Below are positions 1-64,000 of a stretch of DNA of 64,000 nt, piece after piece (the stretch's first letter is position 1; the number at the start of each line of letters is the position of its first letter). The notes below the pieces were generated by a model. The model did not search any database, was not told where the DNA came from, and saw nothing but the letters and a program-made list of their open reading frames with translations. A program made the translations under genes and the position numbers. This DNA is from Colletotrichum lupini (taxonomy: Eukaryota; Ascomycota; Sordariomycetes; Glomerellales; Glomerellaceae): NCBI RefSeq assembly GCF_023278565.1, contig NC_064682.1, positions 1-64,000 on the forward strand, given 5' to 3'.

Positions 1-106
1 CTAACCCTAACCCTAACCCTAACCCTAACCCTAACCCTAACCCTAACCCTAACCCTAACCCTAACCCTAACCCTAACCCTAACCCTAACCCTAACCCTAA
101 CCCTAA
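1..106. repeat. Telomere (CCCTAA)n
   Basis: About 17 to 18 uninterrupted copies of the hexamer CCCTAA run from the first base. They end with one slightly altered unit (an extra A) next to CCGAGG. The C-rich strand reads 5'->3' inward, as expected for the left end of a chromosome with TTAGGG telomeres, common in filamentous fungi. The sequence beyond base 106 is subtelomere. Confidence 0.98.
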
Positions 107-780
107 ACCGAGGTCTATTTAGGGTTAAGCTTATAGTTATAGCGCTACGTAATAGCGACTATATAAACCTCTATAAAGAAGAAGCCCGCCTTTACGGTCT
201 CGATAACGGGCTAGTTACGGAACTAAACTTTATAACCGGAGGCCTTTTCGAAGTACTTCGTAATATTTATTTCCTCACCGTTATTCGTAAAGACGTTATT
301 TTTAGTACTAGTACTACTATTACCGTAAGTTAGGTTATATACGAACGCTTTAATAATATAGGACTTATCCTAGTTCTCCTTATTACGGTACTTAGGGTAG
401 AATCGAAGCTTCGCTAGCTTTTTTAGGCGCTTAAAAATATTAAACGGCGTGCGTACCGTTTTACCGTTCTTATCCTATTAGTATATTAGTTTTAAAACCT
501 TAGCGATGTCCGGCGGGCTTAAGCCCTGCTATTTATAATCGCAAGTACCCGGAAAGTCTAAAGTCCTTAATAAAGAGATATAGTAGCTTATCTCCTTTCT
601 AAAATGCCGTATTAATAACGTTTATATTACAACCGAGCTCGAGTAGGGGCTAAGATCTATAGTCTTCTTATTACGCTTAATTAAAAAAAGATCCTTACTA
701 AGATACTAGCGGACTAGGTAGTTAAGGAAGTTTATATATATTAGAACGGTACTATTACGATCCGTTTTACTAGGTAATAT
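107..780 (-). pseudogene. Argonaute fragment (PAZ / linker 2), RIP-degraded and cut by the telomere
   Basis: On the minus strand one frame runs from about 780 to 107 if its in-frame TAA/TAG codons are read as RIP-mutated Gln or Trp. Near the telomere it contains INITKYFEK, then PVIETVKAGFF, then QRYNYKLNP followed by (stop for Gln)-Thr-Ser. This order matches the PAZ domain and start of linker 2 of fungal Argonautes (known family pattern: P-x-IETT-x-AG-x-FPMEVC ... QRY-x-x-KL-x-P-x-QT). Upstream residues are compatible with the region before PAZ. The frame stops at CCGAGG and the next bases are telomere repeats, so the MID and PIWI (slicer) domains are absent. CpA/TpG are nearly absent, so this copy cannot encode protein. 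Inference: a broken end inside an Argonaute copy was healed by telomere addition, and RIP implies that a duplicate existed. Confidence 0.7.
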
Positions 781-799
781 GTACTAAGAGCCCGGGTGA

Positions 800-1230
800 G
801 CTTACGTAAGGTTAAGCGGCCGTTATCGCTCTCTAAATTATCCGTACGGATTACAAAGTAGGCCGCGTTACTAGTATTTTAAAGAAATTTAGATATAAAA
901 TGCCCGGCCGTTATAACGGAATTTAGTTCTTCTCGTTAGAGGGTAAGCTTATATAAGGTCGAGCGGCGGTTAGTAATCTAGACTATCCGCACGGCTTACT
1001 TAGTAAGCCGCCCTACTAACATTTTAAAGAAATTTAGATATAAAATACCCGGCCTTTATAACGGAATTGCGGTTAGATATATCCCGGGGCCGGTTAGTTT
1101 ACGTAAGGTCGAGTAGCTACTATTTTTCTAAATTACCCGCACGGCTTACTAAGTAGGCCGCCCTACTAGTATTTTAAAAAAATTTAGATATAAAATACCT
1201 AGCCGTTACGGTAGAACTTAGATATAAGAA
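800..1230. repeat. Tandem repeat, 3 copies of about 148 bp
   Basis: Three diverged copies start near 800, 947 and 1,097. Each contains a shared core of the form TTTAAAGAAATTTAGATATA followed by a CCGG-rich segment and TTATAACGG. The copies differ mainly by transitions typical of RIP. The period (147-150 bp) is not a multiple of three, so a coding repeat is unlikely. Confidence 0.8.
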
Positions 1231-1826
<596 letters not shown>

Positions 1827-1989
1827 AAAAAAAAAAAATTATTTAAAAAAAAAAAAAAAAGGGAAAAGAAAAAATAAAGAAAAAAAAAAAAAAGAGAGCA
1901 TAACGGAAAAAAAGAAAAAAAGGGCTAAATAAGAAAAAATTTAAGGGATAAAAAGAAAAAATTATTAAACTTATTAAGACTAAGAGGCA

Positions 1990-4075
1990 AACTTCGTTAT
2001 TATAAGATCTAACTAGCGATCGTCGCGATTAAACCGATAAGCAAATTATAAAATAGGAGTCTATATATACGTTTACGTAGGCATATTATAAGTTATATTA
2101 ATTTTATAATATTAGCATTCCGCGAGCTAAACTTAAGAGCGGACGCTATACTATTATAAATCTTATTAAGACCCGTCGTTTTTATTACTAAACTAATCCG
2201 TAAAGCAAAGTATATTAGCGTATTATAATATAATTTCTAATTAACGTTAAAACGTAGCTACTTAACCGTAACGCTTTTTAATAAGAGTTCTTTCCTAAGT
2301 AGTCTTAGTATACTAGGCTAGTAATTAAAGATTAGTATATATTACAGCTCGTAGAGTACTATACTTAGTAATATAACTAAGACGTACTATACTTTTTATT
2401 AAAAGAGTAGCGCGCGGTAATAGGGGTCTTATTACCCTTATAAGGGGTTAAAAACTCGATAATTAAGAGGGTAATTTTAAAAAACTTATAAAGAGGGGCC
2501 GGCTCCTCTTTCTCCTCGCCCTCCTCCTCCTCTTCTTCGGTCTAGCTATTAATAGCGACGTTGCCCTAAGTGCGGTAAATAGTTAGTAAAGTTAGTACTA
2601 TACGTAAACGTTAAGTAGCTCGGTTAGTCGTACCCTTAGTAGCTATTTACGTAGTATTTTTATTAATATAGCATCCGGACGCGGCTATATTTTAAAAAAT
2701 AATATCTAGCTAATATTATAAGAATATATAAGCAAACCGCGTACTTAGGGCCGATAGGCTTAATAAATGGGTAGAGACGTATTTTAATAGCGGGCTTAGT
2801 AGCGGACGTTATATTCGCTAGTCGTAATAATAATAGGGGATAGTTTAGGAAATATAATATTAAGAATAATATATTAGTTAAGAACTAGAGTATATTATAG
2901 TAAGAGAGTTAGAAACGAAATATATTACGGCAAGATTTTATATTTATAATTAGGAGCGGCGGTCGTATATTAATATAAGGTTAGACGTATATAGAACCGT
3001 CTACTGTCCTATAAATATATATATCCCCCTCGAGCCTAATTTTTTTAATACGCCGTACTTATAAACCGTATGCTAGTTTATTAGTACTTAGTTACGAAGG
3101 GTCTAGTTAACTACTAGATCCCGTTATATAATAAAACTAACCGAACCGCGGATACTTATATACTCGCGGGGACGGACCTCTTCGTTCTATTTAAAATATA
3201 TAAGGGTAGTATATATAAATAAAATTACCGCGGTATAATAAAATATAACTACTCTACGGAAATAAATAGGTATATAAGGAGACGAGATTAGTAAGTAGAT
3301 ACTATACCCAGGGCAGAGCGGAATATTATTATTATAGTTAATTAATTACTACTTAAATACGTAATACTAGGTTTTTTAAGACGAGGCGGCTATAAGCTCT
3401 ATATATATAATAGTTAGGAATACCGCTACCCCGCGTCCGTCCCCTATAATCTACTTAAAAAGCTCTTTACTAGCGTATTATTATAGCTAAACCCCTTCCC
3501 TAGCTACCCTTAGCCTCCCCTAAGTTTATACTAAGGCCTTACTTAGGCGCTTATTTTTTTACTATTTTATTAGAGCTAGGACGCTTAGCGAGATCTAAGC
3601 TTATATATCGAGGTTAGTTAGTAATTTAGGAGCGTAAGGTTTATAATCGTACGAGCGGATATATACTTAAGGCTTTATACTTAAGCTTAGAGGCCGACTC
3701 GGGGTATGTAATAACGAAGTCTTCGAGCGGAGTATTTATAGTAGTTTTTTTACTTTTATAAGTAAGAGGAGACGCACGGCTAGGGAGCTCTTAGCTAGGA
3801 TCCGTATCGAAGCTATCGGACTCGGAGCTAGACTTATCTTAGCCTTCGTTTTTAAAGCTATTAAAGGCGCTATATAGGGCTAGCGGGTTTTAGAGTTAGC
3901 TAATATAGCGTTTAGTAAGGACTCGGGGTTTAAGGACTTACCTTATTAAAGTAAATTAGCCGCCTATTTCTTAATAAGACCCTTAGCCGCTATTTTAAAG
4001 CAGATCTTTTTATATATAGCTTATTATATAGTTAGTATTATAAAGAGAACGGGAATAGGAGGGAAGAGGTAAACG
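1990..4075 (+). pseudogene. RIP-degraded long reading frame of about 690 codons, unknown family
   Basis: One + frame can be followed from about 1,990 to 4,075 when TAA/TAG are read as RIP-mutated CAA, CAG or TGG. The implied protein has coherent composition: basic and aromatic segments such as RARTLSEI and RTARELLARIRIEAIGLGARL, and a Ser-rich stretch around 2,505-2,545. Dozens of in-frame stops make it non-functional. I do not recognise the family. A telomere-linked helicase was considered from its position, but I could not find a Walker A or DEAH motif. It could be a transposon ORF or a duplicated subtelomeric gene. The reading frame is seen. Its former coding status is inference. Confidence 0.55.
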
Positions 4076-4188
4076 CACGACCTAAACGCCGTTTTATTTT
4101 TTAAAAAGAGAAGCCTCGGCGCTAGCGCCCGCAGTAGGCTTCTTAGTAATATTAAAGTTTATATTATAAGGATTAGGGGCTTTTTTTT

Positions 4189-4215
4189 TTCTTATATATA
4201 TATATATATATATAT
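4189..4215. repeat. (TA)n microsatellite
   Basis: A pure TA dinucleotide run of about 25 nt lies just downstream of the degraded frame that ends near 4,075. Confidence 0.8.
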
Positions 4216-5960
4216 TTAAGAGAGTGAGCGAGTTTATTATATAAGAGAAAAAAGTAGAAGTTAAAAGGTGCTACGGAATTAGGTAGATATAAATAAGAAA
4301 AGAATATTTTATAAGCTTCTGGAGTAGGGCTAGGTAAGGCGGTAAGTAGGGCTACTATCTCTAAGAGCCGTACGTAGTTAGCTAGCCCGTAAGAGAACGT
4401 AAAGTACGTATATATTAAGCGGATATAGTAGTTTAGTAATCCGTTAGGTAGGTACCTCGGGGTCGGCTAGAAGCGAACGAAGTAGGGCGGTAGTTAGATA
4501 TATAACGGGCGTATAAGCACGTCTATATCGGATTAGAAGTCTATTTTAACCTCGCTAACTAAGTATAATAATCGTAGCTTACTTAGCGTACGGTTAAATT
4601 TCTATCTTTACGTATATATAAAAATAATAAAGTTTAATTATACTCTTTATTAACTTATAGCTCGGACCGATTTTTTAATAATATAAATACTAGTAATTAG
4701 CAACGTATCCCTAGTACTTAAACTACTATTCTATATATAAGGTCCTACTTTATATAACCTCTTTCTTATAATAACCGTAATAAGGTCTCCTCGCGCCCGT
4801 ATTTCGTCTATTTCGAACTCGTATATAGCCTAATCTCTCCTACCTTAATAATACCGAGCCTAAATAATACCCGTAATATAAGCGAGCCTATTACTAACGG
4901 CGAGCCCGAAGGTAAGGAGCTTTTTATAATAAAGATCCCGAAATAGGCGCTCCGGTATTTATTTCTTAGTAACCGTACTAATTACTACCTATTTTTAATA
5001 AGACTTCTTACGCAAGGCCTTTTATAAGTAAATAAAATTAAAAAGTTTAACTAAGGGCGAGTGCGCGACCGCGGCTTTTAAAAATAAGTTACCGTTCTAT
5101 CCCTCTACGTACGTCTAAATAGCGAGCTAATATAAAAAAGCCCTTAAACGTATAAAAAAAGACTTCGTCTTTTATAAGGGCGGCTTATTAGTTAGCTAAG
5201 GCCGCTTACTTATTACCGTAATTATAATAAAGCGAGCTAAGTATAGCTAAGTTCGTAAGTCGAGCGTACTACGATACTACTCGCTAAAAGGACCTAAGGC
5301 TTACGTATTATATATATAATAACCCGAGAATAGTAAGTAAATTTACTAATAAAAGAATCTCCTTAGTACTTCTTAACTAGTTAGTAATACCCGATTTTTA
5401 TAACCGCTATTAGAGAGACGTAGCTAACTTTTAATAACCTCCCGTAACGTAATAAGTATACTAGCGAAACGTCGAGCGCAGATCCGTAAGTAAAGCGTAC
5501 TCTACTTTATCCCCTAGAGGCCGTATTATATTAGATCGTTAACTAATATATAGGCTAGTTATTTATAAATAGGCGGCCCGAGGTAAGAAGACTATATAAA
5601 TAGGACGGATAGGAGAACGGCCGTATAGGGGGTTATAGGGGTCTACGTCGTATTAGTATCGTATTTAGGGAAGTTATTTTATAAAGTTGCGCCGGGTAGT
5701 AGAACTAGTAGTTAATAGCGGTAAGTTATAAAATAGCGTTAACTATTATATAAGTTTACTATCGCAAGGGTTATAATTATAAATAAAAAACCCTATATAG
5801 TCCGATTATATTAGTTCCCGTTATATAACTCTACTACGTTAAGTAAACTAATATCTAATACCCGCGACCTCGAACTACGTACGCTCTATAAAAAAGAAGT
5901 ATTACTTAAAGCCTAGGAAACGAGCGCGGCTACGCGTATATTACGTTACTTTTTTTTTCC
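4216..5960. other. RIPped block with fragments of reading frames on +
   Basis: CpA and TpG are nearly absent. From about 5,080 to 5,945 the + strand can be read with RIP-type stops only (for example KALKRIKKDFVFYKGG), but I could not settle one frame for the whole stretch. No family is recognised. Nothing convincing was seen between 4,216 and about 5,000. Confidence 0.4.
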
Positions 5961-5981
5961 TTTTTTTTTTTTTTTTTTTTT
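5961..5981. repeat. Poly(T) tract
   Basis: A run of 21 T, preceded by a second T-rich run (5,950-5,958), ends the preceding RIPped block. Another pair of T-runs lies at about 6,267-6,294. On the minus strand these would be short poly(A) tails. Confidence 0.8.
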
Positions 5982-6389
5982 ATTCAATATTTTAATTATA
6001 ACTATACTATTAGTTTAGCTACTTAGGCTAGCGTATATACTAATATTAAATAGTAGGCGCTTATATAATCTGTTATACTTATAACGTAATGCGCCTAACT
6101 ATACTTAGTAAATTTTAATAAATTTCGAGCGTAGGAAACGGCTAGTCGCTATTATAAACTTATCTAAGTAGTATTATAGCAGAACGTACCGATTACGGGC
6201 GATCTAGAGTATACGTACCGTCTATTAATAATAACAGATAGCTAGGATAGCATTACTCGGGGATTTCTTTTTTTTTTTTTATGTTTTTTTTTTTAAGATA
6301 ATATTACTATATAAGTTGCCCATCCTATAAAAAGAATTACTTTTGTTTATAAAAAAGCTATTCGTAGTTAGGAACTTAACTATCTATCC

Positions 6390-7905
6390 CTAATCCTTAA
6401 GGTACTGCTCCCGTATTAAAGACTATATTAAACCTAATTAAACTCCCCCTAAAGCCCTTATTCTTAGCGAGATACTCGTATTATAGCTACCGTAGGCCGT
6501 CCCTTATATACTATCCGAATTATCTACTTTTATAATATTAGCTTCGTTAGAACCGTTCTTAATAATAAAGTATCGCACGTAGTTAATAATATTATTAATA
6601 TAACTTTCCTTAAGACGCCGAACCTCTTTTATAAACGGCTACTTAATAACGAGCCGCTCGCTATTAATAATAGGTCTAATAATAAGCTTATTAAGTATCT
6701 CGGATAGCTAACGGAATAGGCTACTGTCGTGCTTATACGCTACCTCGAGGACTTACTTAATAATAAAGAGGTATTTAATAAAGGTAATATAACTAGTCCG
6801 TAATTAGTTATTAAAGAGATACTATTTAAGTACGGGAGGGAGGGGTAGACGCAAACTTACCCGCTCTTATTTATTAATAAGAATATAATACTACTACGCC
6901 CCTAGATAAAAGCGAGGATCTATAAAAGCTTAGTAGCTTTAATAATCTTATAAATATTATTAGCTAAGATACCTAGGTACTACTTAAGTACTTTTAGAGC
7001 GACGGTCTCGTTCTTTTACCCTAAGTAACGGGGCCCGCCGTTTAGGACCTTAAACGCCTCTAAGAGGTTTATTTTTAGGGCGGACTCCCGGTTAGAATCG
7101 AGGGTCTTTAAGAAATATTAGTAATTATTATATACCTTAACCTAGGTAAGGTTAAAGCGGATAACCGCCGCACCGCTATAGTTTATATATAACTAAATAA
7201 GGCTAATTCCCTAGATTAGGCTACGGAGCACGCGGGGGTTCGAGGAGTTACCTTAATACTCGAAACCGGACATAATACTATCTAAGCCCCGAGCCCCCTT
7301 TATTATAGCTATAAGGTTCTTTTTTAAATAGTATAGTAGTATACTAAAGATTACGTTAGATAGCTTAATCGCTTTATTTATTATATTAATAATTACCTCC
7401 TTATAGTTAGAAATAACGCGAACGTCTATCTCGTAGAGGGTCTTAGCTAAGGATATAGCTATAATAATAAGCGCCGAACGATCGACCTCTTATAATACTA
7501 TAATAGGGAGATTAAAGTCGTCCTCTATAGGGGTATAGGTATAAGCGGGGGCGTTAGAGGCGCTCGTAGCGCTAGTAATATTATCTTACTCCTTATCCTC
7601 GGACCGCTTCGCGTCCGCACCTTATTTTTTTAAAATATCTTAGTAAACCGAAATAACCTCTATTACTCCTTAGAAAACGTCTAATATCTACTAGGGGTTA
7701 AGGTCGTACCTATTTACGAGTAGCCGTCTATTCTCTAAGTACTATATAATAAAGTTAGATATTAAGAAAGAAACCTCGGCTAGGGTAAAGGAGAGGGGGG
7801 GAGACTAACCTTATTAATAATATTAATAACCTTAATATTCTTAGAGGTCTCTACTTCGAGATACTCGCCTTAATTAGTAGTATTATCGTTTATAATTCGC
7901 TAGAG
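6390..7905 (-). pseudogene. RIP-degraded reading frame of about 500 codons, unknown family
   Basis: On the minus strand a frame with only RIP-type stops runs from about 7,800 to 6,390. A short upstream exon-like piece ends near 7,820 in a GT that could be a donor. The implied protein is mostly helical. It includes ISLAKTLYEIDVRVISNY, then KINLLEAFKVLNGG, and later VRRLKESYINNIINYVRY. Layout and composition resemble the helical regions of fungal NTPase or HET-associated proteins, but no P-loop was found and I do not assign it. Numerous stops show it is dead. Confidence 0.5.
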
Positions 7906-7969
7906 GTATATTATATAATAATAAGTTTATATACTATAAGCGGGAGATTTCTTAATAAAACGTATAGCG

Positions 7970-8125
7970 GGGGGTAGATATATATATATAAATAAGAATA
8001 TGTAGATATATATAGGAGAGTAGATATATATATATAAGTATGGGCGCGTTAATATATATATATAAGTATAAGTATAGGCACGTTAATATATATATATAAA
8101 TAAGAATATATAAATATATATAGGA
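7970..8125. repeat. AT-rich tandem repeat
   Basis: Alternating blocks of (TA)n, TAAGTATA and GGAGAGTAGATATA are repeated several times over about 155 nt. Two copies of a unit containing a cacgTTAATATATATA-type core are visible. There is no coding potential. Confidence 0.7.
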
Positions 8126-9212
8126 GAGTATATGTTTTAGTATAAAGTAAAAAGGGAAAAGAGGAAAGGGTAGGAGGAAACTTAATTAAGTAGAGCGGGG
8201 TAGGGGAATAAACCGATTAGAGCGCGCGCTAGTAACTAAGTAGGGAGAGAGTAGTCGAGCTATTACGACGGGTAAGATTCTTAAAATTATATATAAAGGA
8301 AGTTAAAGTTCCGCTAGGAAGAAAGATAAAAGTAGATAAAAGTATTAGGTTTAGCCGGGTTAAGTTAGAGATTAGTAGCGGGGAAGATAAAAAGAAAAAA
8401 GAAGAGAAAAGTAAATACGAGATATATAGCTTAGAGAAATATATAAAAGGTAAAGGTAGGGAGTAACGGGGACCGGTACGAAAACGAGAGGCTCCTAGTT
8501 AACGTAGTTACTTAGTAAATAATTAAGTAGTAAGTTAGAAATAGTAAAAGCCTAGACGGTTTTAAAATAGTAAGAGGGAGAGTAGTTAATAAAACGGAGA
8601 AGTAAACCCGGGGACCTTTATAAAATAAAGAGAGACGATACTATTTTAATTTAAACGCTATACGTTAAGAATAAATAGAGCCGCTCCGCTATTTTAGTTA
8701 TTATTTACTTATAAAACTTACGCGGCGTTATATTATTATTCGTCGAGCGCGCCGGCTCTTTATATTATAATACTTTATATAATTATAGGTACTAAATATA
8801 TAGAGATAGGCGAGTATATAACTAGATACCTAAGGGATTATAGTAGCTAAGCGCTATCCGGACGGCGAGATTAATAAATATAACACATAGTAAAATTATA
8901 AAAACTACGGTACGGTAGCTTAATAATATCCGAGCGGCGATATTAAATATAAGAGGGGTTTAAAAACCACGGTAGTTACTTAATATTTAAGTAGTAAAGT
9001 TAAAGTTAGGTCTCGTGCTTATAAATAGCTCGTTAGTAAATCGCCGCGTGGGGCGCTATACCGGTCTTATAATAGTTTTAATATAGGCCCTACTTAACCG
9101 CGCCCTACGTTAATCGCGTTATATATAGCTTATTTCTAACTCTTATACTACGTAATAAACCCTTTCCCCTTCTTTTATTCTACCTCTCTACTTTTATTTT
9201 TTATATTTAAAC
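8126..9212. other. RIPped sequence without a recognisable gene
   Basis: From 8,130 to about 8,640 the + strand is strongly purine-rich (AAG/GAG runs). The rest is mixed and RIPped. A copy of a palindromic motif (ccacggt core with TTAATATT arm) occurs at about 8,966-8,987. No coherent reading frame was followed. Confidence 0.4.
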
Positions 9213-9480
9213 CGTACTTTTTACTTTAACGTACCCGTCTCCCTCTTATATTCTTCTCTCGCCTTTTACTTAGACTTACCCGTCTCCCTCTTATAAACTT
9301 ACTATTACTTTTTACTTAAACTTACCTATTTTAATCTTATATTCTTCCCTTACTTCTTACTTAGACTTATCTATCCTACCCTTATAACCTTCCCGCGCTT
9401 TTTACTTAGACTTGCGTATCTTATTCTTATAAACTTATAATTACTTTTTACTTAGACTTATCTATCTTATTCTTAATTAA
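9213..9480. repeat. Tandem repeat, about 6 copies of a 46-bp unit
   Basis: Copies begin near 9,214, 9,262, 9,309, 9,354, 9,398 and 9,445. Each contains TTTTTACTTAGACTTA followed by a pyrimidine-rich CTCTTATA segment. They differ mainly by C/T changes. Confidence 0.8.
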
Positions 9481-9939
9481 TCTCTTAATAGTATACGCAA
9501 GCGGGCTAATATAGAGGATATTACGTTTTTTACTCCTTTTATAGAGTATATTAACACGGTTCGTTATTCTTATTATTATTAAGTACCGAGTCCCCGGCTG
9601 ACCCTCGTATTTTATAAGTCGCCCTAAGGTTTATAGTAGAGATAGAGGACTTAGACGTTATATAGGAGTAGCTAATAGACGCTATTAAGAAGCGAATTAT
9701 ATTTTATAATATAGTACGGTTTATTATCCTTAAGAAGCGTAATTATAACGGCGCCGCGGGCGCTAGTTAATAATAGTTTATAAAAAGGCGCTAAACTAAG
9801 GAGCGTAGCATAGCCGGGCCCCTTAATAATAATACCCCTCCCGAGGCCGAGGAGCATAAGTAAGTATACCCGTCTTAAGTAGCTTCTTAAAAACGCCTCC
9901 TTACTCTAGCTAGAACTTATTTAATATAGCTACTTATTT

Positions 9940-11909
9940 TTAGTACTACTCCCGTTACTACTAAGCCCGATCGTAGTAATAAGGATATATCTTAGCTTAT
10001 TAAAGAGGTCGTTAAACCCCGTTAACTAAACCGTAATACTCGCCGCACTTACTAAAAAACTACTACCTCTACTACCGCTATCTCCGTATCTAAGCTAAGC
10101 TATAAAAAAAAGAGTAAGATTAAAAATATAAACCCGTAATACTACAGAGCTATTAAAGTATCGAGGAGATTTAATAAGTAGGCTATAAGCCGGATACTAA
10201 ATAAGTTTAGTATAACCCTCGAGACCCTCGAGTTTTAGTATTATAATATTTCTAAGTAGCTAAACGCCGATAACGCTTATAAGTTTATAATATTTTACTT
10301 CGGTACTATAATTAATAACTTTAAGGCTAACTTAATTAGGGTAATAAAATACGTAGATATAATTAAAACGGATATTTATATCGGCGCGAAGCTTACTTAG
10401 CTATCTTATAGCGCCGCCCTAAATAATAATAGCGGCGACCCGCTATTAAAAGAGTTCTATAATATTACTAAGCTATTTAGTATTGCCGTTAGGGAGGATA
10501 TTAAGGTCGGTACTAGCGCGGCGCGGCTATATAAGCTACTCCTCTTTATTAAGATCTCTATAATAAAATCGGAAATCGACGCTCTAGCTAAGACCCCTAG
10601 GGGCGATACCTTAGTAAAGTAGTTCGTTAGGAGGGGTAATATCGTTAAGGGCCCCGGCGATACTAATACTAAGCTCCTAAAAAAAGCTATATATAATAAC
10701 CTAAACCTCGACCCGAAATAGTACTTAGCTAAGGTAAAGGATATAGTTATACTTAGGGCGTTAATAAACGCCTTTAGCTAGGGTAGGCTAATATTCTACT
10801 TATAGACTAAGAGCGGGTATATTAACGCCTCCTAAACCCCCGACCCTTAGACGCTCTTATTAACGATTTTTTTAAGAACCGGTCTCTCTTATTACTTATA
10901 GGCCGCGATACGCTCGCTACCGTTTTTATTTATTTAAAAACGAACGATAACGGCGTTTTTAACTACTTAGCCGCCCTTAGCTTAGACTTTTATACCCGCT
11001 TAACGTATCTAGAGGGTTTAATAAGGAGTAGCGGAGAAGCGGTCCCTAACCCTAGAGTACTTTAGGTTATTTATTTTAGCTAGGCCGGGAGACTACTTAA
11101 TACGGCCGGGCTCTAGCTAATAAAGGAGCGACGGGTCTTTTCGAAAACTATATATAAGATTATAATAAAGGAGCTACTAGGATATAACTAAGTCGACCGT
11201 ATCTAGCGCCCTAAAAACGTCGGTAAGTTCGCGCTAGTTAAGGAAGTACTGTACTTTAGGGAGGAGTTAAAAAACGATAACAATAATTAAGATACTAATA
11301 AAAATAACGAGGATCTAGATACCGATAGAAATAACGAAAATAGCTCGTTATTTAGCTAAAGCGTCTACGCATCCCCGGGAGGAGGGATTTAGAAATAAGC
11401 GTTTAGCTCGAGGTTTTTATTTATATTAGTATTAGGCAGTTTAGGATATCTCGGTACTAGAGTTACGGTTCCGGGTTTATAGTTAATTTTTATACTTAGG
11501 TTATATAATAATATTACGGTAAGATACTATATTTATAAATAAGAGAATAAGACTATACTTTATAACCCGACGGCGGTTTGTTAGTTTATATATAGAGAAG
11601 CCGAGTTAAGTTTATTAGGTAGCGGATAATCGCCCGCGATTTATTAATAATTTAATTACGTAACGGCGCCGTATAAGAAATATAGGGGCTAGGTTATATA
11701 GCGATCTCGGCTTAAAATCCTCGCTAAGCAATCCGAGGCGTAGCCGCCGTTATAAAATAAAATATTAAACCGTTAAATACTATTATTAGTTATATATAAA
11801 CCGTTACTTATCGCTATCGATCGCTTAAAACTTAGGGCGGGAATCTCGCTCGGGGAGGATAAATAATACTACGAATTTATTAATAACTCTCGAGTCTTAA
11901 AAGTATTAT
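9940..11909 (+). pseudogene. RIP-degraded reading frame, 5' part, interrupted by a copia element
   Basis: From about 9,990 a + frame with RIP-type stops encodes a coherent sequence (for example SAARLYKLLLFIKISI and IDALAKTPRGDTLVKQFVRR). A frame change near 10,830 leads into a second open stretch with VYFREELK-like and Asp/Asn-rich segments near 11,270-11,350. The sequence is cut at 11,909 by the copia element. The flank after the element (from 18,884) continues with a similar coding-like stretch containing ERNLLREDY-type residues, so the two sides were probably one unit. The family is not recognised. Calling it a former gene or transposon ORF is inference. Confidence 0.45.
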
Positions 11910-12111
11910 TATTAGTATCCTTATTATAAGGTAGTTAGTTCGAACCGTAGTTGACGAAGAGATTAATTAAACTATATAAATATTTACGTAAGTATAAAAA
12001 GGAGGTTCTAACTATAGGTTAGGCTAGCTACGATAATCGTAAATAGGGCCCCTAATTAGCCCTTGCGCAGTCGGCTATATGCCGCGGTTAAATTAGATTT
12101 CTAATCCGATA
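11910..12111 (-). repeat. LTR of copia copy 1 (3' LTR in element orientation)
   Basis: 202 bp, aligning without gaps to 18,677-18,878. It is more heavily mutated than its partner. Next to it on the inside lies T-rich sequence (12,115-12,130) that reads as a polypurine tract on the minus strand. Confidence 0.9.
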
Positions 12112-15100
12112 CTAACTTTCTTTTTTTTTTATCGATTTAACCGCTACGGTTAGAGGTATAATTCGACCTCGGGCCCGTTTACTAAGTCGTCTCTTTTTCC
12201 TCCTTTTCTCTATTCTTTTCGTATAACCTATCCCTCTATTCGTATAGTAACTTTTCCGCTATTTATAAATTACTCTAATCCCTTGTTTAGTACTACTTTT
12301 ATAAAAGCGTTTATAAGGTTGTTTTTATTATTAATCTAACGGATCTTAAGTATCTCGCGCCTTTCGTACGATTACCTAAGGGCTATAATATTAATTATAA
12401 GCCTCTTTTCCTTCGTCGTTCCTAATTTAATAAGGTATTCGTATAGCGAGTAGGAATTAGTATAAATAACCGTTAGAATAAGTAAAAGGCTAATTCGATT
12501 AGTAATCTTCTTTAGCGTCGTTAAAATCGTATAAGAGAGGTTAACGCCGTTAACTATACTATAAACCTCCGACGCTAATATACTTCTCGTTACCTACTTA
12601 CTTTTAGTTAACGAGTAGTAGATTATATTACCGTATATAGTAAATTCGCTCTCGCTTATACTCTCGTTAGCTAGGATAATAATATACCCTAATTGCGAAG
12701 TGAGGTCGTTATTATTTATAAATAACCTATTAACGAAGACGTAGAGCTTGCTAGTCGTAAGGTCGATCGGGTAGTAGATAAGACCTCGATCGAGATTCGT
12801 TTATTATTATTTAAGCCGCTTATTAAATACCTCAACGTCTCGTTTAGTTAGATCTATAGCCTGCGCTACCCTAGCATAATTAAAAGTTACCTCGAGCTAA
12901 TAAATACTCGTAATATATACCCCTCGCGCAAGCTTAGCCTTATACCGCTTCTTAATATTAGTTACGTTCGGGTTAACGAGGTTAATCTTCTCGCCCTACC
13001 CCTTTTATTAAAAAACGACGGTTTCCCTTTTGATTATAAGAATCCTACCGTTAAATACTAGGGGGGTATTTATTATAAGGACCTCTTTTAGCTTCGCTAC
13101 GAAGCCCGCTTTCTAAAGCTCCTTATCCTCTTTCTTTATAAAGTTAATATTAAATAGGCCTAATATATCGTCGGTTTATATTCTAACGATCTTAAATTAG
13201 TTACTTTCGTACTCCGCGACTAGTAAGTACGGGTCGTACGTAGAGGTAACTATTAATAGTTAATTAATATAAAAATCGTAGTAAGTAGCTTACTAATAGG
13301 TGCCCGATTCTGCGAGCCTATATAGTAGCTTAAGCACTTTAATAATCGTACTTTCTAGGTACTTACTAGCTATTTCTTTCGGTAGATGGGCTAGGATATT
13401 CCTTATGAGCCCTGTGGCTAATTGGGTATATGCCTAGGTAATATCACGGCTCTAAATCTCGTATCCTTTCTTTTATAGTAATGCTATTAGTACTATTATT
13501 AATCGTTAGCTATAGCGCTATATAATAGGCGATTATGTAAGTAGCGTCGCTTTTTTAACGTCGCCGTACCCCTAAATTACGTATCTAGACTTCTCGTACG
13601 GTTAGGGTATTCTTTTTTTTTTAATTTTACGAACTATTTACGATTTAAATATACAGAGGTTTATATACTTTTCTAGATCGTAGAGGATAAATCGATAGAC
13701 CCCTCGATCGCGCAGAGTGTTTACTTTAATAAAATCTAATCCCTTATACGGCTTTTTAATAGTTATAATTACGCCTTCCTTACGTAGTTTAACTACTAGC
13801 TCGAAATCGGCTTTCTCTTTTACTATATAAAAGGTATTAATTACCTCGTTACTAATAATAAATTGCCGCGTTAGTACTTACTATCGTAGTCTCCCGCGAC
13901 GTATTAGTGCCCTTTTAGTAATTTCCTTTTCCTCGTCGTCTATTAGTACTACTACGACGATTTTATTAAGGATGATTTCTTATGCCTCTACTGCGGGTTA
14001 TATAGCTTCCCCTAGCTCTTCTTCTTCTTATAGGCTAGAAATCACCTCGATAGGATCTATATAATATAGTCTAACTGCCGTAATTAATACCTCGAGTAGC
14101 TAGTTACGATCTCTTATAACTACGTAAGAACGCTTATCGACGGAAATTAATTTATATAGCCTAGCCCATTATTAAGTAATTTCGCGCTATACTCATATAT
14201 CCGAATTTAGGGGTATATCTAAATTAACCCCTATATCGGGCCTATTGCGCGTAGTAATTACCTTATTAACTTACCTTTTTATACTTACCTCGCGCAGTGC
14301 CTATATTACTTTTTTAACTACTTAAGCTCGCTAGCTTATATCTAGTAACAGTAGCGAGGCTAAGGTCGTTCTTAAATATGCTCTAAATACTAAAAGCGTC
14401 GGTATAAGCCCGTTAGGCCCTATAGTATCGTTATAGTATTTAAGTACCGTCTAGAGGTATTCGTCGTTATCAGAATTAGGATTTTCTTTTTTAATAATTT
14501 TAAACGCTCTTTTTAATTACTAGTGCGCCCTTTTTACTTTTTTAATACTATAGTACGCTTTGACGGGCACGACTTTTAACTATATACTATAGGCCGTCGC
14601 ATTTTTTTAAAATTCTGCTAACTTAAAACTAGTACTAGCGTCGGTTCTAATACCGTTTAGCGGTCCCTAGTATATATCGATTTAGCTTTTTCGTAAAGCT
14701 ACCCATACTATTTTTGCTTATAGATCCCATAAGAATTACCTTACTTAGAATAATATAGCCTCGTCGATTATATATAGGACCGGTCGACTATTTAAGTAGA
14801 AGATATTAACGACGATCTCCTAATTAAAGTTAAGCTTATTACGTAATTTAAATTTGAATCTGCGTAGGCTCTGCGTATTTATTTAGTATTAGTAGCATAC
14901 TTTCGTTAACTACTCTAGCGCCCCTATTTTAATATTATTATTACCTAAATGCTTTAGGAGGTTATATAGCCTCGCGACCGACGGGTAGCTAAATCTCTAG
15001 TATAATCGTCTAAGCTCACTTTTCGTTAAGTAATTAATCGACTTCGTATCGTTAGTAAGCCTTATAAACGCGTGCCCCTATTATTGTTTAACTATTTTAA

Positions 15101-18100
15101 AATGCTTATAGCTAGAGATTCTATTCCTCGTATTATCGAATATAATACTTAGTCGATCTATATCTTTTAAATATAGGAGAAATAGGGTATTAATAGGTAG
15201 GATATGGAAAGTTATCGTTCCGAAGTACGTCTTTACTTCTACTATACCTAGGGCGACGATTTCCTCGCCTAGGCCGAAGCTAATCCTCGTAATACCTACT
15301 ATCGACGTATTAAGCGTTACTAGTGCGATTTTCTATAGCGCTTAGAATTACCCTTTTCCTCTTATTAACTATTACGATGCCCTAGTGTTTAGGATAATCC
15401 TATAGAAATTATCTAGGCCGTACTTTTCGTTCGCGTAAAATACTTATACGAGCTTAGTATTTAAGTAATCTAAGTAATATAAAAAGGACCCCTCTGGCTG
15501 CCCCTAGAATTGCTTAGCACCCTATCTCTTTTCTTTAGATATTAAGAGAGTAGAATTCTGCGCTATTAAATTCGTCCTTTTACCTACCTCCGTATCCGTC
15601 GTCTAAGGGACCTTCCCTTACTATTTATAAATAAAAGCTTGCTTATTAAGGGCTTTTATTACCTTTTTTTCGTTTAGCCTCGTATATCCTCCCGAGGCTA
15701 ACGGGGCGAAAAAAGAGTAGTTAATATTGTCGACTTCGTTATAATCTAATTCGTCGGTATAGGGGGTAAGATCTTCTTTATTTTCCGAATCTCCTATAGG
15801 GTGCGGGTACTTTAGGCCGCTAAATTAGCTACTTTCGCTAGGTTCCGTGCCCCCGGATCTGCCCTTATATATAACGAGTAATTAGTTAAATCGATAAGGG
15901 CTAGTTTTGCTATCTACTACCCTCGATTTTTTATATTATTCGTACGATTTAGTACGCTCTTCTTCGGAGTAGTTACTTAACTAATATCTATCCTTTTTAT
16001 AAATAAAATACTACTTTTTTTATTACCCTGCTCGCGAGTTAAATCTCTACTTATTTAACGAATCTAGGATTCCTTATTAGCGATTACTATACTTAGCTTC
16101 CTTTCCTTTCTTATTATACGTTCGGTCGACTTAATATTATTAATAAGGGCCGTCGTATGCCTAGAGGTAGGTTTAGCGCGGCATTCTTACCTTAATATTA
16201 AAGCTAGATTTTAGCTTCGAGTAGAGCGTCTCGTAGTTTTTAAGTACTTAGTATAGAGTTATTTTTACTTTTAGAACGCGCTAGACTACGGTATAAAGAT
16301 ATCCGACTTTTTACTCGTTAGTCCCCTTATTTAGCTAGGTTTTCGCTAGCTTATTAATTCGATCGATAAGCTCTTTAAGGATTTCTATTCGCGATTTACC
16401 CTTTATTATCCTAGCTATAGATACGAAAGAAATCGCTCGTAGCTTAGATAGGAGCTCTAGGTTCTTATTATAGGTCTCGAAGCGGCTTCGGATTGCCTTA
16501 ATTATACTAAGAAAGTCGTTTCGATCGAGATTACGCACCGCTTCGTAATAGTAATTAAAAGCTTTGCTTACGAGTACGATATTAACTACCGAATAGTACT
16601 AGTATTCCCTAATTCCGACTTTTTCGTAATAATCGTAAAATATCGTTAGGGTTTCTTATAAGACGTTATACTTCCCCCTAGAGTATAATTTCTCTTTCGA
16701 AAAGATCTTTTTAAGGTCTATAAACTACTTCGTATTTACCGCTAGATTTTTAATATTTATATACGATCCTTGCGTCGCTGCGTACTATTAGTAACTTCGG
16801 GTAGTCTACCTCCTTTTTTACTAGCTAATTAGTACCGAATTTTATATTAGTAGTAGCGACGAGCTATAGATCGAAATAGGCAGAATTATCGATTATCGTA
16901 CTTCTAGCACTATATTTTACCTCTATATATCCTTTTGTAACGATAGATTGCCGTTAGTAATTATAGGAAGGAAATCTGGGTCGTTTACTTTTTTTCTAAA
17001 TTTATTAAAGCGATTATACGCTTTATTAACTTGTGCCTAGGTCTATGTTACGAATTCCTCCTCCGTAATCGTCGCTACTAGGATTTCGTAAGGTTCTTAT
17101 GATTATAATTGCGCTAGTAGTACCCCTTGCCTATAGAGGAATTTATTAACCGCTTTTATAATTCCTAGGCTTGCGCTTGCGAACTATTTATCTAGCTAAT
17201 AGTTAAGGTCGTCTACGATCTCGTAGAATAGGGGTTGCCCCTATAGCCCCTTTTTTTTATAGACCTTAGTTAAATAGATTAATACCGCGTTAATTTGCTC
17301 GCCGTTAGGCTAATCCGCGATTTTATATATTTACGTCCCCTAATAGTCCGGGTTAATATTTACTTATTTATAAGGGATTAGAATTCTATCTAAGATCGGG
17401 TTTCGTCCTCTTCTTCCTTCCTCTAACTCGCTAAGGGTCGTACTCTAACTTATACTTATATTAGCGGTCGCTAGCGTATTTAATCTTAATAGGGATATAT
17501 TTAATCCGCGCGCCGGTTATAATAAATCCGTACTTTCGCTACCTAACGAATTTATCGGGGTCTAGGAGATTCCCGCTTCTTCTCGCCGTCTCGCTACTAC
17601 TCTCGTTTTTATTATTTCTAGTAATTACTACTACCTTTCTAAATCGCTAGCTATTATACCTACTAAGATCCTCCTTTTCGTTTAGTATAAAAGGGTAAGT
17701 TTTAGTAGTTCTTTTTAATAATAGTAGCGGCAGACGTTTATATTACCGTAATAAGATATAGTAATTAGTCTCGGGATCTTTACCGGTTACTAATTTTTCG
17801 AAATTAGTAATCTTACGCCGTAAGTTAGTATAAAAAGAAGCCTTTTAGCGGCCCTCTAGAGGATTCTTTTCTTTTCCCTCAGATCCTCGTCTTTTTAGCC
17901 TTTTCTTAAGCTAATAGTAACTCTAGCAGGAGGTCATAAGACTATTTTAAGGTAGCTACTTTCTTTTTAGGTTAATCTCCGAGATCCGTAATACTCTTAA
18001 CTCGATACTATTAAAACCCCTAAATCCCCTCCTCCCTCGTTAAACTATCCCTTATACTATATTCTTAAGTAATACCTAGGGGGTAGTTAAGGGAGCTATG

Positions 18101-18676
18101 AGAAAGTCGTTTAGATCGCAGGCTTAAGGGCGTACTTATAAGATCCTTATAGTAATAGACTTTTCTATATACTATAGATCTCTTAGCTTAATAACTCTTA
18201 TAGGGTTACCTTCGTTACTAAGTAAGAATGTTTATATTTAGAGATCCCCTTTTTTAATTACGTAGTACTCTTTTATACCGTACTATTAAGCCCGTTCGTC
18301 GCGCTAGTCGATTAGGTAAGTAGTCGTCGTACGGGGAATTCTTTTTACCGATTTAGCTAGTTAATTTCTAATTGCGGGCCGGCTACGGAAAAGTTATTTA
18401 GTAAAAAGGCTATTTAAAGCGACGGCGAAAAACTAGTTACTTAAGCGGTTCCGTTAATTAACGTAGTTTAACGTAGTAAACGTCGACCTCTCGTAAGTAG
18501 TAAAGGGCTACGATTACTCAATTCCGTACGGTATTTAAAAATCGCCCCCTTTTTCGTCTATTTTTATAAGGTTAATTAATACGAATCTCCTATCCCGTGC
18601 GGTATTAAGAGGTCGTCTCTTTTGCGTAATAAGATACCTTACCGATCTGTAATAGTAAAATTTAATTACTAATTAG

Positions 18677-18878
18677 TATTAGTATCCCTATTATAGGGTA
18701 GTTAGTTCGAACCGTAGTTAACGAAGAGATTAATTAAACTATATAAATATCTGCGGAGGTATAAAAAGGAGGTTCTAACTATAGGTTGGGCTGGCTATGA
18801 TAATCGTAAATAGGGCCCCTAATTAGCCCCTGCGCAGTCGGCTATATGCCGCGGTCGAATTAGACTTCTAATCCGATA
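18677..18878 (-). repeat. LTR of copia copy 1 (5' LTR in element orientation)
   Basis: 202 bp, partner of 11,910-12,111. Differences are nearly all transitions. This copy keeps several CpA/TpG sites (for example around 18,753-18,835) that are TpA in the other. No tRNA-like primer site was recognised next to it. Confidence 0.9.
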
Positions 18879-18883
18879 ATTAT

Positions 18884-20470
18884 TTATCGAGAGAGAAAGG
18901 GGAGGATTTCTATTATAACGCAACTTACTACGAGGATTATATTAGTATTAAAGAAACGCCGCGATACTAACCTAAATAATAATAAAAAACTAGATAAACA
19001 CGCCGTTTAAGTACTTAAAATAATACTAGGGGCTACTAATAAACAATCTCTAAGCCGTTATATACCTATTTAATATAGTTAAAGTGATCCGGGTAGCTAT
19101 TGCCCGTATTATAAAAAAAGTTAAGTTAAAGGAATATAGTCTTATACGCCTCGAGCGATCGCTCCTTTTTATAGAACTACTCGTTACCGCTTAGGTCGTC
19201 CTACTACTTATAATCTTTTATAATCGTACTACTTATTAAGAGTTACTATAAGAATAGGGTAACGAGGGGCGGGCTAAGGAGCGTTAAGCCCTAGTTAAGA
19301 TACGTATATACGAACTTAAGGTCGATTTTTAAGAGGCTAGGTACTTAGTATGCTAACGTATAGAATAGGTCTTTATTATTATTAACGCGGGCGACGCCGT
19401 TATATTAAAAAATACGTAAGCCGGGTAGTGCGAATAGTAAATAGGTAAACTCCTCCGCGGTTTACTTAATAACCTTCTAATTAATATTATTAAGGATCCT
19501 TATAAAAAAGAGGGAGACTAGCCCGGCGAGCTTCTTAAAGGGGGCAAGCCCCCTCGTATTAGTAATATAAGAGATACCGAGCTATAAATAAGCGAGCTTA
19601 GTAAAATACTCGAGAGCGGCTACGATATAAGGAGTCGTTACTAGGATTACTAGGGCGGATAATATAAAAAAGAACGCCTTTTTACTTATTTAAAGAGTAA
19701 GCTAGTAGCCCTATACTCGGGAGCTAAGTAGAGCTAACTCGTAGAGCGCGGGTGCATACTTTAATAACTATACTAAGCGCCCGGGTATAATAATATCCTT
19801 ACCCTAAGTAATACGCGCTACGCATAGGGCCGGCTATTTTAATACGAACTCGCCTTAATATAGCGAGGTAAAAGCGCTAAAGTTAAAGTTAATTATTTTT
19901 AACGTTTTAAACTCGCCGAGATAAAAAAAGAGTAGTAAGCTTAGCTTATTACCTAGGGCGCTCTCTTAATAATACTATTAACGGACGCAGAGCTCTCTTA
20001 GTATTCCCTATATTATTATATTATAAATCTACCTCTTATTTTCGAGATATATACTACGGAAGTTATCTAGGACCTAGAGCTTAGGGAAGCGTAGCCCGAA
20101 ATACTTAGCTACGGCGCCGTATTTAATCCCTAAAATAAACTATTTTTAAATATAGCGTCGCTCTTTAGCTACTTACTAAACGTTCTCCGGCTATTTTAAT
20201 TTTAATAAGAAAAGGGGTAGGGCGAGGCTCTACTATTTATAATTAACTTAGTATAAGTTACTTAGGCTCTCGTAATTAAGCTACTTAGTAACGGTAAGCT
20301 TTAGCTCCGTTAGGAACTAAAAGATCTAGAGTAGTATAATAGAGGTACTAAATAGAAATCGTTAGTAAGGTTACTAAGTATATAGATCTATATAAGGACT
20401 TACTAAAAAATACTTATCTAAGTAAGAGCCGTATATAAAAAGTTAGCGACGCGGGGTATATAAAGGCCGC
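18884..20470 (+). other. RIPped sequence, probable continuation of the frame cut by copia copy 1
   Basis: Coding-like + frames with RIP-type stops continue from the right border of the copia element for several hundred bases (to about 19,700). Beyond that no single frame was followed. It holds no RNA gene or complete element that I could recognise. Confidence 0.35.
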
Positions 20471-20476
20471 GGTAAG

Positions 20477-20700
20477 GAATAGCTATAAAAATAGGTAAAA
20501 TAAAAAAAGGTATACGAAAGTAAGATAAATATAAAAAAGACTTATATTATATATAAGTTATTTAAGGAAACTTAGTACTATAGGGCACGCGAAGGCCGGG
20601 TTAATAAATAGTTATAAAGATAATAAAATAAGAAGGGGTGTACGAGAGTAAGATAGAAATAAAAAAGACTTATATTATATATAAGTTATTTATAAAAAGA
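20477..20700. repeat. Direct repeat, two copies of about 95 bp
   Basis: Copies at about 20,477-20,573 and 20,607-20,699 share AAAAAAGACTTATATTATAT and the preceding A/G-rich segment. Differences are mainly transitions. Confidence 0.75.
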
Positions 20701-20879
20701 AAGAAAGTGGGAGAAGAGATGTTACGAAAACGAAAGCCCAGAGCCGCTATAAAGCTATAAAAGTAGAAAAAGTAAGAAGGGCTAAGTAAGAGGTTAAAAA
20801 CGGTAATATTAAAGTTAATAGTTAGGTAATTCGCGGAGTAGGTCCGAACGTTCACGGCCCGGCGCACACTTTTAAAAAG

Positions 20880-22960
20880 AACGTAAGATATTAATATATT
20901 ACGGTAGTCTAAAGATCGTATAGAGATAACTATATTTTTATAAAATAGTTATTAAAAGGGCATAGCTCTAGCCTACGTCGCGTCCCGTAATTTATTATTA
21001 TTAAATATTAAACGACCCGTAGAGCGTAACTTAAAAAGAATTTTTAAATTGCGCTATAATACGTATTTTTTAAACCGGCCCCTACCCTAAATTCGTTAGA
21101 TCGATTTACTATCGGATACTATTATATAGATACCGTAGCTAGGTAATACGCTAGTTTATACGGAATAGTAAGTTACTTATTTAATAAGGCCAATAGCGAG
21201 ATAGCGTAAACGAGTTAATTATTAGTCCGCGACTTATTTTATAAGAATAATAATATACTACGGCGTTTTATTAAAAAGGGGTAAATAACTATCTTTTTTT
21301 AAAATAATTACTAGCTTAGAGCAGGCCGACGGGAATAAAATATTAATTACGCCGTATCTTTTTTAATACGAGCTATTATCCCCAGCCTCTATATCGTTAT
21401 TACCCAAGCTTAGTCTTACCGTTTATAATATCTATAGTTTATAGTACCTATAGTTTATTATATTTATACTATCCGCATAGTCTCTAGTACTTATAATACT
21501 TATATTACTACGTTACTTAGAGCTTAACCGGAGTCTCGTAGCATACTTAGATCCTCTATATCTCTTTTTTTATATAGGGACGACCTTTTTATTATACGTT
21601 ATATACCCGTCTTTTATAAAAATGCCGCTCGTCCTATATCCGCTTACTAGCTACTAGGCTAGTAATACCCGCTACTAAATCTTATTACGCTATATAATTT
21701 ATAACCTCTATAAAGTAGCTATTACTATAAACGAGGCCCTCTAGGCCTCGGTAATAAGTAAAAAGATTAACGCTTATATAATCTATAGTAGTACTATAGT
21801 TATTATTTACTAAGACGATACGGACGTAGCCGTTATTTATAGCGTTCTCCTTTACGGCTCTTTTAAAAAAGTCGTTGACCCGGATATTAAATACTATATT
21901 TAGTTTATAAACGAGCTCGGGAGATATATAATCTATAATATTTTAAAGATTCTGGGCGAGGCTCCCGGGAACATTTACGACCTCTAAGAATACCTCGAGA
22001 GGGCTTAGGAGATAGATATTATTATAAATACCGGCCCTCGTATAGCTACGACTCGTTCTAAGCCCGTATTATTAACCGATTTTACTATTTTAAATTGCTA
22101 AAACTATCGTTTTTATCTTATTTACCTCTATATTTAAATCTAAATAGGTCCTAGTATAGTATATAAGCGACTTTATACCTCGCGGGTATAACGACTTATA
22201 AAAAGCGTTTCGTAAGGAGTAGGCTTTAGTAGCGTTATACTATACGTTTTTTTAAGTATCTCGTTAGCGAGGTTTATTATAAAACATAAATCTCTCCTAA
22301 TGCTTAAGATACTCGAACTCGAGCTATTAAGAAATTAAAAAGGAATATATTTAAGCTTTACTTTGCGCAGCTACTTAATTCTATTTATATTTAGCCTAGA
22401 TATATCCTAAAAAGTTCGCGCTCCGTCCTTAATTTTAAAAAAGATAATAGCTACTAGTTTTTAAATAACGTTTAATATATATCTAAGTTAAACCCGAGCG
22501 TCGTTATAATCTTTTTATTAGCTTCTTAGATTACGTAATAATATCTTATATTTTCTGAGTCGGCTACGCTTCCCTAGTGATATACGTAGACGAGGGTAAG
22601 TAATAATATATTCTTAAAATAACTACTATCCTGAGATTATAAAGGTTTTGGATAAGTTTACGGATATCTAGCGACGATAATAAAATATACTTAAGTAGAG
22701 TAAGGCTATAAAATAGGAGTTAATTTTATTATATATAAGTACCTAACTAATAAGATCTACTAATTTTTAAATTTTAAATAAGCGATTATTATATAACTTA
22801 ATAAGAGGGGCGAGCGAGCGACGGGAGGAAAAAGTAGCGAGCGATAGGAAAAAAGGGTAGTAAGTAATAAAAAGAAAAAGTAGCGAGCAACGGGAAAAAA
22901 AAGAAATAAGTACGATATAAAAAAAGGATAGAGAGTAAAGAAGTAGACTATATATAGTAG
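20880..22960 (+). pseudogene. RIP-degraded + reading frames, unknown family
   Basis: From about 21,290 to 22,090 a + frame with only RIP-type stops encodes a coherent protein (for example FFKMITSLEQ-like start after reversal of RIP, then VVDPDIKYYI and ILGEAPGNIYDL). A 45-bp segment at its start (21,301-21,345) recurs at 25,131-25,177, so the two blocks are related. The rest to 22,960 is RIPped with no frame followed. The family is not recognised. A duplicated transposon gene would fit, but this is inference. Confidence 0.4.
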
Positions 22961-23109
22961 GGGCACGGGGCCTATTTAGTTCGCTTAGATAATACCCTCG
23001 GCGTTATCTTTGTTACTAAAAAGAGCCTTGACTAAATTATAGAGCTTATTATTCCTAGCGATATCGTAATTAATATCCTAATAGGCTTTAAATATTTTAT
23101 TAAAAATAA

Positions 23110-24005
23110 TTTAGTTAATTACGATATTTAGGGGTAGCTCGTTATCCCTCGGAATTCCTAAGCCCCTTAAGTTGCGATTCTTAACGTATTTAATAAAGCT
23201 TTTAGTAGTAGTAAACTTAGTAAGGATAACGGGTCGTAGGTCTATAAGGATAGCTATAGCGCGGGTAGGCTACTTAATAAAGGCACTAAGGTCTTTATAA
23301 ATATATATTACCCTCCTCGTACGGTATCTAGGCTTATCTATTTTAATAATAACCTCGGGGTTATTAAGGATATCGTCGTTATCGAGTTCGATTAGGTTAC
23401 TAGCGCGTCCTAGGCTTACTAAACGAGGCCTCTAGGCTAGAAGCGTATTATCCTTAATACTATACGGGTTTATACTTATTCCTAGGGCCCTATATAGTTA
23501 GCGTACTTACTTATTAACTAGTCTAATTTAAGGGCTCGGGGCTAGGCCCGAGGCGGGGCCGGGTACGTTAGTATTAATAGGGTTCTGTTAGCTACCTTTA
23601 GGGAGGTACTAGGCTATTAGGTTAAGCTTAGAATCGAGTACTAAGTAAATAGGGATAGGAATATAGCCTCGCGTCCTAGGCTTATTAACGTTCGGATAGA
23701 CGTTTAAGTTAAAGACGTCGGGGTTATTAACGTTTAGGTTAGGGTAAAACGGGTACGTCCGTTTAGTATACTCTTCGTTATATAACTACTATATATTACT
23801 ATCGTTCGAGAGAAAGTCGCGTGCGAGATTAATTTACTAAGCCGATAGGAATTTAATACTAAATCGTATTATATCGGTATAATAATAAATTATAGTACGG
23901 TAGTAAGCTACTCTAACTATTCTCTTAAACTCTGGGGTTATAATTATATTAGGGTCCTTAATACTAAGATCGAGGGTATCCTAAGGGTTAAACGGTAGGC
24001 GCTAT
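23110..24005 (-). pseudogene. RIP-degraded reading frame of about 300 codons on minus, unknown family
   Basis: Reading down from about 24,005, a minus-strand frame stays open apart from TAA/TAG codons attributable to RIP. It includes LDLSIKDPNIIITPEF, RTRGYIPIPIYLVLDSK and a Pro-rich stretch (VPGPASGLAPSP). It ends near 23,110. I do not recognise it. Confidence 0.45.
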
Positions 24006-24289
24006 TAGGCATTTTAAGTATTAAACAATAATAAAGCCATAATAACGTTAAAAAGTATAATATAGAGTAATATAGAGGAGGTAGAGTACTTAAGAATAGA
24101 TATTTATTATATAAGATAAGAGGTACGAGCGAGAACGTCTATAGTTAGTTATTTATTAATCTTTTTTAGGGTTAAGACTAACGGTATTAAGTAATCCCGT
24201 AACGGTAGTATTATCGCTTTAACCTCGACTCGTAATAAGGTATAAACGTACGTGCGTTTTCGTATTTAATTTTTATTATTACTTATAGT

Positions 24290-25640
24290 ATATAACGGTA
24301 TTTTTTACTTTTTATAAACGGCGTCCTAGAGCCCGTATTTATAGATATTAAGGTCGTAAAGTATAGTTTTAAGGTAAGCGAGCGAGCTAGGGGCGGCTTA
24401 TTTCCTAACCTAGCTATCCCCGTAATAAGAATACTAAAACGGGCTTATATCCTCATAAACACGTCGCCCTTACTTACTAAATCGAGTCGGCTCTAGGATA
24501 GGAATATTAATAAACTAGGACTAACTATATATATTCCGCTAACCCCGGCTTCGAAAGTCGAAATAAAGGATTATTTACTATCTACCTCGTTTACTAAGGT
24601 ATTATAACCCCTATTATAGACTTTTACGTCCTTTTATAATATCTTCTTATACCGAGAGTAGAGCTCGAGCTCGAGCTCTCGCTATTATTAATACTAACCC
24701 ATAAAGCTATATCCCTTTAATAATAATACGTCTTTTAAAATGTTTTATTTAAAGGGCTAAACTATTAAAGTAATACGAGCGGGCATAGGGCGATTCGGGA
24801 TTAGCGAGGGGGTAATAAGGTTTATATATAAACACGTTTACTAAGGGAAGGACGTATATAGTTATATTAAAATACAAGTTATTCCTAGACCGAGTAGCTA
24901 AAGTTTTACCTTCGTAAGGGACTGCTCCCCTCGTATAAGTCTATATCTAAAAATCGTAATTCTTTTTAAATAAAATCCAGGCCTAAAGCCTAAAAAGAAC
25001 GCCCAGTAGACGACCCGCTATATCCTTAACTATATCCGGGTACGAAGCCGAAATGAAACTACGACTAACTAAATAGCCTAGTATATATCTTAAATAACCC
25101 GTAGAGCTTAGGGTAAATAAAAATATTTTTTTAAAATAATTACTAACTTAGAGAAGACCGATAAGAATAAGGCGGTAACTACGACGAGACTCGTCTTACT
25201 CTTTTAAAAGCCCTACGCGTCGTTAGTAATACTAAACCCTTAAAATACGTAGTTATATATTAGCTCTTTATTTAACGTCGCGGGGTTTAGATACTTTATA
25301 ATTATTAAGCGCCGGTCCTCGGGGGATATAGTAATTACTTTTTTTTACTTCGAGCCTACGTAGCTATTATAATAAAACGTCGAGCTCTAAATAATATAAA
25401 GGTAGTCGATAGCTATTAGACCCCGTTTTAGATATGTTCGTAGTTAGTTTATTGCCTCCTCGGACTAGTTCCTCTTAAGGACGCGGAGATAAAGCCGTCC
25501 GTTATGCTCTTAGCTTATAATAATTACTGGGCCTTTTGGGTTATTCTTTAGTAACACGGCCTCGTATACGCCGGTACGATATTTATATTATTAATAAACC
25601 TTAAGTCTAGGCCCCTACTATCTAACTAAAATTTTCTTAG
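24290..25640 (+). pseudogene. RIP-degraded + reading frame, unknown family
   Basis: A + frame with RIP-type stops begins near 24,300 (GVLEPVFIDIKVVKYSFKVS), passes a Ser-rich run near 24,665 and continues to about 25,600. Its FFKIITNLEKTDKNKA segment (25,126-25,175) is the counterpart of the one at 21,301. The family is not recognised. Confidence 0.4.
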
Positions 25641-27480
25641 GTTATTTACGGGGACGTCTATTTGGTATTATAAAAGACCGTGCGTAGAAGAGCTAAATAT
25701 ATAAGAAGGTTAGAGTATAATAATAGTAGTAACGATGTGGGTATAAACGCTAATAAATAGGAGATATAAACGGGAGATATGGGCCTTTTTATAGAGAGGT
25801 TCGGCTAGGTAAGATAATATAATTATAAAGTCTGTTTAGTATTTAAGAAATTAATATCCTCGCGTCTTAGTAACGCCGTTATTTTTTTAAAAAGAGAACG
25901 AGTTACGCCGTATATTAATACCTTTATAATAGTATATCGGTATTATCTTCGTTAGGAAAATAGGACGCGATATATAAGGATAATAACGTTAGGACAAAGC
26001 ATTAGTATCTATAATACTACTCGGGTAGAAAGAAATATATAAACTATATAATTATTTATAGAGTACTTATAATAGTTATCTTTTATAAAAGCTAAACCGT
26101 TATAAGGACTCGGATAAGAATAGACCGTCGATAAGAACGTAGTTAATATACTATTAATATAATAACGTAGCCGAAACGTCCTAATTTACTCGTCCCGATC
26201 GCACGAATCCTACTAACTATTAAACTTAACTAATACTAAATATTTTATAAGACCCTCGCTAAGATCATAAGTCGCATCCCGACCGTTTTATACGATTAAA
26301 TAGTACTACTTATCGTCGATTCTCTAACGCTCTTATTAAGTATCTAATTTACGTCTAGTACGCCTCGTAAGCCACTATTAGAGAGGTATAGTGAATAGGT
26401 AAGTAGGTCGAGAGTAATCTATCTCGTAAAAAACATTAAATGCGCTAATCGAGAGAAATAGCCCTATTTCTAATATTAAAATGAATAACGACCTTACTAT
26501 AGTTAATACCGAATAGTTAACAAAGGTTTAAGCTAAATAGCTTAAGTACGTAATAAGTAATATTAGTATATATAACTTATTAACCGAGCTATATACCCTC
26601 GGGATCGTAAGTATTATAAACGACCTTAACGGTACTATAACTACTTACTTAGCGGTGCGTCTTACTTATAATAAGGTTTAAACTATAACGAATACGATTA
26701 TCTCTACCTCTATATTCTTAAAACCGGTAGTAAGAGACTTAGATAACGAGAGAAAATTATATTTACTTGTGCGTATATCCGCTAGCTATTTATATAACCG
26801 AGCCTAAGATTAGTTTACGCTTATAAAACAGAGACCTATAAATACTTCGATCGACTTTATTATAAGCTTTAATACTAACTACGATATATATAAGAACTAC
26901 TACGACTATATTTACGTAACGGTTTTAATAAATTAGGTATCGTAGAACCTAAACGAACTCTCGTTCTACGTCTCTAATTTATAAAGTTTTACTTAGAGTA
27001 GTAAGTCTATTAGGAACTACCGAAGCTGGATTTTGTACTATTTATAAAAGAGCGTCGTAAATGCCGGCCTAAATAGAAAGAACCCTAGACGCTTAATATC
27101 TTTTAATACTAAAAAATCGTTAAATACTAGAATAATACGGAGACGATACGAAGAAGTACGTTATTATAGAATTGCTACTATTATCGAGACGTATACTAAG
27201 AGACTTAATAACGCGGCTAGACTCCCCTAAGACTTAATTCGCCCTTTTCTTAGTTAGCTTAAGTAAGAGCGTAATTAATAAATAAACTATAAAAATGCGG
27301 TAGCGAATCTATTTACGTATCTAGAGGTCCTAAACGATACGATAGATAGTTTAAGTAAAATATATCGGCTACCGTATAAATACTATTAGGGCTAACCTCT
27401 ATTATACGAAGATTCTTATAGAGTTTATAAGATCCTTCCTTATTTTAGTTATTTATTATAAGGTAATTAAAGTTCTGTTA
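25641..27480 (+). pseudogene. RIPped block with a + reading frame near 26,770-27,440
   Basis: From about 26,770 a + frame with RIP-type stops gives a basic, aromatic protein segment (LRLYLRNGFNKLGIVEPKRT, then LDFVLFIKERRKCRPK). Between 25,641 and 26,770 no frame was followed. The family is not recognised. Confidence 0.35.
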
Positions 27481-27511
27481 TTAGAGAAAAAAAGGACTTT
27501 TTTATCATAAG

Positions 27512-27548
27512 ATAATATTAAGTAGCCACGGTAGTATAGTAATAATAA
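27512..27548. repeat. Palindromic repeat (CCACGG core), single copy
   Basis: A TAATATTA arm, a CCACGGTAGT core and a degenerate right arm match the units repeated four times at 30,661-30,776. It lies immediately left of the hairpin array. Confidence 0.6.
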
Positions 27549-27564
27549 AGGGGGTGTGCTATCT

Positions 27565-28310
27565 TATCTTTCGTTTACGACATAGCGAATAAAAGAATTT
27601 TAAGATTTTAGTTAACTTAAGATTTTAGTTAATTCTTTCGTTCGCGACTAGGCGTACGAAAGAATTTATAAGTACTCGATTCTTTCGTTTACTATATAGC
27701 GAACGAAAGAATTTATAGATACTAGATTCTTTCGTTTACTATATAGCGAACGAAAGAATTTTAAGATTTTAGTTAATTTAAGATTTTAGTTAATTCAAGA
27801 TTTTAATTAATTCAAGATTTTAGTTAATTTAAGATTTTAGTTAATTTAAGATTTTAGTTAATTCTTTCGTTCACGACATAGCGAATAAAAGAATTTCAAG
27901 ATTTTAGTTAATTTAAGATTTTAGTTAATTCTAGATTTTAGTTAATTCTTTTGTTTATTACATAGCGAACGAAAGAATTACTAAGATTTTGCCTAATTCT
28001 TTCGTATACTATATAGCGAACGAAAGAATTTTAGTATTTTACCTAATTCTTTCGTATACTACATAGTAAACGAAAGAATTTTAGTATTTTAGTTAATTCT
28101 TTTGTATACTATATAGCGAACGAAAGAATTACTAAGATTTTGCCTAATTCTTTCGTATACTACTTAACGGCCGAAACGTTTTTTAGAATTTACCTACTTA
28201 ACGGACGAAAGAATGTTATAAATTTGCTCAAACCCTTTGGTTACTACTTAACGACTAAAAGAACTTCGAGATTTTGCCCAATTCTTTCGGTTACTACTTA
28301 CTAACCTCAA
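27565..28310. repeat. Palindromic satellite array, left block (about 12 units)
   Basis: Repeated units have the form ATTCTTTCGTT - short centre - AACGAAAGAAT, near-perfect inverted repeats of about 34 bp. The ancestral centre looks like CGCTA..TAGCG. Units are separated by 13-85 bp spacers built from AAGATTTTAGTTAATT (repeated one to five times), TTATAAGTACTCG, or ACTAAGATTTTGCC. Units become more diverged near the right edge. Confidence 0.9.
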
Positions 28311-28980
28311 CTTTCCGATATTTTAGCCAATTCTTATAATTAGCATTTAGCAAATAAGACATTTATAAGGTTTTATTTTAAAATATCTAATACTATATTT
28401 ATAAGTTTATTATTATTATAACTATATTAATTAACTTAATTATATTTTATCCTATTTATATATAATAGCTAAGAAGGGTGTCGGGGTTATAAGACTATCT
28501 AGCCTTATATATATTCTTATTTACGTTAAGAAGGGGGGAGTTGCCTTAGACGATCTATCCTCTTAAGGGAAATATAATATCGTAATTAAAGGGGCTTTTT
28601 AATTTAATAAAACGTAGTTATAGCTACTCTCCCGTAGCCCGACTATATCTTATATAATACCGATAATATAATTACTAAGATCTATACTCGCTAGCGTCTT
28701 TTATCGTAACGCATACCTCGCTCTTATTTTTAACTTTTAAAAAATAATAACTACTTTTTATACGTTATAACGCCCGTAATAACCTAAATAAAACACACGT
28801 TGTAATGTTTTAGTAAAACACTTTCTATAGTTTTTAAAGTCTTCTTAATAGTAGGTGCTTTTTATAACTTATGTTCTATTTATTTTTTATTTTAAGTTCA
28901 ATTGCTTTTAAGTTTAATCGATTAGAATCGCGTTACGTCGTATTAGGCTATTATTTTTATAAGTTAACTTATTTCTATTA
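28311..28980. other. AT-rich segment interrupting the palindromic array
   Basis: About 670 bp without array units. A moderately GC-richer stretch lies at about 28,465-28,760. It could be a solo LTR or other insertion, but no matching terminal repeats or target duplication were found. Confidence 0.5.
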
Positions 28981-28984
28981 GTTA

Positions 28985-30515
28985 CTACGTAATAAACGAA
29001 AGAACACGGTAAGTTTATATAATTCTTTTAGTCACTACGCGACGGATAGAAAAATATCGTAAGTTTACTATATACTTTTAGTTACTACGTAACGGACGAA
29101 AGAATTTTAAGATTTTAGTTAATTATTTTGTCTAATACTTAGCGACCGAAAGGATTACTAAGATTTTGGTTAATTTTTTTATTTAATACTTAGCGACCGA
29201 AAGGATTACTAAGATTTTAGTTAATTCTTTCGTTCGCAACCTAGCGTACGAAAGAGTTTATAAATACTCGATTCTTTTGTTAGCGACTTAGTAAACGAAA
29301 GAATTTCGAGATTTTAGTTAATTCTTTCGTTAGCAACCTAGCGAACGAAAGAATTTTAAAATTTTAGTTAATTTAAGATTTTACTTAATTCTTTCGTTAG
29401 CGACCTAGCGAACGAAAGAATTTTAAAATTTTAATTAATTTAAGATTTTAATTAATTCTTTTGTTCGCGACCTAGCGTATAAAAAAATTTATAAGTACTC
29501 GATTCTTTCGTTAGCGACCTAGCGAATAAAAGAATTTTAAGATTTTAGTTAATTTAAGATTTTAGTTAATTCTTTCGTTCACGACATAGTAAATAAAAGA
29601 ATTTTAAGATTTTAGTTAATTTAAGATTTTGGTCAATTCTAGATTTTAGTCAATTCTTTCGTTTACTATATAGCGAACGAAAGAATTTTAAGATTTTAGT
29701 TAATTTAAGATTTTACTTAATTCTTTCGTTAGCGACCTAGCGAACGAAAGAATTTTAAAATTTTAATTAATTTAAGATTTTAATTAATTCTTTTGTTCGC
29801 GACCTAGCGTATAAAAGAATTTATAAGTACTCGATTCTTTCGTTAGCAACCTAGCGAACAAAAGAATTTTAAGATTTTAGTTAATTTAAGATTTTAGTTA
29901 ATTCTTTCGTTCACGATATAGTAAATAAAAGAATTTTAAGATTTTAGTTAATTTAAGATTTTGGTTAATTCTAGATTTTAGTTAATTCTTTCGTTTACTA
30001 TATAGCGAACGAAAGAATTACTAAGATTTTGCCCAATTCTTTCGTACACTATATAGCGAACAAAAGAATTTTAGTATTTTACCTAATTCTTTTATATACC
30101 ACATAGCGAACGAAAGAATTTTAAAATTTTAGTTAATTTAAGATTTTAGTTAATTCTTTTATTAGTAACCTAGCGAACGAAAGAATTTATAAGTACTTAA
30201 TTCTTTTATTAGCGACCTAGCGTACGAAAGAATTTATAAATACTCAATTCTTTTGTTAGCGACCTAGCGTATAAAAGAATTTATAAGTACTCGATTCTTT
30301 TATTTACGACTTAGCGTATAAAAAAATTTATAAGTACTCGATTTTTTTATTAATAACCTAGCGCACAAAAGAATTTATAAATACTCGATTCTTTCGTTAG
30401 CGACCTAGTATATAAAAGAATTTATAAATACTCGATTCTTTCGTTAGCGACCTAGCGCACAAAAGAATTTCAAAAATTTAGTTAATTCTTTTAGTTATCA
30501 CTTATTAAATAAAAG
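28985..30515. repeat. Palindromic satellite array, right block (about 28 units)
   Basis: The same 34-bp inverted-repeat unit as the left block (stem ATTCTTTCGTT / AACGAAAGAAT), spaced mostly 45-75 bp apart. Spacer types alternate in blocks: AAGATTTTAGTTAATT in the middle and TTATAAGTACTCG towards the right end. Higher-order repetition is visible: the run at about 29,370-29,640 recurs at about 29,690-29,970. There is no coding potential. Confidence 0.9.
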
Positions 30516-30660
30516 ATCTTTTAGGCATTACTTCTTAAATAAAAGAATTTCTTAAGTTTTATTTAATTTTTTTTAGTAATTACTTAATAGCTCAAAGAAT
30601 TCCGTAAACTTCTTTACTTATTTTTATTTATATTAAATTATTTAAAAAAACTTTCTTTTA

Positions 30661-30776
30661 TTAATATTAGGCGGCTATAGTAGTAAAGTAATATTAAGTA
30701 GTTACGGTAGTAAAGTAATATTAAGTGGCCACGGTAATAAAGTAATATTTAGTAGCCACGGTGGTTAAGTAATATT
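30661..30776. repeat. Palindromic repeat (CCACGG core), four tandem copies
   Basis: Four units of about 30 bp: TAATATT - AGTAGCCACGGTAGTAAAG - TAATATT. The last unit is close to a perfect palindrome around CCACGGTGG. Related single copies occur at 27,512 and about 8,966. Confidence 0.75.
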
Positions 30777-31358
30777 ATATTTTATAAATAAAAAAAATAA
30801 TTTATTTATATATATTAAAAAGTAATAACTAAGTAGTTATAATATAGTAATACTTTTATTAATTTCTCGCTTTTTTAAAATATACCTTTTTTTAAGTAAA
30901 AAGTATGCGAAATTCTTAAAATTTCCTAAACCTAAGCCCATTTAGCCTACTTAATAGTTCGTTCTAATAGCTACGCTACTACGCCGCTTGCCTACAAATA
31001 GTATGTACGGTGCCGACTTCTAGCTATTGCTAATTATTAAGTCTTAGTAATATTTGCGCTCTCGGAACTAGGAAGCTTAATCTCTATATATTTTTTAGGT
31101 CTTTCCTAAATTGAGCTATCTTTACGCTAATGGAACTACTACCCTATATTACCTTGTTGTATAAAGGAAGATGTAACTTGTATGTGTAAAAAGTGAAAGC
31201 GGTGACCGCTAGACTCTAGTAACTAATATATGTACTCTTCCTCTACGAACTTTACATATCTTAGTTTATGGGTATAGGCGAAAGTCGAGGCTGCTTTAAA
31301 CTTAGGCTTGATATCGGAAGCCTCCTTCCCTCTCCTTTCCCACCCTTTCTAGCCCCTC
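30777..31358. other. Partly RIPped unique sequence, no gene called
   Basis: CpA/TpG reappear from about 30,950, so this is a transition from saturated subtelomere to less mutated DNA. No coding region is supported. It may be 3' flank of the endonuclease-like gene described at 31,511. Confidence 0.45.
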
Positions 31359-31440
31359 TAGCCTTTTCTCCCTTCCCGGGTTTACTAGCCTTCTTAGCCT
31401 TTCCAGCCTTTCCAGCCTTTCTAGCTTTTCCTGCGTGCCT
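31359..31440. repeat. 9-bp minisatellite
   Basis: About nine degenerate copies of CCTTTCCAG / CCTTTCTAG. On the minus strand one frame would read as Lys-Gly-Trp repeats (with TAG read as mutated TGG), another as Lys-Ala-Gly. Whether it was coding is unknown. Confidence 0.65.
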
Positions 31441-31510
31441 TGTCTCCGATAATAGTAAATATAAGCTAACTTATGATCAACTTTCGAGTCTAAATGAAGA
31501 CAAAATAAAA

Positions 31511-31646
31511 TTAGTGAATACTTATAGCAGCGCGGTACCGTTTCCTTATATAATTATTAGCGTGCGACTCGATAACTAAATGCCCAGGGTTGATATAGTT
31601 AGTTTATCTATATAGGTGGCTTACGTCCAACCCCTCTAATAGACGG
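31511..31646 (-). pseudogene. His-Me finger endonuclease-like gene, 3' part (zinc loop), RIPped
   Basis: Joined across the copia insertion, the minus frame from 38,771-38,558 continues at 31,641 as LLEGLDVSHLYR, then NYINPGHLVIESH, then NNYIRKRYRAA, ending at a TAA (31,511) that may itself be a mutated Gln. The spacing SHL-[Y]-x4-[Y]-x-NP-x-HL ... N-x2-R-x2-[Y] is that of the zinc-binding loop of His-Me finger (homing-type) endonucleases, where the bracketed residues are normally Cys. TGC/TGT to TAC/TAT is exactly a RIP change, so all three zinc Cys appear to have been mutated to Tyr. This half lies in partly RIPped DNA; the other half is intact. What the protein did in the fungus is unknown. 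Confidence 0.68.
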
Positions 31647-31872
31647 TGTTAGTATATACGTAGGTAGGTCAGACCTTTTGGGTCGCGACTAGGTTAATAG
31701 GTTAGTATAGGTCTATTGCGTGTATATAAGAGGGGAAGATCGTGGGCAGAGCCCGCGGTCCCTTAGTAAGTATAAGTAGGTAGAAGGGTCCGTCTATACG
31801 GGCCCAGACTGCCTACCTACTACCCCTACCTAACTACTTAATAGGGCCCCTTTTCTACCTCGTAATCTAATA
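31647..31872 (-). repeat. LTR of copia copy 2 (left)
   Basis: 226 bp with intact TG start and RIPped end (CTAATA for CCAACA). It aligns gap-free with 38,332-38,557. Confidence 0.92.
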
Positions 31873-34800
31873 TTAGCAGTCTTCTACTTTTATAATAGAA
31901 AAGGCTAGAATAGGGGCTAGGTCCCCCGCTAGCGAGAACTAGTAATAGAATCTATAGTTAATCCCCTATTTAGAAGTGCCTAAAGCCGTATACTAAAATT
32001 TTAGTATAGCTTTTACTATAATTATTCATATAGAAATTTTAGTATCCCCTCCTTTCGATTACTTTTTAATCCTCTAATATATATAATTTATATACCTAAA
32101 CTCCTCGGAAATCGTCGAATTTAGCGTAGTTAAAAAAGAGCTTTTTATTAGTCTAACTATGCCCCGAACACGTACGTTTCTCTCTAAGCCGAAGCCCGAG
32201 AGGCGTATACGTTCGCTAGACGACTTACCGCTTATAATATATTACTATTTTAATTACGTATTACTTATCCTTCTATTTTAACTATAATAATTCCTTCGCT
32301 AATAAATCGTTCGAGGGACTTGTTCGGTGTGCTTTTTATAAACCCGTTAGCTAGGTTATCGTCGCTACTAATTTAATAAATCTCGCAAAGCTCGCGGCGT
32401 TTATATAATTACCTAAGTACTATAATATCTATTATAAGGCGCTTTTCTTTCGTAGTACTTAGCTTAACGAGGTATTTATATAGTAAGTATAAATCTATAT
32501 AAACTATAGTAAGGATTTTCGGAACGTCGAGTTATTTAGTAATAAGGTCTAGGGTAGTTAAGATAGTATAGGCGACGTTAATGCCTACGACTATTCTATA
32601 GACCTCTAATACTAATACGCTCTAGGTAATCCTTTTGCTCTTCGTAGAGCTATAATAGATAATGTTATTATTAATTATAAAGCTCTCGTTAGTCTGTTTT
32701 TTATTCGTAAGGATAATAATATAACCTAGCTATGAGGTATAATTAGCGTTATTTATAAATAACCTATTTACGAAGACGAAGAGTTTAGCTATAGTTAGAT
32801 CTAATAGTACGAATATAAGCCCTCGGTCTAAGTATTCTATTTACTATTTAATACGACGGTTTAGTATAGCGTAGTTAGTAAACGACGGATCTACTTAGTA
32901 TTAAGCGGTAAACGACGTATTAAAAGCTACTTCTAGTTAGTAAATTAATACGATATAGGTACTTCGAGCTCGCTACTTAACGAATTATTATTTAGTGTCT
33001 AATACTAAGGGGTTAACCTGCTTAAGCTTCTTCCCTTAGTTTTTCTATCTAAGCACTATATTAATACCTTTTAATAAGATAATCCCGCCGTTAAAAATAA
33101 GCGGCTCGTTAGCTAATAGTTACTACTTTAGTTTAGTTAGTAACTTAGCGCGCTTAAGCTCGGTTTTTTCTTTTTAACTAAAAGTCTTATTTAATAATCT
33201 AATAGTATTATCGGTCTATATACTAATAATACCGAATAATCCGCTTTCTCTTATTAAGACTAGTAAGTATAGATCGAACGTAGATATTATTATCTAAAGT
33301 ATTTTTAAATAATACTTACTATATATTACCTACTAGTAAGTGCTAGATTCTACGAGACTATATAGTGGCTATACGACGTATAAAATAGTGCCCTTAAGGT
33401 ATAGATAACGGATCCGAACTAGTAATTAGGTAAAAACCTTATAGTAAAGAGGTTAGCTCGATTATATATATACTTAGGTAATATTTTATAACTAAACAAC
33501 GTGGCCTTTCCGGATTAGGGTCGGGGCTAGGGCGAGGATTAGACGTTAACTAGTTCTTTAGATTATCGGTAACTACGTAAGGATCTCCTTCTTCCCCTCG
33601 TTATTATACCTTTATATAACTAAGCGAGACTTTTTAATAAGGTTAAGTCCTAGGTTCTTAATCTTATTAATAAATCGAGACTTAAATATTTTTATATCCC
33701 TATGTTTAGGGCTAAGTTAAACGAATTTAATTACCCCTCTCTTTACTAGTCCTAAAAGCTCTTTACTAATAGATTTTATAAAAAGTGCTCTTAGGGTAGT
33801 AATAATACCCTTACTACGGAGCTTAGTAACTAGCTTAAGATTTACCTCCTCTTTAGATATAAAATAGGTCGTAGTTATAAAAGTATTACTATAGCCGCGC
33901 CGTATTAATATTTTTTTAGTCCTCTTACTCCGTAATAAAAGGTCGTTGTTAATTACGACGACGATCTTATCGAGGACTTTGTTTATAGCGGCGCTATTAT
34001 TAGTTAGCTAGTTAACCGCGGGGATTAGTAAGCGGTCGACGTGCTCTATTATCGTAGCTAGCGGCTCGGGGTCGACCTCTTCTAAGTACTAGGGTTTAAC
34101 TATAGTAGCCCGGAAGCTTATTAGGCCGTGAGGTAATTTTACTACATAAGTAGTACTATTTATTAAGACGAGCTTAAATAGGCCTTTCTATCCCTTACCT
34201 TCTCGCTAGATTTTAACGTCTAACTATAGTAATAAATTAATAATATAAGAGATATTTAGTCCGTTTCGAGTAGCTAGTACCTCGCTTACTTACCTACTAA
34301 TATAAAGTTTGCGGACTTCCCTTATTACTTTTTTAATTATTTTTATACGTTAGGTAATATCTAGCGACGGTAGAGATTTATTAGAAATATGCAAAAAAGC
34401 TCCGAAAAACGAGGAGTATAAGAACGAGGCTATTTAGGCTAACTATATTGTTAATTACCTTAATTACGGCCTAAAGTATAGCCTCCGCGCTTATTAATAA
34501 GTACTTATTTTAAATAATATCGTATACCCTTTTAAGTACTGCGTAGTATCTCTTAGCTTTACTAATATTATTATAAGCTTTAACGAGTACTTCTTTAACC
34601 TTAATAAATATAAATTTAGTAGAGGATTTAAACTTTGCGGCACTAAAGTTCTTATTAGTATTTATAATAATCTAGTCCGGCGGACCGAGGTAAACGTCGA
34701 TTTAATATAGCCGAAGAGCCTCCTATATATACTTCGTAGTTATGTCCGCGAGGAACCTTACTACCTAGAAAGAAGTAGTAGTATTAACGACGTAAAGCAC

Positions 34801-37800
34801 TAGTCGGTTAGTACCCTTATAATCTATTAGGTATATTACGTTAATTACGACTTTATAATTAAAATCGTAATTATCTCGTAGGGTAAATTTAAATTAGCTA
34901 GGGGTAGTAGCGTTAAGTTAGTATTATTAATAAATCTTCGTAAGCTTCTCGAGGGCTGCGATCTTTATATTATTACTAGACTACTAGAGTAGCTTTAAGA
35001 GACGAGGAACCGAAGGGTAGCTAAAGCGCCGATATAGGTAGCGTAATTTGCCCTCCGTTAAGTAGTGAGTAATAGCTTTTTTATCGTCGAGGAGCAGAAG
35101 CTAAGGGTGTCCCTATTTACGAATAATAGGTACTATAATATCTCTTTTAATTAATAAGTTATTAATATTATTAAAGTATACTCCTAGCTTATTTATATCC
35201 CTTAGGTAGTATAAGAAAGGAGTATTAGTTAGTAAGATATAAAAAGTAATATTACTAAATAGGGTACTAACGACCATAGATCTTAATAACCTTACGGGTT
35301 CGCTATTACTAAATCGAATACCTACCTCGCTAGCTCTAGAGATATTAAAAGTAACTTCGGGTCGTTATTATTATAATACGAGGAGTTAAGGGTAGCCCGT
35401 AGTTAAGAATTCCGTAGCGCTAGTATTAAGTATAATACTTTAAAAGTCCCTTAATAAGTACCTCCTATCTAACGAGAAGGAGGTTACTAGTTCTATAAGT
35501 TTAGTTAACTTATTAATAGAGGTAGTATTAGTAAGGCTATGCTCTATTACCTAAGTAGTGAGGATATTTATAAGGGTTCTGCTACTAGCGGTAGTCGTAA
35601 AGTATGCTATTAAGATCTAGACTTTATCCTCGTAATTATCCTTATAGTTAAAGTCGAGGCTATTAAAGTATTAGATTATAGTATTATTATCGTCGTCGTT
35701 AGTAAGGGCGGTTCCCTTATAAAAGGCGAGGAACTATAAGTATAAGCTCGGTATAGATCTCTTATTTCTTTCTTTACTATTTTTATACTTCTTATATACT
35801 TAACGTCGCTCTTCTTCTAAATACTTAGTTAATTAATAGCCGGCCTTATAATAGACAAAACACTTTTTATTAGTAATACTGCGGCCGCGTTAATTCTGCT
35901 TATTAAATCGGGTCTCTCTATTAGAGCTATTATAAATACGGTCGGTTTAATAAGTAGCGGGGACCTCTTTATTATAAGTACTATCTTAGAGATACTATTA
36001 CTTATTACGGTTACGCTCTCTCTCTATAGTATTAATTAAAGTACTAAGCTAGTAGTAGATACTAGTAAATATAGGTACCGGGTTAAGTATAGTAAGTCTA
36101 TATTCTAGTATACTACTTACGTAGTAGAGGAGTTAGTTACTTATATTAAAAAAAGATCCCTAGGTAGCTAGTACCTCGTAGAGGATTATAATATAGTTAA
36201 TTAGCGCCTATAGAATTTATTAGTTCGACTTACCTAGGTTCTTACGAACTATAGAGTACTAATAGAGGTTATAGAGCTTAGCGAGGTAGTTTTAACGGCT
36301 TATAAGTAGCTCGAAGTATTCTTAGGTCCTTTAGTATATTACGTCGAAGCTAAGCGGGTTAGAGGTACTACTAAGTTAGTTAAAATAGAAGGTTAACGCC
36401 CTTCCCTTAAGTATATTTAGGAAAGCACTAGAATAGTATCGTCCGCTAATTCCCGCCCGTTAGCATAGTACCTTAAAGATCCGAAGCTTTTTATTAAAAA
36501 TATCGTACTTTTCGCTACTATACTTATTTTTATTATTATAGAGCTTAGTAAGGTTAATTAATTAGTAAGTATCGGGTATAATATTATTTTTAGTTTCTAC
36601 GTTAAAGTGTGGTATCTAACGGGGTAGATTTCGCTATTAAGTAATAATAACTTTATTCTCTAGTTCTTCCTCCTTTTCTTTTTAAAGAGGTAGTAAGTCG
36701 GTCGGTTAATAGCGAGGCTAAGATCGGAATCTTAATTACTAGGATTGAGCGAGTTAGGGTTATAAGGATTCCCTTACTATCTCTCTAGCTTATTAAATAA
36801 GATTATTAATATTTACTAGCTATAGGAGTAGTAAGTAAAGGAAGTAAGGATCGTAGTATAATATATTAAAGTATTTAGTACGGCTACGATAGGCTACGAT
36901 CTTTTTAAAAGTTTAGGTAGGGAAGTATTAGGTATTAAGGGCGCTAGCGATCTTTTTTACTATTTAACTACGATTTTTAATTATTAAATTAATACCGTTA
37001 TTTATAAGGAAGTCTCTTAGCTTCTTAAGAATCGCACTTTTTACTCTTAAAAAGTCCTCTATTTCCTAGCTTTAGAAGTCGGTCTTAAAGTCCTTCTATA
37101 GCTCCTCGCTCGTTAGGCCGTCTCGATAGTAATATCCTATTATATAGAAGATAAAGGTATTAAGCTTTTTATCGTTCGTAAGGGCGGGTATAATATTAAA
37201 TAAGCCCTATTAAGTTAGGTTAACGTAGTCCTACTAGCGAATTAGAATTAGGTATAGTTCCGTAATTTAAGAGTATAAGTAGGCCGGAGGTAATATTAAC
37301 TAATTATTAGACCCTTTTTACTTATTACTAGGGCCGGCGGTTACTATAGTATATTTATAAAGTGAGTTATATAGTAGAAAATTACCGTGGGATATAATCG
37401 TCGTATTATAATTATAGTATAACGTTAGTTAGGTTAAAAGGAGTAATAGGTCGGTCGTAGCGATCGTTTTAATAGTAGTGAGCGGGCTGCTATTACTAGT
37501 TAGAAAATTCTGTTCTTTTAACGAGGTATATAAACGAAAGGTTACTAAGGTCGGCAGAAGGTTATAGAAAGGGAAGAAAGGCCTTTTATAACCGTACTTT
37601 TAATAGTAAATAGAGGATTCCGTTAGCTACTAATTAGTAATTCTTTTTAGTACCTCTCGTACCTTATTTTACTAGTCTAGTCTCGGAGCTTCCGTTAGGT
37701 TAGAAAGAGGTGGATTTATTAGTAATATAAAATAGATCCTTATTACTAATATTATCGAGATCTTTTTTTTTCCTTAGTGTTTTAGAATACTTCGCTATTA

Positions 37801-38331
37801 GCGAGAGATTTGCTATTAACGTATTTATAATTCTAAAGGTCTTGCTATTACTAAGCGCTAGTATACTAGCGATCGTCGGATTAATCTCTTAGCGGTTAAT
37901 CTTTTCTTACTTATTACTAGTTTAAAATAGCACTTAGCTATAATATATTTAAAATAGATTCCTTTGCGAGCGGTTCGATTAGAGAAAAGTTAGTAGTAGT
38001 AATAAGGCTAGCGGAAATAATATTAATAGTAGAGGTAAGGTTAATAATAGTAGTAAAGTAGTTAATCTTTTTATAACGGTGGTCTTAGTAAAAGAGATTA
38101 TATATAATAGAGCGCGCTCTCGACGGCCTATAACTAGTCGATTAGTCGTTAGCTAGCGGTAGTAGAGGAGAGCTAAGGTAGTATAGACTAGGCCGCTTAT
38201 CGTTAGTTAAATAGATAGAACTAAGTTAATAAATCGGAATAGCTAGCGAGGTAAGTCGAGGCTATCTCTTTTGCGGTTATATCCTTACTAACCTGTAGTA
38301 GAAATATATATATAATTTAACTACTAATTAG

Positions 38332-38557
38332 TATTAGTATATACGTAGGTAGGTTAGACCTTTTGGGTTGCGACTAGGTTAATAGGTTAGTATAGGTCTA
38401 TTGCGTATATATAGGAGGGGAAGATCGTGGGCAGAGCCCGCGGTCCCTTAGTGGGTATAGGTAGGTGGAAGGGTCCGTCTGCACGGGCCCAGACTGCCTA
38501 CCTACTACCCCTACCTAACTACCTAATAGGGCCCCTTTTCTGCCTCGTAATCCAACA
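38332..38557 (-). repeat. LTR of copia copy 2 (right)
   Basis: 226 bp. The start is RIPped (TATTAG for TGTTAG) while the half facing unique DNA keeps its CpA and TpG, so RIP fades towards the border. Confidence 0.92.
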
Positions 38558-38771
38558 GACGGTCTTTGGTAGCCCTTCGATGGAAAGCAACAATGGCCAA
38601 TCGATGGCCGTATTGTGAAAGCCCTCTTCCTAGAGCAACGCCAAAGCTCGAACATAGTGTCGGAACATCTTTTGATGGTCTTATGCGGGTTTGAAGCTTT
38701 GGAAGTTGAGGGGACATTGGAATCTGGAGTAAGCGAAAGAGACCGTGGTGGGAGTTTCGGAGGCGACGCAT
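38558..38771 (-). pseudogene. His-Me finger endonuclease-like gene, 5' part
   Basis: An ATG at 38,771 (minus) opens 71 codons up to the copia border. The segment includes LCSSFGVALGRGLSQYGH and LAIVAFHRRATKDR, then joins LLEGLDVSHL on the far side of the element. A Cys, a G-x-G...YGH stretch and a His shortly before the SHLC-type zinc loop is the usual order in fungal proteins carrying a His-Me/homing endonuclease zinc loop. This half is unique, non-RIPped DNA. Total length would be about 115 codons, short for a complete enzyme, so more exons may exist. Alternative: a + strand frame over the same bases (38,570-38,943), which I consider a shadow because it does not continue across the insertion. 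Confidence 0.55.
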
Positions 38772-39475
38772 GCCTTCCGCGTCCCATGGTAAAGATGTCG
38801 GAATTAGAAGGTAAGAGATGGATGAACTATGGTTTGAAGAATAAGAACAAGGTACGGATGGCGATTAACGATGCTTTTAAAGAAATAGAAATCAGGATGG
38901 AGGTGAAGTCTCACTGTAGGACGGTCATTGACGATATTACGCCATGAACGCGTCCAAAAAGGACGCGCGCTCAACGTGCTTCAATTGCCGTAATTGGATG
39001 CAGAGTGTGCCACATCAGATACCGACATTACTATGCTTGTAATCAGCTAGTTGGGGAAAGATATATTGAACGTAGGATAGTCGGGTATCCATTGTATCAT
39101 TGCAAGATAATTACTTTTGTGGGGTGAGGTATGATGGATTGCCGGGCGCGGGAGAAAGGGTGTGAGCAGCCCTGCAACATCAAGACCCTGTTTAGGAACC
39201 CCTTTCTGCATGTCAAAAAGAGTAGCCCAGAAACTCTAGACTTGAGCTTTGCGTCAAGGTTGGTATCCGAAGTAGAGAGACTATGGACTCGATCTATCGG
39301 GGTCTAGCACTGCGAAGCTGGAGAAAATGGCAGTGGTAGGCTAGGTCACTGGACGGTCTTCATGATAGGAAAGCTGACGGTTTGGACGGAGCTGTGATCG
39401 GACGCTGTCTACGTACTCCGTGCCTCGGCAGCTAGGCTCGGTCCCTTCCGGCCCCATGAAAACGTCGTCAAGTTG
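38772..39475. other. Intergenic unique DNA
   Basis: About 700 bp of ordinary base composition, upstream of the endonuclease-like ATG. It contains a perfect 7-bp hairpin around an A5 loop (38,949-38,967). No convincing gene was found. Confidence 0.5.
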
Positions 39476-39649
39476 GGTCAAGACAGGGTTGGGATTTAGT
39501 CTAGTCTAGTCTAGTCAGGGGTTAACTAATATTAGCCTAGTTTAGTTAGGGGGCTGACTAATACTAGCTTAGTTTAGTCTAGTTAACTAACTAGTCGACT
39601 AAATTAGTTATATATAATAAATAAATAAAACCTTAAATACTTTAAATAC

Positions 39650-39835
39650 TTTAATTTAACTATTATAAAAGTAATAATAAAAATAATAATAAGAGTAATA
39701 ATAAGAATAATAATAAGAGTAATAATAAGAGTAATAATAAAAGTAATAATAAGAGTAATAATAATAATAATAATAAGAATAATAATAGTAATAATAATAG
39801 TAGTAATAGTAATAATAGTAATACTTATTTATATA
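39650..39835. repeat. Simple repeat, (GTAATAATAA)-like
   Basis: Long runs of TAATAA/TAAGAG trinucleotide-based repeats. A second, related block with GGGGTAATA units lies at about 40,015-40,135. Both are inside the left end of the hAT element. Confidence 0.85.
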
Positions 39836-39889
39836 TTATATATAATTATAGTTTATTTAAATTATTAAGTATTAAAAGACTTAAAACTA

Positions 39890-39970
39890 GTAACTAAAGG
39901 GGGAATTGAACTCTAGACCTTAAGAAGTAATAAAGTAAAGACTTAAACTACTAAGCTAAATAACTATTAT
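39890..39970 (-). other. tRNA-like remnant with A and B box
   Basis: On the minus strand TAGCTTAGTAG (A-box-like) is followed about 40 nt later by GAGTTCAATTCC (B-box-like). The T-stem and acceptor no longer pair, so this is not a functional tRNA. A SINE head or a RIPped tRNA copy captured in the transposon are possible. Confidence 0.35.
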
Positions 39971-40217
39971 ATTATATAGTAAAGTCTTTAGGATATTACT
40001 TTTATACAGTTAAATAAGTAGTAATAGGGGTAATAGTAAGAGTAATAGTAGGGGTAATAAAGAGTAATAGTAGTAGGGGTAATAATAAGAGTAATAATAA
40101 GGGTAATAAAGAGTAATAATAAAGAAAAAAGTTATAATATAAATAAAATAGTAAAATAAAGAAAATAGTAAAAGTATTAATAAATTAAAACTAACTTAAA
40201 AACTATAAAAACAATAA

Positions 40218-42992
40218 CTATTCCTCTTCCTCTTCTAAAATATTACTATCCTCCTTATTATTTATATAAATATCCTCTAATTTCTTTAAAGTACTAACTT
40301 ACTAATATTTTAAAAGAATTAATTTAGATATAGTAGAGGGATGTAGTTTATTTCTATTTTTAGTAATAATATTACTAGAAATAGAAAAAACCCTCTCTAC
40401 TAAAGCTGAAGTAGCTAGTATAGCTTAATATCTTCTAGCTATAATAGCTAAAATAGGATATTTATAGTTATTATTTTTCTAATATAATAGTGGGTTAGCC
40501 TATTATATATATTAGTAAATAAGTATTTTAAATATTATATAGAAAAATATATACCTCTTGAGTTAAAGGGCCTTTATCAAAATAACTAATATACTCTACT
40601 TTTATGTTAGTATTACTAATATAAAAGTCGTTATTAGAATCTGAGTTATTAAAAGTAGTAGACTCTAATACTTCTTTAGTAATATTAGACCCATACTTTT
40701 CTTCTTTAACTCTATAAAGTATATAATTAGTAAAGTAGTATAATAATAAGTATAATAAAATACTTATAACTCATATTCTTTTTTTAATAACTCTTTTATA
40801 TCGTTTTTTATATCTTCATAATAATATAATAAACGATTTCTTTTAAAATATATAAGTTTAAATCTAGGATTTAAAATTAAACCTAATATATAAGGTTTAT
40901 ATATATCTAGATCAAATAGATTTAATCTTTTTAGAAAGTAATTAAATAGTTTAACTATTTCGTTAGTTAAACTATTTACTAAAATCGTATAATATATAGC
41001 CTATTAAAGTATTAGTATATAATTTAAATATTAAAATATAATAAAATAGTACTTACCAGCTCAGGTAGCTACTCTCTTAAAGTCTTAAACTTTATAACTA
41101 AATTATTAAGTTTACTATATATAGTATATATATATAATAAACCCTTATTAAGGTTAATATATAGTTAAGATTATAAACGAGTACTAGGTTTTAAAAAAAA
41201 TCTCGAATATAGATTCTAAATCTTTTAAAGCCTTATACTCGCTAGTAATAAAATAGAGCTTTTTATACTCTAAATTACTAGTATTTCTAAATATATACTC
41301 TAAAGCTAGTTTAAGTTCTAGAGTAGTAGATATCATTCTATAAGTAGAATTCTATCTAGTTTTATTATTTATAATATATTAATATAAACCCTTTATATAT
41401 ATATATATATATTAGTTAACTTACCTAGAGGAATAATTCTTTTATTAAAATTAAAAAGTAAAGTTTCGTCTCTTTTAGACTTTTTATACCTTCTAATAAT
41501 AATCGTTTAATCTCGCTAGTATATTTAACTATAACTATAATTCTATAGATATGTTTAATAAGACCTATATATATAGTTAATATATATTATATAATAATAT
41601 ATATAATAAAAGAATACTTACTACTAAGTAAATTCTTAGTAGTTGTATCTTTATTAATTACGAGATTATTATTAATTATACTAATATTATTATTAGTATA
41701 ATTTAACAATTCTTTTTCTTTAGTAGTATTAGATATATAGTTAGCTAATATATCCTATACTACTATATTATTAATATAAGCAATATATCTAATATCGTTT
41801 TTAAAGTCTTTATTTAAAGTTAATTTATAATTAGCTTTAAAAAAATCCAAAAACGTATTATTATTAGATGCATTATCTCTAGTATAACTATATAAGTTAG
41901 TATAATAATATAATATAATTAAGTATAATTACTTACCTAAAGAAGTTATTAGTAATTAAGTTTAGATAAGTAGCTAAACTATCTATAACTTCTTTATATA
42001 TATAAAGACCCGTATATAATTTAGTAAGGTCTTTAAATACTATAAATATTAGTTAGTATATATATTAAAATAGGGTTATATATAATAACTTACTAATTAG
42101 CTTATAAATAAGCTTAAAATCGCTATTAATATAGCTTATAATAATACTTAAATAGGCATCTTGTGACTTAGAGGTCTATATATTAAAAACAAAAGAAAGT
42201 TTTCCGAAGTTTTTAATATTTTTAGTTATCTCTAAGTTAATTAAAGAGAGAAATTTATTATACGTAATATTTAATAAATTCCTAATCTCTTTCTATTAAT
42301 AATAGAATTTGACCTATAATATAATATTAGTAAATAATAAAGTATTATAATATAATAATGAAAAATATACCTATTATAATAGTTTAAAAGGTCTTTAAAA
42401 GAATTAGAATCTATAGTAGAAAATGGTAAGTTATTTTTTACTATAAAATCTAATATCTTTAAATAAGCCTCTTCCTTATTAAAATCGGTAATAGTCCTAG
42501 TACGAGGTCTTTTATTATTAAAAAAAGACTCTTTTATAAGTACTATATCGGTTTCTATAATACGTTAATTAGTATATATAAATATATAATAATAATAATA
42601 TTACTTACTTTTTGCTCGATTTTTTTAGATTTTTTATTATAAGTAATATTAGGGTAAGATTGCTTATAATGTCTTATAAAGTTAGAGGTTTGGAAACCTT
42701 TAACTTTAATAATCTAGTTTTTACTAAACTTATAATACTAATTAGTATATTTAAATATATAATAAAAAAGTATATTTACTTACGTAGTATATTTAACTTG
42801 TATTTCTCTCTCTTTTATATAATTAATAAGTAAAAGATTTCGAGTAAATAAGTTATTTTTAAAAATATAGGCACTAGATTCGCTATTAGGCTCTAACTTA
42901 TAGTCCTCTTTATTATATAAAGAGTCTATAAAGCTAGTACTAGTAGTATTACTAATAGGAATATTACTAGTAGTAGAAATAGGGCTACTAGC
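40218..42992 (-). pseudogene. hAT transposase relic (BED finger and dimerisation domain)
   Basis: Minus-strand pieces read as a hAT transposase. An N-terminal exon begins near 42,992 after a CAG acceptor. A BED-finger-like TSNFIRHYKQSYPNI lies near 42,655-42,700. The C-terminal hAT dimerisation domain near 40,300-40,440 reads ATSALVERVFSISSNI, then TKNRNKLHPSTISKLILL, where the family has SERVFS...KKRNRLSP. A short acidic tail ends at 40,218. Several AT-rich introns with GTAAGT/CAG borders appear to separate the pieces. Stops and transitions typical of RIP make it non-functional. Confidence 0.75.
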
Positions 42993-43699
42993 CTGAAAAG
43001 AGTCTGAAATAAAAGAATATAATAATATAATAATAATAAAAAGAGATTAAAAGAGGTTTTTAGTATTAGTTATAGTGTTTAGTAGTATAATTACTTAGTT
43101 AAGAAAAGTAAAACTAGACCTTAGGGGGTAGAGTTAAGGTCTTTTTATATTCTTCTTACTTTTCTATAAGATTCTAAAGGTTTCTATTATATTACTAATT
43201 ATTATATATAATTAATAATACTATTAATAATAAACTACTCTTTAGAATAATCTAGAATTACTTTATCATTAATTATTATTAATATTATTCTACTCTATTC
43301 TATTAGATTCTAGACGTTTCTACTAGATTCTAGACGTTTCTATTATTTCTACTTATAGTAATTAGTATTATTACTAATTATAAGTATACTATATATACTT
43401 ATACTACTATATAAGTCTTATTACTATAAATAGAATACATAGAAAGTTCTAGAATTTCGTAGAAACTTCTAGAATATAATAGAAATTACTAGAATACTTA
43501 AGAAATATATTAATAATATAACTAATTATTATTAAATATAATAGTAAAAAGAGTTTTAAAGTAAAATACTAATTAGTAATCTATATAATCTTCTAGAAAT
43601 CTAACTTAATTATATATACTTTTACTCTTCCCCCTTTACTTTACTTATTTTTACTTTTTAATAATAATAATAATAATAACTCTTTTAAAATATATATAT

Positions 43700-45050
43700 A
43701 TATATATATCCCCCCGACGGAGCAATCCGCCGGGGCCGTACTATATATTACGCATTAGGGAAAACTAAGTATAATACGCTCTATACCTAATTACTAACTA
43801 AAATAGTAATTAACTAACTCGACTATTATCTCCTTTTTATTAATAACTCCTAACCTTCTGCCGCCCGCTTATAGGGCGAGTTTTATTTATTCTTATATAT
43901 ATAAGACCTCCTAATACTAACTTATATAAATAACTAGGTTTAATATAATCTATTCTTTTATATAAGTATTATTATTACCTAGGGGGTCCTATAAAAGCTA
44001 TTTAAAGTACTAACTTGTTACCCTAACCCTATATACCTCCGGCCCGTTTATTATAATTATTATAACTAAGTTAATATTAATATACTAGATCTTAACGTCC
44101 GTACTAGCCCGGCTATTTATAGCGTTCGTACTATTACCTAGCTAAATTCCGTATTATTAAAAAGTATTTTACTAATCCTTAGGTATACTTATATTAGTTA
44201 TAATAGCTATAGTATTAAGCTAGCTAAGGGCGCCTAGCCCAAGAGGAGTAGACTTATTAATAAGCATCTTTAGCTTATTAATTACTAACTATATACTAAG
44301 AGAATAGGTTCTTATCGAGGTAGTATTTTAACTAGCTAACCTCTTAACTAGTTATCTAACTAGCTATTTAAGTAGTAATTTATATATTAATAAGTTTATT
44401 TAGTAAATTTATTTAGTAAATTTAGTTAGTAGATTTATTTAGTTTAAATAGAGAGCAGCTTTAGGTAATATTAAAAGTAATAAGGATAAAAAAAATCTTT
44501 ATAACTCTAAGTAATAGATATTAGCCTATTTAGCCCTTTTTCTAAAAACCTCTACGTCGCTATTAAAGTTTAGAACCTCTTTAGTTAAGGGCCGCCTCTA
44601 ACTATTATAACTAACTATTATAGCTAATTATTATGACTAACTTTTACCGTTAACCTTTTTAACTAGTACCGCCGTAGGGTAGCTTACTTATCTTAAATTA
44701 AATAACGGTTTTTATATCGAAATTATTATATTACGTTAAGCACGTACTTAGGATATATTACGCGTATTATATAGTTAAAAAGTATACTATATCGTATAAT
44801 TTCCCTTAAAAACGTAATCCCGTTAAGGTCGATCTTTTATACTTATAAAGCTAGAAAAAAACTACTATATATATATATATATATACTACTCTTTATATAG
44901 GCTTTATTAAAGTAATTATAAGTCCTTAATAATTAGCCTTATAATATAACTATTAGTTATTATAAGTAAACGCCTAGGTAAAAATTATTATTTAATTAAT
45001 ATTACTTTAATTAAACTTTAATAAATACCACGCTTTAATATATATATATA
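43700..45050. other. CpG-bearing RIPped block within the hAT element
   Basis: Starting at an abrupt GC-rich boundary (CCCCCCGACGGAGC, about 43,711) after an AT run, this block has many CpG but few CpA/TpG, unlike the CpG-poor hAT body. It may be a nested element, but no terminal repeats or target duplication were identified and no frame was followed. Confidence 0.35.
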
Positions 45051-45491
45051 TACATTAATATATAGTATTTTTTGAGATTCTTTACTTAGTATAATACTAT
45101 TTTTACTATAATTTATTACTTTTTTTTTTAATTTACTAAGAATACTTTTAACTAATCTAGTTGACTAATTAGTTAAGTAAGTCTGACTATAGTCACTTAT
45201 ATAAGCGACTAATACTAGCCTAGTCTAGTCTAGTTAGGATTTTTCAGTGACTATAGTCAGACTATATTAGTCAGACTATAACTATAACTAATAACTAAGC
45301 GACTAATTTGCTAACCCTAGGTCAAGATAGGCATCCAGCCAACCAGTCTCAAATTGGATAATGAGGTGCTAATTGGTGGATGCGTGGACTTGGACTGAGC
45401 CTCTGGGGTGTGCAAATACATAGCAAGGTATGTGAGACAGGTGGGTCTGGGGTCCTGACTCGTCACGTGCAAAGAGACTTGTTTGGAGGAA

Positions 45492-45773
45492 ATGGAAATT
45501 GCCGCCTTTCATGGTTTTCTCCCCCAGGGCAATGGGCCGGTGGTTGGCAGGTCTGGACGGGCGGCGTCGAAAACACCATACTCCTTCACTGCGGTATTTG
45601 CCAGCACTCTTATCATAGGAGTGATTTCCGGCATTTCTCAGTGCATATGGGGCGGGCTGATCTGGGGTACGATTTGGATTCTCTTTGATTACCTCATGGA
45701 GGTAGCCGGGAGATTGTTCCTTGACGGGAATCGCCGGAACAGAGGGCCCCGACCCACCTACCTACCGGTCTAA
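45492..45773 (+). CDS. Small putative membrane protein (93 aa), hypothetical
   Basis: An ATG at 45,492 opens 93 codons ending at a TAA. Residues about 30-68 form a long hydrophobic stretch (FTAVFASTLIIGVISGI, then IWGGLIWGTIWILFDYL), enough for two closely spaced membrane segments. The C-terminal tail is basic and Pro-rich. No signal peptide or known family is evident. It lies in unique, non-RIPped DNA right after the hAT element and upstream of the methyltransferase gene on the same strand. A pyrimidine-rich stretch ending in CAG at 45,534 could be a splice acceptor, in which case the true start lies upstream. It could also be a chance ORF. Confidence 0.4.
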   Translation: MEIAAFHGFLPQGNGPVVGRSGRAASKTPYSFTAVFASTLIIGVISGISQCIWGGLIWGTIWILFDYLMEVAGRLFLDGNRRNRGPRPTYLPV

Positions 45774-46081
45774 CCTGAGGGTACCGCTAAGTTCTTCTCC
45801 AGCTGCCCGGTCCCGATTCCCAAGGTGGCAAGGACTAACAGTCCAAGGATAGGGCTACTAAAACAATTTTTCACGATGCCCTCATTTAGGCAAAAGCGGG
45901 TCTGCCATGCTCGTGTCAGACACGCTAAGATAGGGGACTCGGAACCCTGCAGTCGTTATCCTTTTTCATCAAGCAAAGACCTCCCCCAGGTTGCCTCATC
46001 TCAAGCCATGAGGGATACAAACTCATTCGCGATTTGATGCTTCTCCACGAACCCACGCCCTACCTGTGCTTCTCTCCATCC

Positions 46082-46129
46082 ATGAAGTATTGTCGAGTAG
46101 CACAATTCTCGCTTGCAGCCTCCGCGTAG
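46082..46129 (+). promoter_or_regulatory. Upstream ORF of 15 codons in the methyltransferase leader
   Basis: An ATG at 46,082 is followed by 14 sense codons and TAG at 46,127, ending 18 nt before the main ATG at 46,148. If it lies in the transcript it could reduce initiation at the main start. The transcript start is not known, so this is inference. Confidence 0.4.
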
Positions 46130-46147
46130 TGAGGCGAGTCGCGACCC

Positions 46148-47368
46148 ATGAGCCCCGCTGCGCATCCGCTGCCGCCCTCAAGCAGTCTTCCGCCTTTGCG
46201 CACTTTGAACCAGCTCACCGAAGCCGATGTCGCCGCCGCCCTACAGAACCTCTCCGTCATCTACTGCCCCTTGGCCGTGTCCGTCGCCTTTCAGCTTAGC
46301 CCCGAGACGCAAAAGTTTGCTCATCACGATTCATCTCTCGCCGACTCTGGCTACGTGTCGGAGACAGACGACGATCATGAGGAGATTGACGGCCTAGACC
46401 ACCACATAGCCGCTCTCAAAGTCGACGTCTTTGAGCGCAATTGCGCCGAGCGCTGGTTGACTGGCTTAATCGCCAGAGCCGAGACTCTTTCTTGCTTTAA
46501 ATCCCAGGACGCTTGTCAAAACGCACTGGACCAGGCCTCTTGCATCCTCGAATCATTCTTCGCCGCCCCACCAGACGATGATGCCTCGGCCGAGAAGGAT
46601 CAGGATTACACGCGCGATTTCGCATTCCAACTCTCGCTCCCCAAACCACCATCAGCAAGTGTTCCAGTCACCATCCGACTCAACGACAGGTTAGCGGGTA
46701 CAAACTCGGCTGACCCGGACGATGTCGGTCTCCAGAGCTGGGGCGCCTCCATCGTCCTGTCGGACATCATGTGTGCCTCGCCGGAGCGCTTTGGTCTTTC
46801 CCAACCTGGACTCGGTATTTCGCCGCGCATCATTGAACTCGGCGCCGGCACGGGGCTTGTGAGTCTCATGCTCGGCAAAACGCTGCCTCACTTGGGAGCA
46901 TCTAGTCCGACCATCGTGGCAACTGATTACCACCCGGCTGTGCTTGAGAACTTACGCGCCAATGTTGCCCTCAACTTCGCGACAGCCAATCCCGCCCACG
47001 TACAGACCGCCGCTCTCGACTGGGCAGCACCTGTCCTGGATGCACCGCTCCATGTTCCCGCCGACATCATCATCGCGACCGACGTCATCTACGCGCCGGA
47101 GCACGCTTTCTGGCTGCGTGACTGTGCGACTTGTCTACTCGCAGATTCTGGCGTGTTCTGGCTCCTGGTCACAGTGCGGCGCAATGGCCGTTTCAACGGC
47201 GTAAGCGACAGCGTAGAGTCTGCCTTCACGGCTGGCGACAGCCCCAAGCGGTCAGACGGCAAGAGGCTTGCCATCCTGCAATCAGAAGAACTGCTAAAAC
47301 GGAGCGGAGTGGGACGAGGGGATGAGAGTGGCTACAAGCTTCTCCGAATTGGATGGGCCTACGAATAG
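46148..47368 (+). CDS. Class I SAM-dependent methyltransferase, lysine-methyltransferase (family 16) type
   Basis: Single-exon gene of 406 codons. The C-terminal half shows a seven-beta-strand methyltransferase: QSWGAS (residues 196-201), motif I IELGAGTGLVSLML (229-242) for SAM binding, an acidic residue in VATDYHPAVLENL (D260), and ADIIIATDVIYAPEH (305-319), the post-motif region of the PF10294 lysine methyltransferase family. Members of this family (including yeast EFM2-type enzymes) methylate lysines on elongation factors and other proteins in the cytosol. The N-terminal 190 residues are a long extension with an acidic stretch (SETDDDHEEI), as in fungal EFM2-like proteins. The substrate cannot be told from sequence. 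Base composition is normal and there are no stops, so it is probably functional. A 15-codon upstream ORF precedes it. Confidence 0.82.
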   Translation: MSPAAHPLPPSSSLPPLRTLNQLTEADVAAALQNLSVIYCPLAVSVAFQLSPETQKFAHHDSSLADSGYVSETDDDHEEIDGLDHHIAALKVDVFERNCAERWLTGLIARAETLSCFKSQDACQNALDQASCILESFFAAPPDDDASAEKDQDYTRDFAFQLSLPKPPSASVPVTIRLNDRLAGTNSADPDDVGLQSWGASIVLSDIMCASPERFGLSQPGLGISPRIIELGAGTGLVSLMLGKTLPHLGASSPTIVATDYHPAVLENLRANVALNFATANPAHVQTAALDWAAPVLDAPLHVPADIIIATDVIYAPEHAFWLRDCATCLLADSGVFWLLVTVRRNGRFNGVSDSVESAFTAGDSPKRSDGKRLAILQSEELLKRSGVGRGDESGYKLLRIGWAYE

Positions 47369-48188
47369 ACGATGAAATAGATGGGCCTGGCGCGATCAGA
47401 CGAGACACACGACATTCTCCTCCAATAGATCATAGAGACTACATAGATAGATGATAAACAAAGGAGGCGAGCATCATAGACAGTCTGCACGGCGAGTGCA
47501 TACATATCAGCATACAAATTGCAGATGTCCGCCCTCGCGTAGAGTATAGATAGATTATTATGTATATATGCATACATCAACGCTGACTAGTCATTTGCAG
47601 CTCACCTACGAAAGCTGGGCCGGCCTGAGGCTTCAAAGTGAATATTCTTGACGACGTAACTCAGAATTGCCTGGTTCTGCAGATCATCTCTATTTCAATT
47701 ACATGCAACGATGCCTCTAGTCGAGATTGTTCTTCCCCGGGACTGATGCCGTGTTGCGGGGTTCGGCCCTTGACCACACCGTCACGCCGGTATCGCAGCG
47801 AGTAACGACCCCAGGCCCATGCCGAACCAGACCAATTCTGACCCATGCACCGGTAGAAACCTGCTAACTACCTGTACCCCATGGAGAACTTCATTCTAAG
47901 AACGGCCATCACTGCGGACTGGGAGGGGAAATTCGCAGAGCGGCCGCAGAGATCGGGTGCAGCAAGAGGGGTCCACATCGGAGCCGGGCCCCCGGACCCA
48001 GAAAAAATATTGACGCAGTGCTACCTTACCTTACCTTACCTTGCCAGACGCGAACGCGTCTCACACGCGATCAACTCATTGACAGCGCAACTTTCCCGCA
48101 GCATCCTGCTTGCTCTCCGATCACGACTCCGTTCTTTGCTTGTGTCTGCCCTCAATACTAGCATTCAAATTCTTCTCCGCCTGTAGCC
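47369..48188. other. Intergenic region between methyltransferase and chromodomain genes
   Basis: About 820 bp holding the 3' end of one gene and the promoter of the next. It includes a GATAGAT/CATAGA-rich stretch (47,420-47,580) and a (CTTAC)n microsatellite at 48,023-48,045. An open frame at 47,881-48,186 was not called because it ends just before the chromodomain ATG and has no recognisable content. Confidence 0.6.
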
Positions 48189-49474
48189 ATGCCTCGAGGT
48201 AGACCCTCGTCGAAGCTTGCGAAGCAAGGTAAGAAGAATTTCCAACTGCCAAAGTCTCTCTGCCTAGCTCTCTCATATTCCCCATGCGCTCCCATTCCCA
48301 TTCTATTGCGCCCTCATTGACGCCCAAAACCTCGAGCAGACATTCCCTATGACGCGATCAGTAAAATCGTAGCGCATACCCTTGATCCCGAGACCGCGCT
48401 CGTGACCCTTACCGTTCTCGCCAAAGGCTCCCGCCTAGATGTTTCCGAATGGGATGTCCAGGAGCATCAACCGACATTGCTATGCGACTACTGGGCCAGC
48501 TTTCCGGGCAAGACGCGCCAAGATGTTCTAGGAATCGGAGAGCTTTACCATCCCTTTCGTCTGCTACGCCACCGACGTGTTCGGGGCCAATGGCAAGTAC
48601 TAGTGCAATGGCTTGGGTATACGAGCGAGGGAGAGGATGTTTCTTGGGAGCCAGTCGTGAAAATGCGCGCTGATGCGCCGGACGTGTTGACAGACTACTG
48701 CGGGTACGTAAACGATGAGAGTGTAAATGCTGCGCTACTCGGGCCCACGGCGCGAGGGGATGCAAGTGGCGAGGAAGAGGGTCAATCAAATGAGCCCAAG
48801 CCTCAAGTCACATCTCCTGCCGCCGCAAGACACTCAGCGAAGAGGAAGAGGGATAGTCTGGTCGAGCCTTCTGAAATTACCAGCGACAAACGACGACGCT
48901 GTAAGCCCTTCCTATTCCCAACCGACGATGGTTGATCAATCCTTGGCTGACTCAAAGCCTAGCATCGAGACATGAATCAACACCAGCCACAAAAGCTTCC
49001 CTGCCCAGATCCTCGACGTCAGCATCCAAGCGAAGACAATCGAAAATCCCCCAAGACGACCCCCAGTCGCTATCGACCCCCAGAGCAACTGTTTCGATCC
49101 GAAAGCAATCCAAGATACCGAACGATGATAGCAAGAAAGTCGGTGCATCTCCTGCACCATCACAATCTCTGCCCCGACGGAAGAATACGCGAGGAGCCTC
49201 CATTGAACCCACAGCATCTGTCGACGCTGAGCGCCTGAGCCCTGCAGACGTCCCCCGCACAATGCTGTGGTTCATGGATGACTTCACTGTGGGCGATATG
49301 CAGAAGGTCTGCCGCTTCATCGACGAGCACTGCACAGGCAAATTGCGTCTACCTCTGTACAGTGGTGGAGACTGGGATGGGAAGGCTGCTAGCGGCAGAT
49401 GGGAGGATGTTTTCATGGTGAGCCCGCTTGGACGGTTGGGTAGGTATGACGATGAGGATGAGAAGGAAGAGTGA
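48189..49474 (+). CDS. Chromodomain protein (370 aa, three exons)
   Basis: Model: exon 1 48,189-48,228, exon 2 48,340-48,900, exon 3 48,963-49,474. Introns are 111 and 62 nt, both GTAAG...AG; the second has a CTGAC branch-like site. Reading frames match across both junctions. The start is ATG 48,189 (MPRGRPSSKLAKQ, a basic AT-hook-like N-terminus). Residues about 82-133 form a chromodomain: YHPFRLLRHRRV, then GQWQVLVQWLGYT and VSWEPV, with W98, W104 and W116 near the positions of the methyl-lysine cage and the conserved WEP. A basic, Ser/Pro-rich disordered region with NLS-like KRKR and DKRRR follows. A C-terminal conserved-looking segment (LWFMDDFTVGDMQKV) is of unknown type. Probably nuclear and chromatin-bound. 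It lacks a chromoshadow signature I can see, so HP1 itself is unlikely. Confidence 0.8.
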
Positions 49475-50375
49475 TTGGGATCGCTCTCTAGCAATGCCTG
49501 CAGAGGCAAGCAGTTTCCCGGCGTTTTGCAAGGACTGGACTGGCAATCAATCCATGTGTTCAAGGAGCGCGTTGAGCACTGGTTTGTTGTGCAAGTCGCA
49601 GCCGCCTCGATCACTTTCAAGGAACAAAGTCGGCAGCGTAGAAAAGGACAATCTAGCTGTTCGTTGACTGATAACGAAGTTTCTGCAAACTTCCACTTCT
49701 ACTCTCGTCGTCCGCTTTTCGTTGTGCTATCACGCGGCATGCCACTGGTGTTCACGATGACAAAGTACTAGAGCATCCTGTGCTCGGCAATCAGAAGATG
49801 AGCTGTTCACCAAACGCGATGAACCAGGTTTCTGCTTGCGTATGAACAGAATGGCAGTGCGCTGAAGATCTACCAAACCTTCCAAATCTTCTCACAGAAC
49901 ATTGAGCTTTCAGCATGTCGCTTGCGCACCTCCGCAGTGGCTGATGGCACAGTCAGGATTCCTTTATCAAGAACAGCCATGCGTAGGATGTTATCAACCA
50001 CGTCATTGCGCCACCGTGCCAACTCGGACAAAGCAACAGTCTCTGGGGGTGTGCATCAGCGTATCTAGCTCACTGGGCGGTTGGAAGAGTTTTCTTCACC
50101 GGCGCTAGCGCTTGTTTGCCGACCGACCTTAAGCGCCCTACGGGCTGATTAAAGATATCAAGGTTTGCTTGTGTTGGTTTGGAGGATGCAAAACCCGGCT
50201 AACCTGTGGATTCCTGAGCCAGTATTGGCTCTCAAAGCGGTAATTCTCCAATGGCTGTTCATGAAGTCGTGTCCTCCTTTTTTCCCGATGTATTTCTGGC
50301 GCCTCTTTGAAGTATCTCCATTCTACTGAATGTAGCGACAGCAAGACTAAATGATTGGATCTGATTTGGATTAGG
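49475..50375. other. Intergenic region with no convincing gene
   Basis: It holds the 3' flank of the chromodomain gene and upstream region of the asparaginase gene. On the minus strand a coding-like fragment (about 49,870-50,042, including ELARWRNDVVDNILRM) sits behind a possible CAG acceptor, but no upstream exon could be joined. It may be a small unrecognised gene or chance. Confidence 0.4.
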
Positions 50376-50383
50376 TATAAATA
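50376..50383 (+). promoter_or_regulatory. TATA-box-like element of the asparaginase gene
   Basis: TATAAATA lies 109 bp upstream of the asparaginase ATG (50,492), followed by a pyrimidine-rich stretch, the usual layout of a fungal core promoter. It now sits with only 12 codons of its gene, the rest being displaced by a copia element. Confidence 0.5.
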
Positions 50384-50491
50384 TGTTCTCGCGGTTTCCT
50401 CCTCCCTAAGTTTTCGAGCAAGACCTTGCCGAAAATGAAACATTCTTGATTCATTCAGCTCCACAAGATCCCACTCACTTCAATCTATAAA

Positions 50492-50527
50492 ATGACCGAA
50501 GTCGCCGCCTCGAAGAAATTTATATTA
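50492..50527 (+). pseudogene. L-asparaginase, first 12 codons, cut off by copia copy 3
   Basis: ATG 50,492 opens MTEVAASKKF-I-L, where codon 11 (ATA) lies in the left copy of the target duplication. The right copy is CATTA, so the original codon was ACA (Thr), changed by a single CpA to TpA mutation. Joined to 58,146 it gives MTEVAASKKFTLLATGGTI, the canonical asparaginase N-terminus. There is no signal peptide, so the enzyme would have been intracellular. The fragment alone encodes nothing useful; transcription from the promoter would enter the retrotransposon LTR. Confidence 0.88.
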
Positions 50528-50709
50528 TGTCGTAGAGTCACTGTAGGGGCATCGACGTATATAAAGAGAACGGTTGTCTATTGGAAATAGGAAATAGGCA
50601 CGAAGCTCGCTCTAATATAGAGGGTACGAGCGAAGTGGGCCTCGGTGATTATATAACCGAGGTTACGTAACGTGCGGTAAGGCTATAGATAGTTAAAGCT
50701 ATTATAACA
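50528..50709 (-). repeat. LTR of copia copy 3 (3' LTR in element orientation)
   Basis: 182 bp. It keeps the intact TGTCGT start but its end reads ATAACA instead of ACGACA. The inner neighbour TACCCCCC reads GGGGGGTA on the minus strand, a polypurine tract. Confidence 0.93.
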
Positions 50710-51436
50710 TACCCCCCTAAACGAATATACGTTTAGAAAAAGCGCACCTAACTACCCGTATTATTATAAAAAAGTCCGCTAAAAGCGGAAAGCTAAATAC
50801 TAATATATAGGAATCTATTTATAAAAGGAATTATAAAATAAATTGGTCTGCGCGTAGAGTTATGGGCGAGGGGTAAATTAGCCATAAATTAACCTCCGTA
50901 TTCGTTATTATAGGTAATCTTAAGGCTATACTATTAACGGAAGGTATAACTAAGGGACGGCCTCTTATTAGCTAAATAATCGACCTATAGGTTAAGGGTA
51001 GTAGATATATAAATTTCTCGCTACTGCCCACGGTACTAACTTTCCTTCCCTCTTTAACCTATATTTATATTACTACCGTACGTATATACCCTTACTTTTC
51101 GCTTTTATACCCGCGTTCTTATGTATACGTATCGTTAAGAAAGGATTTCTATTAATAGTATCGTTTTTATTTAGATATTACTAAAACGATCGGCTAAAAA
51201 CCGTACTTATATTACTATAGCGCGGGAGGCTAAGAAGCGTAAGCTTAAGGCTACGGCCTCGGGGGAGAGCGGCGGCTCCCCTAGCCCCCCCTATAAGCCC
51301 GAAATAGGTAAGTAATATTCCCTCGTCCTATACTTCGGTCGTAATACGGCCTTCGTTTATTTAATATTAATTTAACTACTTTATTTAATAGGTAGCGGCC
51401 TTATAGCTAAACGAGTTATTTAAGAAGGTAGTAGAG

Positions 51437-51645
51437 GCGAGGAGGGTTTATAGCCCCCTCCCTCGCTCCTTTTTAGAAATTAAAAAGACGTCCTCGTTTC
51501 CTAAGAGGACGGTATAAGCGAGGAGGGTTTATAGCCCCCTCCCTTACCTCCTCTTAGATAAAAAAAAGAAAAAAAAAAGACTTTTCCTAAGAAGATTAGA
51601 AAAGTGAGGTAGGTTTATAGCCCCCTCCCTCGCCTCCTCCTAGAG
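51437..51645. repeat. GC-rich repeat, three copies, within copia copy 3
   Basis: Copies of GGAGGGTTTATAGCCCCCTCCC at 51,437, 51,510 and 51,607 (the last slightly altered) are separated by A/G-rich linkers of 50-60 nt. Each copy is itself an imperfect inverted repeat (GGAGGG / CCCTCC). On the + strand, antisense to the element, they lie in a coding-like frame with Pro-rich repeats behind a putative GTAAGT...TAG intron (51,308-51,392). Confidence 0.7.
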
Positions 51646-52999
51646 GGCATAAAATAGTTAACCGTATATATAATACCTTTCTAACTATTATTATTTATAG
51701 AACTAATTCTTAGTAGCGGACCTTCTTAGTACTATCCCTAGTACTAAGGTTTAATACGAGCCGGTACCTCTACCTCCCCCGTCCGGTTATAAATACTTTA
51801 AGTATATTAAAAGCGCCCTTAGTAGCCGTTCGGACGGTACGTACCTCTTAGGTTCGCGTATTAGTAGTAAATACTAACGCTACTAGACCTATAAGAAGTC
51901 GGGTTATGCCCCTATTCCTAAGGGGTATATACGGTTCTTAAGCGTAAAGTTCTTATGCCTTAAGCGGGAGGTAATAAGAAAGTTAGTAATAGCCGTAGTT
52001 ACTAATATAGAACTGCCTATACTTTATAAAGTAGGTTCTAAGCTATCCTCGTTCTATTTATTATTTATAATCTAATATATAAACCCTAACTCGTATAATA
52101 GTAGCGTTATATAAGGCCCTTAAGTACGACGGTCTCTTAGGTAAGAAAAAGGGTAAGGGGGTTCGTATAAATAAGGCCCTAGTAAGAGAGGCGTCTATAG
52201 GCGCTCTCTTTATACTAAAAGCGTCGTTAAAAGAACTTATTAAGGACGTAATAGTATTAGCTACTTTATTTACGAAAGTAGACGGTATTTAAATCGGAAT
52301 CGATACTCTTATCGGTTTATATATCCCTCTAGGTATATAGCCCGCGTTAAAGTCTTTTTTAAATAAATACGCGCTTACCCTCTTAAGTAAATAGCCTCTT
52401 CCTAGGCGACCTAACGGGGTCGCCGGAGCGACTTTATACTCCCTAGCTATGGGCTACGTTTTTTAATTAAGAACCGGGCCCCCCGGGCCGTTTTACTACT
52501 TTTTAAACGTCCCCTCGTTTAGTATAATTATCTCTTATATATCTCTTATATTTAGGAGCGATACGAAGTACTCGAACCTCGCTCTAAAAAGGTTCTTTAT
52601 AAGACCGTCGGCTAGTATTTTATTCGTTAGTATATAGACTACTTAGAATGAGCCTCTCGAGTGCTCTTATCGTAGCTATATATTCTAGATATTAACGTAG
52701 CATAGACGAGTTAAAATACGTTCCCCTTCTTTTATTATAAGTCTAATTATTTAATAATTATCGTAGTATACTTTTTATACGTCGCTAAGCTTAAGCGAGA
52801 TATTTCTAAAAAGGCGTTTAAGAGCGAATATCTCCTTAGCTATATGTTCTAGGCTTAGTAGTTTAGCCTCCGTAGTTAACGTAGTTACTATATTCTAACG
52901 AGCTACTTTTTACTAAACGAGGCTATTAAAAAGGGAGATTATAAAACCTTACGAGGATCTTCGGGTCTCTTTATCGTTTATAAACGAAGCGTCGCCTAC

Positions 53000-53950
53000 G
53001 ATTAGTAGTACCTAGCTACCCCCCGAGATCCCGAAGCATATTACTAAGTATCGTATATAGAAAAGATATTATATAACCTAATTTATAATAAAATAATACT
53101 AACGGGACGGGTTCGTTAAGAACCGAGAGAGTAGAGCGTATATAAAAGCGACGTCGGGCCGAATTATAATCGCTATATATAATATCGATCCGACCTTCTC
53201 TTAAAAAGACTTAGTCTCGCTTAGGGATATAATCCCTAGGTTCTTCTCGATCGGGACCGTTAGTAACGGGGTCGTAAGAGTAGTAAAGTCGGTAAGATCG
53301 AACTTCTTAGCTACCCTCTCGAGATACTAATCGTAAGCTAAGTAGATCTTCTTATTTAGTTAATTACGAACGACCCTTATTTTAAAATACTATGAGACTA
53401 GCCCCTAGTCTTTTATCTTATACTTCTTTTTAAGTCCCTCGGTTACTTAACCGGCCTCGTAAACGTAGTTTTTATAATAGAGAACGAGGATATCGTTTAC
53501 GTAAAAGAGGACTAGGACCCTTTTAATAAAATCTTAGAATAGGTACGGGTCCTTACTCGTAAGTAAGAGACTTAGACTTTTAAGAGTTAACGCTAGCTCC
53601 TCGTATTATAATAGTAGAGCGTCGCGGGCGCCGTATAGGGCCCGCTCGAGTTCGATATACATTCCTAGCTTACAAAAGCCGTTTAAAAACTTATAAATAA
53701 TAGGGGGGTCGCCTAGCTTTTTAATTACGTTTAGAAAGGCGTTTACGATATTATACTAATAGACTTCTAAATCGAATTAGGTAGCGATAGCTATAGCTAC
53801 CCTAAACGTCTTAGTAGCTAGCGTCGCTACGTAGGTCTTTTTTAGGGGGTATCGTTCTTAAAGGTCCCCCCTAACGTAGATTCTCGCTTTATAGCGATTA
53901 AAGTAATTATCGCTATTTAGTTTATAATTAAATACCTATTTAAGGGGTAT
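53000..53950 (-). pseudogene. Copia reverse transcriptase region (copy 3)
   Basis: Minus-strand coding-like sequence centred on the catalytic motif at 53,492-53,503, which reads Tyr-Val-Asn-Asp. The ancestral YVDD lost its first Asp (GAY to AAY) through a TpG to TpA change. Limits are approximate. The active site is destroyed and stops interrupt the frame. Confidence 0.75.
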
Positions 53951-56900
53951 CGGCTTAGAGATAACCGACGCCCTATTAACTACTTTTTAAGTATTTATTT
54001 CCTCTAGCTTTTAGATTTCTAACTATACTACTTCTACGAATTAACTTCTTAGAGGTTTTAGTATTTTAAGAATATCTTTTTACTTCCCTAGAGGGGTAAT
54101 TAATTAATCCGCATAGATTCGGTTAGATTAAACCGCAGTTAGTAGAACGTACTTCGTTTCGCTAATTACGGTATAAACGTAATAATATAACGTCCGATAC
54201 CCCTAGGTCGCCTCGTTAACTACTTTTTACTAATTAGGTATATACGTATTAAAAAAGGAGTCCTAGTCTCTTTTTACTTAAGTATAAAAAGAGTACTACC
54301 CGAGTCGCTCTCGTCGACTCGGGTCTTAGATAAATACCTCTAGCGGTTAGTTTTTTAATTTTTAGCTTCGTTTAGTATGCCCGTTCTCTTCTTAGCCGTA
54401 TATACTAATTATATTAAAGTCGCTAGCTAGGTCGTTTACTACTCCTACTTCTTAGTATAGGCTCGCTTATTAAAGGGGTTCGTCGGGGTCTAATTAAGTA
54501 GAAGGATCCTCTTTATAAGAGCTCTAAGAAGTCTTTATTTCTATTTATACGTATATTACGTTTTCGATCCTCTTAATAAGAGGATCGACTTTTTCTACGG
54601 CCTCGCTTATAACCTTAGTTAGCTAAGTAAGGTTCGTATTTAACTCCGGACTCTTAAAATCTAGGGTTAATTTAAAAATAAGTAGTTACTCGCCTCGTTT
54701 ATTTAAAAACGAACTAAGCTTTTCTATAGCCTTATTCGCCTCTTATAGAACGAGTATAAGTAGTAATAGCTACTCTTCGTTATTAATTAATACGGCCTCC
54801 TCTTTATTTACGATTCTAAGTAATTAGAGCTTAGGTTCGATTATTTTAAGCGGCTATTAGATCTTATCCGCTACGGCCCTCGACTCGGGTAGATAAATTA
54901 CGGTTTTAGTATTATTTTTTAAGTAAAAAGCTATCTCGTCGAACGTTATATTTTAGGTAATAATAACTTTTAAAAGCGAGGGGATCTAGATCTTATATAG
55001 GTTATGGGCGTTCGGTACGTAACTTACGAGGTACCTAATATATCCCCTCTACTCTACTTTAAAGCGTCTCTTATTAATTCCTTTTTTACGGTCCTTCTTA
55101 AGAGGGTACGCTCTATAGCCGTATGCGTACGTCTACTCTTAATAGGGACGTAAATTGCGGGCGAGCTTCGGCATATTTATCGGTTATTATTATTTAAAAT
55201 AATAAGCGAACTAGACTTCTTTAGTTTAAACTAGCAATAACTAGTTAATACGTTACCTAGGGCTAATATTATATAAGTAGGCTGCGGCTAATATAGCTTC
55301 TACCTAGAGTTCGTTTAGTAAGCTAGCTACTAATATTATATTAATCGCTTTACTAATAATTTCCTAGCTAGCTCGTTCCCCTCCTCCGTTCGGTTCTTTT
55401 ATATATAGAGGAGTGGTCTCTAGGTCTATTCCTAGTTCCCGTACCTATATTTAAAAACGAGTTTCGCCGTTAATTGCGATTACTATACGTTCTACGTCTT
55501 ATTAGATCTTATAAACGGCTACGCCCTTTTGCGTACGTACTTATCGTTTAAAAAGGTATAAGACCCTAAATACTATGTCGTAAGTCTTCGTAACTCGTAA
55601 GAAGACGAAGATCCTATCCGAATACTCGTCTTTAATTAGCATTAGCTACTTACTTCGTTCGTAAGCTAGTAAGTAGTTAAAAAGGTCCTATAAGATCCTA
55701 TAATAGGGTCGGGTTACTCTTCGTTCTAAGGTACGTCGTAAGATAACTTATTTCGTATAAGTAGTCGCATAGTATTAGCATTCTAAATAGCTTAGTCCTT
55801 TAATCCTTACCCCCCGAGCGGCTAGGACGAGCTTTTTAAGTACTACTAGCGCGAGATATCTAAATCTAAAGTACTAGAGCTAGGCTATATCTAATCGGTC
55901 GTTCCTTAATTAGTATAAAGAACGTGGGCGCTGAGCGCTACGTATTAGAATTATATTAACGAGCGAAGACTAACTTCTAGGCGGAAAATAGGACAAATAG
56001 GGCTTATATTTTAAGAAGACTAGATTAACCTTCCTCTCGAGCTACTTAATAGTAACGTTCTTAGATTCGCTACCGAACCGAAGGGTATAGTTAAAACCTA
56101 AGTACTAAATACTAGTCTTTCGGAAAAGAGCTTTTAATACGACGTTTATATAGAAGTTCTTAATAAAACCGATATTATAAAGAGTAAGGTGCTCTATCCT
56201 AGGCCCCTTCGGTCCTATAAGGATATTACGCATAATCCTCGTTCCCTTAGTAATAATAGGATAGGAGGCCGTTCTAAAATCTATATTCTCCGAGCTATTG
56301 CTCTATTAAATAGAATCCGGCTCTAAAAGCGATTAGTTATTAACGAGGTAGACGGTACCGTAGTTATCTATAACTATGCTCTTAGAAAGGAGGTATAGGT
56401 TAGTAAAGGGGATAGAGAAGATAGTAAGATTACTATTCTTATTCCCCTCCGTACTTAGCTTAGGGAGTAGACTAACGTTAATAATTATAGTTACGATATT
56501 TAAGGGGTAGGTTCCCTTAGAGTTCTTCTTATTGCTTAGCTTACCGGTTTTAGTCGTCTTTCCGAAGCGACCTCGGTTACTATTATTCTATTTAGAAAGG
56601 GGTTTCGTATAGATCTAGCCCTTCTAAATAAGGTCGGTATAGAGGTCGGTATACCTTTCTTAATTTAAGCGGGAAATTATCTTCTGGGCGTCGTCGGCGC
56701 CTAGTTAAATATATTCTAACTTTATCTTACTTATTAAAATAAGCTCTACCTTCGCACAGTTTATTAGCTTTTAGTAGTAGGTCCCCTTATAAAGGTAGTT
56801 AGTAAACGAGTTAGGAGTCGCTTCGTTTTACTTAAGGGAATCTGAGCGACTTATTAATATTACGAATATTATAAGGGTTCGTTTACGATTCTTATTATAT

Positions 56901-57944
56901 ACCGCTTCTTTATATAAAAAGTCGTTAAAGATCTCGGTATAATACTTTATATTAAGAATCGCTTCCCCTTTTTACTTTAGTTTAATAATCTTAGCAAGCT
57001 CTTAATTAGACTAGTTTAGGGCGAAGCGACGTATAGTTATATAAAAAAAGGTTTTCGAAGCGAGGGTCCCCTAGACTTCGGGTAGCTTAAGCTACGTTAC
57101 TTAATAATAGGCTAAGAAAAAGTTTTTAATCTAGGTTAATAGGCTAACGCTAAAGTTCGCCCTACTTATAACCGCGTTAAATTCCTTTTTTATAATTATA
57201 AGCGAACTAGAGTCGCTTAGTACGTACTTTTACTTAAGAACTTTAATTACGGCGCGAAGGGAGTAGTTTAAGAAATCGATAAGCTCCTCCTTCGTATTTT
57301 CTAAGATTTCTTAAGTAATTATAAGGGAGATCTAGCGATTTATTAATTCGTACGATCTCTCTTTTTTTAAGCGAGAGATCGTCTTAGATACGGTCTACTA
57401 AATAAAGGAGGCGTATTCCTTAATAAGACGTACTTAATTCGCTATTACGGCCTTCGGTTTCGTTAGAGTAACTAGTTACTTAATTTAAGCGTTTTTAGTT
57501 ACTAGTTCGATTATAGTCTCGCCTCCTAACTGTTCGGTTTATTATTACGTAAACTCCTCGAGTCTTTGTTAGTATTTAGTCAAAGCCGTCTTATATACTT
57601 AATTTTAAGTAGTATTTTATATCTTAACGTACTCCTTAATTAAAGGAATAGACTTAGTAAAGAGTAACGGATTTAATAAGGAAATAAGGTCGTCTAGATC
57701 TAATAAGTCCTAGACGTCCTTTAACCGGGCCTTAACTCGTAGAGCGAGGTACTACTTAGGCTAGTCTTATTAGTAATTAAGCTTTCGCCTAGGAGTATCG
57801 GTAGTCTTTTTAAAAAACATTAGTTCGTTTAGGAATAAGGTTAACGAACGTAATAGGGGTTAAATAATATTATAAGAAAGGATACGGTAAACCGTAGTCC
57901 TTAAGAAGTAACTTTTTAATAGAGGTATAGGGGTCTAAGTTAGA

Positions 57945-57958
57945 GCTGGGCTTATAAC
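57945..57958 (-). promoter_or_regulatory. Primer-binding site, half-tRNA (initiator Met) type
   Basis: The + strand GCTGGGCTTATAAC immediately left of the LTR equals the anticodon stem-loop of fungal initiator tRNA-Met (GCTGGGCTCATAAC) except for one CpA to TpA change in the anticodon. Ty1/copia elements that prime with a cleaved 5' half of this tRNA use this region. The position next to the LTR fixes the element's orientation as minus. Confidence 0.75.
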
Positions 57959-58140
57959 TATCGTAGAGTTACTATAGGGGCATCGACGTATATAAAGAGA
58001 ACGGTTATCTATTAGAAATAAGAAATAGGTACGAAGCTCGCTCTAATATAGAGGGTACGAGCGAAGTAGGCCTCGGTAATTATATAACCGAGGTCACGTA
58101 ACGTGCGGTAAGGCCATGGATAGTTAAAGCCATCACGACA
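57959..58140 (-). repeat. LTR of copia copy 3 (5' LTR in element orientation)
   Basis: 182 bp, gap-free partner of 50,528-50,709. The last 35 bp, facing the asparaginase coding sequence, keep all CpA sites, while the rest is RIPped. Confidence 0.93.
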
Positions 58141-58145
58141 CATTA

Positions 58146-59150
58146 CTTGCCACGGGCGGTACCATCGGAACTAAGGCCAAAAACCCTAACGATGTAAATT
58201 ACGGCTCTATTGGACACGGTGAATATGTTACAATCGATCAACTCCGGAAGAATACCGGGATCGATGAAGTTGCACGAGAGCTCGACGTCGGCATCCAGCC
58301 TGAGAAATTTGAATCCATCGATAGTACTGCGGTCACTTCCAAAGTTTGGAACGATATTGGTCAAAGGTGCGAAGGGTTGTCTAGAGACAAAGATATCAAG
58401 GCCATCATCATCACCCATGGAACAGCAAGCCTTGAGGAGACTGCATTCACTCTATCTATGGTCTTGAGACTGAGGACTCCAGTCATCGTCACTGGTTCCA
58501 TGAGCCCCTTGAATGGAACATCTTCAGATGCATCGGCCAATCTCATCGCCGCGTTCCGCGTGGCTGCTTACATGTCCAAACATGATTATGAGGGGGTTTT
58601 GGTGGTGTTGAACAACGAAATACATCTGCCCCGTTTTGTCACTAAAACTCACACCCAGAATCACGACGCCTTTAAGTCGCCAAATTTCAAATCCATCGGT
58701 CGCATTATCAAGGGCGAAGTCAAATTCGACGAGATGGAACCGCCAAAGCTTCCCACAAATCTTGGGTTCACTGTCCAAATGCTTGCCAAGGCTCCGCGCG
58801 TCGACATAGTGTGCAGCTACGTGGGTGCTGATAGCGTGGGCATCGACGCGTATGTCAAGGCTGAAGCAAGGGGGATCATATCCATGGGTTTTGCGCCTGG
58901 ACTAGGAACACCGGCAGAGAAAGTTGGGCTTGATGTTGCCATTAAAGGTGGCTGTGTGGTGGTTCAGTCGGTACGAGTTTTATCTGGGAATGTTACCGAC
59001 AGTGAAGACCACAAGAAGATGGGCATCATTTCTGGGAACAACCTCAGCCCCTGGATAGCGAGAATCGTTGTCCAACTTGCGATTAGTAAGAGCGATGAGA
59101 CTAAAGTGGATGTCAAAGACATACTCTGTGAGGCGTTCAGAAATCTTTAG
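58146..59150 (+). pseudogene. L-asparaginase, main body (334 codons) downstream of the copia insertion
   Basis: An open frame of 334 codons with stop TAG at 59,150. With the first 12 codons at 50,492 the ancestral enzyme was 346 aa, normal for this family (hydrolyses L-asparagine to aspartate and ammonia). Motifs, in joined numbering: LATGGTIG (13-20, catalytic T15), a conserved Ser near 72, THGTASLEETAF (102-113), GSMSPLNGTSSDASANL (129-145) and FVTKTHTQ (176-183, K179). The second catalytic motif is unusual: the family has HGTDT, here HGTAS, so the Asp of the catalytic Thr-Lys-Asp triad is Ala. The change is not a RIP transition. There are no other lesions, no RIP and normal codon use, so the insertion is recent. 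No start codon remains in frame near the 5' end. Confidence 0.88.
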
Positions 59151-60130
59151 TTTGCTTTAAGGAGATTCATGCCGAGCTACGAAATGGCACTCTTGGTCTC
59201 ATGCTACACCTGCATTAAGGGGGTTTCTTTCGGAACGAAGTCTTAATAGAGCGATCTGTTCGAGCCATAGTTAACGGGACAACCCGCAGTTACTTATTCT
59301 TATTGACTATATAAACATAATAAGGGCCATCAGTTGACACGAATGTGCAATAATCACATGCGATTCTCCCCTGCCAGGCAGTGGATGACAAGACTTGACT
59401 ATTAAAATCACGGTGCCTGACAGCTAAGGTGGCTAATGAAAGACAGATGGATATGTGCTGCAAAATATAAATTCTGAACCTAATTCAATTGAAGATATCT
59501 CTTGAATAATGGCAATGCCATAAGGACAGGCGCAGCCACTATAATTTTGAACAACACGGCGAGGCCTTGGCTGTGCATAGCGCATCATCACCATAAAGAC
59601 AGAACCAGTCCTGTCATGGTCTTAGACAAGCTTCCGTATCACATAACTACGGAAGTGTAAACTTATTTTTCTCCTTTCATATCTATCTCTCATTGAGGGT
59701 TTGATGGCGTGAAGATTTGCGTGGCAATCCCTCGCCAGTCTTTATCCTCATTTATCCATTATAGGAAGAGGGGGGGTAGGGCTCTTCGGGCTGTTGCAGA
59801 GACCTACTTCCATCTTGGAGGGGTTGATGTGCATCAGATACCTAGAGAAAATACAGCAAAGTGCTATAATTCTCCCTTGCCGGAAGGTTGTCTTACTGAC
59901 AAGTGTACCACCACTTTCAATTCAATATGGCTTCTATGAACCGTCAAGCTGATGAGTAGATATACAAAACATGTGATTCCTTATAACATACTTCATCTAG
60001 CAGGCTCTATCTCCTTCTAAATTGCCTTATCTCTACTCGAGATGCATTGTTCATTCATCGTGGAGAAGGTAAATCCCAGGCCCTTACCCGAAACGCATTC
60101 CAATACATTTCATGCCACCCTGACATATGG
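59151..60130. other. Intergenic unique DNA
   Basis: About 1 kb of ordinary composition between the asparaginase stop and the Fot1-type element. An open frame at 59,709-59,939 starts with GTG and has no recognisable content. Nothing else was seen. Confidence 0.6.
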
Positions 60131-60132
60131 TA

Positions 60133-62002
60133 AGTCGACCCACCCCCTTTTGGCCACCCCATTTCTCTATCCTAGCTACCGCATTAAAACCCTACCCACG
60201 ATTTTCAAACCACTATAATAATTACAAAAATCGTCCAAATATAATTCTTTTTTATATACTTATTTATTAATATATAATAGTCTCGTATACCGAAAATGAA
60301 GTTGTTCGGGCTCTTAAGGCTATTAAAAGAGGTCTCTTAGTTAATCGGGCCTCGATTAAGTTCGGAGTTCTAAGGTTAACTTTTCGTAACCGTAGGAGAG
60401 GCTACTAGACGAGGGTAATAGTATTTATAGACCTCTAGAGGCTTCCTCTATAATAAGAAAACTAGCTAGCTTAGTAAGTTTATATTTAGTATAATCTAGG
60501 CGTTATATTAACTTACGAATAGCTTATAAAATTCGCTAAGCGAGTTCTAAGATCCTAAGGGGATATAAATCCTCTTAAGAAAAGATAGATAGACGCTTTC
60601 TTAAGGAGGAACTTATTAATTAAGGTCTAAAGAAGTCGTACTATCGATTCGAGGTATCTAAATAGGGCTATTACTAATATAATTAAGTTATAGTTTAGAT
60701 TACTTAATATACTAGAGATTAGTAATATTAAATAGGCTAATAGGTATAATATAAATAAGACTAGTATCCTAGAGGGTAAGGGATTTAATAGCCTAGTTTT
60801 AAGTAAAGTAGAGACTATAATAGTGCGAAAAAAAGAGCTTAGTTCGCGTACTTAGGTATTTATAATTAAGTATATCTCTACTAATAGTCGAGTTATTAAA
60901 CTATTAGTTATATATAAAGGAAAGTCGGTATAGTAGTAGTAGTTTCTATTTGAACTTAACCCTTATACTAGTTAGGAGTTTATAATAATAAATAATAGCT
61001 AGACGACCGATAAGACTGCCCTTAAGTAGTTAAAAATAGTATTCTTATTATAGACTAAGACCCCCCCCCTTAGGGGGCTTAGTATACTTAATAAGCTTTA
61101 ACTATTAGTTCTAGATAGTTATAGGAGTTATACGATAATAGAATTTATATAGGAATATTATAAAAATAACGTCTACTTATTATTCTTATTACTATATACT
61201 TCCTATGTCCTCTAGCTATTAGATATAGCTATCTTTAGACTTATTAAGTCTAAGTATAAGAAGGAGCTTAGTAAGGAGGACATAGTAAACAATTCTATTA
61301 TTATTAAAAAGCGGTACTTCTTAAGCTACTATTAAAAAGCTCGTTTAGCTAGTTTAACGTTATTAAATATATAAAGTAGGTAGAAAGTAACTAGACTATA
61401 TCCCCCTAATATAGCTAGACTACTTACTAATCTAATAATCCTACTTAACCTAATTATACTAACTAAAAAGACCGCAGATGCTAAGTAAGTAATTAGTAAT
61501 ACTAAAAAAGCTATTAACTAGGTATTAGCGGCGTTTATTATTAACTAGTTAATACTTAGGAAGGTTAGCGAGCTCTGCGATTAGTCAAAGTTATTTATAG
61601 AGCTTAGTCTAGACTATAATACTTAACGACTACTATTTAAAAAAGTAAAAAGGGTATTTAGCGAGCAGGCCTATTATTTAGTAATATCTTAGTACTATAT
61701 TCGAGTTCTAAAAGCTAAAGTTAACTAATTAAGGCTATGGAAAAAGAAGAGTATATTAATAGACCTAAATACTAGGTTTGCGAACATTTAGGATATATAG
61801 AGAGCTTAGGAGGACTCTAGCGACTATCTAGTTAGTCCTAGTCGACTCGCAGGGGTCGAATTACCTAAGGAGAATAATAACTATATTATTATAGTAGTAG
61901 AAGATAGTTAATTAATTAAGTGTAGTTAGTAGCGATGTTTTAATACTATGTTTTGATAGGGTGGCTAAAAGGGGGGGGTGGCCAAAAGGGGGTGGGTCGA
62001 CT
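60133..62002 (+). mobile_element. Fot1/pogo-family DNA transposon, RIPped
   Basis: 1,870 bp, bounded by TA duplications (60,131-60,132; 62,003-62,004) and 28-bp inverted repeats beginning AGTCGACCCACCCCC (60,133-60,160 and 61,975-62,002) that are identical. Size, TA target and the transposase relic all fit Fot1-like elements of filamentous fungi. The repeats are spared from mutation while the interior has almost no CpA/TpG. Confidence 0.92.
60283..61930 (+). pseudogene. Fot1/pogo transposase relic
   Basis: A + frame with RIP-type stops. The N-terminus YTENEVVRALKAIKRGLLVN and following SIKFGVLRLTFRNR form the Psq-type helix-turn-helix. Then comes a CENP-B-type DNA-binding segment (GDINPLKKRQIDAFLRRN near 60,555-60,610). 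In the DDE domain, LVLDSYRSYT (about 61,103-61,132) carries one catalytic Asp, and LLYTSYVLQLLDIAIF (about 61,190-61,236) corresponds to the family's PPHTSH-LQPLD motif after H to Y and P to L changes. Many stops; not functional. Confidence 0.85.
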
Positions 62003-62004
62003 TA

Positions 62005-62183
62005 AGGCATACACTCACATATCCTAGCTTATCTTTGATATCTGTAATATGAAATGAATTGGCGTTCATCGTACTTGTAAGTACATAACGTTGGGAACTT
62101 TGCAATGCTTTTGGCAACGATAACATTAGTGATGCCCAAGTCCTTGCCTATTTATGTGAGCTGACGTGACATTTTCCTCAACC
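62005..62183. other. Intergenic unique DNA
   Basis: 180 bp between the transposon's right TA and the stop of the minus-strand gene. No feature was seen. Confidence 0.6.
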
Positions 62184-63052
62184 TCATACCTTGACGTTAT
62201 TCTTCTCTGATATCAAATCATATGCAAACATGCCGTCGTCGTGATTTAAAAATTTCATGTCCGAAGACCGTTCGTGCTCTTTGACTTCTGGCTCCACGTC
62301 TTTATGCCCACATACGAAGTTTTCCTCGGCATCTGTCGGCGGTTGCGGTGTCAATTGCTCATGATCCGTAGCCTCCCCCTCTGGATCGAGATACTCTGGC
62401 TTTCCCGTCCTCATTTCTCTTCGTATAAGCTCAATCTCGATGACTATGCGTCCTTCGGGCTTTATCTTTTGGCGTAGGCTGTCACCATCACAGTCAAAAT
62501 ACAATCCCCAAATACCACTATCTTCCAAGACTGCACAGAAGCCTTCCCATCCACAAAAGGTAAGCCTACGATCTTGTCGAGTACACTCCCACGGCCCAGT
62601 CACATTACCATCCGCAATGGCACGGTTGCCAAAGCGGACTTGATATGTAACGGGATCGACGAATATCCAATTCATGATAGGTGCCTCATGGGTAATAGTG
62701 CTCACTAGCCCCGAGAAGCGTGAGTCCGGGTAAGGAAGATAATAGCCCTCGAACGGGTGACCGAAAGGAACATCATGAGCTGTGCCGGTGTCCACAAATA
62801 GCTGTCCAATTATTTAGGGTTCTGATACGCAAGGAGATGGAGAAAGCTTACTCTATCGCCAGAAAGGACGACTTGACGTCCTTCGAGGTAAGGGCTGAAC
62901 TGTGATGACTTGGGACAGTGCAATACAAGGTTGTTCTTTCGACTTCGATGCTCTTCTCGACGCGATCTGGCCATGGAAGCCTTAATGCCTTCAGAGGCGC
63001 CCACAGCAGTGGCGAAGCTGATGAGTAGTGAGAGAGCCATCTCCCTTTGCAT
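62184..63052 (-). CDS. Conserved fungal protein of unknown function (272 aa, two exons)
   Basis: Minus strand: exon 1 63,052-62,852, a 50-nt intron (62,851-62,802, GTAAGC...CAG, phase 0), exon 2 62,801-62,184. I chose ATG 63,052 (MQREMALSLL); a second ATG at 63,040 gives MALSLL and is equally plausible. The N-terminus is a hydrophobic/amphipathic helix (ALSLLISFATAVGAS) followed by a basic, Arg/Glu-rich helix (ARSRREEHRSRKNN), then compact segments such as VDTGTAHDVPFGHPFEGYY, NWIFVDPVTYQVRFGNR and QDRRLTFCGWEGFCAVLED. The C-terminus is acidic and probably disordered. I recall this layout as a widespread uncharacterised family of filamentous ascomycetes, but no function is known to me. The gene is intact and unRIPped. 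Confidence 0.78.
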
Positions 63053-64000
63053 CTGCTAAGGCTGTGTGGAAGATAATAGTGTTATCTAGAGCTCTGTGGA
63101 CAGTTGAGAGATGGTTTGTAGCGGGAACTCTGATTCCACGTAACGATGACTTGAAGGATTTCGTCAGTGAGATGCGACTCTGCCCACCAGTAGTCCTAGC
63201 GATTTGTCTCTTTCACACGGGTGAGTGGATGACCAGGCAATCGTTTTGCCGCTCATTTCAGGCCGTTGAGGACAGCGTGGTAGCGATAGTCTCGGGAAAT
63301 CGTTCGATTCAACCCCATAAGTCAGAATAATGCTTGGAGTGTTTCAGACTTCGAAACCTCGAAAGATCAGAAGAGACGTTAGAAAAAGGATTGGAGATCA
63401 TCGGCTGATGCCTGTGGAGCTTCCTGGCAGCTTCTGACAGAAGACGGCATTCTATGCCTTTTGAAGAGATGTCAGATACAATGCCCATGCTGCAGATCTT
63501 CGATAGTGCCTGGTGGTCCCTGATTGATGTTGTTGAAACTCTCCGGCACAAGGACCATGACCAGGGTCCAGTGGCTGCAGGACCCTTGTCAAAGCTCCCA
63601 TGAAGACATCCTGAGACACAGGCGAACCCCAATGCAACCCACAAACGTTCTATCGACTCACCCACATCGTACCATGCGAACCATTTTTCAGATGTTCTGG
63701 AAACAAGAGTGCCTTTCCGCATGAGCGAACCGCGCCGACCGACGCGTTCTGGCCAAGACCGACAAAACACGACGCAAGATACGATCCGAGCGGCTGGTTT
63801 CAACATCAGACGATGTCATTTTGCTACCAAGTTGATCGCTGGTTCTGTAGCAAATATGATTCCAGAGGCATAGATGGGGAAGGAGGATAGCATCAAGTAA
63901 TTATACCGGGCACTGTCAGCCGAGTTCGGGATCGAAGCTTAAAGCTCACCATGCTCCCCCTCCATCATGGCCAACCAAGTCACATCTCAATCCAAATTAC
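63053..64000. other. Right end of window, no convincing gene
   Basis: Promoter region of the minus-strand gene, then sequence with competing open frames. One runs on minus (63,806-63,309, 165 codons from ATG). One runs on + (about 63,405-63,600, with MLQIFDSAWWSLIDVVETL). Neither has a recognisable domain and they overlap, so at most one is real. The ordinary base composition shows unique DNA. Confidence 0.4.

Follow-up and report, generated by a model that had tools for sequence, protein, structure and literature searches.

Chromosome ends of Pyricularia (Magnaporthe) oryzae are cut at arbitrary points and receive telomere repeats there, and 1-4-nt seeds were present in 19 of 24 de novo telomere events, according to the accessible part of PMC7367193. 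Nested terminal deletions with new telomeres between strains of this species are likewise described in the available portion of a second article (PMC8381367). In Colletotrichum higginsianum, subtelomeric elements (DHX_G198 and relatives) of 11.3-18.5 kb, which possess helicase and DUF3505 domains, occupy all 24 subtelomeres, as stated in the accessible sections of PMC5576322. The Terminons of bdelloid rotifers are giant, chromosome-end-associated and distally truncated elements (PMC6431247, accessible part).

The DNA analysed here, referred to as the window, comprises 64,000 nucleotides at the left end of contig C9 of Colletotrichum lupini (GCF_023278565.1, NC_064682.1, positions 1 to 64,000). 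The genome amounts to 63.44 Mb in 12 contigs (C1 to C12; L and R designate their left and right ends). For C. lupini, genomes of 54.5-63.4 Mb and, in the reference CLUP02, an accessory chromosome 11 of 0.52 Mb are given in the accessible part of PMC11645255; contig C11 has a size of 0.523 Mb. The telomere of C9L caps an Argonaute-derived fragment that lies within a RIP-mutated module of at least 44.7 kb, which is present in a single orientation on eight of the 21 telomere-capped ends. It is highly probable that a duplicated, RIP-mutated subtelomere of an acutatum-complex Colletotrichum acquired this arrangement through repeated terminal loss and telomere addition de novo. Such loss and healing of chromosome ends is a known mechanism. 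Ends truncated at arbitrary points and bearing added telomere repeats are shared with P. oryzae; however, compared with the accessible parts of PMC7367193 and PMC8381367, the C. lupini series is spread over several ends within a single genome and affects a RIP-mutated module instead of rDNA or MoTeR arrays. With the elements of C. higginsianum, as far as they are described in the available sections of PMC5576322, the module has in common that large end repeats lie in one orientation between telomeres and chromosome-unique DNA and are tied to segmental duplications, but it is larger, is present on fewer ends, and gave no helicase match in the stretches scanned. The coordinates of the features are summarized in Table 1.

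Table 1. Features at the left end of C9 and telomere cut points of the module, given in coordinates of the window or of contig C8 (C8:)
Feature	Position	Strand	Remarks
Telomere array, (CCCTAA)n	1..106	.	terminal, left end of C9
Telomere/module junction	106..107	.	zero overlap of telomere register with retained sequence; sister copies on C8, C2, C5 and C2:7.86 Mb run on
Argonaute pseudogene fragment with RIP mutations (N domain end, linker 1, PAZ)	107..777	-	
7-nt insertion vs C3	558..564	-	frame-shifting; in all five module copies aligned
Site of 67-nt deletion vs intact C3 gene	640..641	-	frame-shifting; in all five module copies aligned
Site of 18-nt deletion	677..678	-	in four of five: common to C9, C8, C2, C5; not in the more diverged C2:7.86 Mb copy
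150-bp tandem repeat, 2.6 copies	832..1208	.	just upstream of the truncated 5' edge of the pseudogene
Module copy of C9	107..30956	.	interrupted by the element at 11905-18885
7-kb LTR-type insertion	11905..18885	.	214-nt direct repeats at ends, 92% alike
Proximal module edge	30956..30957	.	last bases identical in C9, C4R, C1R; sequence beyond differs
Cut point C2R	C8:12783		
Cut point C5R	C8:26857		
Cut point C9L	C8:33312		
Cut point C7L	window 3320		
Cut point C10R	window 23182		
Cut point C4R	window 29360		
Seventh cut, C1R			266-268 bp of module kept (~270 bp); short repeats, exact point uncertain

The terminal array of C9L consists of perfect CTAACC repeats (17.7 copies, 100% match). Next to it, the minus frame from base 768 contains the motifs PVIETVKAGFF and RYNYKLNP, and ten of its 220 codons are stops (eight TAG, two TAA, no TGA); a preliminary description of this DNA had named these motifs in a minus frame with RIP-type stops. 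The Argonaute identity that was proposed there is borne out by the DNA match to the intact Argonaute gene on C3 (76% identity, E = 5.7e-103) and by a tblastn comparison, in which the C3 protein scored 209 bits against the fragment and 23.9 bits against the best of 500 first-order Markov resamplings. The profile search that had been recommended for the stop-masked frame (stops as X) did yield a Pfam PAZ match, but its 19.4 bits (E = 0.0011) fall short of the curated cut-off of 28.8, so that this score by itself would be weak support for the Argonaute identity, whereas the DNA match to C3 is strong. The PAZ domain of the C3 gene scores above the Pfam cut-off, and the match of the fragment to C3 ends before the tandem repeat. 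As judged from these alignments, the fragment is Argonaute-derived and is cut by the telomere at 106/107 of the assembly. The cut indeed lies directly after the residues QTS, which had been taken as the opening of linker 2. In the numbering of the C3 protein, QTS (589-591) lies within Pfam PAZ (485-593) and Pfam linker 2 extends from 603 to 649; the fragment therefore extends just to the end of PAZ, and linker 2 would begin about 11 residues further on. MID and PIWI are absent from C9, in line with the earlier statement that everything distal to PAZ has been lost.

The preliminary description also called this copy RIPped, which the mutation pattern confirms. In comparison to C3, 76 of 92 CpA and TpG sites are mutated (CpA 41/48; TpG 35/44) vs 57 of 268 cytosines and guanines outside this context (C 28/134; G 29/134). 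The N-PAZ part shows 167 differences from C3 to C9 over 655 sites (C>T or G>A at 133, transitions in the reverse direction at 15 and transversions at 19), and the 34 non-RIP differences suggest that the Argonaute of the module may be a diverged relative of the C3 gene and not a fresh copy. The indices of the fragment (TA/AT 2.02; (CA+TG)/(AC+GT) 0.09) are strong, and the Argonaute genes on C3 and C1 have normal ones (TA/AT 0.66 and 0.51). Context bias, the TA/AT index and the presence of more than one copy (four other module copies and the C3 gene) mark the fragment as a RIP-mutated repeat; strong indices were found in all module copies measured (C9, C8, C5, C2, C2:7.86 Mb, C7L, C10R, C4R and C1R). 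A weak hint that RIP may have preceded the cut comes from a single base, the outermost one retained, which is mutated. RIP is tied to the sexual cycle. C. lupini is called asexual in the title of PMC11645255, the accessible part of which was used here, and the mutations are therefore probably old.

The longest copy of the module, at C8L, extends from C8:12783 or further out to C8:57440, and there is no longer copy for comparison. The genome DNA searches scored the best candidates only, so all copy numbers of the module are lower bounds. The window is colinear with the sister copies over many kb (with C5 over 11.8 kb in one piece, 88% identity), and further stretches of the module were detected on C7 (twice), C10, C4 and C1. 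Two copies are interstitial (C2 7.83-7.87 Mb and C7 96-111 kb); they are more diverged (81-86% vs mostly 87-90%), and the distal part is missing from them too; the former ends distally between the equivalents of C8:20001 and C8:23011. The proximal edge seen in the table lies, by coordinates, within 4 bases on C8, C5, C7L, the second C7 copy and C2:7.83 Mb. On C2R and C10R, the terminal copies end before reaching it (at about window 30497 and 29953, respectively), and a simple one-block history would need further deletions for this shortfall. The LTR-type insertion is missing from the C5 copy, and related sequence is present at C8L, C10L and C11R; no Pfam domain was found in its six stop-masked frames. 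Positions 228537-233988 of C2 resemble three separate parts of the module at 67-74% and might possibly be a donor locus of these parts.

At six differing mapped points, the telomere directly abuts the module. The loss of a silencing gene at such a RIP-saturated end had been called an unusual combination, but seven of the eight module-bearing ends are visibly cut by a telomere at differing points, and C9L is one member of this nested series with an array like those of other ends. Relatives of the 7-kb LTR-type element are likewise cut by a telomere, at C10L and C11R. The overlap between telomere register and retained sequence was counted at eight junctions, six of the module and two of the LTR-type element; C1R was excluded, and C10R was counted by eye owing to its irregular array. 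It amounts to 0 nt at C9L, 1 at C5R, 2 at C2R, 0 at C7L, 4 at C10R, 2 at C4R, 3 at C10L and 2 at C11R. The mean of 1.75 nt exceeds that of random cuts (0.73 nt; P about 0.013); for the six module junctions alone it is 1.5 nt, which is not significant (P about 0.07). Thus, a seed of 1-4 nt is present at six of the eight junctions and absent from C9L and C7L.

The telomere repeats stand directly on non-telomeric sequence which continues elsewhere, as is expected of de novo addition. For the junction set, de novo telomere addition is thus the likely cause. The earlier claim of a break healed in this way is probably right for the set, with overlaps of 0-4 nt; at C9L itself, where the overlap is zero, de novo addition is not proven. 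The two junctions without a telomere-like seed, C9L among them, and the lack of significance in the module ends alone speak against repeated loss and telomere addition as the explanation. Moreover, telomere healing does not account for every loss, as the distal part is missing from the interstitial copies and an internal 17-nt telomere match is absent from C2.

The ends might also have been capped through recombination with the telomere of another chromosome instead of by telomerase at a break. This is unlikely: zero overlap at two of the eight junctions, including C9L, would agree with it, and subtelomeric recombination is known in fungi according to the accessible part of PMC7367193, but the arrays abut the module with an overlap of 0-4 nt and no donor subtelomeric sequence lies between. 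The data do not separate the two processes, and either could cap an end.

The sharp proximal edge, which has differing flanks in the three copies that could be read and recurs by coordinates in five others, as well as the single orientation and the variable distal truncation, resemble the properties of a mobile element. Rather improbably, the module would be a giant element of chromosome ends in the acutatum complex, as yet undescribed and with a fixed inner edge, that spreads between ends, transports host-gene pieces (Argonaute and parts like C2:228-234 kb) and is worn from outside by repeated telomere healing. It is also improbable that it represents a giant chromosome-end mobile element with fixed proximal attachment and distal truncation, in which the Argonaute is captured cargo. 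Against such an element, neither a reverse transcriptase or helicase nor any further mobility domain was detected in the module stretches scanned with Pfam in stop-masked frames, although heavy RIP limits this search; the only matches were Piwi and one sub-threshold Smim3. The scan covered the module outside window 778-1899 and 28880-30956, with two of the six frames of C8:20001-23000, and C8 past 33000 through its C9 homologue only. In addition, there are no telomere repeats at the proximal edge, 330 of the 331 genomic 17-nt matches to the telomere are located in the terminal stretches examined, and the proximal edge is not reached by the C2R and C10R copies. Terminons, which are attached to telomere repeats, code for a reverse transcriptase (PMC6431247, accessible part); neither property was seen in the module within the limits set by heavy RIP, and a Terminon-like attachment is not supported. 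The same applies to a telomere-linked helicase module: none of 80 Helicase_C matches in the genome is found in the outermost 50 kb of a contig, though heavily mutated copies could escape such scans.

With regard to the assembly, 22 ends were considered (C1-C11, left and right), and terminal arrays of roughly 72-130 bp were found at 21 of them. C12 (36.6 kb), which is probably mitochondrial judging from its size, was excluded from this count; its left 6 kb contain no telomere repeats. C6R has no telomere and breaks off in an rDNA unit (18S, 5.8S and the start of 28S; 3284-6000 of the C6 right-end stretch), and probably an rDNA array is located there that remained unassembled. A clipped contig to which telomere reads were wrongly joined is a very improbable source of the C9L junction. 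Sister copies extend past the cut, so a mix-up among repeats is conceivable; however, arrays of similar length are present at nearly all ends, and C8 and C9 differ in the N-PAZ part at 59 of 662 sites, all of them transitions (0 transversions), which makes the copies separable.

A search of the genome with window 107-800 retrieved, besides the window itself, at least five more stretches, on C8 (91% identity), C2 near its right end (89%), C5 (88%), C2 at 7.856 Mb (83%) and C3 (76%). The four copies other than C3 run on past the cut of C9 into a degenerate PIWI, without an open MID/PIWI frame. They match the translation of the second exon of the C3 gene from residue 63 and stop at residue 736 of 840, and they lack roughly the first 196 and the last 104 residues. 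All four carry an insertion of 1.2-1.35 kb inside PIWI, at residue 625, where short inverted ends and a TA target, like those of a small DNA transposon, were recognised by eye. The fragment in the window also lacks the 5' end and has the 67-nt deletion and the 7-nt insertion. Since the missing 5' end and the frame-shifting indels are common to all five copies aligned, the telomere removed part of a pseudogene.

A genome search for an intact Argonaute, which had been proposed earlier, was successful: intact predicted Argonaute frames are present on C3 and C1, both with matches to all six Argonaute Pfam models searched (above cut-off, C3 five of six; C1 two of six, Piwi and linker 1). The loss of an RNA-silencing gene, or removal of the slicer domain with a consequence, as initially assumed, does not agree with a copy that was already a pseudogene and with these intact genes, and the truncation of C9 is very likely without consequence for RNA silencing. 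That a working or near-working Argonaute at C9L lost its slicer domain by the break is hardly credible, for although PAZ is present with the telomere directly after it, the common 67-nt deletion and 7-nt insertion shift the frame, the sisters lack both termini and contain the PIWI insertion, and intact paralogues exist.

The preferred explanation, repeated terminal loss with telomere addition, would comprise several steps. An Argonaute segment related to the C3 gene may have been copied into subtelomeric DNA, where it would have lost its ends and gained frame-shifting indels and the transposon-like insertion. The block might then have spread among chromosome ends via ectopic recombination or break-induced replication. 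RIP would have mutated the copies of the module, and separate terminal losses on individual ends would have been capped by telomerase, the loss on C9 presumably happening to stop at the end of PAZ.

The Argonaute encoded on C3 shows 99% identity to a protein of Colletotrichum paranaense and 98% to one of C. simmondsii, two species of the acutatum complex. A relative in C. lindemuthianum is named Quelling-defective 2, and the PDB match is to QDE-2 (chain 2yhb). The C3 gene is a full Argonaute of the fungal QDE-2 type; the window copy is a pseudogene fragment. The C8 copy is closer to the acutatum-complex protein (59% identity, with stops counted) than to six others from Colletotrichum (43-49%). 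As the Argonaute piece is nearest to the acutatum-complex sequence among the seven Colletotrichum proteins compared, out of 530 proteins retrieved, a foreign origin was dismissed. A processed retrocopy was also considered, but the matching part lies within one exon of the C3 gene, so that intron loss is uninformative, and the poly-A run at 1626-1893 is located upstream of the 5' edge of the fragment. This run, 268 bases of nearly pure A (94% matches), separates the 150-bp tandem repeats from the remainder of the module.

In titles and abstract openings, with subscription literature thinly covered, no description of an Argonaute piece or of nested telomere cuts in Colletotrichum subtelomeres was found, and the terms 'subtelomer' and 'repeat-induced' are absent from the accessible text of PMC11645255. 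Because a single genome here offers a naturally occurring set of cuts, capped by telomeres and all in the same alignable sequence, the sequence preferences of healing become countable in a filamentous fungus. Furthermore, a fragment of a silencing gene at a chromosome end can mimic gene loss despite intact family members.

Beside these features, a repeat of ~355 bp (window 31646-32000) was found at 91-95% similarity at 29 or more places, among the best 35 of 186 candidates scored; its copies are more alike than most module copies. Window 40000-45000 is a very AT-rich block (GC 0.18-0.26), and part of it, near 43.7-44.9 kb, recurs at the ends C1R and C7R. Two unmutated genes, for a Methyltransf_16-type methyltransferase (46148-47365) and an asparaginase (58377-59147), lie in islands of normal GC at the left end of C9, which shows otherwise strong RIP indices around them.
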